From Nostoc sp. MG11 (GTDB taxonomy: Bacteria > Cyanobacteriota > Cyanobacteriia > Cyanobacteriales > Nostocaceae): 64,000 nt of DNA. How positions within the stretch are numbered: position 1 is the stretch's first letter; each line of letters opens with the position of its first letter. A model generated the notes under the pieces. That model ran no database searches and was not told the origin of the DNA. It saw only the letters and a list, made by a program, of their open reading frames with translations. Below, piece after piece: positions 1 to 64,000 of this stretch. The DNA lies in contig NZ_JACXXN010000029.1 of assembly GCF_014904695.1 (NCBI RefSeq), positions 1 through 64,000 of the forward strand. Reading direction: 5' to 3'. The translations under genes and the position numbers were made by a program.

Positions 1-171
1 CACAAACACTGCACCATCCATTGTTTGAACTGTTTTACGCATATGCCTTGGTCTGCGTAGCACTAACTCTGTCCCACAATGGACACATTCAATGAGCAAA
101 CATTCTAATATTATTCGCTTGCTATTACTAAATTTTCGTTCTGGGCGATGGCGAGGCAACTTGGCTATCAC
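1..171 (-). CDS. Truncated unknown protein, N-terminal part only
   Basis: A minus-strand frame opens with GTG at 171 and stays open to the window edge (57 codons seen). It is basic (R-P-E-R-K-F, L-R-R-P-R-H-M-R-K) and has one CVHC pair that could be half of a zinc ribbon. Basic, cysteine-containing N-termini of this kind occur in some transposases, but I do not recognise the family. There is no clear ribosome binding site before the GTG, and a stop lies three codons upstream, so the piece may be the 3' part of a broken gene. Confidence 0.35.
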   Translation of the reverse strand, partial: MIAKLPRHRPERKFSNSKRIILECLLIECVHCGTELVLRRPRHMRKTVQTMDGAVFV

Positions 172-224
172 TAATTTTTACTGCTAGTAGCTGCTTTCTC
201 TAGCTTATCTGCTTTGTATACTAA

Positions 225-320
225 TTAGACAGTTAGGGCTGATGATGCTTGTTGTTTGTTGGTGAGCCTTTCGGCGACAAGCTTTGAGATTAAATCAAGT
301 TGTGGATTTTGATTATTCAT
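225..320 (-). pseudogene. 31-codon helix-turn-helix-like remnant
   Basis: A short minus-strand frame starts with ATG at 320 and stops at 225. It ends ...AERLTNKQQASSALTV, which resembles the first helices of transposase-type helix-turn-helix domains (T-N-K-Q-A-A-x-x-L). It probably was the beginning of a longer DNA-binding protein that is now cut off. The ATG touches the first of two palindromes at 320-360, so a promoter here would read toward the window start. It could also be chance. Confidence 0.2.
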
Positions 321-360
321 ATTCTAGTTAGAACATGGTTTTTGTATTCTAGCTAGAATA
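320..360. promoter_or_regulatory. Pair of spaced palindromes, possible operator
   Basis: TATTCTAGCTAGAATA (345-360) is a perfect 16-bp palindrome. A close copy, TATTCTAGTTAGAACA, lies at 320-335, with starts 25 bp apart. Two dyads of equal length in an AT-rich upstream region are typical of sites for dimeric repressors of the MarR, BlaI or PadR kind. No regulator gene of that kind is seen nearby. The assignment to regulation is inference. Confidence 0.4.
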
Positions 361-519
361 TAAAATTTAAACAAGACAAGTAATACTTCTACTTAGTCGG
401 TCAATCAAGAGAGCGTAGGTTATCGAATAACTCTTAAAGAAGACACTCAGTACAGTGAGCGATCGCACTCATGCATTAAAGCGCAAATCGTTGATTTAAC
501 CCATCAGCATCACTCCAAT

Positions 520-805
520 TAACTCTATCCAGGAACTCGATAGCGTCGCTTCCCCAGGTATCCCAAGCGCCAGCCCCCGGTTCACCGAAGAGGCAGGGGG
601 AAGGGGGCTCTTAGCAGGGGGAGCAAGCCCTTTCCCCAACGCGCTTTTCGGTGCGGAACATAGGTATGTTCGCGGAGCGTCTCCAAGAGTTGCCCCGCCC
701 TTGCAGGGCGCTCTTGCTGAGGCGGAGTACAAGCTCCGTTTCAGTCTCTCTCCCCTGCTAAGAGCTCCCTGCTCCCCTGCCTCTTTTGACAATGCTCCTC
801 CCACG
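520..805. repeat. Cyanobacterial intergenic repeat block
   Basis: This GC-rich stretch is built of short purine- or pyrimidine-rich motifs (CAGGGGGAAGGG, GCAGGGGGAGCAAG, CTCCCTGCTCCCCTGCC) and small hairpins (GAACATAGGTATGTTC; GCCCTTGCAGGGC). Such blocks are dispersed between genes in Nostocales. A 102-codon minus-strand frame crosses it, but it has repeat-derived composition and no recognisable domain. The rest of 172-816 holds only the operator-like pair and AT-rich DNA. Confidence 0.6.
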
Positions 806-816
806 TAGCGATGACA

Positions 817-1785
817 TCAACCAGCACTCGTGCTTTGAATAGCCTCCGTTCTCTTATTTTTCACTGTGCGGTAGTACCAACGACGAAACCGCAGTGAGGG
901 TTCATCAGTAGGCACGTTACATCCTTCACTTGTATTGGGGACTTCACCGATTTGTGACTCAACCATCGTGCGATCGTCGAGAGATGCTGCAAAAAACTCA
1001 TCAAAGTCAAAGTTACTCTGATCAATCCCAGAGTTGGGCAGAACAACCTGCATAAATCGCATTTGTTGGGTATTGATCGGAATGGCAAACAAATGAGGAC
1101 GCAAGGGCATCCCGCCTAGATCTAACTTGAGAACAACGTTGTTGGGCTGATGCCAATCAATCTCAATTCCATAAGGTAAGGTATTGAGTTGATTCGTGAC
1201 TGCCATTCCATCTGTTGTTGAAGTAACGCTGATTTGTGCGCTCGCATTTTGGTGTACTGGGTCATGGAATTCGCCACCAAATGAATTGCGATGGACAAAA
1301 GGAATATGTAGATAGTCCAGCGATATATCGATTGCTCTTGTCCAATGTGCATTCCAAATTTCGTGGTGAATCACGTAGCGATCGTTTGGTTTCAATAAGC
1401 TCAACGGCAACTGCGGTTCTGGCACGTTTCCAATTCCCGTAAAGACCCACAATATCCCTGCAATCACCCTTGTCGGCAACCTTACGACTGACAGTTTTGA
1501 GCGTTGAACTGGATTAAGTGAGTTGAAAGGAACATAAGTACAAGCACCATCTGGTGCAAAACGCCAACCATGATAGGGACATTCAAGGCAACCATCTTCT
1601 GTGACTTGTCCGCGTGAGAGAGGAACACCGCGATGAGGACAACGATCAAGGAATGCCGCAAACTGATCGGCTGAATGACGAAATAGAACTAGCGATTCGC
1701 CAGCTAATTCAACTGCAATAGGAGCCAGTCCAATTTCAGCAACGGGCAATACTGGAGTCCAGAAGTTAGGAAATGTCTCAAACAC
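817..1785 (-). CDS. Rieske [2Fe-2S] ring-hydroxylating-type oxygenase
   Basis: The 322-residue product is a Rieske non-haem iron oxygenase alpha-subunit-like protein. The cluster ligands are visible as CPH (C49, H51) and CPYH (C69, H72) with the usual 17-residue spacing. The mononuclear iron site D-Y-L-H-I-P-F-V-H lies near residue 155. Its length and layout resemble the single-component oxygenases of cyanobacteria related to pheophorbide a or vanillate oxygenases; it should take electrons from ferredoxin or a reductase. The substrate is not deducible. The start is GTG. It lies 70 bp downstream of a WYL regulator on the same strand, so the two are probably co-transcribed or functionally linked. 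Confidence 0.85.
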   Translation of the reverse strand: MFETFPNFWTPVLPVAEIGLAPIAVELAGESLVLFRHSADQFAAFLDRCPHRGVPLSRGQVTEDGCLECPYHGWRFAPDGACTYVPFNSLNPVQRSKLSVVRLPTRVIAGILWVFTGIGNVPEPQLPLSLLKPNDRYVIHHEIWNAHWTRAIDISLDYLHIPFVHRNSFGGEFHDPVHQNASAQISVTSTTDGMAVTNQLNTLPYGIEIDWHQPNNVVLKLDLGGMPLRPHLFAIPINTQQMRFMQVVLPNSGIDQSNFDFDEFFAASLDDRTMVESQIGEVPNTSEGCNVPTDEPSLRFRRWYYRTVKNKRTEAIQSTSAG

Positions 1786-1855
1786 AGCGAAATTGGCTCC
1801 TTAACAAATTCTTAGGCGTTACTCAGCATAAAGCCCTACTCCTGACAGCATCCTG

Positions 1856-2554
1856 TCAGTGGAAGCCAGATGCTTTTATTCGCTCGAGCTGAAACTTCGT
1901 GTATAGGTCAAGACTGATCTCTTGGTCTGGAGATTCAACATCTGAAGCAAAATCGAGATTTTGGATGCGATCAACACGAAAATCCCTGTAAGCGTTTCTG
2001 AGGATGCACCATGTTCCAACTGTCCATTTTCCACCCCAGTAAAATAGCCCCAACGGGAACACAACCCTTTGAGACAGTTGCTCATTCAAGCTCAAATACA
2101 TAATTTCGACGGCTTGTTGCTGTTGAATGCTCCGATAAAGGTCGTTCCAATGTCTTAAGCTTTGGTCGTTTGGAATCTCACCAAGCGCCCGAACAGGTGT
2201 GCGAGTCGGATCAAAGCTGCGTGGCGGCAACACCGCTCCAATTTTACTCAACAGCGTTTTTGCCGCTGCTGCTAAGTCAGCCCCGGTCGAGCGCGACAGC
2301 ATCTCGACCCCTAACATCAAAGCGGCGATTTCATCATAAGTTAAAGTTAGGGGCGGTAACTCGAAGTCTTCATCCAAGGCGTAACCAACACCAGGCTCAC
2401 CATAAACTGGAATGCCACTCAACGAAAGATCATCGATATATCGGTAAATTGTACGCACGCAAACACCAATCCGTTCAGCTAATTGCTCTGCTGTAATCGG
2501 TTGGTGAGATCTGATGAGATTCACTAATTGGAAAAGACGGTCAGCTTTTCTCAT
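1856..2554 (-). CDS. HTH-WYL (YafY/DeoR-like) transcriptional regulator
   Basis: The 232-residue protein starts with a winged HTH of the HTH_11 type (LFQLVNLIRSHQPITAEQLA...RTIYRYIDDL, residues 5-45). A WYL-type ligand-sensing domain follows, with the motif region GLFYWGGKWTVGTWC near residue 175. WYL proteins commonly sense small ligands or nucleic acids and act as repressors or activators. The gene precedes the Rieske oxygenase gene on the same strand, so that gene is its likely target. The length is ordinary for the family and no damage is seen. Confidence 0.85.
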   Translation of the reverse strand: MRKADRLFQLVNLIRSHQPITAEQLAERIGVCVRTIYRYIDDLSLSGIPVYGEPGVGYALDEDFELPPLTLTYDEIAALMLGVEMLSRSTGADLAAAAKTLLSKIGAVLPPRSFDPTRTPVRALGEIPNDQSLRHWNDLYRSIQQQQAVEIMYLSLNEQLSQRVVFPLGLFYWGGKWTVGTWCILRNAYRDFRVDRIQNLDFASDVESPDQEISLDLYTKFQLERIKASGFH

Positions 2555-2681
2555 TCTCTACGTCAAGTGACTTTAAATCTTCCAGGACTTACGCAACTAT
2601 CATAAGCGAGGGTGCAACAGCACGGCTTTGAACTTCATTGTTGGTCTCATCTGGCAGTATGCAGTATATGGGGTATGAGTA

Positions 2682-2756
2682 GAATGGCACTAAGAAAAGC
2701 TCTAAGATATGCTCCGTAATCATTACAGGCATTTATGCGATTAAGCAGTCAAGGAG
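2682..2756 (+). repeat. IS-end-like dispersed repeat, copy A
   Basis: A 75-bp stretch beginning GAATGGCACTAAG recurs with moderate divergence at 8729-8803 in the same orientation. Copy A lies about 120 bp before an IS4-type transposase fragment, which suggests that both copies are the non-coding left end of one IS family. Copy B has no transposase. The remainder of 2555-2878 shows no gene. Confidence 0.5.
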
Positions 2757-2878
2757 TAGCTGCGATCGCCTCCGGCGGGGCCTAGCCCATCGCTATTTTT
2801 TGTAGGTGCTGTGAAATGGAGGCAGTAACGGTGCGGGTTGCCCAAAAAATTTTTTAGATAGGAAAAGCTTACTCGTTC

Positions 2879-3064
2879 ATGAAATACTTTCTTAAAGACG
2901 AGCAAGCAAATATAACTACTATCACTGTGACACTACGAGTACAAATTCTCAAGCAAAAATTTAGTCAAAGTTTGGGACTACCTTTTAAAGAACTGTTATC
3001 ATCTTCTGTAATTGAGCAAGCACTCTCGGAGCTAATGTCTTCTATTACCCGCAACTTGGGTTAA
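2879..3064 (+). pseudogene. IS4-type transposase, N-terminal fragment
   Basis: The 61-codon frame contains RVQILKQKFSQSLGLPFKEL followed by a V-I-E-Q-A-L-S-E-L stretch. This matches the start of cyanobacterial IS4-family transposases (typically ...LPFxELLPxxxIEQxLxEL...). The DDE catalytic part is missing; the frame runs into a heptanucleotide repeat. It is a dead remnant, marking an old insertion upstream of the nifE-like gene. Confidence 0.55.
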
Positions 3065-3068
3065 TACC

Positions 3069-3089
3069 AATTCGCAATTCGCAATTCGC
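3069..3089. repeat. Heptanucleotide repeat AATTCGC x3
   Basis: Three exact copies of AATTCGC stand in tandem, followed by a palindromic GC-rich piece (GGGCTAACGCCCCGCTCCGCTAACGC in two halves). This is a typical short tandem repeat of heterocystous cyanobacteria. Confidence 0.8.
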
Positions 3090-3238
3090 AGTGGGCTAAC
3101 GCCCCGCTCCGCTAACGCAATTAAGAAACTTAGATGCAGTAAAACTTTCGTGATTTATATCTGTTTCCTCCTTTTGGAGAATTGGTATAACTCTTCATTA
3201 TTGGTTTTTTTGTACTTATTTTTAGCACGAGGAAAAGC

Positions 3239-4656
3239 ATGAAAAACACTTAAGTAACAATTAACGAACTACTTCGTGAAACACCTTGCAAATCTAACCA
3301 GAAAAAATTTAAATTTACTGGTCAGAAAAAACTCACTTGCACAAAACCACCACAACCAGGTTCAACCCAAGGAAATTGCCCTTTTGATGGAGCGATGGTT
3401 TCTGTCGGAGCTATTCTGATGCTGTTCATTTAGTACATGGTGCTGTTTCTTGTACTCACAATCCTTGGGCAACTCATGGCAGCCTATCATCAGGCTCACA
3501 ATTATACCAAACTGCTTTTACTACTGACTTTAGTGAAGGTAATATCGTTTTTGGTGGAGAAAAGAAACTGTACAAAGCGATCGTGGATGTTGCTCAACGC
3601 TATCATCCTGCCGCTATTTTTGTTTATGCTACTTGTCTGTCTGCTTTGATTGGTGATGATATTGATAGTGTTTGCCAACTTGCTACACAACAAGTTAATA
3701 TCCCAGTTATCTATGTAAATGCGCCTGGATTTCTTGGTAGTAAAAATTTAGGGAATCGCATCGGTAATGAAACTTTATTGAATGCTGTCATTGGTACAGC
3801 CGAACCGGAATTTACTACACCATTCGATATTAATATTGTTGGTGACTATAATGTTGCAGGTGAAACGTGGAATATCTTACCATTATTCCAAAAAATGGGG
3901 ATTCGCGTTCTTTCTAAAATTACAGGTGATGCTCGTTATCAAGAAGTTTGCTATGCTCATCACGTCAAATTAAATGTAGTACTTTGCTCAAATGTAGCTA
4001 TACAAATGGCTCAAACTATGGCGGAACGCTATGGAATTCCTTATATTGAAGAATCGTTCTATAGTGCTACCAACTTAAACGATTGCTTGCGAAATGTTGC
4101 GACCAAATTAAGTATATCCTTGGGAGATAGTGTTATTGCCTCTGAACTGCAAGAACGTACAGAAAAGTTAATTGTCCAAGAAAATGCTGCTTTAGATATT
4201 GCTCTAGATACTTACCTTGCTGATTTAAAAGGTAAGCGGATTATTCTTTCTACTGGTGGTGTGAAAAGTTGGTCGCTTATTTTAGCAGCCCAAGATTTGG
4301 GAATGGAAGTTGTTGCAGCTACGGATGGCAAAACAACAGAAGAGGAGAAAGCTAAAATTAAACAATATCTTGGTGCAGATGCAATGCTTTTGTCTGATAC
4401 AACTCCCCAGGCTTTATTAAAGGTATTACACCAAACAAAAACTGATGTGTTGATTACTGGGGCTAGCAATAAATATACAGCGCTCAAAACGGGAATTCCT
4501 TTTTTAGACATTAACCATGAACGTCACCATGCTTACGCTGGTTATGCAGGTTTGGTGGTACTAGCACGCGAACTACATGAAGCCTTGTATAGTCCTATAT
4601 GGGAGCAAGTTAGCAAACCTGCCCCTTGGGATGAAAAAATCAGCTATCAGCTATAG
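3239..4656 (+). pseudogene. nifE: NifE/VnfE-like cofactor scaffold, broken by stop and frameshift
   Basis: Read with two corrections, the region encodes a full NifE-type protein (about 470 residues), the alpha-like half of the scaffold on which nitrogenase cofactor is matured. ATG at 3239 follows a good AGGA site, but codon 5 is TAA (3251). The same frame then continues through N-C-P-F-D-G-A-M-V-S to about 3412. There one base is missing (ATT-CT for ATT-GCT) and the reading shifts to the frame that runs to 4656. The conserved cysteines (NCPFDGA, AVSCTHNPW, VYATC) and the C-terminal NHERHHAYAGY motif remain. HGAVSCTHNPW differs from ordinary NifE, so it may derive from vnfE or a second copy. 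No nifN follows, which is unusual because nifE and nifN work as a pair. Confidence 0.8.
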
Positions 4657-4694
4657 GCGCAACTTTCTTCTGCCAAGCTGATGTAATTAATCGT

Positions 4695-4725
4695 CTTCCA
4701 CTACACTTTTAAGGTGTAGTGGAAG
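4695..4725. terminator. Bidirectional terminator hairpin
   Basis: A perfect 12-bp stem (CTTCCACTACAC / GTGTAGTGGAAG) encloses a 7-nt loop. It sits between the convergent nifE-like and MFS genes, so it can serve both strands. Confidence 0.75.
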
Positions 4726-4775
4726 ATGCTTGTTTTCCAAATATCTGCTTTGTTGTACAAAGAGAAGCGACTTGT

Positions 4776-6047
4776 TTAGCGAGCAATCCAACGGCTTACT
4801 GCTGGCAATTGTGCAGAGAACCAGAGCGCACCTAAAATAATCAGACTACCACAGACAATCAAGGCATTAGTCGCACCAAAATTATCTGCCAAAGTCCCAG
4901 CTAACAAATTTCCAAAGGGCATTGTACCCACCATTGCTAGGGCGTAAAAACTCATTACCCGTCCACGCTTATCCTCGGTAACTAGGGTTTGAATAATCAT
5001 ATTACTACTGGTAATGTTGAGGATAGAAAAGCAGCCTACAAATACCAGAATAATTATAGATAGCCAAACTTGACGCGATAGTGAAAAGAATATCAAACTC
5101 ATCCCAATCAAAACTTGAGCGACTACAATCAAACGCTCTAAGCCTACAATCCCTCGTCTGACACTTAGATACAAACAAGCAAACAACGAGCCAATCGGTG
5201 CTGAAGTGCTGAGGTGAGCCATCGTTGTTGCGTTTCCATTGAGAATCTTTGCTGCAAAAACAGGCATGAGCGCAACATGAGACATCCCGACGAAACCATG
5301 TAACGCTAGCATTAATAAAATTACTCTAATCGGCTGGAATTTCGAGACATATTCAAAGCCCTCCCGCAATTTCTCCAAAGTATCGCTAATGCCCGTAAGG
5401 GCTTGCATCTGTCTGACTTTCAGCCGCATCGCTAGCAGGGTAAAGATGGCAGGGATATAGCTGAGGGTATCGTAGAGAAAACAATATTTCACCCCTAGCG
5501 TCGCAATCAAAATCCCGCCCATAGCGGGCCCCAATACCAGCGAGGAACTTAACATCACTGAATTCAAAGCGATCGCATTACTCCAATCAGCGCGCTCGTC
5601 TACGGTTTCGGTGACGATTGTATGGCGCACGGGCATGTCTAATCCCTTGAGGAAACCATTGAGAACACTCAGTACCAATAGGATGGGAAACGTAATCCAA
5701 TTGGTAAAGGTAAGAATCGTTAAAGCCAGGGAAACGCTAATTCCCAATATCTGCACCACCATTAACAAGTCACGACGACTCCAGCGATCAGACAATACGC
5801 CCGAAAATGGAATCACTAATAACGTCGGTAAAAATTGTACAAAGCCCGCAACTCCCAACAACCAAGCCGATTGAGTCAATTCGTATACCAGCCAAGGAAT
5901 AGTTAACTGCTGGGTCATAAATGTCCCAGACATTGATAGTAACTGTCCTCCAAAAAACAGGCGAAAATTACGCCAGCGAAAGGCGGGTAAATATTGGTAA
6001 ATGATATTACTTACGCGATCGCCTAGTTGTCTATTCCAAATTTTCAT
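4776..6047 (-). CDS. MFS transporter, DHA3/enterobactin-exporter type
   Basis: The 423-residue protein has about twelve hydrophobic segments and the MFS motif between TM2 and TM3 (GVLSDRWSRRDLL, near residue 85). The order of motifs and the N-terminal FRWRNFRLFFGGQLLSMSG fit the MFS_3 group of drug or siderophore exporters. It sits downstream of the ssuA-tauD side of the sulfur island on the same strand. Whether it moves a sulfur compound or protects against a toxic one cannot be told. A weak version of the island's recurrent upstream motif occurs at 6104-6129. Confidence 0.8.
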   Translation of the reverse strand: MKIWNRQLGDRVSNIIYQYLPAFRWRNFRLFFGGQLLSMSGTFMTQQLTIPWLVYELTQSAWLLGVAGFVQFLPTLLVIPFSGVLSDRWSRRDLLMVVQILGISVSLALTILTFTNWITFPILLVLSVLNGFLKGLDMPVRHTIVTETVDERADWSNAIALNSVMLSSSLVLGPAMGGILIATLGVKYCFLYDTLSYIPAIFTLLAMRLKVRQMQALTGISDTLEKLREGFEYVSKFQPIRVILLMLALHGFVGMSHVALMPVFAAKILNGNATTMAHLSTSAPIGSLFACLYLSVRRGIVGLERLIVVAQVLIGMSLIFFSLSRQVWLSIIILVFVGCFSILNITSSNMIIQTLVTEDKRGRVMSFYALAMVGTMPFGNLLAGTLADNFGATNALIVCGSLIILGALWFSAQLPAVSRWIAR

Positions 6048-6121
6048 TAGCGGAATTATACTGTGTTATACTAAATTTTAGGCTAACTAATATTTAGTTT
6101 CACTAATGATTTTCGGATAAT

Positions 6122-6141
6122 TGCGTAGTTTACTGCCGCAG
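6122..6141. repeat. Short dispersed repeat TGCGTAGTTTAC/TGCCGCAG
   Basis: A 20-bp sequence here recurs with one mismatch at 8838-8857. A second common interspersed piece, CCTGAGCCTGTCGAAGGGC, follows it. The 160 bp between the MFS and ssuA genes hold nothing else that I recognise. Confidence 0.45.
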
Positions 6142-6206
6142 GTCTTACCCTGAGCCTGTCGAAGGGCATCGCGTCTGGTTTTGTACCAAACTTGTTGATT
6201 TAGACG

Positions 6207-7274
6207 TTAAGCCCTATTCCTAACGGCATCCGGTGTAATCGCTGCATACTGTTGGGCAGTTAAGGTTGCTCTTTTAACATCGACTTGTTTTGGCACAAGT
6301 TTCAGTTCATACAAAAGATCCGCAACTTTTTGTTGAGCGCTAATTACTTCCTCAGTAATTGGTTTCATGTCATATTTTCTTCTCGTCAGCGTCAACTCCA
6401 TAGTATCGACATCAGTCTTGACCTTCGGTGCGAGGATTTCGGCAGCAGCCCGCCTGTTTTTGTTTGCCCACTGCCCAACTTGGTAGTACTCTGACAAAAT
6501 TGCTTTTAAGAGTTCAGTATTATTAATTGCAAAATCTCGTGAAGCTAGGTAATAACTTCCTGGCGTCTTAATTCCTTGCGCGTCTCGTAAGACCCGAATA
6601 ATGCCTTCCCGTTGCAGCTTTATCAGACTAGGGTCACCTTCTACAAAGGCATCAACCGTCTTGTTCAAAAATGCTGCTCGGCCATCTGCAATGGGTAGAT
6701 TCACTGATTCAATATCACTGAGTTTTAGCCCTATCTCTTCAAACGCTTTCGCCACAAAATAGGTCTGAGCCGTCCCTCTAGAATAAGCAACTTTTTTACC
6801 TTTAAGACCTGCCAATGTTTGGATTGGAGAATCCTTTAGCACAACAATTGCAGAACCTTCTCCAGTACCTGGCGGCATATTAACTACATAAATTAGATTG
6901 GTACCAGCTGCCTGAGCAAAAATAGGTGGCGTTTCACCGGTTAGCCCCATGTCGATACTACCCACATTTAAGGCTTCTAAGAGAGGTGGCCCGGACACAA
7001 ATTGAGACCAAGTAACACCTATTCCTTGAGGAGCTAAACGTTTTTCAATTACGCCTTTTTCATGAGTTAGATCCCCTGAAACTTGGTAGCCAAGCCGAAC
7101 AACTTTAGTACTACTACTGCCCTTAATAATATTAGTGTTACTGGCACTGCTATTGCCGATACTGGTCTTGTTTGTACCACAACTGACTAAAGTCGTAAAA
7201 GAAACTAATCCATAGAAGGCGTAGAGTAAATCACGTCTCGATATAGAATATTTGCCAATTTGCACTTTTTTCAT
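6207..7274 (-). CDS. ssuA: Aliphatic sulfonate ABC transporter substrate-binding lipoprotein (SsuA-like)
   Basis: The 355-residue product is a periplasmic binding protein of the SsuA/TauA group, which delivers alkanesulfonates to an ABC importer. The N-terminus combines a twin-arginine-like SRRDLLYAFYG with a lipobox LVSC, so it is probably an acylated lipoprotein. The SsuA core is clear: RLGYQ, SGPPLLEALNVGSIDMGLTGETPPIFAQAAG, then LAGLKGKKVAYSRGTAQTYFV. The C-terminal helix region KLVPKQVDVK is shared with the second copy at 26503. No permease or ATPase gene is adjacent, so it must dock with a transporter encoded elsewhere. Upstream lies the tauD-like gene on the same strand. Confidence 0.85.
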   Translation of the reverse strand: MKKVQIGKYSISRRDLLYAFYGLVSFTTLVSCGTNKTSIGNSSASNTNIIKGSSSTKVVRLGYQVSGDLTHEKGVIEKRLAPQGIGVTWSQFVSGPPLLEALNVGSIDMGLTGETPPIFAQAAGTNLIYVVNMPPGTGEGSAIVVLKDSPIQTLAGLKGKKVAYSRGTAQTYFVAKAFEEIGLKLSDIESVNLPIADGRAAFLNKTVDAFVEGDPSLIKLQREGIIRVLRDAQGIKTPGSYYLASRDFAINNTELLKAILSEYYQVGQWANKNRRAAAEILAPKVKTDVDTMELTLTRRKYDMKPITEEVISAQQKVADLLYELKLVPKQVDVKRATLTAQQYAAITPDAVRNRA

Positions 7275-7487
7275 AATCGGTCACTTGATATTAATGTTGA
7301 TACATTTAGGCAAAAGTTTAGGCAGTGTTATACTATCTCTCTTTTCTCTCTAAAAAGATGTTTGAAAGTTTTTTAAAGAGAAAAAGGAGATATTTTTAGA
7401 GCCTCCTTAAAAAGAAGGACTTAGACTTTCATTTTCTTCTTTAAAAACTGCGATATATATATCCATGCTCTGAAAAAGATATTCTTA
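7275..7487. other. AT-rich leader between tauD and ssuA with small hairpins
   Basis: CTCTAAAAAGAT (7348-7359) pairs with ATATTTTTAGAG (7390-7401) with one mismatch, and TCCTT/AAGGA form another small stem. The minus strand would carry these into the 5' leader of the ssuA-like mRNA. No known riboswitch was recognised. Confidence 0.3.
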
Positions 7488-7524
7488 CCGTCTAATTCCC
7501 CCTTTTTAAGGGGGAATTAGACGG
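7488..7524 (-). terminator. Strong hairpin downstream of tauD-like gene
   Basis: A perfect 16-bp inverted repeat (CCGTCTAATTCCCCCT / AGGGGGAATTAGACGG) with a 5-nt loop lies 36 bp past the stop of the tauD-like gene. There is no long T run, so it may be a terminator, an RNA-protecting hairpin, or a palindromic repeat. Confidence 0.6.
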
Positions 7525-7559
7525 TCTCTCGTAAACAAGAAAGCTAACAGAACTCAGAT

Positions 7560-8522
7560 TTACGAAAGCACTGGTTGTGGTTCCTTAGACTCAGCTTTCT
7601 GCTTGAAGACAGTTGGTACTTCCGCGTTGAACACCTCACCTTGAATCACTTGGGAGCGGAAACCATCAACTCCAACTGGAACATCACCAGTAATGGTGGT
7701 GCGATATAACAGACGCTCGACATCCAAATGATCTAAATCTTGAGGAGCTAAATGCACAGTGGCGCGGTTATCCCAGAACGCGATATCACCATTGTTCCAA
7801 CGGAAACGGGTGGTGTAAGCAGGTTTGGTAATTTGGTTGAAGAACAACTCAAGTAACAGTTTGCTCTCTTGTGGTGACACGTCAATAATGTGCGAGGTAA
7901 AGCCAGGGTTAACGAACAACGCACGTTCGCCAGTCTCAGGATGAACCCTGACTACTGGGTGGATTGAGACTAGTGGATTAACAGCAATGCGCTCGTCGAA
8001 TTTGCCGTTGCGGGGCTGATACCCGCCCCCATTAAAGCGATGTTCAGCTTTCAACGTGTCTGCTAGCGCCCGTAGGGGTGCTGACAGTCCCTCATAAGCC
8101 GCAACTAGATTACTCCACTGAGTGTCACCACCGAAGCTAGTAACATTAACCGCGCGTAAAATTGACCCTGCTGGTGGGTTAATAGCTGCCGTTACGTCTG
8201 TGTGCCAAGGGCCACCAGTGCGAAAACCGTACTGCTTCTCATAGAGCTTACGATCTACGGGTTTAATCTGTGGGAATCCCGATACTGGTTCAGGCTCTCC
8301 GAGTGGATGCGCGAAAGTTACTTCACCAAAACGAGATGTGAACTCAACCTGAGCAGCATGATCAATGTTCTGACCACGAAAGAACACAACTTTCCATTTC
8401 AATAACGCTTTACGGATTTCTTGTACTTGCTCGTCAGAAAGAGGACGGGAAAGGTCTACGCTACCGATTTCGGCACCGATGAAACCAGCAACTTGTTTAA
8501 CTTCTATATGTTTGTAGCCCAT
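7560..8522 (-). CDS. tauD: TauD/TfdA-family Fe(II)/2-oxoglutarate dioxygenase
   Basis: The product (320 residues from ATG at 8522) belongs to the TauD family, which hydroxylates the carbon next to a sulfonate or sulfate so that sulfite or sulfate is released. The iron ligands are visible as WHTD (H107, D109) and a distal histidine in NRATVHLAP, followed by the 2-oxoglutarate-binding arginine region near RLLYRTTITGD. I chose ATG 8522 rather than the first possible start at 8591, because GGAG lies 8 nt before it and conserved TauD sequence begins there. Gene position beside ssuA fits sulfonate use; the exact substrate is unknown. Truncated relatives lie at 11347 and 35008. Confidence 0.85.
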   Translation of the reverse strand: MGYKHIEVKQVAGFIGAEIGSVDLSRPLSDEQVQEIRKALLKWKVVFFRGQNIDHAAQVEFTSRFGEVTFAHPLGEPEPVSGFPQIKPVDRKLYEKQYGFRTGGPWHTDVTAAINPPAGSILRAVNVTSFGGDTQWSNLVAAYEGLSAPLRALADTLKAEHRFNGGGYQPRNGKFDERIAVNPLVSIHPVVRVHPETGERALFVNPGFTSHIIDVSPQESKLLLELFFNQITKPAYTTRFRWNNGDIAFWDNRATVHLAPQDLDHLDVERLLYRTTITGDVPVGVDGFRSQVIQGEVFNAEVPTVFKQKAESKEPQPVLS

Positions 8523-8640
8523 GTAGATTCTCCAGAGTTTGATCTGTAAGGTGGTGTTCACACTCGCCTGTTTCCTTTGGAATTTTGCCAATATTCTGAT
8601 CGCAACATTCCTGTGCTGGGAGTAGAACTAAAATATTATA

Positions 8641-8666
8641 CATTATTCCGATAGATTTACCGTAGT
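8641..8666 (-). promoter_or_regulatory. Shared island motif, tauD copy
   Basis: This 26-bp sequence (plus strand CATTATTCCGATAGATTT then ACCGTAGT) aligns without gaps to 13223-13248 and 23819-23844, and in the other orientation to 26444-26469. Each lies 30-150 bp upstream of an island gene. It is 119 bp before the tauD start. It is a candidate operator for a sulfur-responsive regulator; this is inference. Confidence 0.45.
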
Positions 8667-8728
8667 ATTCAATTCTATTTAATAATTTCCTGTGCTTTTG
8701 CAGCTAGGATTTTCGGAATTAGAGACAC

Positions 8729-8803
8729 GAATGGCACTAAGGAAAGCTTTAAGCTGTGCAGGATAAGCGTTACAGATTTTAAAGCTATTAAACAGTGGAG
8801 AGA
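8729..8803 (+). repeat. IS-end-like dispersed repeat, copy B
   Basis: This is the second copy of the 75-bp GAATGGCACTAAG repeat (see 2682-2756). It stands alone, without transposase, and is followed by the TGCGTAGTTTACC repeat at 8838-8857. The 62-codon frame crossing it on the minus strand looks like chance. The interval 8523-9002 contains no gene that I can support. Confidence 0.5.
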
Positions 8804-8883
8804 CAGGGCAAGCGATTGTCCTTAATGCATGCAGTGCTGCGTAGTTTACCGCCGCAGACATCGCCAATGAAGTTCAGCGTCAA

Positions 8884-8920
8884 GAGCGATGGTCTAACCG
8901 CCCGGGTTAGACCATCGCTC
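8884..8920 (-). terminator. Hairpin downstream of the GNAT gene
   Basis: A perfect 16-bp stem (GAGCGATGGTCTAACC / GGTTAGACCATCGCTC) closes a 5-nt loop. It lies 83 bp past the stop of the minus-strand GNAT gene and would end that transcript. Confidence 0.65.
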
Positions 8921-9002
8921 TGAGATCCATCTATCTTTGACAACATATTTAGAGTTTAATAAATTCCAATTAAATGAATCCACTTTCCTGAATCCTGTTT
9001 TT

Positions 9003-9506
9003 TTAGTGAGAGTGCGATCGCGCATTTAATGGATAAATAAAGTTAGCAACTGTTTCACGTTCGACCCAACCCTGTTTACGGTAAAATTCCCGTTGATAGG
9101 ATTCTCGCTCTTTGTGATTCAGCAGCATGGGTACTGAACATTCTCGGATTTTTGCCTCTGATATGACGGTTGCTAACAGAGTTTTGCCAATACCTTGACC
9201 ACGATCAGCTTTTTGGATGAATAACTCAGAAATATAACCTTGGAGTTTGGGGAGAAACGGACAAGGTAGCCAATGAACTGCAACATATCCTATTACATCA
9301 TTTTCAGCATTTTCAGCCACATAAATAGAGTGGCTATCATTTTGATGACACTGAGTAATGTGCTGCTGAATTTGGGCGACAGTTGTTTCCTGAAACGTTG
9401 AATTCACCCATACAAACCAACCTAATTCTCTAATAATTTTAAAAAGCCCTTGTGCATCTGATTCTTTTGCTTTTCTAATTTTGGGATGTAACATAGCCGT
9501 GAACAA
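9003..9506 (-). CDS. GNAT-family N-acetyltransferase
   Basis: The 167-residue protein has the GNAT fold signature: the acetyl-CoA loop KADRGQGIGKTLLA (near residue 95) and a C-terminal FYRKQGW. The substrate is unknown; such proteins acetylate small amines or protein N-termini. It overlaps the upstream HAD gene by 32 bp in the same direction, so translation is probably coupled. Codon 5 is a second ATG and could be the true start, which would reduce the overlap. A HAD plus GNAT pairing recurs twice more in this window. Confidence 0.8.
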   Translation of the reverse strand: MFTAMLHPKIRKAKESDAQGLFKIIRELGWFVWVNSTFQETTVAQIQQHITQCHQNDSHSIYVAENAENDVIGYVAVHWLPCPFLPKLQGYISELFIQKADRGQGIGKTLLATVISEAKIRECSVPMLLNHKERESYQREFYRKQGWVERETVANFIYPLNARSHSH

Positions 9507-10146
9507 TTAATCTGGGAATATCATCTGGAGAATGGGCAATCAAGTCAGCACCATGAGTTTTTAACTCCTCCTCAGTTCCGTAGCCGTAAGTGACACCAAT
9601 TGCAGTCACATCATTGTGCTTGGCTCCAATCATATCGTGAGAGCGATCGCCTACCATAACCACATGAGAAGGTGAAAGCTGTTCTGTAACTAAGATGTGA
9701 TAAATTAAGTCAGCTTTTACACTCCGCGTGCCGTCAAGTTTACTCCCGTAAACTCCATTGAAAAGCGACGACAAGCCAAAATGTTCGATAATCTGTCTAG
9801 CATAAATATGTGGTTTAGAAGTTGCAACAAAAGTTTTATAACCAGCAAAACGAATAGCGTCTAAGGTTTCTGAAATCTGGGGATAAAGGGAGTTTTCAAA
9901 TAATCCTATCGTGGCAAAGCGGCTACGATAAAGTGAAATAGCTTGTTCTAAAACTGTGTCATCTAAAGTTTTCAGTAGCAGCGAAAAACTGTCTTTGATT
10001 GGAGGGCCAATACACCAATGTAATTCATTAGCATCGGGTGGTCTATAACCGAGTTCAGATAAAGCAAACTGAATACACCGAGTAATACCAGGTTTGGGAT
10101 CTGTCAAAGTCCCATCTAAATCAAACAGAATAGCGGAGGCAGACAT
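9475..10146 (-). CDS. HAD-family phosphatase (Gph/YjjG-like)
   Basis: The 223-residue protein carries all four HAD motifs: FDLDGTLTD (I), VATSK (II), the lysine in SVKADLI (III) and VMVGDRSHDMIGA (IV). The helical cap between motifs I and II makes it a C1-type HAD, as in phosphoglycolate phosphatase or 5'-nucleotidases. The substrate cannot be read from the sequence. It heads a two-gene unit with the GNAT gene, and its upstream side holds TAATTCG-type tandem repeats. Confidence 0.85.
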   Translation of the reverse strand: MSASAILFDLDGTLTDPKPGITRCIQFALSELGYRPPDANELHWCIGPPIKDSFSLLLKTLDDTVLEQAISLYRSRFATIGLFENSLYPQISETLDAIRFAGYKTFVATSKPHIYARQIIEHFGLSSLFNGVYGSKLDGTRSVKADLIYHILVTEQLSPSHVVMVGDRSHDMIGAKHNDVTAIGVTYGYGTEEELKTHGADLIAHSPDDIPRLIVHGYVTSQN

Positions 10147-10180
10147 AATTCGTAATCCGTAATTCGTAATTATTATTATT
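10147..10180. repeat. TAATTCG-type tandem repeats
   Basis: AATTCGTAATCCGTAATTCG is an imperfect heptanucleotide array between the HAD and adenosine-deaminase-like genes, followed by ATT triplets. It is typical of Nostocales intergenic DNA. Confidence 0.6.
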
Positions 10181-10233
10181 CCAAGAGCAAATAACTCGTA
10201 ATTGAAATCTTAACTACGAATTACTAATTATCT

Positions 10234-11271
10234 TTAGGAATCTGCTGAATCAGCATTACCCCATTGGCTCAACTCGGTTAGGAGTTCGTTTCGTCGCTCC
10301 CGTGATGTAAATGCTACCTTGATGGCATTACGAGTTATGCCAAGCAATTCAGTAGCAGAAAAACCGAGGGCATGGGCTACTGTATACTCTCGCCCAATGG
10401 TAGTACAGATTTGGACAGGATCATCTGTACAAAGAGCGATCGCAATACCAGACTCCACAAGCTGCCGAACCGGATGCTCTGTATAAGAAGCGACGGCTCC
10501 CAGGACAACGTTACAACTAAGGGAACACTCAACGGTAACGCCGCTCGTTGCCAGCAGTTCTAACAACTGCGGGTCACGAACAGCCTGTGTTGCGTGACCG
10601 ATCCGGGTCAATCCTGGGACGCGCAGAGCAGCAGCAATATTGGCAGTGGAGAATTCGCCTGCGTGCGCGGTAATACCTAGCCCCACCGCAGCAGCCTGCT
10701 CTGCGATGTGATAAGCAGTTGTCCAATCCGCCTCAGTGTCATACGGTTCGTACAGGAAATCTATACCGCCTAGCCCCTCATCTGCTGCCTGAATACAAGC
10801 TTGTAAAAGTAGCTCAAGGCGATCGCGATCAAACCGTCCTAGTAGGAAAGTGAAAATTGCTTCAGCGCGGATCTGCGGATATCTCGTTTGAACACGACGC
10901 TCGGCTTCTCGAAACAATCCCATAAAGTCTGGTCTTAGTACCGCCTCGTTACCAAAACGAACTTCTACCAAAACGGCTCCGTCTGCTGCCGCTTCGTCTA
11001 GCAAATCCTCAATCCGTGCGATGAAGTTTTCTGGTTCGGCATCGACATCTCGCGCTACGGGGAAAATGCTAGCCAGGTATCGGAGGCGCTGCATTCCAGG
11101 CGGTGTTTCAGTCATCAGTTGTTCTGCTAAACCCCGCCAATTATAGGATGTCCGCCCCTCGCGCCGCGCCAATACCCGGTCAAGGCGCTGCGACCACTCC
11201 TGATGGATGTGTAAGTCTGCCTTGGGAAGTGCAGCAATAACTGGATTCGGCTCTATTTCAGCAAGCGGCAT
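10234..11271 (-). CDS. Adenosine-deaminase-superfamily hydrolase
   Basis: The 345-residue protein belongs to the metal-dependent amidohydrolases of the adenosine/AMP deaminase type. PKADLHIHQEW gives the HxH zinc ligands, ITAHAGE the third histidine and catalytic glutamate, RIGHA the next histidine and CTDDP the final aspartate pair. The usual LDG/LEG after HxH is replaced by EWS, so adenosine may not be the substrate. I start at ATG 11271 (a GTG start at 11289 is possible; GGAG precedes either poorly). The gene is visibly more GC-rich than its neighbours, which suggests a different origin. It lies downstream of the oxygenase and GST genes on the same strand. Confidence 0.8.
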   Translation of the reverse strand: MPLAEIEPNPVIAALPKADLHIHQEWSQRLDRVLARREGRTSYNWRGLAEQLMTETPPGMQRLRYLASIFPVARDVDAEPENFIARIEDLLDEAAADGAVLVEVRFGNEAVLRPDFMGLFREAERRVQTRYPQIRAEAIFTFLLGRFDRDRLELLLQACIQAADEGLGGIDFLYEPYDTEADWTTAYHIAEQAAAVGLGITAHAGEFSTANIAAALRVPGLTRIGHATQAVRDPQLLELLATSGVTVECSLSCNVVLGAVASYTEHPVRQLVESGIAIALCTDDPVQICTTIGREYTVAHALGFSATELLGITRNAIKVAFTSRERRNELLTELSQWGNADSADS

Positions 11272-11346
11272 AATGAATGCAGTCTCCACCTAACGCACCC
11301 AGTCTTAATTATTTCTTTTATTTTTACGCGAGTCCCTATTACGCAG

Positions 11347-11433
11347 TCACTGCCTCACGTCAGAAGAATCTCCCTTAATAGCCTGACTCTGCTTACCATC
11401 AATACCTACAGGAATATCACCCACAAGCGTAAC
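11347..11433 (-). pseudogene. tauD-like gene remnant (C-terminal 28 codons)
   Basis: The minus strand reads VTLVGDIPVGIDGKQSQAIK followed by GDSSDVRQ and a stop. It matches the TauD-like protein at 7560 in its TITGDVPVGVDGFRSQVIQG segment. No upstream part survives; the frame has a stop just before it and abuts the end of the CmcJ-like gene. It shows that a second tauD once lay here. Confidence 0.6.
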
Positions 11434-11452
11434 TCAGAGAAGTTTTTGCGAT

Positions 11453-12319
11453 CTATGCGGGGTAAAAGACGAATGTTCGTAGTTCGATGCTTTCTCGTGG
11501 GGGAGCGTTGGCTGGGCTGGTGGGGTCTTCAAAGGCTGTATGGCCGGCAAAACGCGCATATCCGTCTTCTGCGGAGTCAAAGCATTTAATAAATAGTGCT
11601 TCGTCTCTGTGCATTTGCGGGAAGTAGAACCATTTATGGTTGGCATTATACGTGATTCCGTATGTTTCACCGACGCGATCACGGTACACTAAATCACCAG
11701 CCACAATGTCTGTAGGTGCGATACTTTGTGCGTCACACACTGCTAAGGGTGACTCTTGAATTGGTTGTGCGATCGCTCGCCAAACATTGATGATCGCAAA
11801 TCGTTGTTTTAGTAGCGCATCAATGTTATCTATACCTCGCGCTGCGAGTTCCAAATGGGCGCGAGTATAGCCGGATTTGGCGGTGAAGTCGTTGTGTACG
11901 CGCAAGGCAGGTTCCTTAATATTATTCTTACCTGGCTTTGACTGGCTGGCATTACGCAGGGTGTGATCGAATATCACTACCTTTGTTGCACCTGTTACTT
12001 CTTTTAACAATTGCTCGGCTTCTGGATAGTAGACGCGGCGTACTTCGTCTTCATCGTAAAAGTTGCGGACATTAGTATTATGTCCAGTAAAGGTGAATCC
12101 TTCTCGATCTAATGAGGTATTCTCTGAGATAGAACGAGCATTGTAAATTGGCAGTTTGTGTGTCTGATAAGTTGCATTCGTGCGGGGAATCCCTGGCGGT
12201 GGTTCGTAAGTATAGTTAATAGGTTTTTCTGCCATTGGAACCAGGTAGCTGAGGTTAGCCTCTACGTATGGCAGTTCTTGGGAAATTGGTCTATCTAGAA
12301 CTTGGTTATTTAAGCTCAT
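11453..12319 (-). CDS. CmcJ/NvfI-family putative 2-oxoglutarate oxygenase
   Basis: The 288-residue protein resembles the CmcJ/NvfI (GA4-desaturase-like) family. Diagnostic stretches are VVIFDHTLRN, RVHNDFT (the likely H-x-D metal ligands), INVWRAI, CDAQSI and a late EALFIKCFDS with the distal region around FAGHTAFEDP. Family members are non-haem iron enzymes, or inactive partners, in secondary metabolism (CmcJ acts in cephamycin 7-methoxylation). It lies between a tauD remnant and a GST gene, in the sulfur island; a role in opening a sulfur-containing organic compound is possible but unproven. Confidence 0.75.
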   Translation of the reverse strand: MSLNNQVLDRPISQELPYVEANLSYLVPMAEKPINYTYEPPPGIPRTNATYQTHKLPIYNARSISENTSLDREGFTFTGHNTNVRNFYDEDEVRRVYYPEAEQLLKEVTGATKVVIFDHTLRNASQSKPGKNNIKEPALRVHNDFTAKSGYTRAHLELAARGIDNIDALLKQRFAIINVWRAIAQPIQESPLAVCDAQSIAPTDIVAGDLVYRDRVGETYGITYNANHKWFYFPQMHRDEALFIKCFDSAEDGYARFAGHTAFEDPTSPANAPPRESIELRTFVFYPA

Positions 12320-12403
12320 AGGTCATCCCATTTTGGATTTTGGTTAATTTTTGGTCAATATTCAACAGTTAAGGATTCACTCTCATCACCACGCCTGTGT
12401 GTC

Positions 12404-13075
12404 CTATTTTTGTGCTGCACCAACGGGAACAGGTTCACCGAGAACTTTGGCAAATCTTTGCAAATAGAAGTCCACAGGGTTTGCTACTGTTTGAATTGAG
12501 GAGCGATGGCTTAAGCTGTTCCACCATGTCTGCAAACGAGGTGTTTCTGCTGGTAATGTGAACTTATGGAAGTGTTCTAAGAGTGGTAAACGTTCAAACC
12601 AAGGATAGAAGCTGATATCAACAAGGCTAAACTGATCTCCTAACAAGTAATTACCTTTGCCTAATCCTTCTTGTTCAATATATAGAAGTGCTTCCGTGAA
12701 CTCTCTTCGTCCTTGTTCTTGTTCTTGGCTATTTTTACCGCGCAGCAATTTATTAAAAGCTGGGACAAGGCGAGTATTGGCGTAGTCTATCCAGATGCGA
12801 GCGAGCGCTTTAGCTGCGGGATCGCGGGGTAACAAAGGTGGCTTTGGGAAGACTTCATCTAGATATTCATTGATGATGGCAGACTCGTAAATTTCAACAT
12901 CCCCATGTTTGATAGCTGGGACTTTGCCATAGTGGGAAATCTGTGTGTACCCATCTGGTTTGTTCTGTAAGTCAATTTCTACCGGGGTGAAGTCAATACC
13001 TTTTTCCAGTAAGACTACACGAGTCCGTTGAGAGAAAGTAGAGGCTTTGGCGAAGTACAGTTGTATGTTGCTCAT
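12404..13075 (-). CDS. Glutathione S-transferase family protein
   Basis: The 223-residue protein has an N-terminal thioredoxin-like domain (residues 1-80; [35 protein letters not shown] for glutathione binding) and an all-helical C-terminal domain (ending ...[13 protein letters not shown]). STFSQR offers Ser as the likely thiolate-stabilising residue. The arrangement resembles bacterial beta/zeta- or SspA-like GSTs. In this setting it may conjugate or dehalogenate an electrophile, or release sulfur from a thioether. It is probably co-transcribed with the CmcJ-like gene 84 bp downstream. The shared 26-bp motif lies 148 bp upstream. Confidence 0.85.
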
Positions 13076-13222
13076 GAAATCTTTTCCTTGTAATCATCGT
13101 GGATGCAGACTATTTGAGATTGCACAACTCCAACTAAAGCAATAAGACAAAAGCCAGATGTGTTGATTAGTGCAGTTAAATAATTGACTGGCAGATATCT
13201 ATGTCAGTTAGATGATATATTA

Positions 13223-13248
13223 CAGTTTATCGGTCGATTTAACGTAGT
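13223..13248 (-). promoter_or_regulatory. Shared island motif, GST copy
   Basis: This is the second copy of the 26-bp sequence (plus strand CAGTTTATCGGTCGATTT then AACGTAGT). It is AT-flanked and lies between the GST gene (minus) and the racemase pseudogene (plus), so it could act on either. Confidence 0.45.
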
Positions 13249-13352
13249 TTATATATCATACAGTCTTACTGAAAATATGTATACCTAATTATTAGTGTAA
13301 CTAAATAAATATTTAGACATAATCAGGCTTGTCAAAAAGAGGTATTAATTAT

Positions 13353-14102
13353 ATGTACTCGAAAGCTGACTCTAATAGGTAGATCCGTCTTGGCTTGCTA
13401 GTACCCGCAGGCAACACTACCTTTGAGCCTGACTTTAACTCTGTTTTTTCCAGTCAAGTCAGTATTCATAGCCATCGCGTGATTGCTCAACGCTCACACG
13501 CTTATGAGAGCTATGAATCAATGAATGACATCAATGAAGAAGCTGTTAAGGAAGTAGAAAAATTAGCTAGAGCCGGGGTACATTTTGGGGCATACGGTTT
13601 CACAACAGCAACATTTTACCGAGGGCGAGTTTTTGCCGAACAATTAGAGCAACGTTTGACGCAGGCGCTAGGAGTACCTGTTGTTGTGCCTGCTCTGGCT
13701 CTATTAGAAGCCTTGGCATATCTAAAGATTAAGAAAATTTCTGTAGTCACTCCTTATCCAGAATGGAATAACCAAACGCTAAAAACTTTTTTGAGTGAAG
13801 CACCTTTTGAAATAGTGGGGCTTAAAGGTGACGAACGCTCAAAAGAATTAGCAAAAAAGAATTACCTTTGGCATCAGTTACCCAATGAAGCCGCAACTTT
13901 TATCAAAGAGGTATCTCACAAAGGTGCAGATGCTATTGTGTTGCCCTATACGGCATGAAGAACATTTGAGGTGATTGAGGAATTAGAGGATGATTTGAAT
14001 ATTCCTGTAGTCACAGCAAACCAAGCCACAATATGGAGTTTAGCAAGGCGTGCTTCTATTGAATCTGCACTTTGTCCAAGAGGAAAACTGTTTGCTATTT
14101 AG
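13353..14102 (+). pseudogene. Asp/Glu racemase-superfamily (maleate isomerase-like) pseudogene
   Basis: One continuous frame of 250 codons, from ATG 13353 (AGAGG site upstream), encodes an arylmalonate decarboxylase/maleate isomerase/Asp-Glu racemase-type protein. It is broken by TAG at codon 10 (13380) and by TGA at 13957-13959. The TGA sits where relatives have Trp (T-A-W-R-T-F-E). Both catalytic cysteines of the superfamily are also replaced: AYGFTTATFYRG has Phe and VLPYTA has Tyr. The core LLVPAGNTTFEPDF and the tail VVTANQATIWSLARR are otherwise well kept. A shorter product could start at TTG 13395, but it would lack both nucleophiles. Confidence 0.8.
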
Positions 14103-14146
14103 TCACAGAGGTTTTCATAGATTAAATCTTAAAAAGAGGAAAATTC

Positions 14147-14431
14147 ATGTCAGACAAGTCCAATTTACAAAACCTGCTTTTAGATGAGGTACTAGCTCAT
14201 TATGATGGTAGTTCGAAACCTGCACCTAATTTATTTTTATATGCAGCTGAAAACTTGGAAGTTAACGCTCAATTTTGTACTGTTGTGGAAGATAGTATTT
14301 TGGGTGTACGTGCAGGTATTACTGCTGGCATGAAAGTTTTAGGTTACAGCAGTCAAAGTGAAGCTATTGAACTCGAAGAATGTGGAGCGTGTGTTTTTCA
14401 CTTTATGTATCAACTGTCTGATCTACTTTAA
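14147..14431 (+). pseudogene. HAD hydrolase, C-terminal half only
   Basis: The 94-codon frame contains SSKPAPNLFLYAAENL (HAD motif III lysine) and CTVVEDSILGVRAGITAGMK (motif IV), as in beta-phosphoglucomutase-like HAD proteins. The nucleophile motif DxDGT and the cap are absent, so it cannot act as a phosphatase alone. It has its own ATG with an AGAGGA site. The sequence just before it (AGATTAAATCTTAAAAA) is repeated before the next gene at about 14452, so a local duplication probably made the truncation. Confidence 0.7.
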
Positions 14432-14541
14432 TTTATATTCAGTATTTTTCAGAGATTAAATCTTAAAAATATGAGCTTTATGTCAGAAGATTTTCGGTTT
14501 ATAAAACTGCATTTTACAATGTCTAGATAACTCAAATATAT

Positions 14542-15408
14542 ATGAATAACACAATCTATATTTCAGATTTAGATGGTACTCTGCTCACTAACAAAGCAGT
14601 TCTATCAGAATTTACTAAAGGCAAGTTGCAGGAACTATTGGAGGGCGGACTGCTATTTACAGTCGCTAGTGCGCGTAGTGTGTTTTCTATGAGGACAGCC
14701 TTGCATGGTTTAAAACTGCCTCTGCCAATTATAGAATTCAATGGAGCTTTTATTTCTGATTTAGTTTCTGGTCGTCACGAGATTATCAACAGCATTGAGC
14801 CAGAGATAATTGATGATATATACCAGCTAATTTGCAACTTTAAATGTATTCCTTTTATTTCAAGCTTTAATGGTTTAGAAGATTGCTGTTATTACAACGA
14901 GATTATCAATGAAGGAATGCAGTGGTATCTTGATGATCGATTATTTCATCAAGATAAAAGATTGCGATCGCTATTTGAATTGACCGATTCATTCCGCGAC
15001 CAAATCGTTTGTATTACCATTATTAACCAGACTGATATTCTCTCTGAATTAGAAATCGCTATCCATGAAAGATATGGTGATAGAATAGAAACCTATCATT
15101 TTGAAAATAGTTATTCTCCTGGCTGGTACTGGCTAACAATTTATAGTCATAAAGCAACTAAAGCTCAAGCAATCGTTACTCTACAAAAAACCTATGGATT
15201 GAGTAGCAAGAAGTTGATTGTATTTGGGGATCATAACAATGATATTGAAATGTTTCGCATAGCTGATTGTGCAATCGCTGTTGCCAATGCAACTGTAGAA
15301 TTAAAACGCTACGCAACCCATGTAATTTATTCCAATCAAGCGGATAGTGTAGTGCGATATATCTCTCAGGGTTGGAGTCAACAGAATACTCTGCCTAAGT
15401 TAGTGTAG
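14542..15408 (+). CDS. HAD-IIB (Cof-type) phosphatase
   Basis: The 288-residue protein has ISDLDGTLLT at the N-terminus, TVASARS as motif II, a large alpha/beta cap in the middle (C2 type) and VFGDHNNDIEMF as motif IV, preceded by SHKATKAQA for motif III. Cof-type enzymes dephosphorylate sugar phosphates, PLP or flavin-pathway intermediates. It is followed by a methyltransferase and a GNAT gene on the same strand (gaps of 63 and 15 bp), so the three form a likely operon. The DNA is AT-rich compared with the sulfatase region. Confidence 0.85.
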   Translation: MNNTIYISDLDGTLLTNKAVLSEFTKGKLQELLEGGLLFTVASARSVFSMRTALHGLKLPLPIIEFNGAFISDLVSGRHEIINSIEPEIIDDIYQLICNFKCIPFISSFNGLEDCCYYNEIINEGMQWYLDDRLFHQDKRLRSLFELTDSFRDQIVCITIINQTDILSELEIAIHERYGDRIETYHFENSYSPGWYWLTIYSHKATKAQAIVTLQKTYGLSSKKLIVFGDHNNDIEMFRIADCAIAVANATVELKRYATHVIYSNQADSVVRYISQGWSQQNTLPKLV

Positions 15409-15471
15409 ATTGCTTGGTTGCGTTTAAATTTAAACCTTCATTCTTTTCAGTCTTCCACATCCATCTGAGAT

Positions 15472-16272
15472 ATGAAAAAGTCCAACTACTATGACTATAT
15501 TGCCCAAATCTATGACCAAACACGCTGGCTAACAGAATCAGTCGCAGAGGAAGTCGCCGACTTTATTCTTAAGCTGACTTGTGCCACGCCTGAAACCTCT
15601 TTTTTAGAACCAGGTGTTGGCACAGGGTTAAATGTTATTCCTCTTGTCAAACGGGGTTATTCTGTGACAGGAATTGATGCTTCTCAAGAAATGCTCGATC
15701 AGTTCCGTCAAAAATTAAATGTCACTCCTTCTAATCTGAAACTGATTCACGGCGATGCTTCACAATTAACTTTTCCAAACAACAGTTTTGATGTTGTTTT
15801 GACTGTCCACATGATCCATACTGTCTCTGATTGGAGAGTATTTTTAGACAACATTGATCGAGTACTGAAGTTTAGAGGCTTTTATCTCAATTGTCAGTGG
15901 ATTACCCCACCAGCCAGACGAGAATTTGAAAGATATTTTCGAGATATACTATCTAAGTATGAAGGAACAAAGCAAAAGTCGCCCAGCATTAATATAGCAA
16001 CAAACAAGATAGATGTAGAAGGATATTTACAGCAAAAAGGTTACGTTTCAAATTACTTCGTAGCTAAGGAATGGAGAGTTAGCAATACAGTTGAAGAGCT
16101 ACTAAGTTTTTTCAAAGCACGAGCATACGGTTTATGTTGGCGAGTATCAGATGATATATTTCATCAAGTAATAAATGAATTTGAAGAACTTTGTGTCAAT
16201 CATTATGGCTCTTTAAAAACTAATCTATCCTCTGAGGCTAAGTTTGAAATATGGGTTTACAAAGCAATTTAA
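15472..16272 (+). CDS. Class I SAM-dependent methyltransferase
   Basis: The 266-residue protein has the methyltransferase motif I FLEPGVGTGLNVIPL (near residue 45), the acidic motif II GIDASQEMLDQF and a later NNSFDVVLTVHMIHTVSDW. It is a Methyltransf_11-like small-molecule enzyme with no visible substrate domain. It belongs to the HAD-methyltransferase-GNAT unit; an analogous trio lies at 29347-31384. A role in modifying a toxic small molecule is possible but unproven. Confidence 0.85.
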   Translation: MKKSNYYDYIAQIYDQTRWLTESVAEEVADFILKLTCATPETSFLEPGVGTGLNVIPLVKRGYSVTGIDASQEMLDQFRQKLNVTPSNLKLIHGDASQLTFPNNSFDVVLTVHMIHTVSDWRVFLDNIDRVLKFRGFYLNCQWITPPARREFERYFRDILSKYEGTKQKSPSINIATNKIDVEGYLQQKGYVSNYFVAKEWRVSNTVEELLSFFKARAYGLCWRVSDDIFHQVINEFEELCVNHYGSLKTNLSSEAKFEIWVYKAI

Positions 16273-16287
16273 AACCTGGCATAAATT

Positions 16288-16743
16288 ATGGATATTTCAA
16301 TACGCAGCGTTAAGCAAGATGAATTATCAGCACTGCTAAACCTGTACAAACATCTGAATCCAATGGATGCTCCCTTACCTGACGCATCAACTCTTGAGAA
16401 AATATGGAACGAAATATTGAGCGATCGCAAGATTAATTGCTTTGTAGCAGACTGGGAGGGAAACTTAATTGCCTCTTGTATTTTGGTGATTGTCCCTAAT
16501 CTGACGCGAGGCGCTCGTCCCTATGGACTAATTGAGAATGTAATTACTCATCCCGATTATCGTCGCCAAGGTGTAGGAAAGTGCCTGATACATCATGCTT
16601 TACAATCTGCATGGAGTCATAATTGTTACAAAGTAATGCTCCTAAGTGGAAGGCAAACCAAGGAAGTACTCCAGTTTTACGAAAAAACTGGGTTTAAGAG
16701 GGGTATCAAAACTGGTTTTGTGGCTACACCAATATCTGACTGA
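16288..16743 (+). CDS. GNAT-family N-acetyltransferase
   Basis: The 151-residue protein shows the acetyl-CoA loop DYRRQGVGKCLIHHA (near residue 92) and ends with a typical FYEKTGFKRG. The middle reads GLIENVITHPDYRR, as in many aminoglycoside- or small-amine-acetylating GNATs. It starts 15 bp after the methyltransferase stop and is the last gene of the AT-rich unit. Confidence 0.85.
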   Translation: MDISIRSVKQDELSALLNLYKHLNPMDAPLPDASTLEKIWNEILSDRKINCFVADWEGNLIASCILVIVPNLTRGARPYGLIENVITHPDYRRQGVGKCLIHHALQSAWSHNCYKVMLLSGRQTKEVLQFYEKTGFKRGIKTGFVATPISD

Positions 16744-17291
16744 GGTGATGTTAAGCTTTTTCGTAGCTAAATATATATAGTGCTTGACTTATGTTTTCAC
16801 AAGCTGTAATTTATCAATATTCGATAAACATCGGTAAGTCAATCTGTTTTTAGTATTTTATGAAATTCCAAATAAAAAAATAGCTCAAAAACTCTCTCTT
16901 TCTCATTTTTCTGTGCGGCAGTCGCTCATGGGGGAAACTACGCCAGATGCTCCACTTGGGGAGACCCCAAGACCACGCTGCCTTGCCTCTGTGGTAGCCT
17001 GTGACGAGACGCTCCGCAAATGCGTCTACGTTTATTTTGGTAATTTATTTCTTAGAAGTCCTTTAACAGGAATAAAGATATTTATTGTAAATTAGCCTGA
17101 GTTTAGAGTTAACAGTTTCTTTAGTATCAAAGATTGAAAATTTTCTTAAAACTTATTGTTATAAAATACAGATTTTTCGACAAAAAATAATGTAATGCAA
17201 GAAATAGATTACCGAAAAATACACCGAAAGGGGGGATTGTTCATCTAAAATCCAAAATGATATAAATCTGAATAAAAGTTAAATCTTATTG
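16744..17291. other. Intergenic region with dispersed repeat
   Basis: The first and last parts are AT-rich without a gene. At 16920-17030 there is a GC-rich interspersed repeat with the hairpin CTTGGGGAGACCCCAAG (16955-16971) and CTCTGTGGTAGCCTGTGACG. A 60-codon plus-strand frame over it has repeat composition and is not supported. The last 60 bp should carry the promoter of the formylglycine-generating enzyme gene. Confidence 0.5.
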
Positions 17292-18374
17292 ATGAACTAC
17301 AGGCATTCAATTAGAAGTAGCAAAATTGAGAATATTAGAGATGGAAAAAAACCTTACTTTCTCACACTAATATTCATTGCGGGAATAGCGATCGCACTCT
17401 TATTCATCAATACAACCGCATTAGCAGCCACAGTCAATCCCTGTCCCCAAGGGATGGCGATGATTTCAGGAGGAACGTTCAAAATGGGGTCTGATAATTC
17501 CAGTTTTGTAGAAGAGCGATCGCCTGGAGATGTAACGGTGACTAACTTCTGTATTGATAAATATGAGGTAACAAACGCACAATTTGATGAATTTGTCAAA
17601 GCCACAGGATATGTGACAGTTGCAGAGCGTCCCTTATCTCAAGAACAGTTTCCCGATTTACCCGATGAGCAGCGATTACCGGGTTCCTTAGTGTTTGAGA
17701 TGGCAAAACCAGGTGTCAAGCAAGTTTCCTTTCTGAGTTGGTGGCATTGGACTACTGGCGCGAATTGGCAACATCCATTTGGGCCAGACAGTGCGATCGC
17801 TAGCAAATCCAACTACCCAGTTGTTCACATAGCTTACGAAGATGCTCTAGCCTACGCCAAATGGTTAGGAAAATCCCTACCTACCGAAGCGCAATGGGAA
17901 TACGCCGCCCGTGGTGGCTTGGATAGTGCAACATACACTTGGGGCAATGAATATTCTGAACATAGAGCCAACACTTGGCAAGGAATTTTTCCCTTTTTCA
18001 ACACCAAAGCCGATGGTCACTTGGGCATTGCTCCCGTCGGTTCTTTTGCACCCAATGGTTATGGACTCTATGACATGACCGGCAATGTTTGGGAATGGAC
18101 TACTGATTTCTTTCAAGTCGGACGCGATCGCAAATCCTATCAAATTAATCCTATTGCCTTAAATCAACGCTTTGATCCCAACAAGCCCGATGAATCAGAA
18201 CTACACGTAATCAAGGGGGGATCGTATCTCTGCGCTCCTAATTACTGTAGCCGCTTCCGTCCGGCGGCGCGAGAGTCAGAATCACCCGATACAGGAACTA
18301 CTCATATCGGGTTTCGGTTAGTTAAAAATTTGCCCTCCAGCACACTACTTATAAATCCAAAATCCAAAATCTAA
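17292..18374 (+). CDS. Formylglycine-generating enzyme (sulfatase-activating)
   Basis: The protein (360 residues from ATG 17292) has an N-terminal membrane or signal segment ([20 protein letters not shown]) and a full FGE-sulfatase/SUMF1 domain. [25 protein letters not shown] and [14 protein letters not shown] are typical. The copper-binding cysteine pair is present in [19 protein letters not shown]. The enzyme oxidises the active-site cysteine of type I sulfatases to formylglycine. The arylsulfatase gene starts 13 bp downstream, which makes it the obvious client. The last residues (INPKSKI) arise from a tandem repeat that has run into the gene end. Confidence 0.92.
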
Positions 18375-18383
18375 AATCCAAAA
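18353..18383. repeat. CCAAAAT-type tandem repeats
   Basis: AAATCCAAAATCCAAAATC and its variants form a heptanucleotide array over the stop codon of the FGE gene and the gap to the sulfatase gene. Confidence 0.75.
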
Positions 18384-18387
18384 CTGT

Positions 18388-20772
18388 ATGACTGATCCTC
18401 ACAAAAGAGATTCTTTGTATGAATCTCTGAAGTTAACTTCTGGTGCGATCGCCTTTTTGACAGCCCTAACGCTAATATTTTCTAGTCTCTTACCTCTACC
18501 TGCTTGGGCGGACTATGGCGACAAATTGCCATTACCCCAAGCATCTTTTCAAGGCAAAATTGGCATTACTTACAAAGAATCCGAACCAGATTTCCCCAAA
18601 CCAATTAAGGCTCCAGAAAATGCACCAAACGTGTTGCTGGTGTTGCTTGATGATGTCGGTTTTGGACAAACCAGCACCTTTGGCGGTCTGATCGATACGC
18701 CTAATTTAGACCGTCTAGCAGCAAGAGGATTGCGTTATAACCAATTCCACACTACAGCACTCTGCTCTCCTACCAGAGCCGCATTGCTCACAGGACGCAA
18801 TCACCATTCTGTGAATACAGGTGTGGTTGAGGAGTTAGCCACAGGCTATCCAGGTTATACTGCGATTTTACCTAGAAGTGCGGCAACGATCGCTGAAGTA
18901 TTGCGAGACTATGGATATAACACAGCGGCCTTTGGCAAATGGCACAATACCCCAGACTATGAAACCAGTGCAGCAGGCCCATTCGATCGCTGGCCGACAG
19001 GTTTAGGTTTTGAGTACTTCTATGGATTTCTGGGCGGTGATACCAATCAATGGAGTCCAGCCTTGGTGGAAAATACCCAACATATTCAGAAACCAAGCGA
19101 TCGCCCTGATTATCACCTTACCCCCGATTTAGCAGACCATGCGATTAAGTGGATTCGCACCCAGCAAGCGATCGCTCCTGATAAACCCTTCTTTACCTAC
19201 TTTGCCACTGGCGCAACCCATGCCCCACACCATGCGCCCAAGGAATGGATCGACAAGTACAAGGGTAAATTTGATCAAGGTTGGGATAAATTACGCGAAG
19301 ACATCTTTGCTCGTCAGTTAGCCTTGGGTGTAATTCCCGCCGATACTAAGCTGACTCCTCGTCCGGCGGAACTCCCGGCTTGGGATTCCCTTACTCCCAC
19401 CGAGCAGAAAGTTTATGCGCGTCAGGCGGAAGTATTTGCAGGTTTCCTCAGCCATACCGATGCACAAATTGGTAGAGTCATTGACGCGATTGATCAACTT
19501 GGTGAATTAGATAACACCTTAGTCTTTTTCATCGCCGGGGATAATGGTGCGAGTGCTGAAGGCGGCTTAACAGGTAGTGTTAATGAATTAAAAGTTTTTA
19601 ATGACGTAGCAGAAAGTCCTCAAGAAGTTCTCGCGGCTTTAGATGATTTAGGTGGGCCAAAGACCTTCAATCATTTTCATGCAGCTTGGGCTTGGGCAGT
19701 GGATAGCCCCTTCCAATGGACAAAACAAATTGCTTCTCACTTCGGCGGAACTCGCAATGGTTTAGTTGTGGCTTGGGGCGATCGCATCAAAAATCGTGGT
19801 GGACTGCGGAGCCAATTCCATCATGTAATTGATATTACTCCCACCATTCTGGAAGCTGTGGGAATTGAAGAACCAGAGTTAGTCAACGGTGTAAAACAAC
19901 AACCCATCGAAGGTACTAGCCTTGTTTATAGCTTTGATGATCCTGCTGTACCATCCCATCACACAACCCAGTATTTTGAGATGTTTGGCAATCGTGGCAT
20001 TTATGATCGAGGTTGGGTAGCAGCCGCCCGTCATGGACGCTTACCTTGGGAGCGTGTCTCCAAAACCACCTTCGATGAAGATAATTGGGAACTATACGAT
20101 ATCACCAAAGACTTCAGTGAAGCCAACGATTTAGCCAAGCAGAACCCTGACAAGTTAGCGCAACTACAAAATCTATTTCTGAAGGAAGCAAAGAAATACA
20201 AAGTTCTGCCCTTGGATGATCGCTTACTTCAACGGTTTGATGTCAAAATCCGTTCCAACCTAATCACAGGACGCAATAGCTTTACTTATTACACATCTGT
20301 TGCAGGGATTCCCGAAGGTAGCGCTCCCAATATTAAGAATCGCTCCTTTAGCATTACTGCCGATGTGGATGCTGCCAAAGATGGTACTGAAGGCGTTTTA
20401 GTAACTCAAGGTGGACGTTTTGCGGGTTGGAGTTTCTTTTTGCAAGAAGGTAAACCCACCTTTGCTTACAACTTGTTAAATAGCGATCGCACAATCATTC
20501 AATCTTCTCAACCAATTGTGATCGGCAAATCCCAAATCAAATTTGACTTTACTTATGATGGCGGTGCTCCGGGAGCAGGCGGTACTGGTAAGCTCTTGAT
20601 CAATGATCAGCAGGTTGCCGAAGGCCGCATTGATAAAACTGTAGGCTACCGATTTGGTTTAGATGAAACCTTTGATGTTGGTCAAGATACTGGCACACCT
20701 GCGGTAGATACTTACCAAACACCCTTTGCATTCACCGGCAACTTACAGCAAGTCACCCTGGAATTGAAGTAA
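18388..20772 (+). CDS. Arylsulfatase, type I formylglycine-dependent, exported
   Basis: The 794-residue protein cleaves sulfate esters with a formylglycine nucleophile. A signal peptide ends near LPAWADYG (about residue 42). The metal site begins with [10 protein letters not shown]. The CxPxR motif is [15 protein letters not shown] (near residue 130), followed by AAFGKWHN and IAGDNGAS, all sulfatase landmarks. The size and C-terminal beta-rich extension match large bacterial arylsulfatases related to Pseudomonas AtsA. The FGE gene immediately upstream supplies maturation. It should release sulfate in the periplasm during sulfur limitation. Confidence 0.93.
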
Positions 20773-20880
20773 TAGGGATTGGGCATTGGGGAACTCGGGG
20801 CCCCCTTTGGGGATAAGGGGCAATGGGGACTGGGGTAATTTATTCCTCATCCCCCTCATCCCCCTCATCCCCTCCGCGTG
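20773..20880. repeat. Tandem repeats CATTGGGG / CATCCCCCT
   Basis: The 120-bp gap between the sulfatase and transporter genes is filled with GGGCATTGGGGA-type and CTCATCCCCCTCATCCCC-type octamer repeats and the palindrome GGGGCCCC. The frames read across it are chance. Confidence 0.7.
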
Positions 20881-20892
20881 AGATAAAAAATC

Positions 20893-21765
20893 ATGAACGA
20901 AATCTTGTCATTAATCGACAAACTCGCACTTTTCACATTTATCGTGTTCACCATGCTGGGTGCAGGGTTAAGTCTCACCGTACAACAGATTTGGGAACCA
21001 CTCCGCAACCTTCGCTTAGTCATCTCATCGCTGCTGACAAATTTTGTGCTGGTGCCACTTTTTGTATATTTACTATTGCAAGTAGTACATTTAAGCGAAC
21101 CAATCAGAGATGGCTTACTGATCATGGCAGTAGCATCAGGGCCTCCAGCACTACCTAAACTTGCCCACATAGTCAAAGGCAATACAGCTTTCTCGGTGGG
21201 ATTAATGATGTTGCTAATGCTGGGCACAATTTTTTATATGCCGATTGTATTGCCCTTAGTGGTGGAAGGTGTGCAAATTAACTCCTGGGACATTGCCAAA
21301 CCCTTATTGTTAATGATGGTTAGCCCATTGATCATTGGGTTATTCATCAAAGCAAAATTGAGTGCGATCGCCCCCATTATCCAACCGATTTTGTTCAAAT
21401 TATCTAATGCTGGATTGCTTTTAGGTCTGGTTGTCAGGCTGATAGTTCACACTAACGATATCATTGGCTTATTACAAACAGGTGCAATTTTAGTTTGTGC
21501 CGTTTTCATAGTCTTCTCCTTTACCGTGGGTTATCTTTTGGGCGGCCCTGGTATCGATACCCAACGAGTGCTAGGAGTAGGAACAGCTCAACGTAATTTT
21601 GCCGCAGCATTATTAGTAGCTACAAGTAATTTTGAAGATCCCAGCGTCGTGAGCATCATCATGGTGACGAGTCTTTTAATGATGATCGTAGTCCTGATCG
21701 CCGGGCCAAAGTTCATAGAATTAGACCAAGGAATGGATGTAGAGATAGAGCAAGTAGAGGGTTGA
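20893..21765 (+). CDS. BASS-type (bile acid:sodium symporter-like) transporter
   Basis: The 290-residue protein has about nine hydrophobic helices and resembles the bile acid/Na+ symporter (SBF) family, with MLGAGLSLTVQQIW near the start, the cross-over region MAVASGPPALPKLA and GTAQRNFAAALLVATSNF. BASS proteins move organic or sulfur anions with sodium. It follows the FGE-sulfatase pair, so it may import the desulfated product or an organic sulfur anion. The ribosome binding site is weak. Substrate assignment is inference. Confidence 0.8.
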   Translation: MNEILSLIDKLALFTFIVFTMLGAGLSLTVQQIWEPLRNLRLVISSLLTNFVLVPLFVYLLLQVVHLSEPIRDGLLIMAVASGPPALPKLAHIVKGNTAFSVGLMMLLMLGTIFYMPIVLPLVVEGVQINSWDIAKPLLLMMVSPLIIGLFIKAKLSAIAPIIQPILFKLSNAGLLLGLVVRLIVHTNDIIGLLQTGAILVCAVFIVFSFTVGYLLGGPGIDTQRVLGVGTAQRNFAAALLVATSNFEDPSVVSIIMVTSLLMMIVVLIAGPKFIELDQGMDVEIEQVEG

Positions 21766-21826
21766 AACTTTCCTAACTGTAAAAATATCTCTGTTGCTCA
21801 TTTTGATAAAAAGTCAGGAGCTTATT

Positions 21827-22054
21827 TAACCTGAGTTCGGGTTAAGCCAGAAGCTAAAAAGCTTATTCTATAAGGATTGAGCAAAACTCGAAGTGACATA
21901 AGAAGTGATTAAAGTGGAATCATTTTGTCAACAAGGCTTACAAATAAGACTAATATGAACAATATACCTTATTGAGAATAGATTAAAACAGAGCTTCAGA
22001 CCGAACAATGGGAAATCAAGGGTTTTGAGGATTTCTTATCCCGAACTCAGGTTA
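21827..22054. mobile_element. MITE-like element with 20-bp inverted ends
   Basis: TAACCTGAGTTCGGGTTAAG (21827-21846) and its inverse CTTATCCCGAACTCAGGTTA (22035-22054) match at 19 of 20 positions and enclose 188 bp with no supported gene. This fits a miniature inverted-repeat element, or the two joined ends of an IS that lost its transposase. It occupies most of the 290-bp gap between the transporter and dehydrogenase genes. No clear target duplication was seen. Confidence 0.55.
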
Positions 22055-22055
22055 T

Positions 22056-23009
22056 TTAGTATCCTGCTTGCTTATTGACTACATTTCTTAAAGGCTGACC
22101 GACTCGGTAACGCTCTAAATTATCGAGAAACAAGGCGGCAATGCGTTCTTTCAATGCTGAGGAAATTGCGGAAGTATGAGGTGTAATCAAGAGGTTAGGT
22201 AATGACCATAGAGGGCTTTCTGGCGGTAAGGGTTCAATAGAAACTGTGTCTAATCCTGCACCTGCAATCCAGCCTTCAGTGAGAGCCTTAGTTAAGGCTG
22301 ATTCATCCACAACCGCACCACGACCCACATTAATTAAATAAGCATGACTGGGTAGCAATCGCAGTACTGCTTCATCAATTAAGGCTTTGGTTTCTGGTGT
22401 CAGAGGTGTGGCTACAACTAGATAGTCAACTTCTGTTAACAATGCGTGCCATTCATTACCCACGACGATTTTATCAAAATTTGTTAGAGGTTCAGGACGA
22501 CGACGACCACCCCAAACTCTCGCTCCAAATGCTTTAGCGCGAGATGCTATGGCTTGACCTATATTCCCAGTCCCAAGAATTAACACAGTTGAATTTGCTA
22601 ACTCTGGTAGTACTAACCAGCTTTTTTCCCATCTGCGTTGATCGTGATCTGCTTGCAGTTCCCGTAACTGCTTGGCGTGATAGAGGATCAAAGTTAAGAC
22701 AAATTCTGAAATGGGAATTGCATGAACCCCCGCACCATTAGTGAGGATAATATCACGTTCGAGAAAAATGGGTGTCAAGATGTGATTCACACCAGCACTA
22801 GGAGTCTGTTGCCAACGTATTCTAGGAGCAGCTGCTAGCACCTTATGTAGAGTCGTGGGCTTCAATTCTAACCCACTGAGATAAACTTCAGCATCACTAG
22901 CATCACCATCAAAATTACCATCACTATCTACCCGCACAAATTTTGTATCCGATGGTAGATGTGGCTCAATCTCGGCAGCAAGCTCTATAGGTAAGATTAG
23001 TTTGATCAT
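22056..23009 (-). CDS. D-2-hydroxyacid dehydrogenase (NAD-dependent)
   Basis: The 317-residue protein has the Rossmann motif LILGTGNIGQAIASRA (near residue 143) and the catalytic set of the family: Arg in VGRGAVVDE, Glu in SIEPLPPESPLW and His in ITPHTSA. It reduces 2-oxoacids to D-2-hydroxyacids or the reverse. Some relatives act on sulfolactate, but nothing here proves that. It is transcribed toward the sulfatase and transporter genes, in the middle of the island. Confidence 0.85.
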   Translation of the reverse strand: MIKLILPIELAAEIEPHLPSDTKFVRVDSDGNFDGDASDAEVYLSGLELKPTTLHKVLAAAPRIRWQQTPSAGVNHILTPIFLERDIILTNGAGVHAIPISEFVLTLILYHAKQLRELQADHDQRRWEKSWLVLPELANSTVLILGTGNIGQAIASRAKAFGARVWGGRRRPEPLTNFDKIVVGNEWHALLTEVDYLVVATPLTPETKALIDEAVLRLLPSHAYLINVGRGAVVDESALTKALTEGWIAGAGLDTVSIEPLPPESPLWSLPNLLITPHTSAISSALKERIAALFLDNLERYRVGQPLRNVVNKQAGY

Positions 23010-23124
23010 GCATTAATCCTTTATACCATGTTAAATGATGAATTACTGAGGATATTGCTGATTACTCATCTATCACGAGCAGACAGCGATCGCATAATCT
23101 AGTTAACAGTTTTCCTTACTACTA

Positions 23125-23723
23125 CTAGAGTAAAGATGAACTCTCACCCCACTTTCCCGTAAAGACAAATTCCTTTAACGATTTGCGAACACAGGGTGCT
23201 AGTTCCCGTTCTCGTAACCCATCATTCAGACTCTGGGGATCGCCTATATAGCCGACGGTAAGTGCAGTTGCAGGTTCATAGCCGTTGGGAATCTGATATT
23301 CTTTTCTCGCAATATCCACATTAAACCCTGCTATTTGATGCACATATAAACCCAACGCAGTTGCTTGAAATACCAAGTTTTCAATAGCTAATCCGACATC
23401 ATGAAATGCGTGTCGGTTGGTTTTTCCATCATCAGTGAGGGTTTGAGCAACAGCAATTATCAATACAGGAGCATTCTTGGCCCAGCCTTGATTGAACTTA
23501 ACCAAAGTACTAAGTAAACGATCATATTCCGTCGAGTTTTCTTTAGTCGCAACAATAAAACTCCAAGGCTGATAGTTGTAAGAAGAAGGGGCCCAACGAG
23601 CCGCTTCTAACACAGAAAGAACTTATCCTGTTCAACGGGACGGTTAGCAAAAGCTCTAGGACTCCAGCGATTACGAATGAAGTCATGAACAGGGTATTCT
23701 GTTTGTGCAAGTTTTTCAGTCAT
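23125..23723 (-). pseudogene. Nitroreductase-family gene with one frameshift
   Basis: ATG at 23723 opens MTEKLAQTEYPVHDFIRNRW then SPRAFANRPVEQDK, a typical nitroreductase start. One base is missing near 23624, so the natural frame ends soon after. The rest (VLEAARWAPSSYNYQPWSF onward) is intact in the next frame to the stop at 23125. The FMN-binding RNRWSPRAF and WAPSSYNYQPW segments and the GYIGDP tail are kept. With one base restored it would be about 199 residues. A recent loss of function, or a sequencing error, would explain this. Confidence 0.75.
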
Positions 23724-23818
23724 ATTAATGGATTTATTGGTAATTACTCTATTTTTGGAGTCCAAGCAGACTTGATCTGGATTGAATTTCCATGATACTG
23801 TGCATGAACTACAAAATA

Positions 23819-23844
23819 CTGTTTATCGATAGGCTTAATGTAGT
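23819..23844. promoter_or_regulatory. Shared island motif, nitroreductase/SDR copy
   Basis: This is the third ungapped copy of the 26-bp sequence (CTGTTTATCGATAGGCTT then AATGTAGT). It lies 96 bp before the nitroreductase start (minus) and 80 bp before the SDR start (plus), in the gap between divergent genes. Confidence 0.45.
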
Positions 23845-23923
23845 TTTTATTAATGTATCACAAATTGCTAATCACTCTATAGGATGAAAGTTTGTATGAA
23901 ATTATGAGGAAAAAATCAAAAGT

Positions 23924-24613
23924 ATGGCAAATATTGCATTGATTGTTGGGGCTGGTAGTGGACTCAGTGCCTCACTAGCCCGTTTATTAGCAAAAGAAGG
24001 CTTTACTATTGCTTTAGCAGCAAGGCAAATTGATAAGCTCAAAGCATTGTCTGATGAAATCGGAGCCGTCAGTTTTACTGCTGATGCTTCTCAACTAGAT
24101 GAAGTTGAACAACTATTTACAGATGTCGAACAAAAGCTAGGAGTACCAACATTAGTTGTGTATAATCCTAGCTGGCGCGTTCGGGGTTCATTTGTGGAAC
24201 TTGACCCAGCCGATGTTGCCAAAACACTAGAAATTACTGCGTATGGTGGCTTTTTAGTAGCACAGGCGGCGGCAAAACGTCAGTTAGCTGCGGGTGGAGG
24301 AGCTATCTTTTTTACAGGTGCTTCCGCCAGTGTTAAGGGTTATGCTCAGTCTGCACCGTTTGCAATGGGTAAATTTGCTTTACGGGGTTTGGCTCAAAGC
24401 ATTGCCCGCGAATTGGCTCCTCAGAATATCCATGTGGCGCATTTTGTGATTGATGGAGGAATTCGTTCTGCTACCCGGATAGAACCAGACGATCAACCAG
24501 ATAGTTTACTCGATCCAGATGCGATCGCTCAAACTTACCTGAGCATTCTCCGCCAACCTCGCAATGCTTGGACATGGGAAGTGGAATTGCGTCCCTGGGT
24601 GGAAAAATTTTGA
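23924..24613 (+). CDS. SDR-family oxidoreductase with atypical active site
   Basis: The 229-residue protein has the cofactor motif IVGAGSGLSASLARL and a serine in FFTGASASVKGY. At the catalytic YxxxK position it reads FAMGK, so the usual tyrosine is phenylalanine while the lysine remains. Several bacterial SDRs ending ...GKFALRGLAQS share this change. Whether it is a catalyst of another kind or a binding protein is unknown. A GAGGA site precedes the ATG. It is divergent from the broken nitroreductase gene. Confidence 0.8.
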   Translation: MANIALIVGAGSGLSASLARLLAKEGFTIALAARQIDKLKALSDEIGAVSFTADASQLDEVEQLFTDVEQKLGVPTLVVYNPSWRVRGSFVELDPADVAKTLEITAYGGFLVAQAAAKRQLAAGGGAIFFTGASASVKGYAQSAPFAMGKFALRGLAQSIARELAPQNIHVAHFVIDGGIRSATRIEPDDQPDSLLDPDAIAQTYLSILRQPRNAWTWEVELRPWVEKF

Positions 24614-24824
24614 TCAATCAATAACAGCTTATTAAGTTTTGCAACTACACCAGGGACTTTCAACTGTTATATCCACCACCTTTTTTCACCAATTTCATTT
24701 TCATCCTGCTCTAGATATACATAGCAAAGTAATCATTGTAAATTTCTGTATTAGTCATGACTGTGAGTTCTATTTGTTTTTGTTCTTCATCTGTTGCCGA
24801 ACTCGTAGCTGAATCTAAGCTTTC

Positions 24825-26248
24825 TTAAGGAATAAAATCACCACAGTATTCATTCGCCGGTACTGTTGCATTCATCTTCTGGGGATAACTCAATTTGAGA
24901 TTATTCATGATAGTAATGAATTGACTACGGCTGCGTTCGCTAAATCTGGGATTAAGCCGCTTTTCTTCGCCAATGGTGGAAACTGTGCGTCCTTTATAGT
25001 CATGGGCAGGATATACCAAGGTATCATCTGGCAAGGTGAATAAGCGTTGTGTCACCACATCATATAAAGTTCCAGGATCACCTCCCTGAAAATCTGTGCG
25101 TCCACAACCACGAATAAATAAGGCATCACCAGTTAACAGATGGGTTTTGTTCACTAAATATGCTATGTGACTGGCGCTGTGTCCTGGTGTAAAAATTGTT
25201 TCGATGATTACCGATCCCACCTCTAGAATTTCGCCACCGACAAGGGAGCGATCGGCTTTTGTCACAGCAGTATTCTGGGGAACGATCACCTCACAGCCTG
25301 TTTTTTGCCTGCCCCTGTAATATGATCGGCATGAAGGTTTCTAGACAGTAGCGTAGCTTTAATCCCAATTCATCCAATGATTCCAAATCGCGGTCAACTT
25401 GCTCTAATACAGGATCGACTAGAACAGCATCTCCTGTCTGCCGATCGCCAATTAAGTAAGTATAACTACTAGTTGCAGGGTCAAAAAATTGCCGAAATAG
25501 GAAAGTTGACTGCGGTATCTCTGCACTGCGTTCGCTTAACAAAGGCATCGTCGGAATAGTCCGCACACGCACTGGTAGCGACTGCAACAACGCCTTAGAT
25601 AATTCTTGCGCCTGTCCCCGTAATTCTGGAACAGCAATAGTTTCCCACAAGTCGCCCTTGCGGGGAGTTCCCAAGGCATAAAACAGCGTCGAAACGGTAC
25701 CGTCTGCTGCATATAAAGCACCGTGGGTATCTGTATCTAATCCTAAACCGATGGCATTGGGGCGAATTAATTTCTGCGATCGCAAATCAGTAATCAAAGG
25801 ATGAGGCGATCGGCGATAATCTGCTGCTACCCCTGTACAATTCACCACCCGGCGGACGTGCAAGATATTATTAGTTTGGGTTTTGCGCTGGCACACAGTC
25901 ACTGCTACACCGCCCGACAAAGCTTGATATTCCCGAATCCGCCCGGCAGAGATTGTGAGTTGACCAGAATCCAGCATTTGGGTTACAACATCCGCCACTC
26001 TTGGGGCAATGCGGTGACGATGCACATCCCAATAGGGTGTCAAATGACGCAAAAAACGTTGCTGTTCCTCGGTCGGTAGTCTTTTGCCAGATTTTCTGAT
26101 TCATGGGACGCAGAGAATCAATTACTGCTCGCCAGTCGTAGCCTTGGGTAGCCGCAATTTCCACCTCGGCACGCAGCCGACGTAACCAGGAGCGTACACT
26201 TTTTGGTGAATTTTCTAGTGTCAAGAAGCAGGGATAAGGTTGAGCCGC
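24825..26248 (-). pseudogene. FAD/NAD(P)-binding protein joined to persulfide-dioxygenase-like MBL domain, broken
   Basis: Minus-strand pieces line up into one long coding region. From 26248, YPCFLTLENSPKSVRSWLRR onward belongs to the second half of an FAD-NAD(P)-binding oxidoreductase; one extra base near 26090 breaks it. It continues as RHLTPYWDVHRHRIAPRVAD and runs into FRQFFDPATSSYTYLIGDRQ, the start of an ETHE1/Blh-like metallo-beta-lactamase domain. There the zinc motif HxHxDH is damaged (ETFMPIILQ in place of ETHVHADHI) by small deletions near 25290-25330. The C-terminus (LLTGDALFIRGCGRTDFQGG) is intact. The 5' part is replaced by a recombinase fragment. Persulfide dioxygenases oxidise sulfane sulfur, consistent with the island. 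Confidence 0.7.
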
Positions 26249-26392
26249 TTGATGTTTTATTTTATGCCCCAAATAACTCTGAATTGTTCGGGTATCAATA
26301 ACTCGATTCGCCACATAATAACCTGTTCCATGCCGCAGTATATGGGCATGGACAGATAAAGGTAAACTCGTTCAACAATGCCGGCGATCGCA
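26249..26392 (-). pseudogene. Tyrosine recombinase fragment
   Basis: The stretch is highly similar to 35200-35345: both read ...RVIDTRTIQSYLGHK or RGIDTRTIQSYLGHK on the minus strand, after a GYY-x-A-N segment. Only the part around the HxLRH and LGHK boxes is present, with frame damage. It joins the truncated FAD-protein gene directly, so an insertion or recombination at this point removed that gene's 5' half. Confidence 0.65.
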
Positions 26393-26443
26393 ATTTTTGG
26401 AGCTTGCATTTGCGGCTTATCTATGTGAATATTCTATGAGCAA

Positions 26444-26469
26444 AATACGGTAAATTGCCCGAATTATCG
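26444..26469 (+). promoter_or_regulatory. Shared island motif, ssuA2 copy
   Basis: AATACGGTAAATTGCCCG then AATTATCG resembles the inverse of the tauD copy (ACTACGGTAAATCTATCG then GAATAATG) without gaps. It lies 33 bp before the second ssuA gene and is followed by TAGTATTTATATTG, which could hold a -10 element. Confidence 0.4.
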
Positions 26470-26502
26470 TAGTATTTATATTGCTTGTAGTTTAAATCAC
26501 TT

Positions 26503-27558
26503 ATGTTCACTAAGTATTTACCAAATCGACTGATGAAGATTGTCAGCAGCCTTCTTCAAAATTATGAAATATCTAGAATTGGTATATTTGCCTTATTCTT
26601 TACCTGCGGGTTAAGTTTGACTCTTGTGATATCTGCGTGTTCTGCCAACAATACAGGTAACTCTGTAGCAACACAGACAGTAAATCAAGGTGTGGTAGTT
26701 CGTATCGGCTATCAAAAAGCAGCAACTATTCTCAGCGCTCTCAAAAACCGAGGCAATTTAGCGCAAACTTTAACGACTGCTGGTGCTTCGGTGACATGGG
26801 CAGAATTTCCCGCCGGCCCACCTATGCTAGAAGCAATGAACGCAGGTAGTATTGACTTTGGCTACACAGGAGAATCACCACCAATATTTGCCCAAGCCGC
26901 AGGTACTCCCTTGCTTTATGTTGCTTACGATCCTTGGAGTCCCAAAGCCGAAGCAATTGTTGTGCCGAAAAACTCACCAATTAAAAGTGTTGCTGACCTT
27001 AAGGGGAAAAGAGTAGCCTTTGCTAAAGGGTCAAACACTAACTATCTTGTTGTCAAAGCTATAGAAGTTGCCGGATTAAACTATAGTGACATTCAAGCAG
27101 CACATCTGACACCAGCAGATGCCCGTGCAGCATTTGAAGGCGGTAACGTTGATGCTTGGGCAATTTGGGACCCCTACCTAGCAGCAGTTGAACATGATCT
27201 AGATGTCAGGATATTAACAGATGCGACAAATTTAGCACCAAATCGGGGTTACTATCTTGCTCGTCAAGAGTTTGTCAATTCTCACCCAGATTTGTTGAAA
27301 ACCCTTTTAGATGAAATCAGCAAAATAGATAAATGGGCAGCAGGTAATCCACAGGAAGTTGCCAAGTTTCTAGAACCAGAATTAGGTATTAAAGCAGCAG
27401 CATTGCAAATTGCTGAAAAACGCCGGGAGTATGGCGTTTTACCGTTAACAGATGAAGTCATTACTCAGCAACAAAACATTGCTGATACTTTTCATAAAAT
27501 CAAGCTAGTTCCCAAGCAAATCCAGGTCAAAGAAATCGTTTGGAACGGTAATTCGTAA
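26503..27558 (+). CDS. ssuA: Aliphatic sulfonate-binding lipoprotein (SsuA-like), second copy
   Basis: The 351-residue protein has a signal with lipobox VISAC and the SsuA core: RIGYQKAA, GPPMLEAMNAGSIDFGYTGESPP, LKGKRVAFAKGSNTNYLVVK and WAIWDPYLAAVE. It ends KLVPKQIQVKEIVW, like the copy at 6207, but the two are clearly diverged and may bind different sulfonates. No permease or ATPase genes are near. It opens the series with the AprA-like flavoprotein gene 52 bp downstream. A second in-frame ATG at codon 11 is possible as start. Confidence 0.87.
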   Translation: MFTKYLPNRLMKIVSSLLQNYEISRIGIFALFFTCGLSLTLVISACSANNTGNSVATQTVNQGVVVRIGYQKAATILSALKNRGNLAQTLTTAGASVTWAEFPAGPPMLEAMNAGSIDFGYTGESPPIFAQAAGTPLLYVAYDPWSPKAEAIVVPKNSPIKSVADLKGKRVAFAKGSNTNYLVVKAIEVAGLNYSDIQAAHLTPADARAAFEGGNVDAWAIWDPYLAAVEHDLDVRILTDATNLAPNRGYYLARQEFVNSHPDLLKTLLDEISKIDKWAAGNPQEVAKFLEPELGIKAAALQIAEKRREYGVLPLTDEVITQQQNIADTFHKIKLVPKQIQVKEIVWNGNS

Positions 27559-27610
27559 TTTAGGAAGTTCCATCCCTTTCATCTCCACCACTCCCCACTT
27601 CTAAGAGCTT

Positions 27611-29320
27611 ATGGACATCAATACCCAACAGATAAAAACTGATGTACTTGTCATCGGTGGCGGTACGGCCGGGACAATGGCTGGAATTAAAGCCAAACAA
27701 GCGAATCCAGATGCAGAGGTGCTGATCTTAGAAAAGGCTAACATCCGACGGAGTGGTGCGATCGCAATGGGTATGGATGGAGTGAATACCGCAGTTATTC
27801 CCGGCCATTCCACCCCAGAACAATACGTGCGCGAAATCACCCTTGCTAATGATGGGATTGTCAACCAAAAAGCCGTATATCAAACAGGCAAATTAGGTTA
27901 TGAAGTCATCCAAGAATTAGAAAGCTGGGGTGTGAAATTTCAAAAAGATGCCCAAGGCAACTATGACTTAAAACAAGTGCATCGTGTGGGTAAATATGTC
28001 TTACCCATGCCAGAAGGTAAAGACCTCAAAACAATTCTTACCCGCCAAGTCAAACGCCACAAAGTCAAAGTGACAAATCGCGTTATGGCAACCCGTGTCT
28101 TAGTCAAAGAAGGACGTGCTATTGGTGCGGTAGGATTTGATGTCAGAAACGGTGATTATATTGTCATTCAAGCCAAAGCCGTCATCCTTTGTACAGGTGC
28201 TTGTGGCAGATTAGGATTACCCGCTTCCGGTTATCTCTACGGCACTTATGAAAATCCTACCAATGCCGGAGATGGCTATTCAATGGCTTATCATGCAGGT
28301 GCAGAACTCAGCAATATTGAATGCTTTCAAGTTAATCCTTTAATCAAAGATTACAACGGCCCTGCCTGTGCTTATGTCGCCGGGCCTTTTGGCGCACATA
28401 CAGCCAACGCCGAAGGGAATCGCTTCATTAGCTGTGACTATTGGAGTGGTCAAATGATGTTGGAAATCTGGAAAGAATTAAATTCTGGAAAAGGGCCAGT
28501 CCAATTGAAAATGACCCACCTTGATGAAGATACAATCGCTGAAATTGAATCTATACTTTGGGCAAATGAACGACCAAGTAGAGAACGCTTTCATCAAGGT
28601 AGAAATGAAGATTACCGCACCCACGGCGTAGAGATGCACATTTCCGAAATAGGCTTATGTAGCGGTCATAGCGCCTCCGGTGTATGGGTAAATGAAAACG
28701 CTCAAACAACTGTCTCAGGTTTATATGCAGCCGGAGACATGGCTAGTGTTCCCCATAATTATATGATTGGAGCATTTGTTTTCGGTCGCATAGCCGGGAC
28801 TCATGCTATTGAATATATCGAAGATTTAAATTTTATCGAACCAGACACGGATTTTTTAGAAGCTGAAAAAGCCAGAATTTATGCACCATTAACACGTCCC
28901 AATGGTGTACCTCATACCCAGGTAGAATACAAATTAAGACGATTAGTTAATGATTATCTGCAACCACCAAAATCAGGCAATAAAATTGAGATTGGTTTGA
29001 AACATTTTGTTCAATATAAACAAACATTAGATTTAATGGGCGCTCGTGACCCCCATGAATTAATGCGTTCTCTGGAAGTGCATTTTATTCGTGACTGTGC
29101 AGAAATGGCAGCTAGAGCATCATTATATCGCCAAGAAACTCGTTGGGGACTTTATCATTATCGCTTAGATTATCCCGAAAAGAATGATGACGAATGGTTT
29201 TGCCATATCAATTTAAAGAAAGATGATTTAGGGCAAATGATATTGTTTAAGCGTCCTGTAGATCCTTATATTGTGGAAGTAGATACAGTTCAAGAATTTT
29301 ACAATATTGCAGTTAGGTAA
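27611..29320 (+). CDS. AprA-like FAD flavoprotein (fumarate reductase/APS reductase alpha family)
   Basis: The 569-residue protein has the dinucleotide motif VLVIGGGTAGTMAGIKAKQ at the N-terminus. RRSGAIAMGMDGVNT is the flavin-loop region that resembles AprA (adenylylsulfate reductase alpha) more than fumarate reductase. The later stretches ECFQVNPLIKDYNGPACAYV and RQETRWGLYHYRLDYP also follow the AprA pattern, and the fumarate reductase HPTG-type segment is absent. Dissimilatory AprA pairs with the iron-sulfur subunit AprB; a ferredoxin of that kind is encoded at 31841. The reaction may be oxidation or reduction of a sulfur-oxy species released from sulfonates; this is inference. The cytoplasm is the likely location. 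Confidence 0.75.
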   Translation: MDINTQQIKTDVLVIGGGTAGTMAGIKAKQANPDAEVLILEKANIRRSGAIAMGMDGVNTAVIPGHSTPEQYVREITLANDGIVNQKAVYQTGKLGYEVIQELESWGVKFQKDAQGNYDLKQVHRVGKYVLPMPEGKDLKTILTRQVKRHKVKVTNRVMATRVLVKEGRAIGAVGFDVRNGDYIVIQAKAVILCTGACGRLGLPASGYLYGTYENPTNAGDGYSMAYHAGAELSNIECFQVNPLIKDYNGPACAYVAGPFGAHTANAEGNRFISCDYWSGQMMLEIWKELNSGKGPVQLKMTHLDEDTIAEIESILWANERPSRERFHQGRNEDYRTHGVEMHISEIGLCSGHSASGVWVNENAQTTVSGLYAAGDMASVPHNYMIGAFVFGRIAGTHAIEYIEDLNFIEPDTDFLEAEKARIYAPLTRPNGVPHTQVEYKLRRLVNDYLQPPKSGNKIEIGLKHFVQYKQTLDLMGARDPHELMRSLEVHFIRDCAEMAARASLYRQETRWGLYHYRLDYPEKNDDEWFCHINLKKDDLGQMILFKRPVDPYIVEVDTVQEFYNIAVR

Positions 29321-29346
29321 AATGACATTTTCCTAAAATAATAAAA

Positions 29347-30042
29347 ATGGGTTATACAGCGATAATTTTTGATCTAGATAATACACTGTTTAATTTTGAA
29401 CTATGTGAACGCCAAGCTATTCTTGGAGCGCTGGAAGCTTGTGGAATATATTTAGATCTACATGGAATAAATGAAACTACTTTTATTCAAGTATATGAAA
29501 CTTATAACTCCAAGTATTGGAGACAGCGAGAAACTTTTTCTCCTGGTGAATTGATAGAGATGTCTTATCAAAGTACACTTGCTCAATTAGATATAAAAAC
29601 AGATAAAATCAGCAACCTTAGCCAAAGTTTTTGGCATATTTTTAATCATTCAGCTGTAATGGAACCTGATGTAAATGAAGTACTAACTGTTCTTGCGCGT
29701 AATTATTGTTTAGCTGTCATCACCAACGGTTTTGTGTCAGCACAACTACCAAGAATGCAAGCTGCGGGAATTGACCATTTTTTTGAGGAAATTGTAGTTT
29801 CTGAAGCAATTAGTTTTGCTAAACCATCTCCTGAAATATTTCATTATGCGTTATCGAAATTAGATTTAACATCAGCAGAAGTCCTTTACGTAGGAGATTC
29901 TCTCACTCATGACTATGCAGGAGCAATGCAAGTTAATATTGATTTTTGCTATTACAACCGAAAAAACCAGAATTTAATACAAGAAGTGCAACCAAAATTT
30001 ATGATAAATGAACTATTAAAATTGATAAAATTGCTTAACTAA
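29347..30042 (+). CDS. HAD-family hydrolase (YjjG-like)
   Basis: The 231-residue protein has IIFDLDNTLFNFE (nucleophile D, but DLDNT in place of DGT), AVITNGF as motif II, the lysine in FAKPSPEIF and LYVGDSLTHDYAGA as motif IV. This matches pyrimidine-nucleotidase YjjG-type HADs that clean up non-canonical nucleotides. It begins 26 bp after the flavoprotein and starts the AT-rich cassette that separates that gene from its ferredoxin. Confidence 0.85.
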   Translation: MGYTAIIFDLDNTLFNFELCERQAILGALEACGIYLDLHGINETTFIQVYETYNSKYWRQRETFSPGELIEMSYQSTLAQLDIKTDKISNLSQSFWHIFNHSAVMEPDVNEVLTVLARNYCLAVITNGFVSAQLPRMQAAGIDHFFEEIVVSEAISFAKPSPEIFHYALSKLDLTSAEVLYVGDSLTHDYAGAMQVNIDFCYYNRKNQNLIQEVQPKFMINELLKLIKLLN

Positions 30043-30106
30043 CAGATTTTTTATTTATTCATTTAAAGTTCAATCTTAAATTAATTTAAGTGATATTATA
30101 ATAAAT

Positions 30107-30889
30107 ATGTCTATTTATAATTCAATTGGTCAACAATACTCAAAAACTCGCGTTCCTGATATTCGCATTGTCAATAAATTAATTGAATTACTCAATTTAC
30201 CCAAAGGTAGCATTATCGTTGATATTGGTGCTGGTACTGGTGGTTACAGCCTAACATTAGCTAACCAAGGATTTTTTATTAATGCTATTGAACCTTCTGT
30301 AGTGATGCAAAAACAGGCAATAGAACATCCACAAGTTAAGTGGTTCACTGGCTATGCAGAAAATTTACCTCTACCAGATAAGTCTGTTGATGGCGTTGTA
30401 AGTATCCTAGCAATTCATCACTTTACTAATCTCGAAAAAGCGTTTCAAGAAATGCAACGAATTATTAGAGATGGGATAATAGTTTTACTAAGTTTTGATA
30501 TTAGATTAGCTCAGAAGATATGGCTTTATGATTATTTTCCCTTTTTGTGGGAAGATGCGTTACGATTTTTACCACTTAATGAACAGATAAACTTAATTCA
30601 GAATCAGACTAAAAAGCGTGTTGAAGCCATACCCCTTTTGTTACCATACGATTTATCTGATTTATTTGCAGCAGCAGCCTGGAGGCGACCAGAGTTATAT
30701 CTTCAAACAGAAGTACGTGCGGGAATATCATCTTTTGCATTAGCAAATCAAGATTTAATTGAGCAAGGAGTACAATTACTTACAGCAGATTTAAGTAGTG
30801 GAGAATGGACGAAAAAATATGGCAATATTCACAATTTGACAGAGATTGATCTAGGCTATCGTTTTATCCGTGCAATGCTGGATAACTAA
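30107..30889 (+). CDS. Class I SAM-dependent methyltransferase
   Basis: The 260-residue protein has VDIGAGTGGYSLTLANQG (motif I, near residue 38), an acidic AIEPSVVMQKQA and DKSVDGVVSILAIHHF (motif II/III region). It is a Methyltransf_11-like enzyme of unknown substrate. It has no close family resemblance in wording to the one at 15472, but it takes the same place in a HAD-methyltransferase-GNAT order. Confidence 0.85.
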   Translation: MSIYNSIGQQYSKTRVPDIRIVNKLIELLNLPKGSIIVDIGAGTGGYSLTLANQGFFINAIEPSVVMQKQAIEHPQVKWFTGYAENLPLPDKSVDGVVSILAIHHFTNLEKAFQEMQRIIRDGIIVLLSFDIRLAQKIWLYDYFPFLWEDALRFLPLNEQINLIQNQTKKRVEAIPLLLPYDLSDLFAAAAWRRPELYLQTEVRAGISSFALANQDLIEQGVQLLTADLSSGEWTKKYGNIHNLTEIDLGYRFIRAMLDN

Positions 30890-30913
30890 ATAATTGTAAT
30901 TTAAAATTAAATC

Positions 30914-31384
30914 ATGACAAATAAAGTTACTGTAGGTGAAAAAATTAAAATTAGACAAGCTGAGATTAAAGATGTAGAGAGAATTGCTAGCCTTTGCAAA
31001 CAACTTGAATATTCTGTGACAAATGAACAAATAGAACAGCGCCTTACTAAAATTAAAAATGACGATGCTTATATTGTGTATGTTGCTACTCTAGAAGATG
31101 AATATGTAATTGGTTGGGCGCACGCTCATATTTGTGACTCAATAGTTATTCCGACTCCAGCAATTCTTTTAGGATTAGTTGTAGATAAAGATTATCGTCA
31201 CAATGGAATAGGACGTATTTTAATGCAGCAAATTGAACAGTGGGCTTTTCTGGTTGGATGTGAGGGTGTTCTGTTACGTTCTAATGTTAAACGTCATGAG
31301 GCTCACTCGTTTTATGAAAAAATTGGTTATACCAATATTAAACAGTCAGTGACATTTTATAAAAAATTGCAACCTCAAGAGTAA
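30914..31384 (+). CDS. GNAT-family N-acetyltransferase
   Basis: The 156-residue protein contains IRQAEIKDVERIASLCKQL at the start and the acetyl-CoA loop DYRHNGIGRILMQQIEQW, and ends SFYEKIGYTNIKQ. The general pattern resembles AAC(6')-type or small-amine GNATs. It follows the methyltransferase by 24 bp. Its stop codon TAA is directly followed by the Fos-like reading frame. Confidence 0.85.
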   Translation: MTNKVTVGEKIKIRQAEIKDVERIASLCKQLEYSVTNEQIEQRLTKIKNDDAYIVYVATLEDEYVIGWAHAHICDSIVIPTPAILLGLVVDKDYRHNGIGRILMQQIEQWAFLVGCEGVLLRSNVKRHEAHSFYEKIGYTNIKQSVTFYKKLQPQE

Positions 31385-31807
31385 ATAATTTCAAAAATTA
31401 TTACTGGAATTAACCACATTACTTTATCTTTCAGAGACTTAGAGGAATCTATTAATTTTTGTACCAATGTGCTAGATTTTCGCTTACTAGCAAAATGGAT
31501 GAAAGGTGCTTATCTTTCGGTTGGTGATATTTGGTTGGCATTAATTTTAGACGAGAAAGTTCGAGAAAGTCCTATACCTGAATATACCCATATTGGTCTG
31601 ACTGTTTCTATTGAAGATTTTCCTATTCTTAGCCAACGCATTCAGCAATCAGGAGTAAAAATTTGGCAAAAAAATAAAAGCGAAGGTGCTTCTTTATATT
31701 TCCTTGATCCAAACGATCATAAACTGGAAATTTATGCTTCTGATTTAAACACCAGAATAAAAAGTGCTAGAACATCTCCGTGGGAAGGGTTAGAATTTTT
31801 CATTTAA
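31385..31807 (+). CDS. Fosfomycin-resistance-type (FosA/FosX-like) glyoxalase-fold protein
   Basis: The coding homology begins right after the GNAT stop: ISKIITGINHITLSFRDLEE. The metal ligands of Fos/glyoxalase enzymes are all present: His in GINHITL, His in PEYTHIGLTV and Glu in HKLEIYA. The family adds glutathione, another thiol or water to epoxides such as fosfomycin. No ATG, GTG or TTG stands before the first ligand; the frame opens with ATA at 31385 (perhaps a mutated ATG). The next usual start, GTG 31469, gives a 112-residue product that lacks the first histidine. So it uses a rare start codon, or has recently lost its start. Confidence 0.7.
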   Translation: MISKIITGINHITLSFRDLEESINFCTNVLDFRLLAKWMKGAYLSVGDIWLALILDEKVRESPIPEYTHIGLTVSIEDFPILSQRIQQSGVKIWQKNKSEGASLYFLDPNDHKLEIYASDLNTRIKSARTSPWEGLEFFI

Positions 31808-31840
31808 AGTTTATTAATTGAATTAGGGAGTAATAAATGT

Positions 31841-32068
31841 ATGGCTTTAATCACACAAAGAATAGATGTTCCTGTCATCGTTGACGAATCAAAATGTTTA
31901 GAGAAATGCACAGCTTGTATTGAAGTTTGTCCCCTTGATGTATTAGCAAAAAATCCAGAAACAGGGAAAGCATATATGAAATATGATGAGTGCTGGTTTT
32001 GTCTACCTTGTGAAAAAGAATGTCCCACCAATGCAATTACAGTACAAATTCCCTTTTTATTGCGATAG
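31841..32068 (+). CDS. 2[4Fe-4S] ferredoxin, AprB-like
   Basis: The 75-residue protein has two four-cysteine clusters: CLEKCTACIEVCPLDVL and CWFCLPCEKECPTNAI. The first cluster has three residues between its first two cysteines. The spacing and the ending resemble the AprB iron-sulfur subunit that partners with AprA, although it lacks the AprB C-terminal tail. It is the likely electron partner of the flavoprotein at 27611. It is followed closely by the HEAT-repeat gene. Confidence 0.85.
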   Translation: MALITQRIDVPVIVDESKCLEKCTACIEVCPLDVLAKNPETGKAYMKYDECWFCLPCEKECPTNAITVQIPFLLR

Positions 32069-32104
32069 TTTTTCTCTTATCCTCTGTGACTCTGTGGTAA
32101 AATA

Positions 32105-33067
32105 ATGAATGATGACCTAAAAAATTGGCTAGAAATGCTGCGATCGCCTGAAGTAAATGACCGTTTAGTAGCTGTCAAAACTTTACAACATTTAGGCGAT
32201 GAAGAAACAACAGATGCTTTAATTATTGCTTTGAAAGATGAAAATATCGCTGTACAAAAAATAGCCATATCTGCCCTTTGGGAAATTGCCGATCCTGTGG
32301 CAATTCCTGCTTTAATTGAATGCTTAACTTCAGCAGATTCAGATATTCGCGCTGAAGCTGCATCAGCATTAAATGAATTGGTGACACAAGATGAGTTGTT
32401 ACTTTTATTAGATAAGTTACAAATTAATGATGTCAATATACAAATAAATATTTTAGTACTGTTGCGAAAGATTCATGATATTCAATCATTACCGTATATT
32501 TTACCCTTTTTAGAATCAAAAAATTATGAGTTAAGAGAAGCAGCAATTACTACAATTCGATATATAAATCAAATAGAAAAATGTCCACAAGCTTTAAATT
32601 TAATCTTTGACCAAGAACCAATCGTCCGTCGTGCTACTGCTTTAACTTTAGGACATTTGCAAGATACACAAGTAATTACAATACTTGCTCAAGCACTTAC
32701 AAATGATAGTGACTGGCAAGTTCGCCGGAATGCAGCTAAATCTCTGGCTATTCATGAAAATCAGCAAGCAACTTCAGCATTAGAAATAGCTTTAGGTGAT
32801 GAACATTGGCAAGTACGCAAATCAGCAGCACAAGCTTTGCAAAAAATCCCAGATATTCAAGTTATACCGAGATTAATTCAAGCATTAACAGATGAATATG
32901 CAGATGTTCGCAAAGAAGCAGTAATCGCACTTGGGAATTTAGCTCATCCTGATGTTATTAACCCGCTGCAACAAGCTTTAGACGATCCTGACAAAGAAGT
33001 GTCCATCCAAGCGCAACATGCAATTCGGAAGATTCAAACAGATAGAATAGTCTCAAGGGAGCAGTAA
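32105..33067 (+). CDS. HEAT-repeat protein
   Basis: The 320-residue protein consists of about ten HEAT/PBS-lyase-like repeats of some 30 residues (for example DRLVAVKTLQHLGDEETTDA, WQVRKSAAQALQKIPD, ADVRKEAVIALGNLAHPD). It has no catalytic signature and is probably a scaffold. In phycobilisome biology similar proteins are lyases (CpcE/F), but the place between ferredoxin and Mrp genes points to a partner of the sulfur-redox proteins or of iron-sulfur assembly. It is 36 bp from the ferredoxin stop. Confidence 0.8.
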   Translation: MNDDLKNWLEMLRSPEVNDRLVAVKTLQHLGDEETTDALIIALKDENIAVQKIAISALWEIADPVAIPALIECLTSADSDIRAEAASALNELVTQDELLLLLDKLQINDVNIQINILVLLRKIHDIQSLPYILPFLESKNYELREAAITTIRYINQIEKCPQALNLIFDQEPIVRRATALTLGHLQDTQVITILAQALTNDSDWQVRRNAAKSLAIHENQQATSALEIALGDEHWQVRKSAAQALQKIPDIQVIPRLIQALTDEYADVRKEAVIALGNLAHPDVINPLQQALDDPDKEVSIQAQHAIRKIQTDRIVSREQ

Positions 33068-33086
33068 ATAACTAAGGGAAAGCGTA

Positions 33087-33848
33087 ATGGACAATCCATT
33101 TCCTGGAATGAACCCGTATTTGGAACAGCCTGAACTTTGGCATCAAGTTCACAATCGTTTGATTGTAGCGATCGCTGATGACCTAACTCCCCAAATCGCC
33201 CCTAAATACCGAGTTTCCATTGAAGAGCGAGTTTACACTAGTGTAGATGATATCTTACTCGTAGGAATTGCTGATATAGCAGTTGCTAAACGTAACACTA
33301 CAGATACCAGCACAACTTTGACGGCTGCAAAACTTACCGAACCCAGTAAAGTGAAAGTTCCTATACCGGAACAAGTAACTGAAAGATTTTTAGAAGTGCG
33401 AGCAACTCAAAGTAAAGAAGTAGTTGCGGTGATAGAAATACTTTCCCCTAAAAATAAACGTTCCAAAGAAGGTAGAGCCGCTTACGAAAACAAACGACAG
33501 AAAATTTTAGCTTCTGCAACCAATTTGGTAGAAATTGATCTCTTAAGACAAGGAGAGTCAATGCCTGTTTTAGGAGCAACAGCCACAGATTATAGTATCT
33601 TGGTTAGTCGCAGCTACAATAGACCTGATGCAGATTTATATACTTTTGATTTAAAAAACCCAATTCCTGTTTTTCCTATACCTTTGCGTGAGGGAGAACC
33701 TGAACCTATAGTTGACTTGCAAAGCTTATTAAATGAAGTTTACGAACGTGCTAGATTTGACTTGGCAATTGATTATTCACAACCTTTAAAGATAGTGCGA
33801 TCGCCCGAAGAAGAAGCTTGGGTGAGAGAAGTTTTGCAGAGGATCTAA
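33087..33848 (+). CDS. DUF4058 family protein
   Basis: The 253-residue protein begins MDNPFPGMNPYLEQPELWHQ, the signature of DUF4058, a family very common in cyanobacteria and planctomycetes and of unknown function. The middle has VVAVIEILSPKNKRSKEGR with KRQKILASATNLVEIDLLR, which resembles the core of restriction-endonuclease-like folds (E-I-L-S-P-x-N-K). A nuclease role is only a thought. It is in line with the HEAT and Mrp genes (gaps of 19 and 65 bp). Confidence 0.8.
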   Translation: MDNPFPGMNPYLEQPELWHQVHNRLIVAIADDLTPQIAPKYRVSIEERVYTSVDDILLVGIADIAVAKRNTTDTSTTLTAAKLTEPSKVKVPIPEQVTERFLEVRATQSKEVVAVIEILSPKNKRSKEGRAAYENKRQKILASATNLVEIDLLRQGESMPVLGATATDYSILVSRSYNRPDADLYTFDLKNPIPVFPIPLREGEPEPIVDLQSLLNEVYERARFDLAIDYSQPLKIVRSPEEEAWVREVLQRI

Positions 33849-33913
33849 ATCAGAGCGATCGCTTTTAGTATACTGCAACTAGCAAATTTCTGATCCCTAA
33901 GCTTCTCTTAACC

Positions 33914-34975
33914 ATGCCTAACCACCAATCCCCCTTTCAGCATCCAGAAGATCACGTAAAACCAGATACTAATTTATATCAGCAAGAAGTCGTCCAACTA
34001 CTCAAACAAATCATTGAACCTATCTTAAAAAATGACATCGTTAGTTTGGGAATGGTACGAAACTTACGCATAATTGATGACTATATTTACTTGCGTTTAT
34101 ATATCGGTTCTCATCAGCACCAATTACAGCCAGAAATTGAATCTGTATTATCATCTTTAATTTGGTGTAAAAAAACTTATATTCAAATTTGTACAATTCC
34201 CGGTGTTAAAACAACTCTAGGAATCTCTAGTGGTAAAGGTGGTGTAGGCAAATCCACAACAGCCGTTAATATCGCCGCAGCTTTAAAATTACAAGGTGCA
34301 AAAGTAGGACTATTAGATGCTGATGTTTATGGCCCCAATGTTCCTCAGATGTTGGGTTTAGGACAAGCTGATATTCAAGTGATTAATACTCCCACAGGTG
34401 ATAAGTTTTTACCTCTAGAAGCTCAAGGAATAAAAATAATGTCGGTGGGTTTACTTGCAGAAGTAAATCGTCCTTTGGCATGGCGGGGGCCTGTATTGCA
34501 TAAAATTATCACGCAATTTTTGCAAGATGTGGAATGGGGTGAATTAGATTATTTATTGATAGATTTACCTCCCGGTACAGGTGATGCTCAAATTACAATT
34601 ATCCAAGAAAGCCCAATTTGTGGAGTCATTTTAGTGACAACTCCTCAACAAGTGGCTGTTGCAGATGTACGACGTAATATATATATGTTTCGCCAAGTGG
34701 GTGTTCCTGTGCTTGGCATCATTGAAAATATGAGCTATTTAATCTGCGGTGATTGTGGTTCACGCACACCGATTTTTGGCAGTGGTGGCGGTGAACAACT
34801 GGCCGCAGAATTACTTGCGCCTCTGTTGGGACAAATTCCCATTGATCCCCGCATTTGTAGCGGTGGAGATACTGGAAATACGATCGCAATTAGTGAACAA
34901 GCTTCCCCAGCCAGTGAGGTTTTTAGAAAAATTGCAATATCACTTAATGCAACTTTTAAAAACCAGGCTGCGTAG
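33914..34975 (+). CDS. mrp: Mrp/NBP35-type iron-sulfur carrier ATPase
   Basis: The 353-residue protein has an N-terminal MIP18-like domain (residues 20-95) and a P-loop ATPase with the deviant Walker A SSGKGGVGKSTTAVN (near residue 105), DADVYGPNVPQ and LIDLPPGTGD. CGDCGSRTPIFG supplies the CxxC pair that holds a bridging 4Fe-4S cluster. Mrp proteins deliver iron-sulfur clusters. Here it ends the gene series with ferredoxin and flavoprotein, so it may mature them. The window also has no other Mrp copy to compare; a housekeeping one would be expected elsewhere. Confidence 0.88.
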   Translation: MPNHQSPFQHPEDHVKPDTNLYQQEVVQLLKQIIEPILKNDIVSLGMVRNLRIIDDYIYLRLYIGSHQHQLQPEIESVLSSLIWCKKTYIQICTIPGVKTTLGISSGKGGVGKSTTAVNIAAALKLQGAKVGLLDADVYGPNVPQMLGLGQADIQVINTPTGDKFLPLEAQGIKIMSVGLLAEVNRPLAWRGPVLHKIITQFLQDVEWGELDYLLIDLPPGTGDAQITIIQESPICGVILVTTPQQVAVADVRRNIYMFRQVGVPVLGIIENMSYLICGDCGSRTPIFGSGGGEQLAAELLAPLLGQIPIDPRICSGGDTGNTIAISEQASPASEVFRKIAISLNATFKNQAA

Positions 34976-35007
34976 ATATTTCACAGCCTAGTTTAAAACT
35001 ATCTAGC

Positions 35008-35076
35008 TTACGCCAGCACTGGTTGGGCTTCTAGTTTCTCAGTTTTCTGCTTGAGGACAGTCGGTAATTCACGAGA
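35008..35076 (-). pseudogene. tauD-like gene remnant cut by the 2.9-kb element
   Basis: The minus strand reads SRELPTVLKQKTEKLEAQ then PVLA and a stop. It matches the C-terminus of the TauD-like protein at 7560 (AEVPTVFKQKAESKEPQ then PVLS). The match ends where the inverted repeat of the element begins (35073). The 5' part is not on the far side of the element, so it has been lost. Confidence 0.65.
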
Positions 35077-35126
35077 GCGATTTTTTTCGGGGGAGATGGG
35101 CAAGAATTAACCCAGGGGTTTAAACA

Positions 35127-35760
35127 TTAATCATCCCAAAGCCCATGAAATTTGGTAGATGCAAGTTCGGTGTAACGAACAGTATGCTGAATATTTTTAT
35201 GCCCCAAATAACTCTGAATTGTTCGGGTATCAATCCCTCGATTCGCCAGATAATAACCTGTTCCATGCCGCAGCATATGAGCATGAATAGGGAAAGGCAA
35301 ACCAGCTAATTCACCAGCCCGCTCAACAATGTCGGCGATCGTATCATGTGCTAACGGGCCAAGTCGAGAAGACTGGAAAATATAGGGACTAGCAAGATAA
35401 TCTCGTTGCAGATGACGTCGATGTGCGAATCTCCAAACCTGAAAGTGGTTGAACCGAGGGTGTTCCTTTTTTGACTCGCTTCACGTAAATTGTGCCACCA
35501 TTCCAATCTATTTGCTCCCACCGCAAAGATGCCACCTCTGCCACTTGCAATCCGTGACGGTAGATTAGCAAAATTAGGGTTGAGTCTCGGTGAGCATGGC
35601 GGCCCTTCGATTTTTTGATAGCTGATCGCATCAACTCAACTTCTTCTGGTAACAAATGTTCTCTAGTCCTGACCTCGGAGTATTTGCGAAAGTTAGGCGA
35701 TTGACGTTCTGGTTTTTTGGTTTTACCAACTTTCAGTGGTTGGACGGTTTGCGGTGTCAT
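35127..35760 (-). pseudogene. Tyrosine recombinase/integrase, frameshifted
   Basis: The region encodes a small (about 210-residue) tyrosine recombinase. The first part (to about 35430) has IYRHGLQVAEVASLRWEQID with the first catalytic arginine. After a one-base shift, the other frame continues HLQRDYLASPYIFQSSRLG and has HAHMLRHGTGYYLANRG (HxLRH box) and SYLGHKNIQHTVRYTE (GH and the tyrosine). All catalytic residues survive apart from the frameshift. It lies just inside the left inverted repeat. A piece of a close relative is at 26249. Confidence 0.75.
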
Positions 35761-35912
35761 GACTCAACCCCCTGAAAACCTTGGGGTGTATGAGCTGATT
35801 TTACCAACTTACGCTCCAAAGTTGGGTTTGTACATAGACATAAAAAACAGTCCAACATTTTACGGTGTATCGTCACTTAAAGGTAACTTAAATTACTTTT
35901 TATACTAATAAC

Positions 35913-36749
35913 TTAAGCGACTTGAGAGACTTCTTGAATCGGCTGGCTATCTACTCTAAAACCAGGATACCATTGCTGGAATTTGCTCTCTAACTCTTCA
36001 TTGAGAACCAACATTCTCACCTGGAGCAGAAGATGAACACCTTTAGGAGTCCAGCGCATCTGCTGTTTTTTGACAAATCGTTTGCTAATAACTTGATTAA
36101 CCGTTGATTCTACGAATCCAGTAGCAATAGCTTCACCATTTCGCCAACGTTCTCCATAATTGGGGATATAAGACCCATTGTTGGCAATGTAGGTTTCAAA
36201 CTCCCTTACCATCTTAAACAGTTTTTTTAGCTCTATTCGGCTATTACCATCAAAAATCACGATTTCTAGGTCGTCCACAAGATCTTTTACCAGTTGCAAT
36301 GCTCTGAACACGTTTCCATACCACAAGTACCACTTAATTCGTTCCAACTCTTTGGGTATGTCTGTATCTAGCTCGGTATCTTTTTTGCTAAGTCCTTTTG
36401 CAGTCTGACTCATTACTGTCAGTCGCATAGTGATATGAAACCAATCCAGGATATATTCTGCGTTAGGATTGAGATAAAGCTGTAGTTCGCGTATCTTCTC
36501 ATCACCGTCTGAGAGAAAAGTTACTTGTTGATTCATCTGCATCCCAAGAGATTTCAACACCTCAAAGATCCGACGTTGGGGTTTGGTATCGTAAGAATAA
36601 ACTCCCCCAAATTGCTTGGATGTACCGTCTGCTTTTATACTCTTACCAACGATAACTTCAAAATTACCTTTGGAAAGCGATTTTTTGTCGTAGGAACGAA
36701 CATATCCGCCATCCATTCCCAATACCAAGGGTAAATCAGGTCGGGGCAA
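35913..36749 (-). CDS. ISKra4-family transposase, catalytic part (ORF B)
   Basis: This 278-codon frame holds the DDE core: LGMDGGYVRSYD, YILDWFHITMRL and GFVESTVNQVISKRFVKKQQ, as in ISKra4-family transposases. It has no good start codon of its own (TTG at 36749) and overlaps ORF A by 14 bp in the +1 frame. A +1 frameshift near the ORF A ending (GCC CCG ACC TGA) would make the full protein of about 455 residues. Confidence 0.75.
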   Translation of the reverse strand: MPRPDLPLVLGMDGGYVRSYDKKSLSKGNFEVIVGKSIKADGTSKQFGGVYSYDTKPQRRIFEVLKSLGMQMNQQVTFLSDGDEKIRELQLYLNPNAEYILDWFHITMRLTVMSQTAKGLSKKDTELDTDIPKELERIKWYLWYGNVFRALQLVKDLVDDLEIVIFDGNSRIELKKLFKMVREFETYIANNGSYIPNYGERWRNGEAIATGFVESTVNQVISKRFVKKQQMRWTPKGVHLLLQVRMLVLNEELESKFQQWYPGFRVDSQPIQEVSQVA

Positions 36750-37287
36750 TTCCTCCCAATTCGTCTTCTAAGCGTTGACCAATTGTGTGTAAGTTATTCC
36801 GTATCGCTGTAGTGTTTATTTCACCTTCTATTGGTAATAATTCTTGTAATAGTTTCACAGATAGTCCGTAAGACATCAAAGACCCATACTTAGATTCCAG
36901 ATACAATAGTTCTCTTGAGGTGCGTTCTGGTATTAAGTTTGCTACTGGATTAAAACTACGGGTTGGTTGTTCTTGACACGGGCAGTGAAATAGTCGTTGG
37001 CATTGGAGATGCAACTTGCCAAACAATGTGCGGTATACAATTGTACGCTTGTCTTTATGCAACAGTTTCTGGCTACAGTGCAAACATGATTTCTGTTGAA
37101 GAGAATACTCTGCTACCTGTTGTTCGGCTAGGGTGCGTTGGATGCTTTGTAGTAATGTTTTGGCTTCTGCTAGTTTTAGTCCCAAGTTTTCTGGCTGTAA
37201 GGAATCACGCGAAATCTGCATAATTTCTTGCACAACTTGGGTATCTCCATTATCTGACTCCACAACTATTTGGATTTTGACTTTCAC
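36736..37287 (-). CDS. ISKra4-family transposase, N-terminal part (ORF A)
   Basis: The 183-codon frame contains a zinc-ribbon-like region (KSCLHCSQKLLHKDKRTI, then CQRLFHCPCQEQ) and a helical DNA-binding part (KYGSLMSYGLSVKLLQELLP). This is the usual first half of ISKra4 transposases. It starts at GTG 37287, overlapping the stop of the upstream ORF-3-like gene (GTGA), so translation is coupled. Confidence 0.72.
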   Translation of the reverse strand: MKVKIQIVVESDNGDTQVVQEIMQISRDSLQPENLGLKLAEAKTLLQSIQRTLAEQQVAEYSLQQKSCLHCSQKLLHKDKRTIVYRTLFGKLHLQCQRLFHCPCQEQPTRSFNPVANLIPERTSRELLYLESKYGSLMSYGLSVKLLQELLPIEGEINTTAIRNNLHTIGQRLEDELGGIAPT

Positions 37288-37922
37288 ACTATTTCCTGCT
37301 CAAATAACATTTCTTTATCCCCAGCCACATATTGCTGTAACCGTTGGTTGACTTTTTGGCGGTCAAAATGCTCAACCATTAACCATTGACGTAGTTCGTA
37401 TATTTCTTCAATATTGCCAGGTATATCACCTTCTTCTACAATTTCACTTAACCGAGAAGCTATATATCTTACTGAGTATTCCTGTTTTTGTGCCATGAAC
37501 TCCCACACTCCACCACAGTCTTCCGGGGGGCAAGCGCGTTTACCATCAATACATACTGGATAAACGCAATTTGATTTTGGAGTGAGAATTGCTTCGACCC
37601 GAATTTGATGCTGCCAATTATCACCGAAGTCATATTCGTATAAAAAACGCTCTCGCATTCGCCAGCCAAAATCTGATAGTTTGACAACTTTAGGATCGTC
37701 AGAAAACCACATTCCCCCAATTTGAGCAATCCCGTAATCCTTACCGTGGATTACAAAGCGATGTAGATGGGAATCAGTCCATCCCATTACTATCTGGATG
37801 ATGTAGTGCAAATCGGCGATCGTGCTGTCGCTGCGGATTTTTATCCTACGCCAAATCATGGGACTAATGCCCAGGATAAAAATATGAAGCTGGTAGATGA
37901 CAAGTTGCTCAGAATCTGGCAT
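37284..37922 (-). CDS. Plasmid pRiA4b ORF-3-like protein
   Basis: The 212-residue protein matches the pRiA4b ORF-3 family: YQLHIFILGISPMIWRRIKI at the start, LHYIIQIVMGWTDSHLHRF, FLYEYDFGDNWQHQI and a CPPEDCGGVWEF motif. The function is unknown; genes of this family often travel with cyanobacterial ISKra4 elements. It is the first gene of the mobile unit, 27 bp inside the right inverted repeat. Confidence 0.8.
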   Translation of the reverse strand: MPDSEQLVIYQLHIFILGISPMIWRRIKIRSDSTIADLHYIIQIVMGWTDSHLHRFVIHGKDYGIAQIGGMWFSDDPKVVKLSDFGWRMRERFLYEYDFGDNWQHQIRVEAILTPKSNCVYPVCIDGKRACPPEDCGGVWEFMAQKQEYSVRYIASRLSEIVEEGDIPGNIEEIYELRQWLMVEHFDRQKVNQRLQQYVAGDKEMLFEQEIV

Positions 37923-38088
37923 TGGGTCATCTTATCGTATTCCCTGTGCCATCTCCCCCGAAAAAAATCGCTCTCCATCTCAGTAGCATTTAAATCTCTA
38001 AAGAGAATATACTACCTGCTTAACACCTGTTTTTGCAACACAACCCTAAATATTGCTCCGAACAGCTTCAGTTATTTTGAAGCAAATG

Positions 38089-38274
38089 TCAATACATAAG
38101 CCACCCATTATTAAAAGACCCATCAAATTACAAAACAATGGCTCCCAAAAGATAGTTTATCGAGTTATCAAAGATATTCAACACCTCAAAAACAATCCCC
38201 AGGTTGGAACCGCAACTATCAAAGGCAAATCCTGCATGGTTCGCAACCAGGGTATTTATTGGGTGGTTGTTTGA
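38089..38274 (+). CDS. Small hypothetical protein
   Basis: A 61-residue basic frame starts at ATG 38089 (an earlier start at 38053 is possible) and reads MSIHKPPIIKRPIKL ... KGKSCMVRNQGIYWVVV. I recognise no family. It lies just outside the mobile unit and just before an AAA-ATPase fragment. It may be the remains of a larger gene. Confidence 0.3.
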   Translation, partial: SIHKPPIIKRPIKLQNNGSQKIVYRVIKDIQHLKNNPQVGTATIKGKSCMVRNQGIYWVVV

Positions 38275-38303
38275 GAGAGCATTTTCAAATAATCATTCTT
38301 GTG

Positions 38304-38500
38304 ATCGCAGCTAACACCGCAAAATTCTCCGGGGCTAAACTCGAAACGCTAGCAGCAGAAGCAGCGCTACTGGTATTTGATGAAGGGCGACCGCAGCAGG
38401 TCACTTTAGGGGATTTGGAAAGCTGCTATCAAACCATCACGCCGCTCTTGCAATCACTGATGCTCAGGTAGTTGAGCGTATGCAGTTCTAGGCTACCACA
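38304..38500 (+). pseudogene. AAA+ ATPase C-terminal fragment
   Basis: IAANTAKFSGAKLETLAAEA followed by ALLVFDEGRPQQVTLGDLES matches the C-terminal helical lid of cyanobacterial AAA-family ATPases. The frame shifts near 38450 and then reads ITDAQVVERMQF before a stop. The ATPase core is missing. It is a remnant left between the mobile unit and the peptide-export locus. Confidence 0.55.
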
Positions 38501-38657
38501 GCACGACGGACTTTTAGTCCAGTTCTGGCGGCGAAAACTCAATCGTTTCGTACTACTAAATAAGCAACATGAACTCATGATAATAAGACGATTGTCTCCT
38601 GATTCTATCGGGGTAATTGAACTTTAGCTTTAACTTGACTTTGCAAATTTCAAGTAA

Positions 38658-41546
38658 CTACGCCATTTGCCTAGCGATTAACTGGGCAAATAGCCCCTCA
38701 ACAGTAGCTAGTTCCTTAAAAGTTCCTTGTTGTACAACCCGGCCTCCTTGGAGTACATAGATACGGTGAGCGTTACGGATAGTGCTTAGTCGGTGAGCGA
38801 TCGCAATTCTGGTAACTTGTAACTTATCTAAACTTTCGCTGACAATCGTCTGGGTTCTATTATCGAGCGCACTAGTAGCCTCATCGAATAACAAAATGCG
38901 GGGTTTTAAGGCTAGGGCGCGAGCAATCAATAACCGTTGTCGTTGTCCCCCAGAAAGATTGCCACCTCCTTCACTCACGACAGTATGCATTTGCATTGGC
39001 ATGTTTGCAATATCATCAGCAAAACCAGATATGCGAGCAGCTTCCCAAGCTTCATCTAGGGTAATCTGAGCGCCACCAGCAATATTATCGAAAATCGAAG
39101 CGGCTGTCAGTTGACCACCCTGTAAAACAACACCCAACTGTCGGCGCACAGCGTCTACATTTAAACCAGACAAATCTTGCCCGTCATAGTAAACACTACC
39201 AGCTTCGGGAGTTTCAAATCCTAGTAGTAATCGGAATATTGTCGATTTACCACTTCCAGATCCCCCCACAAAAGCAATGAACTCCCCAGGCTCCGCAGAG
39301 ATACTCACATTATCCAACGTCAGCGTTCCATCACTGCGGTAGCGAAATGTCACATGATCTACAACAATTTTGCCAATGAGCTTACCTGGATCGGCTTTGC
39401 TGCGATCCACTTCCGGTATGGTTGCCAAAATTGGCTGGGTGCGTTGCCACTGCGGGACAACTTGCAAAACATCGGTAACTGTGTTGCTTAGGTCTGTAGC
39501 TCCCCTAATAAAGTTGCCAAAGGCTGCGTTGAAAGCTAGGAAAGTACCAAGAGATAATCCCATACCTCCTGAAGTCTGAGATTCTTCAAACAAACTAATG
39601 GTAAACCAAAAAAGTATTCCAGAAGTTAGTGTGGGCATTAAGGTATTGAAAAGTGCCACAAAGTCTTCAACTTGCTGTATGCTGAGTTCAAGTTTGACTT
39701 GCCGAGAGTAGTTTTTACTCCAAGAAGCGAAGGCGCGATCCTCAGCCCCAGCAACATGTAGTTTAGAAATTCCGTTGATTAACTGTACCGTCTGTCCAAA
39801 AATATCCCCTTGCAATTCCAACAGTGGACGCACCTTACGAAGGAGGAGTACACCAGAGAGGCTAGTAACAGCGATCGCAACTACTGCAATTGCAACTGCA
39901 ACTAAAGCTAATTTGAAGTTGTAGTAAAACAACTGCCCCAAGTAAAACAGTGCAAACAAACTGGTGATGAGATTTATCAGGGTTTTGCCACTGAGTTGGC
40001 GACGAATCGTAGTAATTGATGATACGCGAGACTGAAGGTCGCCTGTTGTATACTGACGAAAAAAGGATACAGGAAGATTAAGCAACCGATCCCACACAGC
40101 TGCTTGAGTGGAAGCGTCAGAAGTTGTTTCCATTCGCAGGATAGCAAAACCTTGAGTTAGCTGAAATAAGGCTGTCCCCAAAGCAGCAACCAGTAGCCCT
40201 AATCCAACTTGCAGCAGTAGTCCCCTGTCGCTATCTGGAATTGCGTTGTCTATGAGAATTGCAGTAGCTTGGGGTGTGAGCATTCCTAGTAATGTTACGG
40301 TAACACCAGTAAATAAAATAGCCAGCAGTTCTCTTCCTTGTCCTTTAAATGCGAATTGGAGTAGATCTAAAGCTGTAAGTGCCTTATCGGGCAAAGACCG
40401 ATAAAACGTATAAGCAACGGGTGCAAGTGCCGCTGCTCTACTATCATCTACTCTGAGGCGAGTTTGCTCAACTGGGTTAAATATCTCATAGCTAGTTGCA
40501 GATATCGGCAACAGTGCAACTGGTCGGTTGTCCTGCTCGGTATAGGCGACTAAAGCACCAGAATCCTTCTCCCACCAATTATCCCGCAATAGCACCCGCC
40601 GCATCCGAATGCGCGAAGCCCGAACAATTGCCTCCAAAGGCTCTTTAACCCGCTTGAGGTTCTCTGAGCGAGCCGGAGGGCAAATTTTTACCCCCGAAGC
40701 CCTGCCAACTGCACCAGCAGCGACTAATAAAGGTGTGCCTTCAAGGAAAAAGTCCCCATCTTGATAACTCAGAGTTGATGCTAGCTCTCCCAAAGCCTCC
40801 GCTGTAACTTGGCGGTTGAGACGTTGGCGATCACGTAACCGTTGTAGTTCATCCTCCGTTTCTTGTCGATCTAAAAGGTCAATACAATGTAGAAATTGAG
40901 TATGAAATTGCGACAATCCTAAGAGCAGAGTATCTAGATTGCGGATTTCTGAAGTAGCTAGAGTGGTAAGTTGAACTCCCTCGACAGCTTTTAGCCACAT
41001 TTGATCACTGAGGCAAAAAGTTCCTGCTGCACTTGTCAAAGTCAAATCCTCAAACCCCAAAAAGCAAACAGTCCCTTGCTGAAGCTGTACCCAACAAGCA
41101 ACACCCGCTTCCGGTTGGAAAGTCTGACCAGCGATCAGAGAAAATCGTACCTGTTCAGAAGCCCTTACCTGAATTGCTGGTGTGGCAAATTGGGATGTAT
41201 TACCTACTTGCTTGAGCCAATTTTCTACCCAAGCGATCACTCTTACATCTGCATTAGCTACTAACTCACTGAAACATTTATAATACAGTTGTAGTATTCT
41301 TGTATCTCCAACTGGTACTGCCAAAATCTGGCGCTGCCGATTGCTAGAACTGACAGCAGTTCCAAAAAGTGCCTCCCCCGTACTACAACTGCATAAATAA
41401 CGACGAGTACCTTCGATAACACCATCTTCAACTGTGACAGCAAACAATGCGATCGAACCAGACTGAATTACCCAAACTTTCTGAGGATCGTCCAACAGTA
41501 TCGGCTCATTACCCGTAACTTGGTAAAGTTGTCCTTGTAACATCAT
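38658..41546 (-). CDS. NHLP peptide-export ABC transporter, permease/ATPase subunit
   Basis: The 962-residue protein has a long N-terminal region with a cupin/cyclic-nucleotide-like fold, then six membrane helices (about 400-700) and an ATPase domain. FVGGSGSGKSTIFRLLLG is Walker A, NLSGGQRQRLLIARALAL the signature and ILLFDEATSALD Walker B. There is no C39 peptidase domain. This matches the second ABC protein of NHLP (nitrile-hydratase-leader peptide) export systems, which works with the peptidase-containing partner encoded upstream. It is the last gene of the minus-strand array. Confidence 0.88.
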   Translation of the reverse strand: MMLQGQLYQVTGNEPILLDDPQKVWVIQSGSIALFAVTVEDGVIEGTRRYLCSCSTGEALFGTAVSSSNRQRQILAVPVGDTRILQLYYKCFSELVANADVRVIAWVENWLKQVGNTSQFATPAIQVRASEQVRFSLIAGQTFQPEAGVACWVQLQQGTVCFLGFEDLTLTSAAGTFCLSDQMWLKAVEGVQLTTLATSEIRNLDTLLLGLSQFHTQFLHCIDLLDRQETEDELQRLRDRQRLNRQVTAEALGELASTLSYQDGDFFLEGTPLLVAAGAVGRASGVKICPPARSENLKRVKEPLEAIVRASRIRMRRVLLRDNWWEKDSGALVAYTEQDNRPVALLPISATSYEIFNPVEQTRLRVDDSRAAALAPVAYTFYRSLPDKALTALDLLQFAFKGQGRELLAILFTGVTVTLLGMLTPQATAILIDNAIPDSDRGLLLQVGLGLLVAALGTALFQLTQGFAILRMETTSDASTQAAVWDRLLNLPVSFFRQYTTGDLQSRVSSITTIRRQLSGKTLINLITSLFALFYLGQLFYYNFKLALVAVAIAVVAIAVTSLSGVLLLRKVRPLLELQGDIFGQTVQLINGISKLHVAGAEDRAFASWSKNYSRQVKLELSIQQVEDFVALFNTLMPTLTSGILFWFTISLFEESQTSGGMGLSLGTFLAFNAAFGNFIRGATDLSNTVTDVLQVVPQWQRTQPILATIPEVDRSKADPGKLIGKIVVDHVTFRYRSDGTLTLDNVSISAEPGEFIAFVGGSGSGKSTIFRLLLGFETPEAGSVYYDGQDLSGLNVDAVRRQLGVVLQGGQLTAASIFDNIAGGAQITLDEAWEAARISGFADDIANMPMQMHTVVSEGGGNLSGGQRQRLLIARALALKPRILLFDEATSALDNRTQTIVSESLDKLQVTRIAIAHRLSTIRNAHRIYVLQGGRVVQQGTFKELATVEGLFAQLIARQMA

Positions 41547-41604
41547 AATTATTAGTTATTAGTTGTTAGTTATCGCCATTTCTCCCCCATCTCCCCCTGC
41601 TCTC

Positions 41605-43902
41605 TTACCCTTCCTGCAAGGCTTCACCTTCAGTGCAGATTAACCGCGAGTATGCACCGTCAACTTCCCACAATTGTTTATGAGTGCCTCGTTGCACTAT
41701 CTTTCCGCGTTCGAGAACGATGATTTCATCACAGTCTCGGATTGTGCTTAATCGGTGTGCGACAATAATGCAGGTACATCCCCGTCGCCGGAGATTTTCG
41801 TCAATGTTTTTTTCCGTCTCCACATCTAAGGCGCTGGTAGCTTCATCCATGATGAGTATTGAAGGGTTGTTAACGAAGGCACGCGCAATTTCTAGCCTTT
41901 GTCGCTGACCACCACTTAAATTAGCAGCCCCTTCTATCAATTCTGCATTATATCCTCCAGATATTGAGAGAATCACATCGTCAATAGCCGCATCCTCACA
42001 AGCACGCATCAAATTTTTATCTGCGATCGTGGCATCCCAGAGAGTCAAGTTGTCCCTGACGGTGCCGCTAAATAGCAAAATATCTTGCTCCACCATTGCA
42101 ACAGAGTTAGTCAATAATTCGTGAGGAATTTGCTCTTTGGGTTTACCATCAAAGAGAATTTCTCCTGTCCAAGGTTCGTGAAGCCCACTGATAATTTTGG
42201 CAACAGTAGACTTACCAGAACCGCTTCCACCTACCAGGGCTACTCGCTGTCCAGGTTTAATTGAGAGATTAAAGTTTTCAATCAAAGGAGGTTCAAGAGG
42301 ACTATAGCCAAATGAAATGTTCCGCAACTCAACATAGCCCTGCAATCTGGAGACTGGGGATGAGGAGGATGAGGGGGATAATAATTGCTTCACTGCTCCC
42401 CTGCTCCCTTGCTCCTCTGCTGCCCATCTTCTCTTTTCCAATTGCGGATCTGTCGGGTTGTCTAACACATCATCCAGACGAATCAAATTGCCCTCTAGTT
42501 CTTGTAAGGTACTGCCGAAGTTAACGAGATTGTTCACAGGTTCCTCGAAACTCTGCATTAAACCTTGAAAGGCTACTAGCATCCCGATGCTGAGATGTCC
42601 ATCCATTACTCGTAAACCGCCTACAACTAGCAGAAGCATCGAAGAAAGGGCAGATAGGAGCGTGGGTAATACTGAAAATGTTTGATTTGTTACTCCAAGT
42701 TCCTGCTGAGAATTGATTGCTTTGGTGTAGTAACCTGACCACCGGGAAAAAAAATCTGATTCTAAGCCTGATGCTTTGAGGGTTTCTATACTTTGGAGAG
42801 CGGCAATCGACGCGCCAGCAGCTTTACCATATTCTTGTATTAATCGCTGATTAGCATCTACGCGTTGCCGAGAAATCCACTGCAAAGTTAAGACGTTGAT
42901 AGCAGCAAAGCTAACCACAACCAAAGTTAATAGCCAGTCATATTGGAACATGATCAGCGCGTAAAAAATCACCATCACCGCATCAATAACAGTAGTCGCT
43001 AAACTTCCTGAAAGGACATCAGCAACTTGGTCATTGAGACTAGTGCGGTTACTGATTTCTCCTGCAAAGCGTTGGGCGTAAAAGCTAACAGGCAAACGCA
43101 GAATATGCCAGAGAAAGCGGCTGGACATCCCCACAGCTAGCTTAGTCTTTAAGCGACGCAGATATCGTAACCGTAGTAGTGTTAGCCACCCCTGAAGTAC
43201 AGATGCGATCGCCATTGCTAAAATTAGTGGGCGCAACCAGTGCTGCCGTTGTTCAACCAAAATCTCGTCTACAAAAATCTGGCTAAATACAGGTATCGCC
43301 AGCCCGATGATAGTCAAGAAAAATCCTGCTATTAGGCAATAAACTAAAGCACCAGCAGCCCCTTGCAATCGTTTCCACAACGATGAAATCATGCTGGGTT
43401 TACGACCACCTTTGGTAAATTGTGCGTTTGGTTCCATCACCAGCACCACTCCGGTATAACCCTCGTCAAATTCCTGTAAAGACAGATGACGCGGCCCAGT
43501 CGCAGGGTCATTCAGATAAACGTGAGAAGAACTAAATCCCTCCACTACCAGAAAATGGTTGAAGTTCCAAAACACAATATAGGGGGGTCGCAGGTCTTGC
43601 AGTTGCTTCAGTTCTTTTTTAAAGCCTTTTGCCTGGAGTCCATAGCTTTTAGCAGCCTTGAGCATGTTAGATGCTTTGCTACCATCACGAGAAACACCGC
43701 ACTCTCGACGCAATTTTGGCAAGGGTACAATCCGACCGTAGTAACCTAAAATAATCCCCAAAGCAGCAGCACCACATTCCACAGCCTCCATTTGCAGGAG
43801 GGTTGGGGTTTTGACGCGCCCCCTACTTCTGCTTTGCAGCAGTTTTTGCAAAGGCTGCAAAGGATTAACAGGTTTTACTAAAGTTGGATTAGTTGATACC
43901 AC
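41605..43902 (-). CDS. NHLP peptide-export ABC transporter with C39 leader peptidase
   Basis: The 765-residue protein begins with a C39 peptidase domain (residues 30-160): catalytic Cys in MEAVECGAAALGI, His in WNFNHFLVVEG and Asp in YLNDPATG. Six membrane helices and an ATPase follow (VGGSGSGKSTVAKIISG; ANLSGGQRQRLEIARAF; ILIMDEATSALD). C39 domains cut precursor leaders after a double glycine, as in AVAGG of the precursor at 53810. It starts with GTG inside the end of the HlyD-like gene (14-bp overlap). A short tandem-repeat insertion lies in the linker before the ATPase (see 42347). Confidence 0.92.
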   Translation of the reverse strand: MVSTNPTLVKPVNPLQPLQKLLQSRSRGRVKTPTLLQMEAVECGAAALGIILGYYGRIVPLPKLRRECGVSRDGSKASNMLKAAKSYGLQAKGFKKELKQLQDLRPPYIVFWNFNHFLVVEGFSSSHVYLNDPATGPRHLSLQEFDEGYTGVVLVMEPNAQFTKGGRKPSMISSLWKRLQGAAGALVYCLIAGFFLTIIGLAIPVFSQIFVDEILVEQRQHWLRPLILAMAIASVLQGWLTLLRLRYLRRLKTKLAVGMSSRFLWHILRLPVSFYAQRFAGEISNRTSLNDQVADVLSGSLATTVIDAVMVIFYALIMFQYDWLLTLVVVSFAAINVLTLQWISRQRVDANQRLIQEYGKAAGASIAALQSIETLKASGLESDFFSRWSGYYTKAINSQQELGVTNQTFSVLPTLLSALSSMLLLVVGGLRVMDGHLSIGMLVAFQGLMQSFEEPVNNLVNFGSTLQELEGNLIRLDDVLDNPTDPQLEKRRWAAEEQGSRGAVKQLLSPSSSSSPVSRLQGYVELRNISFGYSPLEPPLIENFNLSIKPGQRVALVGGSGSGKSTVAKIISGLHEPWTGEILFDGKPKEQIPHELLTNSVAMVEQDILLFSGTVRDNLTLWDATIADKNLMRACEDAAIDDVILSISGGYNAELIEGAANLSGGQRQRLEIARAFVNNPSILIMDEATSALDVETEKNIDENLRRRGCTCIIVAHRLSTIRDCDEIIVLERGKIVQRGTHKQLWEVDGAYSRLICTEGEALQEG
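42347..42425. repeat. Short tandem repeat inside the C39-ABC transporter gene
   Basis: GGGGATGAGGAGGATGAGGG and TGCTCCCCTGCTCCCTTGCTCC are the octamer-type repeats usually found between genes. Here they lie in frame in the coding sequence and give the odd stretch QGSRGAVKQLLSPSSSSSPV between the membrane part and the ATPase. Confidence 0.75.
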
Positions 43903-45334
43903 TGAAAGACCTCAGAATAGGTAAAACATACGTTAGGGGAGCGCGTTCTTCTACCTTGACTCGAACAACAGTAGTAGTTCCAGAAGAGATTTTGAGTTGC
44001 GGCCCCGTAGAAGAAGACCACTTGTAACCGCTAAAAGTCGAAGAATCTGGCTCTAAGTCAGCGAATACTTGCATTACTCCTTCCTGTTTTTGAGACATTA
44101 AACCTTCCACTACTTCTGGATTGCCCACCACATTAACAGCTCCCTCCTTTGTGATGGGAAATGGTGAGACATTGGTAATAGTTCCCACAATGCCGCCAAA
44201 GCGTTCCCGCTTAACGGTTTGGGGGGTAATTTGGATTTTCATCCCCGGTTGAATTTTCTTGCCCTCTGCGATCGGAAAATAGGTTATGCCAACCAGCTTG
44301 CTAGATGGATTTTCCTCATCTATACTCCCTAAACGAGTTCCGGCATTGACAACTTGTCCAGGCGTAATAGTGATTTCTAAAATGCGTCCATTGTGTTGGC
44401 TGACAATCTGGCTGTTAGTCCCTAGTTGCAGTTCGAGTTTGGCAATCTCTCGCTTGATTTCTTGAATCTCGTTTTTCCGGGTAGTTGTAGTTTGCAAGTC
44501 TTCTTGAGCTAGACTGGCTACTTTACTGTTCTGTTCTTGCAACTGAGCTTGGATATTTTTGATTTCGTTCAGGTTCGAGAGGTATTGTTGTTGTGCATCC
44601 GCTTCCTTGAGGTCTAGTTGCTTCAACTGAGATTCAGCTTCATCGATGCTTGCACGGGCATTGTCATATTGTTGCTGTGCCTCTAACACCACATCATCAG
44701 GAATCGCTCCCTCTCTCAATAATCTCTGACGGTTATCTAGCCTCTTTTTATGAGTAGGAAGCAGCCCTTGGAGTGTTTGCAAGCGTCGCTCTAGGTTGAG
44801 GCGATCGCGTCCTATTGACACAAGTCCTTTCTCCTTCAGTATAGGTGTCAAATCCTGCATGATCTTGAGTCTTTGCTGAAGAGTTAGGCGTTGTTCTTGG
44901 ATTGCCTTTGTGTCAAGCTGCTGACGCTGCATTAGTTTTAAGCTAGCGTTGCGATCCTGTTCTTCTAATTGGACTAGTTTGGCGCGGGCTAGTTGTAATT
45001 GCTTGCGGAGTTCAGCTTGGTCAATTGTTGCCAAGACTTGCCCCTTTTTGACAACATCCCCAACTTTAATATTCAGAACAAGTAACTGCCCGGAGCTTAG
45101 TGATTGCAGTGGCACAACTTTGCGTGGGTAAATCATTACCCCTCGACCTTCAACGGTGATAGGAAGACGTCCATAAATACTCCAGACTATGCCTACTCCG
45201 ACTAAGGAACCCAAGGCGACTAACGGTAGCCAGCTTTTGGGACTAACGACCTGCATCAGCTGGTCTAGTCTTTCAGGAGAAGATAGTCGCTCTAGTGACT
45301 CTTTGCGGAATAAGCTACGTTTTTGGTCTAACAT
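43889..45334 (-). CDS. NHLP system HlyD-like membrane-fusion protein
   Basis: The 481-residue protein has one N-terminal membrane helix (WLPLVALGSLVGVGIVWSIYG), a lipoyl-like barrel (PLQSLSSGQLLVLNIKVGDV), a long coiled coil (residues 130-330, rich in Q, L, K, E) and a C-terminal barrel (ITPGQVVNAGTRLGSIDEEN). It bridges the inner-membrane transporter and the outer membrane. It is translationally coupled to the C39-ABC gene by a 14-bp overlap. Confidence 0.88.
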   Translation of the reverse strand: MLDQKRSLFRKESLERLSSPERLDQLMQVVSPKSWLPLVALGSLVGVGIVWSIYGRLPITVEGRGVMIYPRKVVPLQSLSSGQLLVLNIKVGDVVKKGQVLATIDQAELRKQLQLARAKLVQLEEQDRNASLKLMQRQQLDTKAIQEQRLTLQQRLKIMQDLTPILKEKGLVSIGRDRLNLERRLQTLQGLLPTHKKRLDNRQRLLREGAIPDDVVLEAQQQYDNARASIDEAESQLKQLDLKEADAQQQYLSNLNEIKNIQAQLQEQNSKVASLAQEDLQTTTTRKNEIQEIKREIAKLELQLGTNSQIVSQHNGRILEITITPGQVVNAGTRLGSIDEENPSSKLVGITYFPIAEGKKIQPGMKIQITPQTVKRERFGGIVGTITNVSPFPITKEGAVNVVGNPEVVEGLMSQKQEGVMQVFADLEPDSSTFSGYKWSSSTGPQLKISSGTTTVVRVKVEERAPLTYVLPILRSFSGIN

Positions 45335-45858
45335 TTACTTTCACGTTAGTATTTTATAAAACTTGAAATGAAAAATTTTCGATTTTTTAGTGATATTAAA
45401 GTTATAAATAGCATTCCCAACTTATTGGGCAAAAACCATCTTTGTCCTTCTCTCTGTGCCCTCTGTCTTGGAAAGTTCTGAATCTCCTGCAAAGACGCTA
45501 CGCGTAGCTTGCTTCCCTGAAAGGGTACGGAGGAAACCTCCGCACCCTGCGGGATTTTGCTACAGACTTTCCGCTGTGTCTCTGTGGTTCGTTTAAAAAA
45601 ATATTTTAGTGTTGCTGAATGGTATGTAAAAATCTCACGCAGAGGCGCAGAGGTAAAGAATATTTATGGTTCACTCCTATTAGAGTAGATGACGATATAT
45701 TTAAACACAATGCAAAAATTTTATGTGAAACTATTATTATTTTTTGTTTCTCATTACAAGTTTGCGACTTGAGTTAAACTGGCGGCAGAAATGATTGCTA
45801 AAATCGTTTTTAGCCGCCTTTGATTTACTCTTTGTAAATTTGCCAAGTATGAGGCAAT
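45335..45858. other. Intergenic region with dispersed repeats
   Basis: No gene is seen. There is a palindrome GCTACGCGTAGC (near 45497), a hairpin GGGTACGGAGG / CCTCCGCACCC (45523-45547, one mismatch), and the common Nostocales sequence TGTCTCTGTGGTTCGTTT. The gap splits the export array, so the three transporter genes may have their own promoter here. Confidence 0.5.
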
Positions 45859-46953
45859 TTAACTTATTATTAAGCGTTCCTGCATCCATTCAAATCTTTT
45901 TCCAGCCAGCGCCATACGATCTAAAACACTGGAATCCAGTTCATCCTCATATTCAATATTTTCATCGAGTGGCTGACCTTGACTATAAACGCGCCTGCCA
46001 TAACCAAGGTGACTGAGCATTCCCTGAAATCTATTTGAAAGCAAAGTAGCAATTACTTGATAAAAGCGGGATGCAAATCCAGTATCTTGCTGCAATTTCG
46101 CTGCCAATTGCTGCCGTGAAATAGACAAAACTAATGAGTCTTGAATAGCCTTAACAGTTGCAGAAGGTAGGCGACCATCAATGAATGGTGTTTCTCCTAT
46201 AATTTCACCTTTCGATAATTTTGCTATTTCTCGATTTTTAACTTCGCTGTCCTCCATAGCAGCAAAAGCACGAGCTAAAGGATTACGTTCATCTTCAGAA
46301 ACAGACAGTGACATTATTCCACTTAGTAGGATATAAAGTGCATCTACAGCCCCTTGTTCATGGATGAGTACTGTATTAGCGGTAATTTTGTGCTGAGTTC
46401 CACAACTCATCATCCAATCGATATCACTATCATGCAATTTTTCTAATACAAATAACACATTCTTTATTGGTTGTCCTTGGGCTATGTTACTACGACCAAG
46501 TTGATTGATGATGCTTTGTAGTCTATCTGAAAGCATAATCGCGATCGCTCGATAAAAGCGCGAAGCAAAACCAACATCCTGCTGCAATTTTGCCGCTAAT
46601 TCTTGTTGAGGAATTGACAACACCAATGACTTTTCTACAGCCTTAACGGTTGTAGCTGTAAGGCGAGTACTGATGAAGGGGACTTCTCCGACTACCTCAC
46701 CACTGGATAATCTTGCAATTTCTCGATTGGGAGTTTCAATACCTTCTATGGCTGCAAAAGCACGAGTCAGAGGATTGTTGTCAGGTTCAGCAGTAGTAAC
46801 TGTTAACATTCCATCTACTAGGATATGTAAGAAATTAACAGCTTTTCCTTCTTGAATGAGTACAGTGCCAGCGGCTATTTCTCTTTGATGACCTATAGCA
46901 ATCATCCAATTAATGTCACTATTAGTTAATTCTTTAAGTAGGACTTCTGTCAT
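45859..46953 (-). CDS. Double cyclic-nucleotide-binding-domain protein, bacteriocin-transport-associated
   Basis: The 364-residue protein is two tandem CRP-like cNMP-binding domains (about 10-150 and 165-310). They are internal duplicates of each other: FASRFYRAIAIMLSDRLQ and FASRFYQVIATLLSNRFQ, ELAAKLQQDVG and QLAAKLQQDTG. There is no DNA-binding HTH, so it is a sensor or an accessory protein. Proteins of this kind regularly accompany NHLP export genes (the bacteriocin-type transport-associated family). It may link export to cAMP or cGMP; this is inference. Confidence 0.82.
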   Translation of the reverse strand: MTEVLLKELTNSDINWMIAIGHQREIAAGTVLIQEGKAVNFLHILVDGMLTVTTAEPDNNPLTRAFAAIEGIETPNREIARLSSGEVVGEVPFISTRLTATTVKAVEKSLVLSIPQQELAAKLQQDVGFASRFYRAIAIMLSDRLQSIINQLGRSNIAQGQPIKNVLFVLEKLHDSDIDWMMSCGTQHKITANTVLIHEQGAVDALYILLSGIMSLSVSEDERNPLARAFAAMEDSEVKNREIAKLSKGEIIGETPFIDGRLPSATVKAIQDSLVLSISRQQLAAKLQQDTGFASRFYQVIATLLSNRFQGMLSHLGYGRRVYSQGQPLDENIEYEDELDSSVLDRMALAGKRFEWMQERLIIS

Positions 46954-47038
46954 AGCTTAATTACTCTACGTTTTGTGAATTAAAAGTTGAAGAAAAACGA
47001 ACCGCCAAGGCGCAAAGAGCGCAGAAGAATGAGATTCT

Positions 47039-48211
47039 TTATATAGTAAGGACTGTCTGTAATTTATTTAAGGTTTGTTGGATGCGAAATTTAGCTTCTT
47101 GAGAAGCCAATTCTTCTAATGTCAAATGAGTTAAGCACATCAACATTAGAGGTTGCATATTAGCGTCTGTTAAATCTTCTGGGTAGTCAGTGTGAAAGCG
47201 CTGCAAATTTTCTGCGGCTGCTTTCACCAATGCCTGTAGAATCGCAAAAGCCTTATCAGAAAGTGGAGGTTGACCACGGTAGTTTTGCAATCTGCCTCCT
47301 TCTCGATAATGAGGAAATGATTCTAACCCCAGAAAACGTAAGCACCAATCGGCTCGATAATATCCTGTAGCAGCTACAATGCCTCTATAGTCTGCAATTA
47401 GCTCGTCGAGGATATTGTTTCGCATGGAGTGAAATAAGCGACGTGTGAAGTAGTGTATGCATTCATGTTCTAGTCGAATTGTTAGGGATAGGCTCTGCCA
47501 TTGGGATTCCTCAAGTTCCATGTCGTTGGCTGAAACGTTACTATAAGAACCACTACTCAAAATAATGAACTTATCCTGATAGAGTTTTTTTTGTGGGATT
47601 AATCGCTGAAATTCTTCTTGCCAAGTACTTTGGTAGCGATTAGCAAAACTTTCAGCTTCCCATTTTTGACGGTATTGATAAATCCTGTCCCAGTTATTAA
47701 ACCCGCTAACTAAACAGGCTCCCATAGATGTAGGGACTGGGTGAGGTTCATTTCGCTTTGTTAGAGCTTGTACCAGAGAAACAAAATCGTCTCGGTTCTC
47801 AGTTAGCAATACTGGGATGGTTCCAGCCAAGCTTTGATGTAGTATTAATTGGAGTTTCTGAGGTTGCTGCAAGACTAAACCAGTCGCCTCTGCCATCCCC
47901 CCATCCACTACAACACCTCTGCGACTGGCAGCTTGATAAGTCTGCGTTTGGCTGATACCCTCAACTATGGGAAATTTCAACTGAAACAGTACCCGCTTTA
48001 GTGCGTCAAATGTTCCTACAACTTTTGCGGCCAGAGCGTATCCTTCCCAAGCAGCTACATGAGCTTCGGGGGGAAGAGGAAACTGAATGGTATGAGTTAA
48101 TGTGTTGTGATTAAAAACGTTTTGATTGTATACCAATAGTTCCTCAGTTTGTGCAGCAGTGGCTCCAAAGTGAGCGAGGACATTAGTACGAAATAATTGT
48201 AGATCGATCAT
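47039..48211 (-). CDS. DUF7005-like protein with HExxH motif
   Basis: The 390-residue protein has no signal peptide. In its second half LTIRLEHECIHYFTRRLFHS gives an HExxH zinc-type motif, followed 21 residues after the second His by DELIADYRGI, which could supply the third ligand or glutamate. This looks like a metalloprotease-like site (gluzincin style), although peptidase activity is not shown for the family. It sits in the NHLP array between the cNMP-domain and MinD genes, so a maturation or immunity role is possible. I recognise the family only tentatively. Confidence 0.65.
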   Translation of the reverse strand: MIDLQLFRTNVLAHFGATAAQTEELLVYNQNVFNHNTLTHTIQFPLPPEAHVAAWEGYALAAKVVGTFDALKRVLFQLKFPIVEGISQTQTYQAASRRGVVVDGGMAEATGLVLQQPQKLQLILHQSLAGTIPVLLTENRDDFVSLVQALTKRNEPHPVPTSMGACLVSGFNNWDRIYQYRQKWEAESFANRYQSTWQEEFQRLIPQKKLYQDKFIILSSGSYSNVSANDMELEESQWQSLSLTIRLEHECIHYFTRRLFHSMRNNILDELIADYRGIVAATGYYRADWCLRFLGLESFPHYREGGRLQNYRGQPPLSDKAFAILQALVKAAAENLQRFHTDYPEDLTDANMQPLMLMCLTHLTLEELASQEAKFRIQQTLNKLQTVLTI

Positions 48212-48290
48212 TGGCGATCACCTCACTTTAGACGAGGGGAATACGTAGATGGAAGAAAATAACTACTGTTATATGTTTAATGCCCTATAA

Positions 48291-49079
48291 CTAATGAGTA
48301 ACAACTAAACCAACAATCTGATCAGTCATCCCTTTAATTGTCTGACTAATGGGATGCCCAGAGTAGCGTAAACAGAAAAGACCTTTACTAGCTAGCTGCA
48401 CCATCTCTTCCGAAAGTGGCAAAATCCCAGCCACCGAAACGTTGTAGATTTTCTCTACCTGTTGTTGCAAGTCTGGAAAATTCAAGGTTGGTAGCGCCTT
48501 ATTAATGACCAATAACATTTTTGGCACTTTCAGTTTACGAGCTACATCCACTGTGACAGCAGTACCTTGGAAGTCTTGATGATCTGGACGTAGGAGAATT
48601 ACCAAAACATTAGAAATACCAATGGAAAGTAAGGTTTCTTCATTCAGACCGGGGTGTGTGTCAATTAATAGGTAGTCCAGTTTTAGAGTGCGAATAAGTT
48701 CCTGAAAGCCATCGTTGAGCCGGACTACATCATACCCCTCACGTAGAACTCTGGCGATTTCACCCGCCTTAATACTAGAAGGAACCAAATAAAGACTACC
48801 CTTGACCGTACCTGTATTTCCCTGCTCTGCAATTAAAGCATCAGTAACGTCGTAGGCAGTATCTTTAATATTACAGCGACCCCACAAGTAGTCATTGAGA
48901 GCGCGTTCCATTTTGTTTTCGTTAAGACCGAAAATTACGTGAATTCCCGGTGATTGAATGTCCGTATCGATAATACCTACACGATGCCCCTGAAGCGCCA
49001 TAGTAGACGCAATGTTGGCAATCAAGTTTGATTTGCCAGTGCCGCCACGGAATGAGTGAACTGCGATAATTTGTGCCAT
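48291..49079 (-). CDS. MinD/ParA-family ATPase
   Basis: The 262-residue protein has the deviant Walker A HSFRGGTGKSNLIANIAS at the N-terminus, a switch DTDIQSPGIHVIFG and the Walker B region YLLIDTHPGLNEETL. It lacks an obvious MinD amphipathic tail. ParA-like ATPases position cargo or activate membrane complexes. Its place in the NHLP array suggests placing or energising the export machinery; this is inference. Confidence 0.85.
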   Translation of the reverse strand: MAQIIAVHSFRGGTGKSNLIANIASTMALQGHRVGIIDTDIQSPGIHVIFGLNENKMERALNDYLWGRCNIKDTAYDVTDALIAEQGNTGTVKGSLYLVPSSIKAGEIARVLREGYDVVRLNDGFQELIRTLKLDYLLIDTHPGLNEETLLSIGISNVLVILLRPDHQDFQGTAVTVDVARKLKVPKMLLVINKALPTLNFPDLQQQVEKIYNVSVAGILPLSEEMVQLASKGLFCLRYSGHPISQTIKGMTDQIVGLVVTH

Positions 49080-49143
49080 AAGTTACCTTTTAGTTATTTG
49101 TTTTTTGTTATTAGTCATTTGTCCCCTTGTCTCCCTCATCTCT

Positions 49144-51741
49144 TCACTTTTTAGATAAGAATGGCTCTGGAAAGATGAATTTTAACCAGCACCCATCGCT
49201 AATGAGAGGTAGCAAAACTCTTCCACTGGATAGCTTCAAGTCAAACTGCATATTCTTGTTTCCACTTTGGACTTCTACAAGTGCAGGCATACTCTGGGAG
49301 TTAACTATGGAGTTGCTCTTGTGTGCCCACACTCTCAATTCCTGTTTCCGCTTAGTTGGTAGCCGGAAGCAAGCATAGTGTAAGGATGAAAGTGATGGAA
49401 TCTCGATAGTGGCTGTTTGGTAGTATTGTTCACCTTTGGCAGATCCCAGCAGTACTTCTGCGATTTTTGGTTGTCCACCAGCAGTGATTGTAAATACGGA
49501 ACGCCCTCCTTGATATGGCTCTCGCAGCTCTACTACCACACGGGAAGTGAAGGCACCATAGTACTTCATTACTAGAGTTGCTCCTAGGGACAGCACAGCA
49601 ATACACAATGCACTGATACGAGCCACAGAATTCTCCCAGATGAACAGACCGTGAACGAGCAAGATGCTTAAGAATAAGCTATATGTACCCACGCTGAACA
49701 AAGGATGATTGAGAATCTTTAAAACCACTCCGGGTAAAAGCTCCCCTTTGCGGCGGCTAGAAACCAACAGTAAAACTGGGAAAATACCACCAACAAGGGA
49801 GTTGCCAAGTACACCAGCAAAGGCAAGTACACTGGTAAAGGATTGCGTACCAACTAGAAAAAGCCATTCAGTTAGCAGGAATACTAGCAGTAACGGGCTG
49901 ATGGATAGGAAAAAGCGACGTTGGTTTAGTAGGGTTATCCAGAACTTTCCTGTCTGATGATGCTCGGAAGTAGCATTGCTGAAATCAGCTTTCAATCCTC
50001 CTTCGTAAAGCAAGAGCATGGGTGAAATGGTTTGCAGACAAGCAGTATCATGGCTAGCCGATCGCACTTCTAAAGTCAAGCGAGTATCCCACTTGCGTAA
50101 GTCTGGAAACTGATGGAGTAGCTCTTTAATATCCCAACGTTCAGCGAAGGCGATTTCTACATGGTGAACCTTGCTGTTCAACTGAATATCTAGGCGAAAT
50201 TTTGACTTTGCCTCTTCTAGTCCCAGATAGGTTACACCAATATGAGGAACGCGGTTGGGGTCGCCCCTAGGGTGCAATATCAATATTCCCTGCTGGCGGG
50301 GCAGCGCTAAAATCGGTTGGGGTTGGGTAGGTAACCACTCCCTAGCTAGGTTGACTAAGAGACTGGAACTGCGGAGCCAAGCCATTCCCAATAGCAGGGT
50401 GACTAGAACTGTTCCCAAAACTGTGACGATCGCCCCAACTTGCAGTGCCAATGGCTCTAAGGCTGTGCCTGATTGTCCAGCTAGCAACTGTGGTGATATC
50501 GCTCCGTTGACTGCTAACACCCAAATGCAAAAGAGAATAGTTAAAAAAGCAGTTCCCGCCACGCTACCCCAAATCAAGGATGTGGCACTAGGGTCGCGGG
50601 GAAGTATCAGTCTGGCACATTCTCCTACATAGACATGGCCAAAGTAAAGCATCAGGCTAACACCTAGAATCCGCTGTAGCATCCAGGGTTGGAAGGGTTG
50701 ATCATTGAGAAATGGCAAGTTTACGTATAGAAGGTTGGACAGTTGGATATGGCGGAATGCCAGTAGTGAAAGGATGAGGAGCAAACTCACGTTAACTGCT
50801 GCCAACAAGACCATCAAGGCAACAGTGAAGTTTAAGGATTTACGAGATACTAAGTATAATCCAGTGCAGAACAGTAATACGGCCCACATTGCTGCTGGGA
50901 TGTGGGTAAAGTTTGCCATAGTCACCGACAAACCAATATAGCAAGCCAAAGCGATGAGAAAAACACGGATGCCTACTGCTATAGAAAGTATAAATGAGCC
51001 TGTGCTTCCTAAATAGTTAGATACTAATTGTTTGATAAAAGAATTGCCGTAACGGAAGTCGCCGCTACGACCGATAGCTTCTGCCATGCAAGCCATAGTC
51101 AGCATATTGATAGCGCCGATGATGATCAAAAAGGCAATAGTAACTAATGGCCCCACATCGGCTACAGCAATTGGTAAGGCTAAGAAAGCTTGGGGAAGAC
51201 CTAAAGCAACAGTGAATATAGAGGCTAGCCAGAAAGGTGGTAGAGATTCTAGACGTTGGGCGATCGCTGCTGTCATCCAGCGCCATTGATCTAACAGTGG
51301 CATTTTAGATGCAAAGATGGTCAACAGTTGTTGTCTGTACAAGCGGGAGTAAGCTACTTGTACTGCTTTATCATCTAAACCCAAAGTAGCCCGAATGTGA
51401 GGTACTGCTTGATAGGTAAAAGTGTACTTCAGACTAAGAGCATGGGCAATGGCAGCTTTGAGCCTGGGATTTTCTGGCATCAAGGAGGCCCACTGACTGG
51501 CATAGCGTTCTAAGTGCTGAATGGTCGGGTGGAGTGGCGGCGCATTTCCTAAAGCAAAAGCTTCCAAAAAGGCCAAATCGCGCTCATTAGCAGCTTGCTC
51601 TGTGAGGGAAAATTCTACCCGTGATCGCGCCACTATCTGCGCTGTTCGACTCTCGATTAGAAATAGTAGCGTATTTGCTCGTCTAGCTGGTAAACCCGCT
51701 AGCACTTCCTCTCGTGATATCAGTCCGTCGTCGGATGACAT
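49144..51741 (-). CDS. Large APC-like integral membrane protein
   Basis: The protein (865 residues from ATG 51741, AGGAGG 8 nt before it) has an N-terminal soluble part (about 1-175), then some eleven membrane helices resembling amino acid permeases (SLC38/APC type: FILSIAVGIRVFLIALACYIG, GAIVTVLGTVLVTLLLGMAW). Three to four further helices (residues 640-760) and a beta-rich tail follow. No catalytic motif is visible. It is known to me only as a member of cyanobacterial NHLP-type loci; the substrate or role is unknown. Confidence 0.7.
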   Translation of the reverse strand: MSSDDGLISREEVLAGLPARRANTLLFLIESRTAQIVARSRVEFSLTEQAANERDLAFLEAFALGNAPPLHPTIQHLERYASQWASLMPENPRLKAAIAHALSLKYTFTYQAVPHIRATLGLDDKAVQVAYSRLYRQQLLTIFASKMPLLDQWRWMTAAIAQRLESLPPFWLASIFTVALGLPQAFLALPIAVADVGPLVTIAFLIIIGAINMLTMACMAEAIGRSGDFRYGNSFIKQLVSNYLGSTGSFILSIAVGIRVFLIALACYIGLSVTMANFTHIPAAMWAVLLFCTGLYLVSRKSLNFTVALMVLLAAVNVSLLLILSLLAFRHIQLSNLLYVNLPFLNDQPFQPWMLQRILGVSLMLYFGHVYVGECARLILPRDPSATSLIWGSVAGTAFLTILFCIWVLAVNGAISPQLLAGQSGTALEPLALQVGAIVTVLGTVLVTLLLGMAWLRSSSLLVNLAREWLPTQPQPILALPRQQGILILHPRGDPNRVPHIGVTYLGLEEAKSKFRLDIQLNSKVHHVEIAFAERWDIKELLHQFPDLRKWDTRLTLEVRSASHDTACLQTISPMLLLYEGGLKADFSNATSEHHQTGKFWITLLNQRRFFLSISPLLLVFLLTEWLFLVGTQSFTSVLAFAGVLGNSLVGGIFPVLLLVSSRRKGELLPGVVLKILNHPLFSVGTYSLFLSILLVHGLFIWENSVARISALCIAVLSLGATLVMKYYGAFTSRVVVELREPYQGGRSVFTITAGGQPKIAEVLLGSAKGEQYYQTATIEIPSLSSLHYACFRLPTKRKQELRVWAHKSNSIVNSQSMPALVEVQSGNKNMQFDLKLSSGRVLLPLISDGCWLKFIFPEPFLSKK

Positions 51742-51807
51742 ATTTATCACCTCCTAGGGGATACAATGCAATCATTTGTGCAACCGAATTTACCTGTGGC
51801 TTCTACT

Positions 51808-53250
51808 TCACTTTTTATCCTTCAATAGCGATCGCTCTTTGAGAGATTGCACCTGATTCTGCAACCTCTGGTAATACTCTGTTTCAGTTTCGCTCACGGC
51901 TACTTCGTGTTCTCTAAGCTTTTGAATCCTTTTTTGTAACTGGCGAAAGTGTTCATTTTCCGTAATTTCCGCAACATTGCTGGCTCTTTTGGTTTCGTCA
52001 ATCTCGATGTGCAGTTTTTGCACTTGCATTTTTAGCTTCTGATCTCGCATCCTCACTTCTTCAGCCATCCCCAAGAAAACGCGCACTAATTGACCGATGT
52101 CGTCCTGGGTATGAGCTAATTTCTCCAAACTGCGATGCAGTTCTAGTACATGAGAATCAAAATTATCATGCTCTAGTGCTTGCGCTGCGGCTGTGAGGGC
52201 GTGAATGGGCTGAGAAATTCTCCGCGCTAGGAGTAGTGCGATGATGGCTGTGATTCCCCCCACAATCAGCACACTGCTACCGTGTAGCCACATCATGCGG
52301 TTCGAGGGGCCGACAAAATCATCTTTGGGCTGGCTGACCCCCAATACCCAAGGTTGTTCTTTCAAGGGCGCAAAGCCAACTATCCGAGGTGTCTGGGTGC
52401 GTGGAAAGTGATAAGTGGTGTGACCTGCCTGTTTGGCTTTTACCATCACCTTCAATTCTGGAATGTCCAAACTCTGAATCTGCCTTAAACCATAACGTCT
52501 GTCGTTCACAACCTGCTCTAAAGTATTGGGCGGCAGGGGGAGAAGGCTATGGTAAAGGAGAGATTTATTAAAATGACTGATGATCACCCCGTACTGGTCA
52601 ATCAAAAAGGCATAGCTTTTGGAGCGTATTGGTAACGTATCGACGATCGCCCAGATACCTTCTCCCTTAATCTTGAGTACTGTGACTCCCACAATTTCGC
52701 CACTGGGCGATCGCACCGGATGGGAGAGGAACATACCTGGTCGTTTTGTGGTTTCGCCTACCAAGATGCTAGATATATAGGACTTACCCTGGATGCTGGA
52801 ACGGAAGTATTCACGGAAGGCGTAGTTATTACCAAGGAATGTGGGATCGGTTGCGGCGATAGCACGACCTTGTTTATCCATCACAAAAACAGCATCAAAG
52901 TCTGGGTTAGATCGGAAGACGTTTTCTAGCGTTTGTTGCAAGTCGGGGCGGAAGGCTTCTTGCTCAGAAGATGTGGAGGCTGCTAAGAAATTTACGACAT
53001 TGCGATCGCTACTAACTTGGACAACAACACGCTGGATATCAATAATTAACTGGTCAAGGCGACTAGCTGTACTGGTGGCTAACAATTCCAGTTTGTGGTG
53101 TTCACTGGCTTCCACACTGTCTAAGCTCTGTCGTAGGTTGTAGTAGCCGGTGAAGCCCATCGGTATAAGCGCAGCGCAAACCAATGCTGCTGAAATTTTG
53201 GCAGCTATAGACCAGGCAGGCGGATAAAGTAACCGATGTAAGCGCTTCAT
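51808..53250 (-). CDS. Double-Cache/HAMP sensor protein without output domain
   Basis: The protein (480 residues from ATG 53250) has a membrane helix near residues 20-40, an extracytoplasmic double-Cache region (FRSNPDFDAVFVMDKQGRAI, GEIVGVTVLKIKGEGIW), a second helix near 325 and a HAMP domain (ARRISQPIHALTAAAQALEH). It ends in a coiled coil (EVRMRDQKLKMQVQKLHIEI). No histidine kinase, GGDEF or methyl-accepting part follows. It is the first gene of the minus-strand array, 560 bp from the divergent precursor gene, so it may sense a condition that triggers export. Confidence 0.82.
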   Translation of the reverse strand: MKRLHRLLYPPAWSIAAKISAALVCAALIPMGFTGYYNLRQSLDSVEASEHHKLELLATSTASRLDQLIIDIQRVVVQVSSDRNVVNFLAASTSSEQEAFRPDLQQTLENVFRSNPDFDAVFVMDKQGRAIAATDPTFLGNNYAFREYFRSSIQGKSYISSILVGETTKRPGMFLSHPVRSPSGEIVGVTVLKIKGEGIWAIVDTLPIRSKSYAFLIDQYGVIISHFNKSLLYHSLLPLPPNTLEQVVNDRRYGLRQIQSLDIPELKVMVKAKQAGHTTYHFPRTQTPRIVGFAPLKEQPWVLGVSQPKDDFVGPSNRMMWLHGSSVLIVGGITAIIALLLARRISQPIHALTAAAQALEHDNFDSHVLELHRSLEKLAHTQDDIGQLVRVFLGMAEEVRMRDQKLKMQVQKLHIEIDETKRASNVAEITENEHFRQLQKRIQKLREHEVAVSETETEYYQRLQNQVQSLKERSLLKDKK

Positions 53251-53289
53251 TTCATACACTCAGATAATTAAATTGAAAAATATATAAGT

Positions 53290-53400
53290 TCACTCCCACA
53301 GCAACGCAGAAGGAAGCGATTCTGGATACGCTAACCTTAATAGCTCATAACCAATGCCAGCAGTGCCTTGAAAGAAACCAGGGTTGTAAACATCTAAATC
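53290..53400 (-). pseudogene. LanM-type lanthipeptide synthetase, C-terminal remnant
   Basis: The minus strand reads DLDVYNPGFFQGTAGIGYEL then LRLAYPESLPSALLWE and a stop. This is the invariant last part of the LanC-like cyclase domain of LanM enzymes (GFFQGTAGIGYxLLRL). Nothing of the preceding 900 or so residues is left. It lies between the sensor gene and the precursor. The rest of 53251-53719 shows no gene. Confidence 0.7.
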
Positions 53401-53719
53401 TTTTTATGAAACTTCCATCTATGTGTATCCTTTTTTAGTTAAACCCATAATGTTTGTTTTGTTCATACTTAGATTTGTAGCTTAGGGGATACCAACCCAG
53501 AATTACAATTCAAATTCTTTCGGTAAGACTAACAAATTTTTAGTTTCTGTTTGTTATCGAATGCGATAAACTTCCATTCTAGGCAAATCAATGATTTTTG
53601 ATGGCTTTATTTTTCATTATTAAATACTGGAGTTTTGATTTTTATAATTTTCCTAAAATATTCACATTATTATTTATATTTTTCATTCAAGACGTTCTAT
53701 TTCTTTTGATTTAATGTCT

Positions 53720-53784
53720 AAAAAATTCAAATTGACGGTTTAATTTCAAAATCGATATTCTAGTTAGTGTCAATCCTAAATTGA
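53720..53784 (+). promoter_or_regulatory. Promoter region of the NHLP precursor, copy 1
   Basis: TTGACG (53732) and TATTCT (53756) are separated by 18 bp and make a good sigma-70-type promoter. About 64 bp around it is duplicated at 54322-54385, with both hexamers and the spacing kept. The RBS AAGGAG precedes the precursor ATG. Confidence 0.65.
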
Positions 53785-53809
53785 TACAAGCAAATAAGGA
53801 GAAACCAAA

Positions 53810-54175
53810 ATGCACGAAGAACTGAAACAAATCATCTCTCAGGCAATTAAAACCCGTTTTGAGTTCGAGCAGAAGCTCGTTCAGCAGGCTAGAGAAGATG
53901 AGAACTTCAAGCAAGAATTACTCAGCAATCCCAAGGCAGTTTATGCGAGAGAGTCAGGAGAAGAACTTCCAAAAGATATTGAAATCGAAGTTCTCCAGGA
54001 AACTGCAAATAAGGTCTACTTAGTGCTTCCAACTAACTCGGCTCTATCTGGTTCTGAGGAAGAATTATCTGAAGAAGCGCTGGAAGCAGTGGCTGGCGGC
54101 GTCCAGACATTTTTTATCAACGGTGAATTAAAAACAAAGTGGTTCAGGCTTCGCAACGCCAACGATAAAGTGTAG
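53810..54175 (+). CDS. NHLP-leader RiPP precursor peptide
   Basis: The 121-residue product has a nitrile-hydratase-alpha-like leader (residues 1-97): FEQKLVQQAREDENFKQELL, NPKAVYARESG, EIEVLQETANKVYLVLP. It ends ELSEEALEAVAGG, the double-glycine site for the C39 transporter encoded at 41605. The predicted 24-residue core (VQTFFINGELKTKWFRLRNA and four more) is basic and aromatic with two Thr but no Cys or Ser. So the usual lanthionine, thiazole or sactipeptide chemistry is unlikely. A strong AGGAG site and its own promoter precede it; a terminator follows at 54228. Confidence 0.88.
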   Translation: MHEELKQIISQAIKTRFEFEQKLVQQAREDENFKQELLSNPKAVYARESGEELPKDIEIEVLQETANKVYLVLPTNSALSGSEEELSEEALEAVAGGVQTFFINGELKTKWFRLRNANDKV

Positions 54176-54227
54176 TGTCAGCATAACTTGAGTACGCTAG
54201 TAACTACTTGGCAAACTAAATTTTTAT

Positions 54228-54272
54228 AACCCAGTGAGCCTTGAGAGATAAGTCTTTTGCACTCACTGGGTT
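54228..54272 (+). terminator. Terminator after the precursor gene
   Basis: AACCCAGTGAG (54228) pairs perfectly with CTCACTGGGTT (54262) over 11 bp, with a 23-nt loop and TTACTTTAT following. It separates the precursor transcript from the next promoter. Confidence 0.7.
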
Positions 54273-54321
54273 TACTTTATATCAACGGTTAATTACTCCT
54301 AATTTCTTCGATTTTATACCG

Positions 54322-54385
54322 AAAAAATTCAAGTTGACGGTTTAGTTTATGAATTAATATTCTGGTTATTGTCAATCAAAATTTG
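54322..54385 (+). promoter_or_regulatory. Duplicated precursor promoter, copy 2
   Basis: TTGACG (54334) and TATTCT (54358) keep the 18-bp spacing of copy 1, with the flanks AAATTCAA-TTGACGGTTTA and TGTCAATC shared. Downstream, ATGCATGAAGATTAG repeats the precursor start (M-H-E) and then stops, so the precursor body was lost after duplication. The RBS is weakened. Confidence 0.65.
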
Positions 54386-54411
54386 TCAGAAAAAATGAGA
54401 AAATAAAATGC

Positions 54412-54816
54412 ATGAAGATTAGCCCCTGTAATGCTGATGAACGCTGGTCACTGGGTTATCGGGTTTATGAAGAGGGTACTTTTACCAACGCTGATGACTT
54501 AAAAATTCTCCTCAATAGAATGATAGATGTTCATATGCCACTCACCCTCAGACCCAATGAGCGCATTAGTTTTCGTCGGGATTTGAAATATGAAACTTTA
54601 CCAGATGGGTTTCAACTCTCGACAAGATTTCACAGACACAAATTTCGGAATGCTCCCAACATCAAACAGCTAGGAGAGGTCATCTACAAGGGAAACAAGA
54701 CGGCACAAGAGATTGCTTCGTTGTTTAATGTATTTGGCATTCCGTCGGATACCACACATGATTCTCTAAATTTGATGTTTAAGCACGGGGTTTTAGACGA
54801 AGAGCCGAAACTATAG
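54412..54816 (+). CDS. Unknown 134-residue protein with winged-helix-like C-terminus
   Basis: The frame starts at ATG 54412, overlapping the abortive ATGCATG of the duplicated precursor start. I recognise no family. The first half is mixed (DERWSLGYRVYEEG, NRMIDVHMPLTLRPNERI). The second half reads ETLPDGFQLSTRFHRHKF, then IKQLGEVIYKGNKTAQEIAS and THDSLNLMFKHGVLDEE. This strand-strand-helix-helix-helix order with KTAQEIA and a GVLDE end resembles PqqD-like RiPP recognition domains or the winged helix at the end of JmjC-type oxygenases. It may be the C-terminal piece of a larger enzyme. Its promoter ties it to the precursor. Confidence 0.5.
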   Translation: MKISPCNADERWSLGYRVYEEGTFTNADDLKILLNRMIDVHMPLTLRPNERISFRRDLKYETLPDGFQLSTRFHRHKFRNAPNIKQLGEVIYKGNKTAQEIASLFNVFGIPSDTTHDSLNLMFKHGVLDEEPKL

Positions 54817-54914
54817 AAATTTTCATTCATAGGTTCGCACTGCTCTGGTTGTTCAAGAAAACCCAACCAACTTTAATGCTGGGATTACCCCACACTTCAA
54901 GATTCATAAGCACC

Positions 54915-56168
54915 ATGAGATATTTGAGACTCGTCCGAAGAATCGTTACGTCAGGAGTGATTGCGACGACCGCTGCACTTGGGAGCTTTGTTGCTGAAGT
55001 TCAGGCGGCTACATTCACCTTGCCGATTGAAGCAGCAGCCAAAGCGACAGGGGTTGATGTTTTGCGAGACCTCTACGGTTTAGATGGCACCGGAATCACT
55101 ATTGGTGTGATATCTGATAGCTTTGCCACAGCAAAGACTTTTGACACCTCTGGCAAACCGGATACCTATGCGACCAACATAGTCGATGGCTACTTACCAT
55201 CTGGCGTTAAGGTGCTAAAGGACTTTTCTGAGCCTGGTAGTACGGATGAGGGTCGTGCCATAGCGCAGCTCATTCATGCTGTGGCTCCGAAGGCTAACTT
55301 GGTATTTCACACAGGTTTGGGCGGTGCGGATGTCTTTGGTCAGGGCATTCAGACTTTAGCAACTGCTGGGGCAGATATCATCGTGGATGATGTCGGTTAT
55401 AATCCCCAAGATATGCCTGATGTACCTTTAGACTTCCTGGATCTGGAGCCTCCGAATGGAGCTATTAACCAAGCAATTGACACAGTATTCAATCAGGGGG
55501 TTTCTTACTTCACTGACGCTGGTAATGATTTTCCCGATTTTCCAATATACGGACACGCGAATAATCCAAATGCGCTGAGTGTTGGAGCAGTGTACTACGG
55601 GAACGCGGAATCCTACTCAAACCGTCCGTACGGTGTTGTTGTAGAGCAGGGACAAGTGGAACCTTTTTCTTCGGAAGGCAACCCAGATTTCCTGAAGCCT
55701 GATGTTGTGGCTCCCGACGCGCTGCCGATTTCCTTCGGCTTGGGTGGTGAAGACGCTCCTCGTATTGCCAACCCCGGCTTCTTCGACTTTTTCGGTACCT
55801 CTGCATCGGCTCCGTACGCGGCTGCGGTGGCAGCACTGTTACTACAGGCAGACCCAAACGCAACACCCACTGAGATATATAACGCACTGAGAGATACGGC
55901 TGAAAGCCCTTTGCCAGGTTTTGACTCCAGACTTGGCTTTGGTTTAATTCAGGGAGACAAAGCGATCGCAGCGCTAGGTGTGCAACCAAAACCAGTCCCC
56001 GAACCTTCTACAGCCTCCGCCTTTCTGTGTACCACCATTATGATTGTGGGTCTGACCCTAAAACGCGCTAAACAGAGGTCTAAGAAGAAAGCTCAGCCCA
56101 GTGAGAGCCTTATCCTAGTTCATTCAGGAGTTACACAGTTGCCTGATCAGCCCTTACCCGAAGCTTAA
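54915..56168 (+). CDS. Subtilase-like (S8) exported protein with PEP-CTERM anchor
   Basis: From ATG 54915 (earlier starts at 54849 TTG and 54876 ATG exist) the product is 417 residues. A signal peptide ends near EVQAATF. The subtilisin fold shows VISDSF (Asp), DAGNDFP (oxyanion Asn) and FGTSASAPYAAAVAALLLQ (Ser). At the place of the catalytic HGTH there is DEGRAIAQL, so the His is missing or replaced by Glu. A PEP-CTERM sorting signal follows: VPEPSTA, a membrane helix and KRAKQRSKKK, plus an unusual 27-residue tail. It is exported and probably anchored by an exosortase. A link with the peptide locus is likely only by position. Confidence 0.78.
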   Translation: MRYLRLVRRIVTSGVIATTAALGSFVAEVQAATFTLPIEAAAKATGVDVLRDLYGLDGTGITIGVISDSFATAKTFDTSGKPDTYATNIVDGYLPSGVKVLKDFSEPGSTDEGRAIAQLIHAVAPKANLVFHTGLGGADVFGQGIQTLATAGADIIVDDVGYNPQDMPDVPLDFLDLEPPNGAINQAIDTVFNQGVSYFTDAGNDFPDFPIYGHANNPNALSVGAVYYGNAESYSNRPYGVVVEQGQVEPFSSEGNPDFLKPDVVAPDALPISFGLGGEDAPRIANPGFFDFFGTSASAPYAAAVAALLLQADPNATPTEIYNALRDTAESPLPGFDSRLGFGLIQGDKAIAALGVQPKPVPEPSTASAFLCTTIMIVGLTLKRAKQRSKKKAQPSESLILVHSGVTQLPDQPLPEA

Positions 56169-56205
56169 AAGCGCTACTACTCTAACAAATCCTGTCACTT
56201 TTTCT

Positions 56206-56238
56206 TAAAGCTGCTTGAAAAGCGTCTATGCAGCTTTA
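56206..56238. terminator. Hairpin after the subtilase gene
   Basis: TAAAGCTGC / GCAGCTTTA form a 9-bp stem with a 15-nt loop 38 bp past the stop; CTTTTTT occurs 20 bp later. The remaining part of 56169-56523, between convergent genes, shows nothing that I recognise. Confidence 0.45.
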
Positions 56239-56523
56239 AAACCCAAGAGTGTAGGCTCCTTTTTTGTAATCACGAGTTGACTTATTGGACTTATTTTGTC
56301 AGTTTTGTGCAGTGATCAAAATTAATCAAATTATTAAAAATCTAGTTGATAGTAATTTTCACTAGTATTCAATATAGCTCTTATGGGCTAGTCCAGACAG
56401 CCTGCCCTTAATTTATGGACGGGTGAAACGCACGCATCACAAGAAAATCACACCCTGTAATGCATTTAATTGAAAACTACTACAGGATGCGATCGCAAAT
56501 CATGTCTTTCATCCACAGTCGAT

Positions 56524-57327
56524 CTAATTAGTGCTAGCTTCAATGCGCTGCGCCTTGCGCCAGACTTGAGGAGTCATTCCAAAGCTGATGCGAAACTGGC
56601 GAAAGAAACATCCCGCATAGCGATAGCCCACTGCCTCGGCAATTTGTTCGATTGACTGGTTAGTTTCTAAAAGTAAGGAACACGCTGCTGCCATCCGGCG
56701 CTTGACAATCCATTGATGCACAGTCTCTCCTGTTTGGCGTCGTATTAGGTCAGTTAAGTAAGCTGCCGAATAACCAACAGCCTGAGCTACGTCAGATAAG
56801 CCCATCGGTTGATGATAATTTGCCTCTATAAACTGCAAGACCTGACTCAGAAGAGGGTCAGAAAGCAACAGCGAGTGAGCGTCTATCGATTTTGCAGTCT
56901 CAGAAATCTGTAGCTTAGGAACTTGTTGGGACTCAGTAGCGTACCACTGTTTTTGGGCTGCTTGTTTTTCTAGTCGAGCTGCGATCGCTCTCAACAGTTC
57001 TTCTACTGTAGAGGGTTGGCTAAGATAGTCCTCTTCTTCTAATTGCGTCCCTGAACGAATCTCAGTCTTGGTATTCTTGGCAGTGAGAAAGCTGATAGCA
57101 ATAACACCATCAGCAGTGGCATCTAAAGCTGCCTGAAGCAAAGAAAGAGACTTTTCTAGTTCTGTTTGTGTCCGCTGATGCAAAGTTTTTTCAGAGCATA
57201 ATTGCTTATTAGTATCATTTAACTTAACCAAAAGCTCTTGCACTTTTAACTCTAGTGCTGCATTAGTTCTCTGTAGAGCTAATAAAGTTTGCTGGCGATC
57301 ATCGCTAATCTGGTTGCTAGAAACCAT
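56524..57327 (-). CDS. AraC-type regulator with coiled-coil N-terminus
   Basis: The 267-residue protein has a long N-terminal coiled coil (residues 8-70) and a short linker. The AraC double HTH follows: LSDVAQAVGYSAAYLTDLIR (first helix-turn-helix) and SIEQIAEAVGYRYAGCFFRQ (second), ending FRISFGMTPQVWRK. There is no recognised ligand domain, though the middle part (residues 70-150) has the weak look of a degenerate receiver or PAS linker. It could control the peptide locus or the divergent operon at 58349. Confidence 0.83.
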   Translation of the reverse strand: MVSSNQISDDRQQTLLALQRTNAALELKVQELLVKLNDTNKQLCSEKTLHQRTQTELEKSLSLLQAALDATADGVIAISFLTAKNTKTEIRSGTQLEEEDYLSQPSTVEELLRAIAARLEKQAAQKQWYATESQQVPKLQISETAKSIDAHSLLLSDPLLSQVLQFIEANYHQPMGLSDVAQAVGYSAAYLTDLIRRQTGETVHQWIVKRRMAAACSLLLETNQSIEQIAEAVGYRYAGCFFRQFRISFGMTPQVWRKAQRIEASTN

Positions 57328-58348
57328 CGTTCAACTCCCTACAATTATTGAATGAGCTTTGAAAGTTCAGTCTCTATCCCAAAAGTGTTAGTACAGTTCT
57401 GCGTAAATAAACTGGCCATTCCAAACCGTGAAAAAACTTACAGCACTGTCTCCTTTTAACTTTTGATTTCCAAGGCAACGGTACTAGTAGCATTATTCAA
57501 TTAACGTGACTATCACCAAACTTTCTCTGTCATTGCCGCCTCCGGCAAAGTTATGAAAAGTATTTAAACGTTGAAACGGCTTCTTGGGGTGTAAAAGCTG
57601 CTCAGTATATTGGCTCAAGTTTTTAATTTGTTTTGGTCAATTTCTGCCGTATTATCTAGCGAACTAATCACTAACCTATGCATTACTTACGTTTCTCTGG
57701 TGAATTTCAAAAAAAATCTTGGCTTACTCACTCAATATCTACTGCGAGACTGCTGGTTTTCATAACGATATTCATAAAGTAAAACTTTCATAATATTAAG
57801 TTATTGATTAAATGATTATTTTCTGCTTCTATAACCAAAATACCTACTCTTATCAAAATCATTTCGATTGATTGTATGTTATTTAACAAATGCAGATTAA
57901 TTTAGTTGCTACTACTGCTTTAACTAACCTTCTACTTAATAAATCGGAATAAAACTGAAAATTAGGAAAACTATAGAAAAAGCCAAGTTGATGCCGAATT
58001 TTCAAAACTTTTTCAAAATTAAGCCTCTAATTCTATATCAGGGAAAGATTGGCGAACTATGAAAAACGCAATGCTTTATGCTTTAATCAATTCGCCTTAG
58101 ATAAACTCTCTTATCCACTCTTACGTGGTATCTAAGCTAACGTTTAGTAAATTATTACACCTTCATGCTGAACCAAAGTGATTACAGTATAGGTTTACAA
58201 CAAACCGATGGAGGGTATAAAAAAATTTTCTTGCTAAAGTTTTCATAATTTTTTGATTGCTGACTGATATAAGAGTAAGGTCAAATAAAGCGGTGCTTAT
58301 GATTCCGCTGTTGTCTCGTGTCTACCATACTTTTTTGTTAAAACTTTT
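57328..58348. other. Long gap between divergent genes
   Basis: About 1 kb of AT-rich DNA separates the AraC-type gene and the sigma-like gene. I see no supported gene or RNA. At 57505-57620 the plus strand reads, in two frames, RDYHQTFSVIAASGKVM and QSYEKYLNVETASWGVKAAQ, which may be a decayed gene end. Promoters for both divergent genes must be here; none is clear enough to name. Confidence 0.4.
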
Positions 58349-59101
58349 ATGGACGATCAGGATGAACGCCTGCGCCAATTGATTGCAACAGTTTGTCAAC
58401 ATCCAGATGGCAGTCGAGAATGGCGAAAAGCTATGAGTCGGCTTCTGATTTTAATTCAGGGACTACCAGAATTTAAAAAATACTCAAGCATAGATTGTCC
58501 TGATCACTTTTTAGATGCCTTAAACCAAAGTTTAGAGTGGTTCAGCCACAATATCAGAAACTTTCAGCCGCGTACATCTTCAGTGCGATCTGATTTAGTA
58601 AAATGGTTGAAAAGTTATCTTTACTGGCGCATCAAAGATTTAAATTCACGATCTTCGTGTCAAGGAAAAAGATTTCATTTTTCCTTGGATGAAAGTATTT
58701 TAGATGCGGATGTAGAGATAACAACTTGGTTAGAACGAGTATCAGAACAAAGACAACTATTAGGGACACCATCTAACCCTTATGTTCTAAGTGGACTAGA
58801 AATTTATTTAGAACAGTTGCAACAGCATTCACAACAGTGCTTAGTAGTCAACCTAGCACATTACATCGAGCAAGACCCAGACAAGCAATTACGAAACTGT
58901 TATCCTCGCAAACATCCCGAATGCAACTGTCAAGTACTAAGCCAAAGGTTACTATTCATTTTCAAGAACCCACCAGATACACTCGCTGATATTGCTCGCG
59001 AGTGTCAAATCAATTACCAAACTCTGGTATCCCATTGGAAATTAAAATCAATACCGCTCCTGCAAGAAATTGCTATTAAATTCGGATATCAATCTAATTG
59101 A
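58349..59101 (+). CDS. Sigma-70-like protein of DUF1822/CHASE2 operons
   Basis: The 250-residue protein resembles the sigma-factor-like proteins that lead DUF1822/CHASE2 operons in cyanobacteria. It has a region-2-like helical part (SVRSDLVKWLKSYLYWRIKD) and a late HTH-like part (DTLADIARECQINYQTLVSH). It is short of a clear region 4, so it may be an atypical sigma or an anti-sigma partner. The stop overlaps the downstream start region by a few bases, so it is co-translated with DUF1822. Confidence 0.75.
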   Translation: MDDQDERLRQLIATVCQHPDGSREWRKAMSRLLILIQGLPEFKKYSSIDCPDHFLDALNQSLEWFSHNIRNFQPRTSSVRSDLVKWLKSYLYWRIKDLNSRSSCQGKRFHFSLDESILDADVEITTWLERVSEQRQLLGTPSNPYVLSGLEIYLEQLQQHSQQCLVVNLAHYIEQDPDKQLRNCYPRKHPECNCQVLSQRLLFIFKNPPDTLADIARECQINYQTLVSHWKLKSIPLLQEIAIKFGYQSN

Positions 59102-59106
59102 CAGCT

Positions 59107-60066
59107 ATGAGTAGCACAGAAACGCTTTGTATAAAAATTCCACTTGGGCAAGAAGCCCATGCCATTGCTCGCCAGTTTGCTGTTGAACAAACTACACCCC
59201 AAAAAGGGAAACAAACATATTTGAATACACTAGCAGTTTATGCTGTTTGCAGTTATTTGAAATGGTTGCAGATTGATACTGCTCTAGAAAAAGGTGATAG
59301 TTGGCATCCTCTTAAACGAGCTTTATTTGATGTTGCCGATTTAGTTCTTCCCAACATTGGTAAGTTAGAGTGTCGTCCCGTTCAACCTGGAGAAACGGCA
59401 ATTTCTTTACCCCCTGAAGTGATGGAAAATAGGATTGGTTATGTGGCTGTCCAGTTTAGCGAATGCCTAAATGAAGTGAAGTTGCTGGGATTTGTTAGAA
59501 CAGTTACTATTTCTTCTGCTTCAGAGCAAATACCAATAGCAAGTCTAAAACCCCTTAATTTCCTTTTCGACTACATTCCCGATACTGTTGCTCATCCTAC
59601 ACTCAATACTAGCCAGATACGGGTGAACTTAAACCAATGGTTCGAGAATTTGTTTGAAAGTAGTTGGATGCCTCTAGAACAAATTTTCGGCAGTAGAAAT
59701 GAGAAAAAGTTTGCTTTAAGAACTGTTTCATCTTTTAGCAAAGCTAGTGTGGCACGAACAAAAATAATTGATTTGGGACTACAAGTAGGAAGTCAATCAG
59801 TAGCGTTATTAGTAGCGATCGCACCTTATTCTGAGCATAAAGTAGAAATACTAGTACAACTACACCCAGTGTATGAAAAAGGTTTTTTGCCATCTAACCT
59901 TAGACTGAATTTACTATTAGAATCAGGAGAAATTATTCAAAATGTTGTATCGCGAAGCAATGATAACTATATTCAATTAAAACGATTTCGAGGGTATTCT
60001 GGAGAAGGCTTTAATATCCAAGTGTCTGATGGGAATTTCACAATCAAGGAGACTTTTGTGATCTGA
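59107..60066 (+). CDS. DUF1822 family protein
   Basis: The protein (319 residues from ATG 59107; the possible TTG 59098 is less likely) fits DUF1822: KIPLGQEAHAIARQFAVEQT at the start, KGKQTYLNTLAVYAVCSYLK, and an end with LLLESGEIIQNVVSRSND. The function is unknown. DUF1822 genes are almost always found next to a sigma-like gene and a CHASE2 gene, as here. The gap to the next gene is 20 bp. Confidence 0.8.
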   Translation: MSSTETLCIKIPLGQEAHAIARQFAVEQTTPQKGKQTYLNTLAVYAVCSYLKWLQIDTALEKGDSWHPLKRALFDVADLVLPNIGKLECRPVQPGETAISLPPEVMENRIGYVAVQFSECLNEVKLLGFVRTVTISSASEQIPIASLKPLNFLFDYIPDTVAHPTLNTSQIRVNLNQWFENLFESSWMPLEQIFGSRNEKKFALRTVSSFSKASVARTKIIDLGLQVGSQSVALLVAIAPYSEHKVEILVQLHPVYEKGFLPSNLRLNLLLESGEIIQNVVSRSNDNYIQLKRFRGYSGEGFNIQVSDGNFTIKETFVI

Positions 60067-60086
60067 CGCTTTTTTGTCGGAGGGTA

Positions 60087-62447
60087 ATGAGTAAGTTAGT
60101 TGTCTGGAATTTGGGTACAGGAGACTTACACAAAGGCTTTCCTGATGTCATAGTTCAACTCGGATTACCAAATGATCCGCGTGCGATGGAATTTCGCGGT
60201 AGTTTACCAGCAGCGCCAGAAATCCCTCAGCTTTATCGATATTGGCAAATACTATACTCGGCTCTCTATCGCCATTATGGTTGGTCTGTACGTCTCGAAA
60301 TCGAAGATGCTGATGTCACAAATTTTTCGGAAGTTGAATTTAACGATTTATGCCAGCAATTATCATCTAGAATTAATATTTGGCTCAACTGTGAGCAGTT
60401 TCGCAAAATAGACCAAAAATTACGCACGCAATTAAATCCAAACGAAGAAATTTGCTTTATGATTGCAACTCGTGATAATTTATTGCGGCGTCTACCTTGG
60501 CATTTATGGAACTTTTTTGAGGATTATCCAAATGCCGAAGTAGCATTTAGTCCTTTAGAACCACAACGACCAAATAAAGTATATACTAAAGAAAAGAAAG
60601 TTAAAATATTAGCCATTTTTGGTACTAGTAAAGGAATCGATATTAGTAAAGATAAGCGATTCCTAGAAAAATTATCAACCCAAGCTAAAATAAGTTTTTT
60701 AGTTGAACCACAACGAAAGCAATTAAGTAACAAACTTTGGGAAAAAGGTTGGAGTATTCTATTTTTTGCTGGACATAGTTATAGTCAAGAAAAAGGAGTT
60801 TTGCAACTTAATAAAACTACGACAATTACGCTGGATAAATTAAAACATGGACTCAAGAAGGCAATTGAGAATGGATTACGCTTAGCAATTTTCAATTCCT
60901 GCGATGGCTTAGGTTTAGCAGAAGCGTTAGAAGATTTACACATTCCTCAAGTCATTGTTATGCGCGAACCAGTCCCAGACTTGGTAGCACAGGAATTTTT
61001 AAAACATTTTTTAACAGAATTCTCTAGTGGGCAATCTTTATACTCTGCACTACGCGAGGCGCGAAAAAGGCTAGAAGGAATAGAAGATGAATATCCTTGT
61101 GCAACGTGGTTACCAGTAATTTGCCAGAATCCTTTAGAAGCACCAATGACTTGGCAGTTGCACCGAAAGATGCTTACCACCAAGAGTGTTTTGGCAATAT
61201 TGCTGACAAGCTTGTTGGTGACAAGTTTGGTCATGGGGGTGCGGTATTGGGGTTGTCTGCAAACCTCGGAATTACAGGCTTTTGACCATTTTATGCAGTT
61301 GCGATCGCAACTCGTCACAGAAAAACCTGACGAGCGGATTTTAATTATCACTATTGATGAAGCAGATATTCAGTACCAAATTAATAAGGGAATGCAAATG
61401 CGATGGTCATTATCTGACCAAGCCCTTGCTCAACTATTAGATAAATTAAATAAGTACCAACCACGAACTATTGGTTTAGATATTTATCGTGATGGTGCTG
61501 TAGATCCAAAATATCCAAATTTAGCTACTCGTTTTGGGCAGGATAACCGTCTATTTTTTGTGTGCAAAGTTGCTACAACTGATGAGGATGGTGATAGTAA
61601 TGGGATTCCGCCACCTGATGGAGTTTCAACAAAACGCTTGAGCTTTAGTGATTTTGTTGCAGATGATGAAGATATTGCTCGTCGCCATCTTTTACATTTG
61701 ACTGCTCCCCTAAAATCTTCCTGTACCACAGAATACGCTTTTAATTTACAACTAGCACTTCATTATTTAGATAAAGAAGGCAAAATATCAAATGTGACAA
61801 AAGAAGGCTATTTGCAGATTGGTGATGTTGTGTTTGAGCAATTAAATGAACACACTAGCGGTTATCAAAAAATAGATGCATCTGGTTATCAAATACTGTT
61901 GAATTATCGTTCTCTCTACTCTGTTGAAAAAATTGCTGAGCAAATTAGTTTGAGAGATGTGTTAGATGAAAAAATACCATTAGAATCAGTCCAATCACTT
62001 AGAGATCGGGTTGTTATTATTGGTCTTTCTGCCCCCACCAATACGAACGATTATTGGAAAACACCATTCAGCACTACTGCAAAATCAAAGCAAAACCAGA
62101 TACCAGGAGTGTTGGTACAGGCACAGATGCTAAGTCAAATCCTGAGCGCAGTTTTAGACCGCAGACCTTTGTTGTGGTGGTGGTCTGGATGGATGGAAGC
62201 ACTTTGGGTATGGGGATGGTCATTCATAGGAGGTATTACAGCATGGTATTATTCAAAACCGCTGCACCTTGGATTAGCGTTGGTAGTAACACTTTTAACA
62301 CTGTTTGGATTATGTTTTAGCATTTTTACACTCGCTGGATGGATACCACTCATTCCCTCAGCATTAGCGTTGCTAGCTACCCAAGTAGCGGTAATTTCAT
62401 GGTTTAGACGTTTCCATCTTGGCAAGAGAAAACAATTGAATTTTTGA
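60087..62447 (+). CDS. CHAT-CHASE2 membrane protein
   Basis: The 786-residue protein has an N-terminal CHAT (caspase-like) domain of about 350 residues with the His-Cys dyad in LFFAGHSYSQ and IFNSCDGLGLAEAL. A membrane helix follows (SVLAILLTSLLVTSLVMGVRY, written in part), then an extracytoplasmic CHASE2 domain (ERILIITIDEADIQYQ, PRTIGLDIYRD, RVVIIGLSAPTNTNDYWKTP) and two or three C-terminal helices. CHASE2 senses an external signal; a CHAT protease may pass it on by cleavage. A GGAGG site precedes the ATG. Confidence 0.85.
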   Translation: MSKLVVWNLGTGDLHKGFPDVIVQLGLPNDPRAMEFRGSLPAAPEIPQLYRYWQILYSALYRHYGWSVRLEIEDADVTNFSEVEFNDLCQQLSSRINIWLNCEQFRKIDQKLRTQLNPNEEICFMIATRDNLLRRLPWHLWNFFEDYPNAEVAFSPLEPQRPNKVYTKEKKVKILAIFGTSKGIDISKDKRFLEKLSTQAKISFLVEPQRKQLSNKLWEKGWSILFFAGHSYSQEKGVLQLNKTTTITLDKLKHGLKKAIENGLRLAIFNSCDGLGLAEALEDLHIPQVIVMREPVPDLVAQEFLKHFLTEFSSGQSLYSALREARKRLEGIEDEYPCATWLPVICQNPLEAPMTWQLHRKMLTTKSVLAILLTSLLVTSLVMGVRYWGCLQTSELQAFDHFMQLRSQLVTEKPDERILIITIDEADIQYQINKGMQMRWSLSDQALAQLLDKLNKYQPRTIGLDIYRDGAVDPKYPNLATRFGQDNRLFFVCKVATTDEDGDSNGIPPPDGVSTKRLSFSDFVADDEDIARRHLLHLTAPLKSSCTTEYAFNLQLALHYLDKEGKISNVTKEGYLQIGDVVFEQLNEHTSGYQKIDASGYQILLNYRSLYSVEKIAEQISLRDVLDEKIPLESVQSLRDRVVIIGLSAPTNTNDYWKTPFSTTAKSKQNQIPGVLVQAQMLSQILSAVLDRRPLLWWWSGWMEALWVWGWSFIGGITAWYYSKPLHLGLALVVTLLTLFGLCFSIFTLAGWIPLIPSALALLATQVAVISWFRRFHLGKRKQLNF

Positions 62448-62449
62448 TC

Positions 62450-63277
62450 ATGATTAAAAAAAAGCTACTTTACCAACCAATTCAACGTGCTTGCATAATT
62501 CCTTTGCTATTTATTAGTTTGATAAGTTACTTGCAATCAGTACAGGCACAGCCTCCTAATTCGATTCAAAACACTGTTAAAAATTCGCCCTTCCAGTCTT
62601 TTAAGCAACCGAAATTACCTAGAAAGGGCGCACCTACAGGTCGGCGTAGAGCCGGGGCTGGGCGTAATCCTGAGTGTCCTAGCTCTCTCACACGTCTTAC
62701 TGCTTTAGTACCTGGTGATGGAGGGGAATCAGTCTTGGCATCAACAGTTGCAGAACATCCAACTTTTTGGTTTTATGTTCCTGAACTACCTGAAACCGTG
62801 CGTTCGGCAGAATTCGTGTTACAAGTGCTAGATGGCCAAGATGTGCAGAATGTCTATCGAACACCTCTTACTCTGCCTGGAAAACCTGGTGTTATTAGCA
62901 TTACTTTGCCACCACAACCACAATACTCCTTAAAAGCAGATAAAAAATATAATTGGTACTTTCATATTTATTGCGGCGATCCGCAAAAAACATCTGACAA
63001 TTTTTATGTAGATGGTTTTTTGCAAAGAGAGGTGCTGACTCAGGCTCTTGATAGTCAGTTGAAGGCAGTAAAACCAAGGGAGTACATTGCCTATAGTGCT
63101 AATCAGATTTGGCATGATGCCCTAACTAATTTAGGTCAACTGCGCCGCACTAATCCGCAGGATGCAACTGTTAATAAAGATTGGGTTGACTTATTAAATG
63201 CAGTTGGCTTGCAAGACCTTGCCAAAGAGCCAATTGTACAGCATTACAACTTGGAAAACTTACAAAATCAAGACTAG
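62450..63277 (+). CDS. DUF928 family exported protein
   Basis: The protein (275 residues from ATG 62450) has a signal peptide (IIPLLFISLISYLQSVQAQP) and the DUF928 core: RRRAGAGRNPECPSSLTRLT, PTFWFYVPELPETVRSAEFV and YNWYFHIYCGDPQKTSDNFY. It is a periplasmic or surface protein of unknown function that accompanies CHASE2 and haemagglutinin-type genes. Its start overlaps the end of the CHASE2 gene region by a few bases. Confidence 0.82.
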   Translation: MIKKKLLYQPIQRACIIPLLFISLISYLQSVQAQPPNSIQNTVKNSPFQSFKQPKLPRKGAPTGRRRAGAGRNPECPSSLTRLTALVPGDGGESVLASTVAEHPTFWFYVPELPETVRSAEFVLQVLDGQDVQNVYRTPLTLPGKPGVISITLPPQPQYSLKADKKYNWYFHIYCGDPQKTSDNFYVDGFLQREVLTQALDSQLKAVKPREYIAYSANQIWHDALTNLGQLRRTNPQDATVNKDWVDLLNAVGLQDLAKEPIVQHYNLENLQNQD

Positions 63278-63293
63278 TAACACAGTGGGTGCT

Positions 63294-64000
63294 ATGTCAG
63301 GGATAACTCAAGATTGGCGGTGTTGGTGTAGTAGTTTTGTGATATGGGGTGTGTTAATTGCTTCCTTGCAAGAGTGTGTTATTGCCCAAATTACCCCGGA
63401 TGGCACCTTGCCTAATAACTCTAGTATTACAAGAGATGGGAACATCTTCAATATCACTGGAGGAACACAAGCAGGAAGTAATTTGTTCCACAGTTTTGGG
63501 GAGTTTTCTGTGCCTAATGATGGCACTGCTTCCTTTAATAATGCTGGGGATATTCAGAATATAATTAGCCGCGTAACTGGTGGGTCAGTTTCTAACATTG
63601 ATGGGTTAATTCGCGCTAATAATACAGCTAATCTGTTTTTGATTAATCCTAATGGGATTATTTTTGGGCGTAATGCTTCGTTGAATATTGGTGGTTCTTT
63701 TGTAGCGACTACTGTCAATGCGATCGGCTTTGACAATCAAGGTTTCTTTAGTGCTGACAATCCTAATACTCCTGAACTTCTGACGGTCAATCCTTCAGCT
63801 TTACTATTTAATCAAATTCGTGCTACATCTATCCAAAATAACTCAGTTGCAGACTCCGGTTTAAATCCATCTTCTGAGTTTACTGCTACGGGGTTACGTG
63901 TACCAGATGGCAGGAGTTTGCTGCTGGTAGGCGGTGATATCAATATGGATGGTGGAGGATTGTTTGCTTTTGGTGGGCGAGTCGAGTTAGGCGGGTTAGC
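63294..64000 (+). CDS. Filamentous-haemagglutinin-type TPS-secreted protein, start only
   Basis: From ATG 63294 the frame is open to the window edge (235 codons). After a signal region (FVIWGVLIASLQECVIAQI) it has the two-partner-secretion domain: GGTQAGSNLFHSFGEFSVPN, ISRVTGGSVSNIDGLIRANN and LFLINPNGIIFGRNASLNIG. This domain leads export through a TpsB pore and forms a beta-helix. It is the effector at the end of the sigma-DUF1822-CHASE2-DUF928 operon. Confidence 0.9.
   Translation, partial: MSGITQDWRCWCSSFVIWGVLIASLQECVIAQITPDGTLPNNSSITRDGNIFNITGGTQAGSNLFHSFGEFSVPNDGTASFNNAGDIQNIISRVTGGSVSNIDGLIRANNTANLFLINPNGIIFGRNASLNIGGSFVATTVNAIGFDNQGFFSADNPNTPELLTVNPSALLFNQIRATSIQNNSVADSGLNPSSEFTATGLRVPDGRSLLLVGGDINMDGGGLFAFGGRVELGGL

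Follow-up and report, generated by a model that had tools for sequence, protein, structure and literature searches.

Introduction

The known assimilatory desulfonation of aerobes relies on oxygenases (SsuD, TauD). The described systems closest to the locus presented here pair a flavoprotein with a ferredoxin: AprAB, the PAPS reductase of Methanothermococcus thermolithotrophicus (MtPAPSR) and AsfA/AsfB of Pseudomonas putida S-313 and Cupriavidus metallidurans CH34. AsfA, encoded in asfRABC, was the identity that we first presumed for the present flavoprotein. The asf system comprises a flavoprotein, a ferredoxin, a binding protein and an ABC transporter (PMC4267179). Our literature searches on the set or on asf, in which few subscription papers were reachable, brought up no description that we recognised as that of the set, and passages of PMC7661421, PMC8557817, PMC3506598 and PMC8305402 have no bearing on it.

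Gene content of the locus

The window is a stretch of 64,000 nucleotides from Nostoc sp. MG11. The genes named in an earlier note (SsuA, flavoprotein, ferredoxin, HEAT, DUF4058 and Mrp) were all found, on the plus strand and in a single run:

26503..27558, plus strand: SsuA-type lipoprotein, sulfonate ABC substrate-binding protein (TIGR01728, 247.8 bits)
27611..29320, plus strand: AprA-related FAD flavoprotein, 569 aa, alpha-like subunit (NF006131/PRK08275, 1025 bits)
29347..30042, plus strand: HAD hydrolase, passenger gene (Pfam HAD_2; also in L031 and L051)
30107..30889, plus strand: SAM methyltransferase, passenger gene (Pfam Methyltransf_11; also in L031 and L051)
30914..31384, plus strand: GNAT acetyltransferase, passenger gene (Pfam Acetyltransf_1; also in L031, L034 and L051)
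31385..31807, plus strand: FosA-like VOC protein, passenger gene (NCBIfam Fos models, below cut-off; homologue in L051)
31841..32068, plus strand: 2[4Fe-4S] ferredoxin, AprB-like, 75 aa (eight Cys; CWxC with Trp52)
32105..33067, plus strand: HEAT-repeat protein, core member (HEAT half of the fused PRK13800, E 3.2e-27)
33087..33848, plus strand: DUF4058 protein (PF13267, 329 bits)
33914..34975, plus strand: Mrp/NBP35 iron-sulfur carrier ATPase (PF10609, 317 bits)

The four genes between flavoprotein and ferredoxin had been omitted from the earlier note. In the loci L031 and L051, the HAD gene is likewise placed between these two. The FosA-like frame has no ATG ahead of its first listed start at 31469, and its product stays below the cut-off of every listed NCBIfam Fos model. 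In reading the open reading frames of the window, we noticed neither a permease nor an ATPase gene of an ABC system next to the SsuA-type gene. An Rfam scan of the window gave no RNA family at gathering score.

Family and fold of the flavoprotein

Family models, the best PDB match and two trees support a relationship of the flavoprotein to AprA, and not to Frd, Sdh or NadB. With its 1025 bits the protein belongs to NF006131 (cut-off 587), the name of which, fumarate reductase/succinate dehydrogenase flavoprotein subunit, implies no specific tested function; we found no clade member whose function has been tested. PRK08275 and PRK13800 are the flavoprotein's own models, though both carry the fumarate reductase name. 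With these two excepted, the APS/PAPS-reductase-type models score above every listed Sdh, Frd or NadB model, each below its own cut-off (NF005331, PAPS-reductase type, 326 bits against 557; TIGR02061, AprA, 195.2 bits against 641.75).

In both trees the flavoprotein clade is separate (support 100/99 and 100/100) and groups with AprA plus PAPS reductase and a further group, 'apr2', while Sdh and NadB fall outside; in the second tree, the five Sdh/NadB-type rows are split off with support 100/97. How the clade joins AprA plus PAPS reductase is unsettled in the first tree and supported at no more than 85/66 in the second. The alpha subunit of MtPAPSR (8a8o) ranks first among PDB chains in the sequence comparison as well as in the fold comparison. 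The fold ranking comes from one structure model, built from 57 sequences (the window and 56 of 80 loci) and usable for this ranking only, with a mean pLDDT of 64 and a poor active-site region. Since fumarate reductases follow 8a8o by at most 3.5 Z, fold alone is not decisive. The proposal that the flavoprotein is AprA-like rather than fumarate-reductase-like is thus borne out at family level, and the placement among the succinate, fumarate and aspartate enzymes that would have spoken against it was not seen.

Active-site residues and the ferredoxin partner

The active site sets the flavoprotein apart from AprA. We aligned 41 members of the clade and used Archaeoglobus fulgidus AprA numbering. 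The APS-site residues Arg265, Trp234, Gln145 and Leu278 of AprA are replaced by Leu, Tyr, Val and Ala/Thr in all 41 members; in the window protein, Leu244, Tyr213 and Cys253 stand in for Arg265, Trp234 and Gly274. Asn74 is kept, while most other substrate-site residues compared are lost. In AprA the arginine holds the sulfo group, and because a leucine takes its place the AprA mechanism cannot be transferred unchanged. Asn242, invariant in 57/57 sequences, stands where Sdh, Frd and NadB have the substrate His of their HPTG motif. The flavoprotein is therefore not a true AprA, and the idea of a true AprAB pair, also at odds with the AprA score, is not supported.

The handling of APS, which had also been suggested, fares no better. 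MtPAPSR is the nearest solved relative and demonstrates an assimilatory use of this fold (PMC10322725), which would fit a flavoprotein that likewise reduces APS or PAPS for assimilation. We nevertheless find this reading scarcely credible and reject the identity, as the substrate-site residues differ in 41/41 members, NF005331 stays below its cut-off, and an ordinary PAPS reductase of CysH type is encoded in the host genome (345 bits with TIGR02057, against a cut-off of 254). Seven homologues in a lineage of the same phylum with small genomes, and the one of Ilyobacter, retain the PAPS-reductase residue pattern.

The claim of an AprB-like partner is supported. The 2[4Fe-4S] ferredoxin scores 37.3 bits with the AprB model TIGR02060, below the cut-off of 135.65, and carries the AprB-type Trp adjoining the second cluster, which is kept in 121/121 ferredoxins recovered from 129 loci. 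By motif alignment, Trp52 corresponds to Trp42 in the beta chain of the PAPS reductase. The host genome has 15 other Fer4_7 rows, some of them overlapping, and CWxC is absent from all of these.

Conservation and distribution of the gene set

Neighbourhoods were counted at 20 cyanobacterial and 106 other loci. Ferredoxin, HEAT and Mrp genes each occur at 19/20 cyanobacterial loci, so the gene order is not due to chance; the locus without ferredoxin is L042, where the contig ends, and the one without Mrp is L037. At the 19 cyanobacterial loci with both flavoprotein and ferredoxin genes, the gap between them is below 200 bases in nine and 0.56 to 5.6 kb, with variable content, in the remaining ten. 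The HEAT gene is present at 101 of the 106 other loci, and flavoprotein and HEAT protein are fused into a single chain in the actinomycete Tsukamurella, as they are in the fused family NF010374 (PRK13800).

Flavoprotein, ferredoxin and HEAT genes are common to cyanobacterial and proteobacterial loci, with Mrp added in the former and DUF971 at most of the latter. The window's Mrp is a second copy, 51% identical to the other one on contig C227, which agrees with the notion that the set has its own Mrp. A conserved gene order thus recurs far beyond the host genome, and the lack of co-occurrence that would have spoken against the note was not seen. DUF4058, found beside the set in some loci only, is not a constant member.

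The set is not peculiar to oxygenic phototrophs. It occurs in 41 of 119 Pseudomonas genomes, 18 of 300 Burkholderiales (59-67% identity), and 17 of 386 genomes of the host's phylum (83-100% identity). Plasmids also carry it (52 plasmid records matched), among them those of rhizobia and of two actinomycetes. The set is not rare, is little studied and is filed under a fumarate reductase name.

Sulfonate and sulfite neighbours

The suggested link to sulfonate uptake is supported by the SsuA-type gene and by other neighbours. The window's binding protein scores above the TIGR01728 cut-off of 163.5 bits, and 11 of 20 cyanobacterial loci have an SsuA-type gene near the flavoprotein on the same strand. 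In 5/5 systems scanned, the binding protein is matched best by an aliphatic-sulfonate model, above cut-off for the window and L033 and below it for L052, L054 and L290. YeiH is found at 6/20 and TauE at 4/20 cyanobacterial loci, all within the seven that have an NMT1-type ABC set; at the other loci both are rare (1/106 each). YeiH confers sulfite resistance in Salmonella (PMC12880088). L288, one of 14 comparison loci, has SsuA, ABC and TauD genes and no flavoprotein match. That the set processes sulfonates, we infer from these neighbouring genes.

An imported compound other than a sulfonate might be the substrate, with the sulfur genes as incidental neighbours. NMT1/SsuA-type proteins are broad binders that also accept non-sulfur ligands, the regulators in other phyla are of GntR-UTRA and Crp type (GntR at 99 of the 106 non-cyanobacterial loci, the GntR/UTRA regulator being uninformative about sulfur), and 'apr2' lies beside a tricarboxylate-type transporter in the single locus read gene by gene, by eye. 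The matches of all five binding proteins to aliphatic-sulfonate models, YeiH at six of the seven loci with an NMT1-type ABC set, and the presence of sulfatase and TauD genes in other parts of the window speak against it, and we consider it unlikely.

The neighbouring sulfite-resistance and export genes of some cyanobacterial loci would also suit an enzyme that oxidises, detoxifying sulfite released by other desulfonating enzymes. This is highly improbable in our estimate, given the loss of most AprA substrate-site residues. FdxA (near 13/106 loci) and ferredoxin-NADP reductase (FNR, near 3/106), e.g. in M. radiotolerans, point to electron supply instead.

The same FdxA and FNR genes would fit a pair that acts as an electron-transfer chain for a separate, unlinked desulfonating oxygenase, the role that the literature assigns to AsfA/AsfB. 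FAD_binding_2/SdhA-type proteins are not known to take electrons directly from NAD(P)H; the broad Pfam model Pyr_redox_2, on the other hand, also matches the flavoprotein at its FAD end (36 bits against a cut-off of 26). Oxygenases of TauD, Rieske and SsuD type occur in the host genome or the window. TauD-type genes appear at 4/20 cyanobacterial and 7/106 other loci, but no constant oxygenase was found among the nameable genes of the 20 and 106 loci. The overall make-up is shared with asf (PMC4267179), but the pair taken as CH34 Asf belongs to another lineage, its ferredoxin having CQTC and not CWxC. An electron-transfer chain of this kind seems to us unlikely.

Proposed function

The explanation that we favour, at about even confidence, is a dedicated system for scavenging sulfur from organosulfonates, in which a flavin-FeS enzyme would free sulfite. 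The sulfonate would be imported via the SsuA-type ABC system, and flavoprotein and small ferredoxin would form an alpha-beta complex like AprAB and PAPS reductase. Electrons may pass from the ferredoxin clusters over the conserved Trp to FAD, which would attack the sulfonate sulfur, probably via an N5-sulfite adduct. The sulfite set free would enter assimilation, though some strains would export it. A candidate role for the HEAT protein is that of scaffold or assembly partner, and Mrp (DUF971 in Proteobacteria) may supply the iron-sulfur clusters. Several points weigh against this proposal. A C-S bond is more difficult to cleave than the S-O-P link in APS and PAPS, and FdxA and FNR lie at a minority of loci only. 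To these are added the replaced AprA arginine, the weakly supported join of the clade to AprA plus PAPS reductase, the rarity of sulfite exporters at proteobacterial loci, the broad ligand range of the binding proteins, the uninformative GntR/UTRA regulator, the poor active-site region of the structure model and our finding of no clade member of tested function.

A more specific claim, possible though doubtful, is that an AprAB-type enzyme with its own HEAT partner and iron-sulfur carrier cuts sulfonate C-S bonds reductively and without oxygen, for sulfur assimilation in aerobes including oxygenic phototrophs. If true, a ferredoxin-fed AprAB-like enzyme would release sulfonate sulfur by a chemistry different from that of the oxygenases, and the clade would broaden the range of reactions served by AprA-type folds.

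Comparison with known systems

AsfA/AsfB likewise combine a flavoprotein with a small ferredoxin in sulfonate use. The genome taken as that of CH34 gave no match to the window flavoprotein at E 1e-40 and four weak matches, among them a flavoprotein-ferredoxin pair where Rmet_4334/5 are expected. We placed this pair as Rmet_4334/5 by tauD anchors; the CH34 asf names are annotation. The flavoprotein so taken as AsfA is 25% identical to that of the window over 411 columns and lies in another clade, together with the host genome's own copy on contig C217, to which it is 48% identical; the C217 ferredoxin also has CQTC. Judged by this CH34 pair, we reject AsfA as the identity of the flavoprotein. 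No LysR gene was seen beside the CH34 pair in the open reading frames read, the published name being asfRAB. Either lineage might, in principle, have been amplified in PCR surveys of asfA. The 'apr2' clade was also considered as AsfA and set aside (six loci scanned with the set's genes; L221, read by eye, adjoins a TctABC-type transporter and an AraC regulator).

MtPAPSR differs from the window pair in its substrate-site Arg and Trp and in the Ser at AprA position 145, all replaced here, and in the length of its ferredoxin (104 aa against 75 aa); the window set, unlike MtPAPSR, is accompanied by sulfonate uptake. AprAB (1jnr, 2fja, 3gyx) shares with the window pair its superfamily branch and the CWxC ferredoxin, and with the flavoprotein an RSGA motif where SdhA has RSHT, whereas Arg265, Trp234, Glu141, Gln145 and Leu278 are replaced. 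Taken together, AprA, PAPS reductase, the flavoprotein clade and a fourth clade are directly comparable AprA-type folds that differ in a handful of active-site residues.

A flavoprotein clade related to AprA

The flavoprotein of the window belongs to a family that forms a single clade (100/99) in a tree of 59 rows, 7 of the 66 gathered rows having been left out. The clade comprises a cyanobacterial part (99/96), a proteobacterial part (98/100) and an actinobacterial one. AprA and the PAPS reductases form a separate clade (100/100), and a further flavoprotein group, apr2, forms a third (100/99), the branching order among the three not being settled by this tree. Three flavoproteins from the window's own genome fall outside these groups (99/96). 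A second tree, built from 37 rows (33 from the earlier tree and four flavoproteins of G420, the genome taken as Cupriavidus metallidurans CH34), recovered the window family at 100/100, joined it weakly to AprA and the PAPS reductases (85/66) and separated five Sdh/NadB-type rows at 100/97. L003, at first classed with the Sdh/NadB-type rows, here clusters with the presumed AsfA of G420 (100/100). Both tree runs gave long-branch warnings.

Residues were compared in 41 family members (19 cyanobacterial, 21 proteobacterial, one actinobacterial), using as positions the residue numbers and roles that we take to apply to A. fulgidus AprA. In all 41, Arg265 is replaced by Leu, Trp234 by Tyr, Gln145 by Val, Gly274 by Cys, Glu141 by Lys or Arg and Leu278 by Ala or Thr; Asn74 is retained. 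Five AprA rows in the same alignment keep the AprA pattern. His353 recurs in the rows of AprA, PAPS reductase and the window family that were inspected, and is invariant in 57/57 window-family sequences. Where the HPTG motif of SdhA has its His, the window flavoprotein has Asn242. The family thus retains the AprA fold and some of its polar groups, with a different pocket.

The PAPS-reductase pattern (Arg265, Trp234, Ser145) is common to Ilyobacter and seven rows of f38, a lineage of small genomes within the phylum of Nostoc sp. MG11 that is probably Vampirovibrionia. The f38 flavoproteins (L022-L028, L047-L050) show the residue pattern of the Methanothermococcus thermolithotrophicus PAPS reductase, with a ferredoxin gene alongside in 4/4 loci scanned. 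The apr2 group is an additional flavoprotein-ferredoxin clade of Burkholderiales (L221-L226; L172-L177, L183) with Thr or Val at the place of the AprA Arg; by eye, its locus L221 adjoins a TctABC-type transporter.

The partner ferredoxin

The 75-residue window ferredoxin carries the motifs Cx3Cx2Cx3CP and CWFCx2Cx3CP. In an alignment with D. gigas AprB its Trp falls on the CW of that protein; by motif it matches Trp42 in the beta chain of the PAPS reductase, for which a role in electron transfer was proposed (PMC10322725, excerpt). The CWxC Trp occurs in 121/121 ferredoxins recovered from 129 loci; eight loci (L042, four f38, three apr2) yielded none at the threshold used. Since the 121 include three apr2 partners (L222, L223, L225), the Trp marks a wider group, not the window family alone. 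The genome has 16 Fer4_7 rows, some overlapping, of which only the window's ferredoxin has CWxC.

Gene order and layout

The genes of the window's set lie as follows.

26503-27558, +, SsuA-type binding protein
27611-29320, +, flavoprotein
29347-30042, +, HAD gene
30107-30889, +, methyltransferase gene
30914-31384, +, GNAT gene
31385-31807, +, FosA-like frame
31841-32068, +, ferredoxin
32105-33067, +, HEAT gene
33087-33848, +, DUF4058 gene
33914-34975, +, Mrp gene

Gaps in this run measure 19 to 65 bases (eight gaps measured), and the SsuA-type gene to the Mrp gene is likely a single transcript. Four passenger genes (29347-31807; HAD, methyltransferase, GNAT, FosA-like) part the flavoprotein from the ferredoxin. 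All four types recur at locus L051 and the first three at L031, the intervening content differing among Nostocaceae. The first listed start of the FosA-like frame is an internal GTG at 31469 with no ATG before it; the annotated N-terminus of its L051 homologue is about 24 residues longer. Immediately 3' of Mrp, integrase-like and transposase-like frames (35127-37922) appear by eye to be remnants of a mobile element adjoining the set.

Gene order was scored by tblastn (E 1e-5, 45% of query), so that all counts depend on the chosen queries. The 20 cyanobacterial loci (the window, 16 from the phylum genome search, three on plasmids) hold ferredoxin, HEAT and Mrp genes in 19 cases each, an SsuA-type binding protein in 11, and an NMT1-type ABC binding protein accompanied by a divergent LysR-NMT1 regulator in seven; YeiH occurs in six, TauE in four and TauD in four. 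One such regulator (L052:6664-8676) is a LysR protein with an additional NMT1-like stretch (Pfam match below cut-off), perhaps an intracellular sensor of the imported compound. A further 106 loci (the best 80 named loci, 14 further ones, 12 on plasmids), picked as best matches and not independent, hold ferredoxin (106), HEAT (101), GntR (99), DUF971 (81) and ABC binding-protein (79) genes, with FdxA in 13, TauD in seven, FNR in three, and TauE and YeiH in one each. ABC genes, FdxA and ferredoxin-NADP reductase lie downstream of the set in M. radiotolerans, and Tsukamurella encodes flavoprotein and HEAT as a single 893-residue chain (1568 bits to PRK13800). Fourteen loci for comparison (those of PAPS reductase, apr2, G420, and the Nostoc genome's own Asf-like pair and SsuD) were treated as 13 together and L288 singly. 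In the 13, ferredoxin was found in six and TauD in one, and HEAT, Mrp, DUF971 and binding-protein queries gave no match (tblastn, E 1e-5); L288 holds SsuA, ABC and TauD genes.

Distribution

Flavoprotein matches occur in 24/386 genomes of the phylum (E 1e-60). Seventeen, the window's own included, lie at 83-100% identity across seven family codes; the other seven are f38, PAPS-reductase-like at 31-33%. At E 1e-40, matches occur in 41/119 Pseudomonas genomes, 29/300 Burkholderiales (18 of the 29 at 59-67% identity) and 11/40 genomes of the genus of a Cupriavidus, each sample taking in its already-matching source genome. Matches are also found in 52 plasmid records, 48 of them at 60% or above. 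Lateral spread of the set is indicated by its patchy occurrence and its presence on plasmids, yet the cyanobacterial copies form one clade.

Sulfur metabolism of the host

The genome encodes a CysH-type PAPS reductase (TIGR02057, 345 bits; cut-off 254), a true SsuD (620 bits; cut-off 518) with SsuA-, TauD- and ABC-type genes close by, and another Mrp outside the window's set. Organosulfur genes are abundant in the window: a Rieske oxygenase (817-1785), a further NMT1-type binding protein with TauD (6207-8591) and a formylglycine-type factor, then a sulfatase (17289-20772). By eye, a group resembling a Nif11/NHLP-type set for peptide export consists of a pair of peptide-exporter-like ABC proteins and an HlyD-like protein (38658-45334) and, further on, a small leader-like protein (53810-54175).

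Proposed function and comparison with AsfA/AsfB

At the level of sequence, the kinship, the ferredoxin Trp and the gene association are established. We favour, at evenly balanced confidence, a reading in which an imported sulfonate is the substrate of the flavoprotein itself; substrate, direction and product of the reaction are inferred. This reading is favoured by several features taken together: kinship with sulfo-transfer flavoenzymes, the retained electron-relay Trp, sulfonate-type uptake, partners for iron-sulfur maturation, the sulfite-resistance genes that certain loci carry, the electron donors that accompany certain sets, and the finding of no oxygenase constant across the loci. Reductive C-S cleavage by the window enzyme would be a rather unlikely form of such a reaction.

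The known system for comparison is asfRABC of P. putida S-313, described in the excerpts of PMC4267179 and PMC9694294 as a reductase/ferredoxin chain with a binding protein, an ABC transporter and a LysR regulator, required for arylsulfonates. For C. metallidurans, the genome paper (PMC2864759, excerpt) gives AsfA/AsfB as Rmet_4334/5. Six TauD genes on the 2.58-Mb contig of G420, taken as a circle, have a spacing that fits the six tauD numbers in that excerpt (PMC2864759). By interpolation between them Rmet_4334 should fall at about 923 kb; the contig has a flavoprotein-ferredoxin pair at 927.9-929.9 kb. This flavoprotein, taken as CH34 AsfA, shares 25% identity over 411 columns with the window flavoprotein but 48% over 525 with a 549-residue protein on another contig of the Nostoc genome, C217. 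The ferredoxin that follows the C217 flavoprotein, like that of the G420 pair, is without CWxC, unlike the window ferredoxin. The C217 pair (L287:2207-4210) adjoins a glutathione transferase and a 2OG oxygenase, and is an arylsulfonate candidate in a cyanobacterium. Nostoc sp. MG11 thus has two distinct systems, an Asf-like pair and that of the window.
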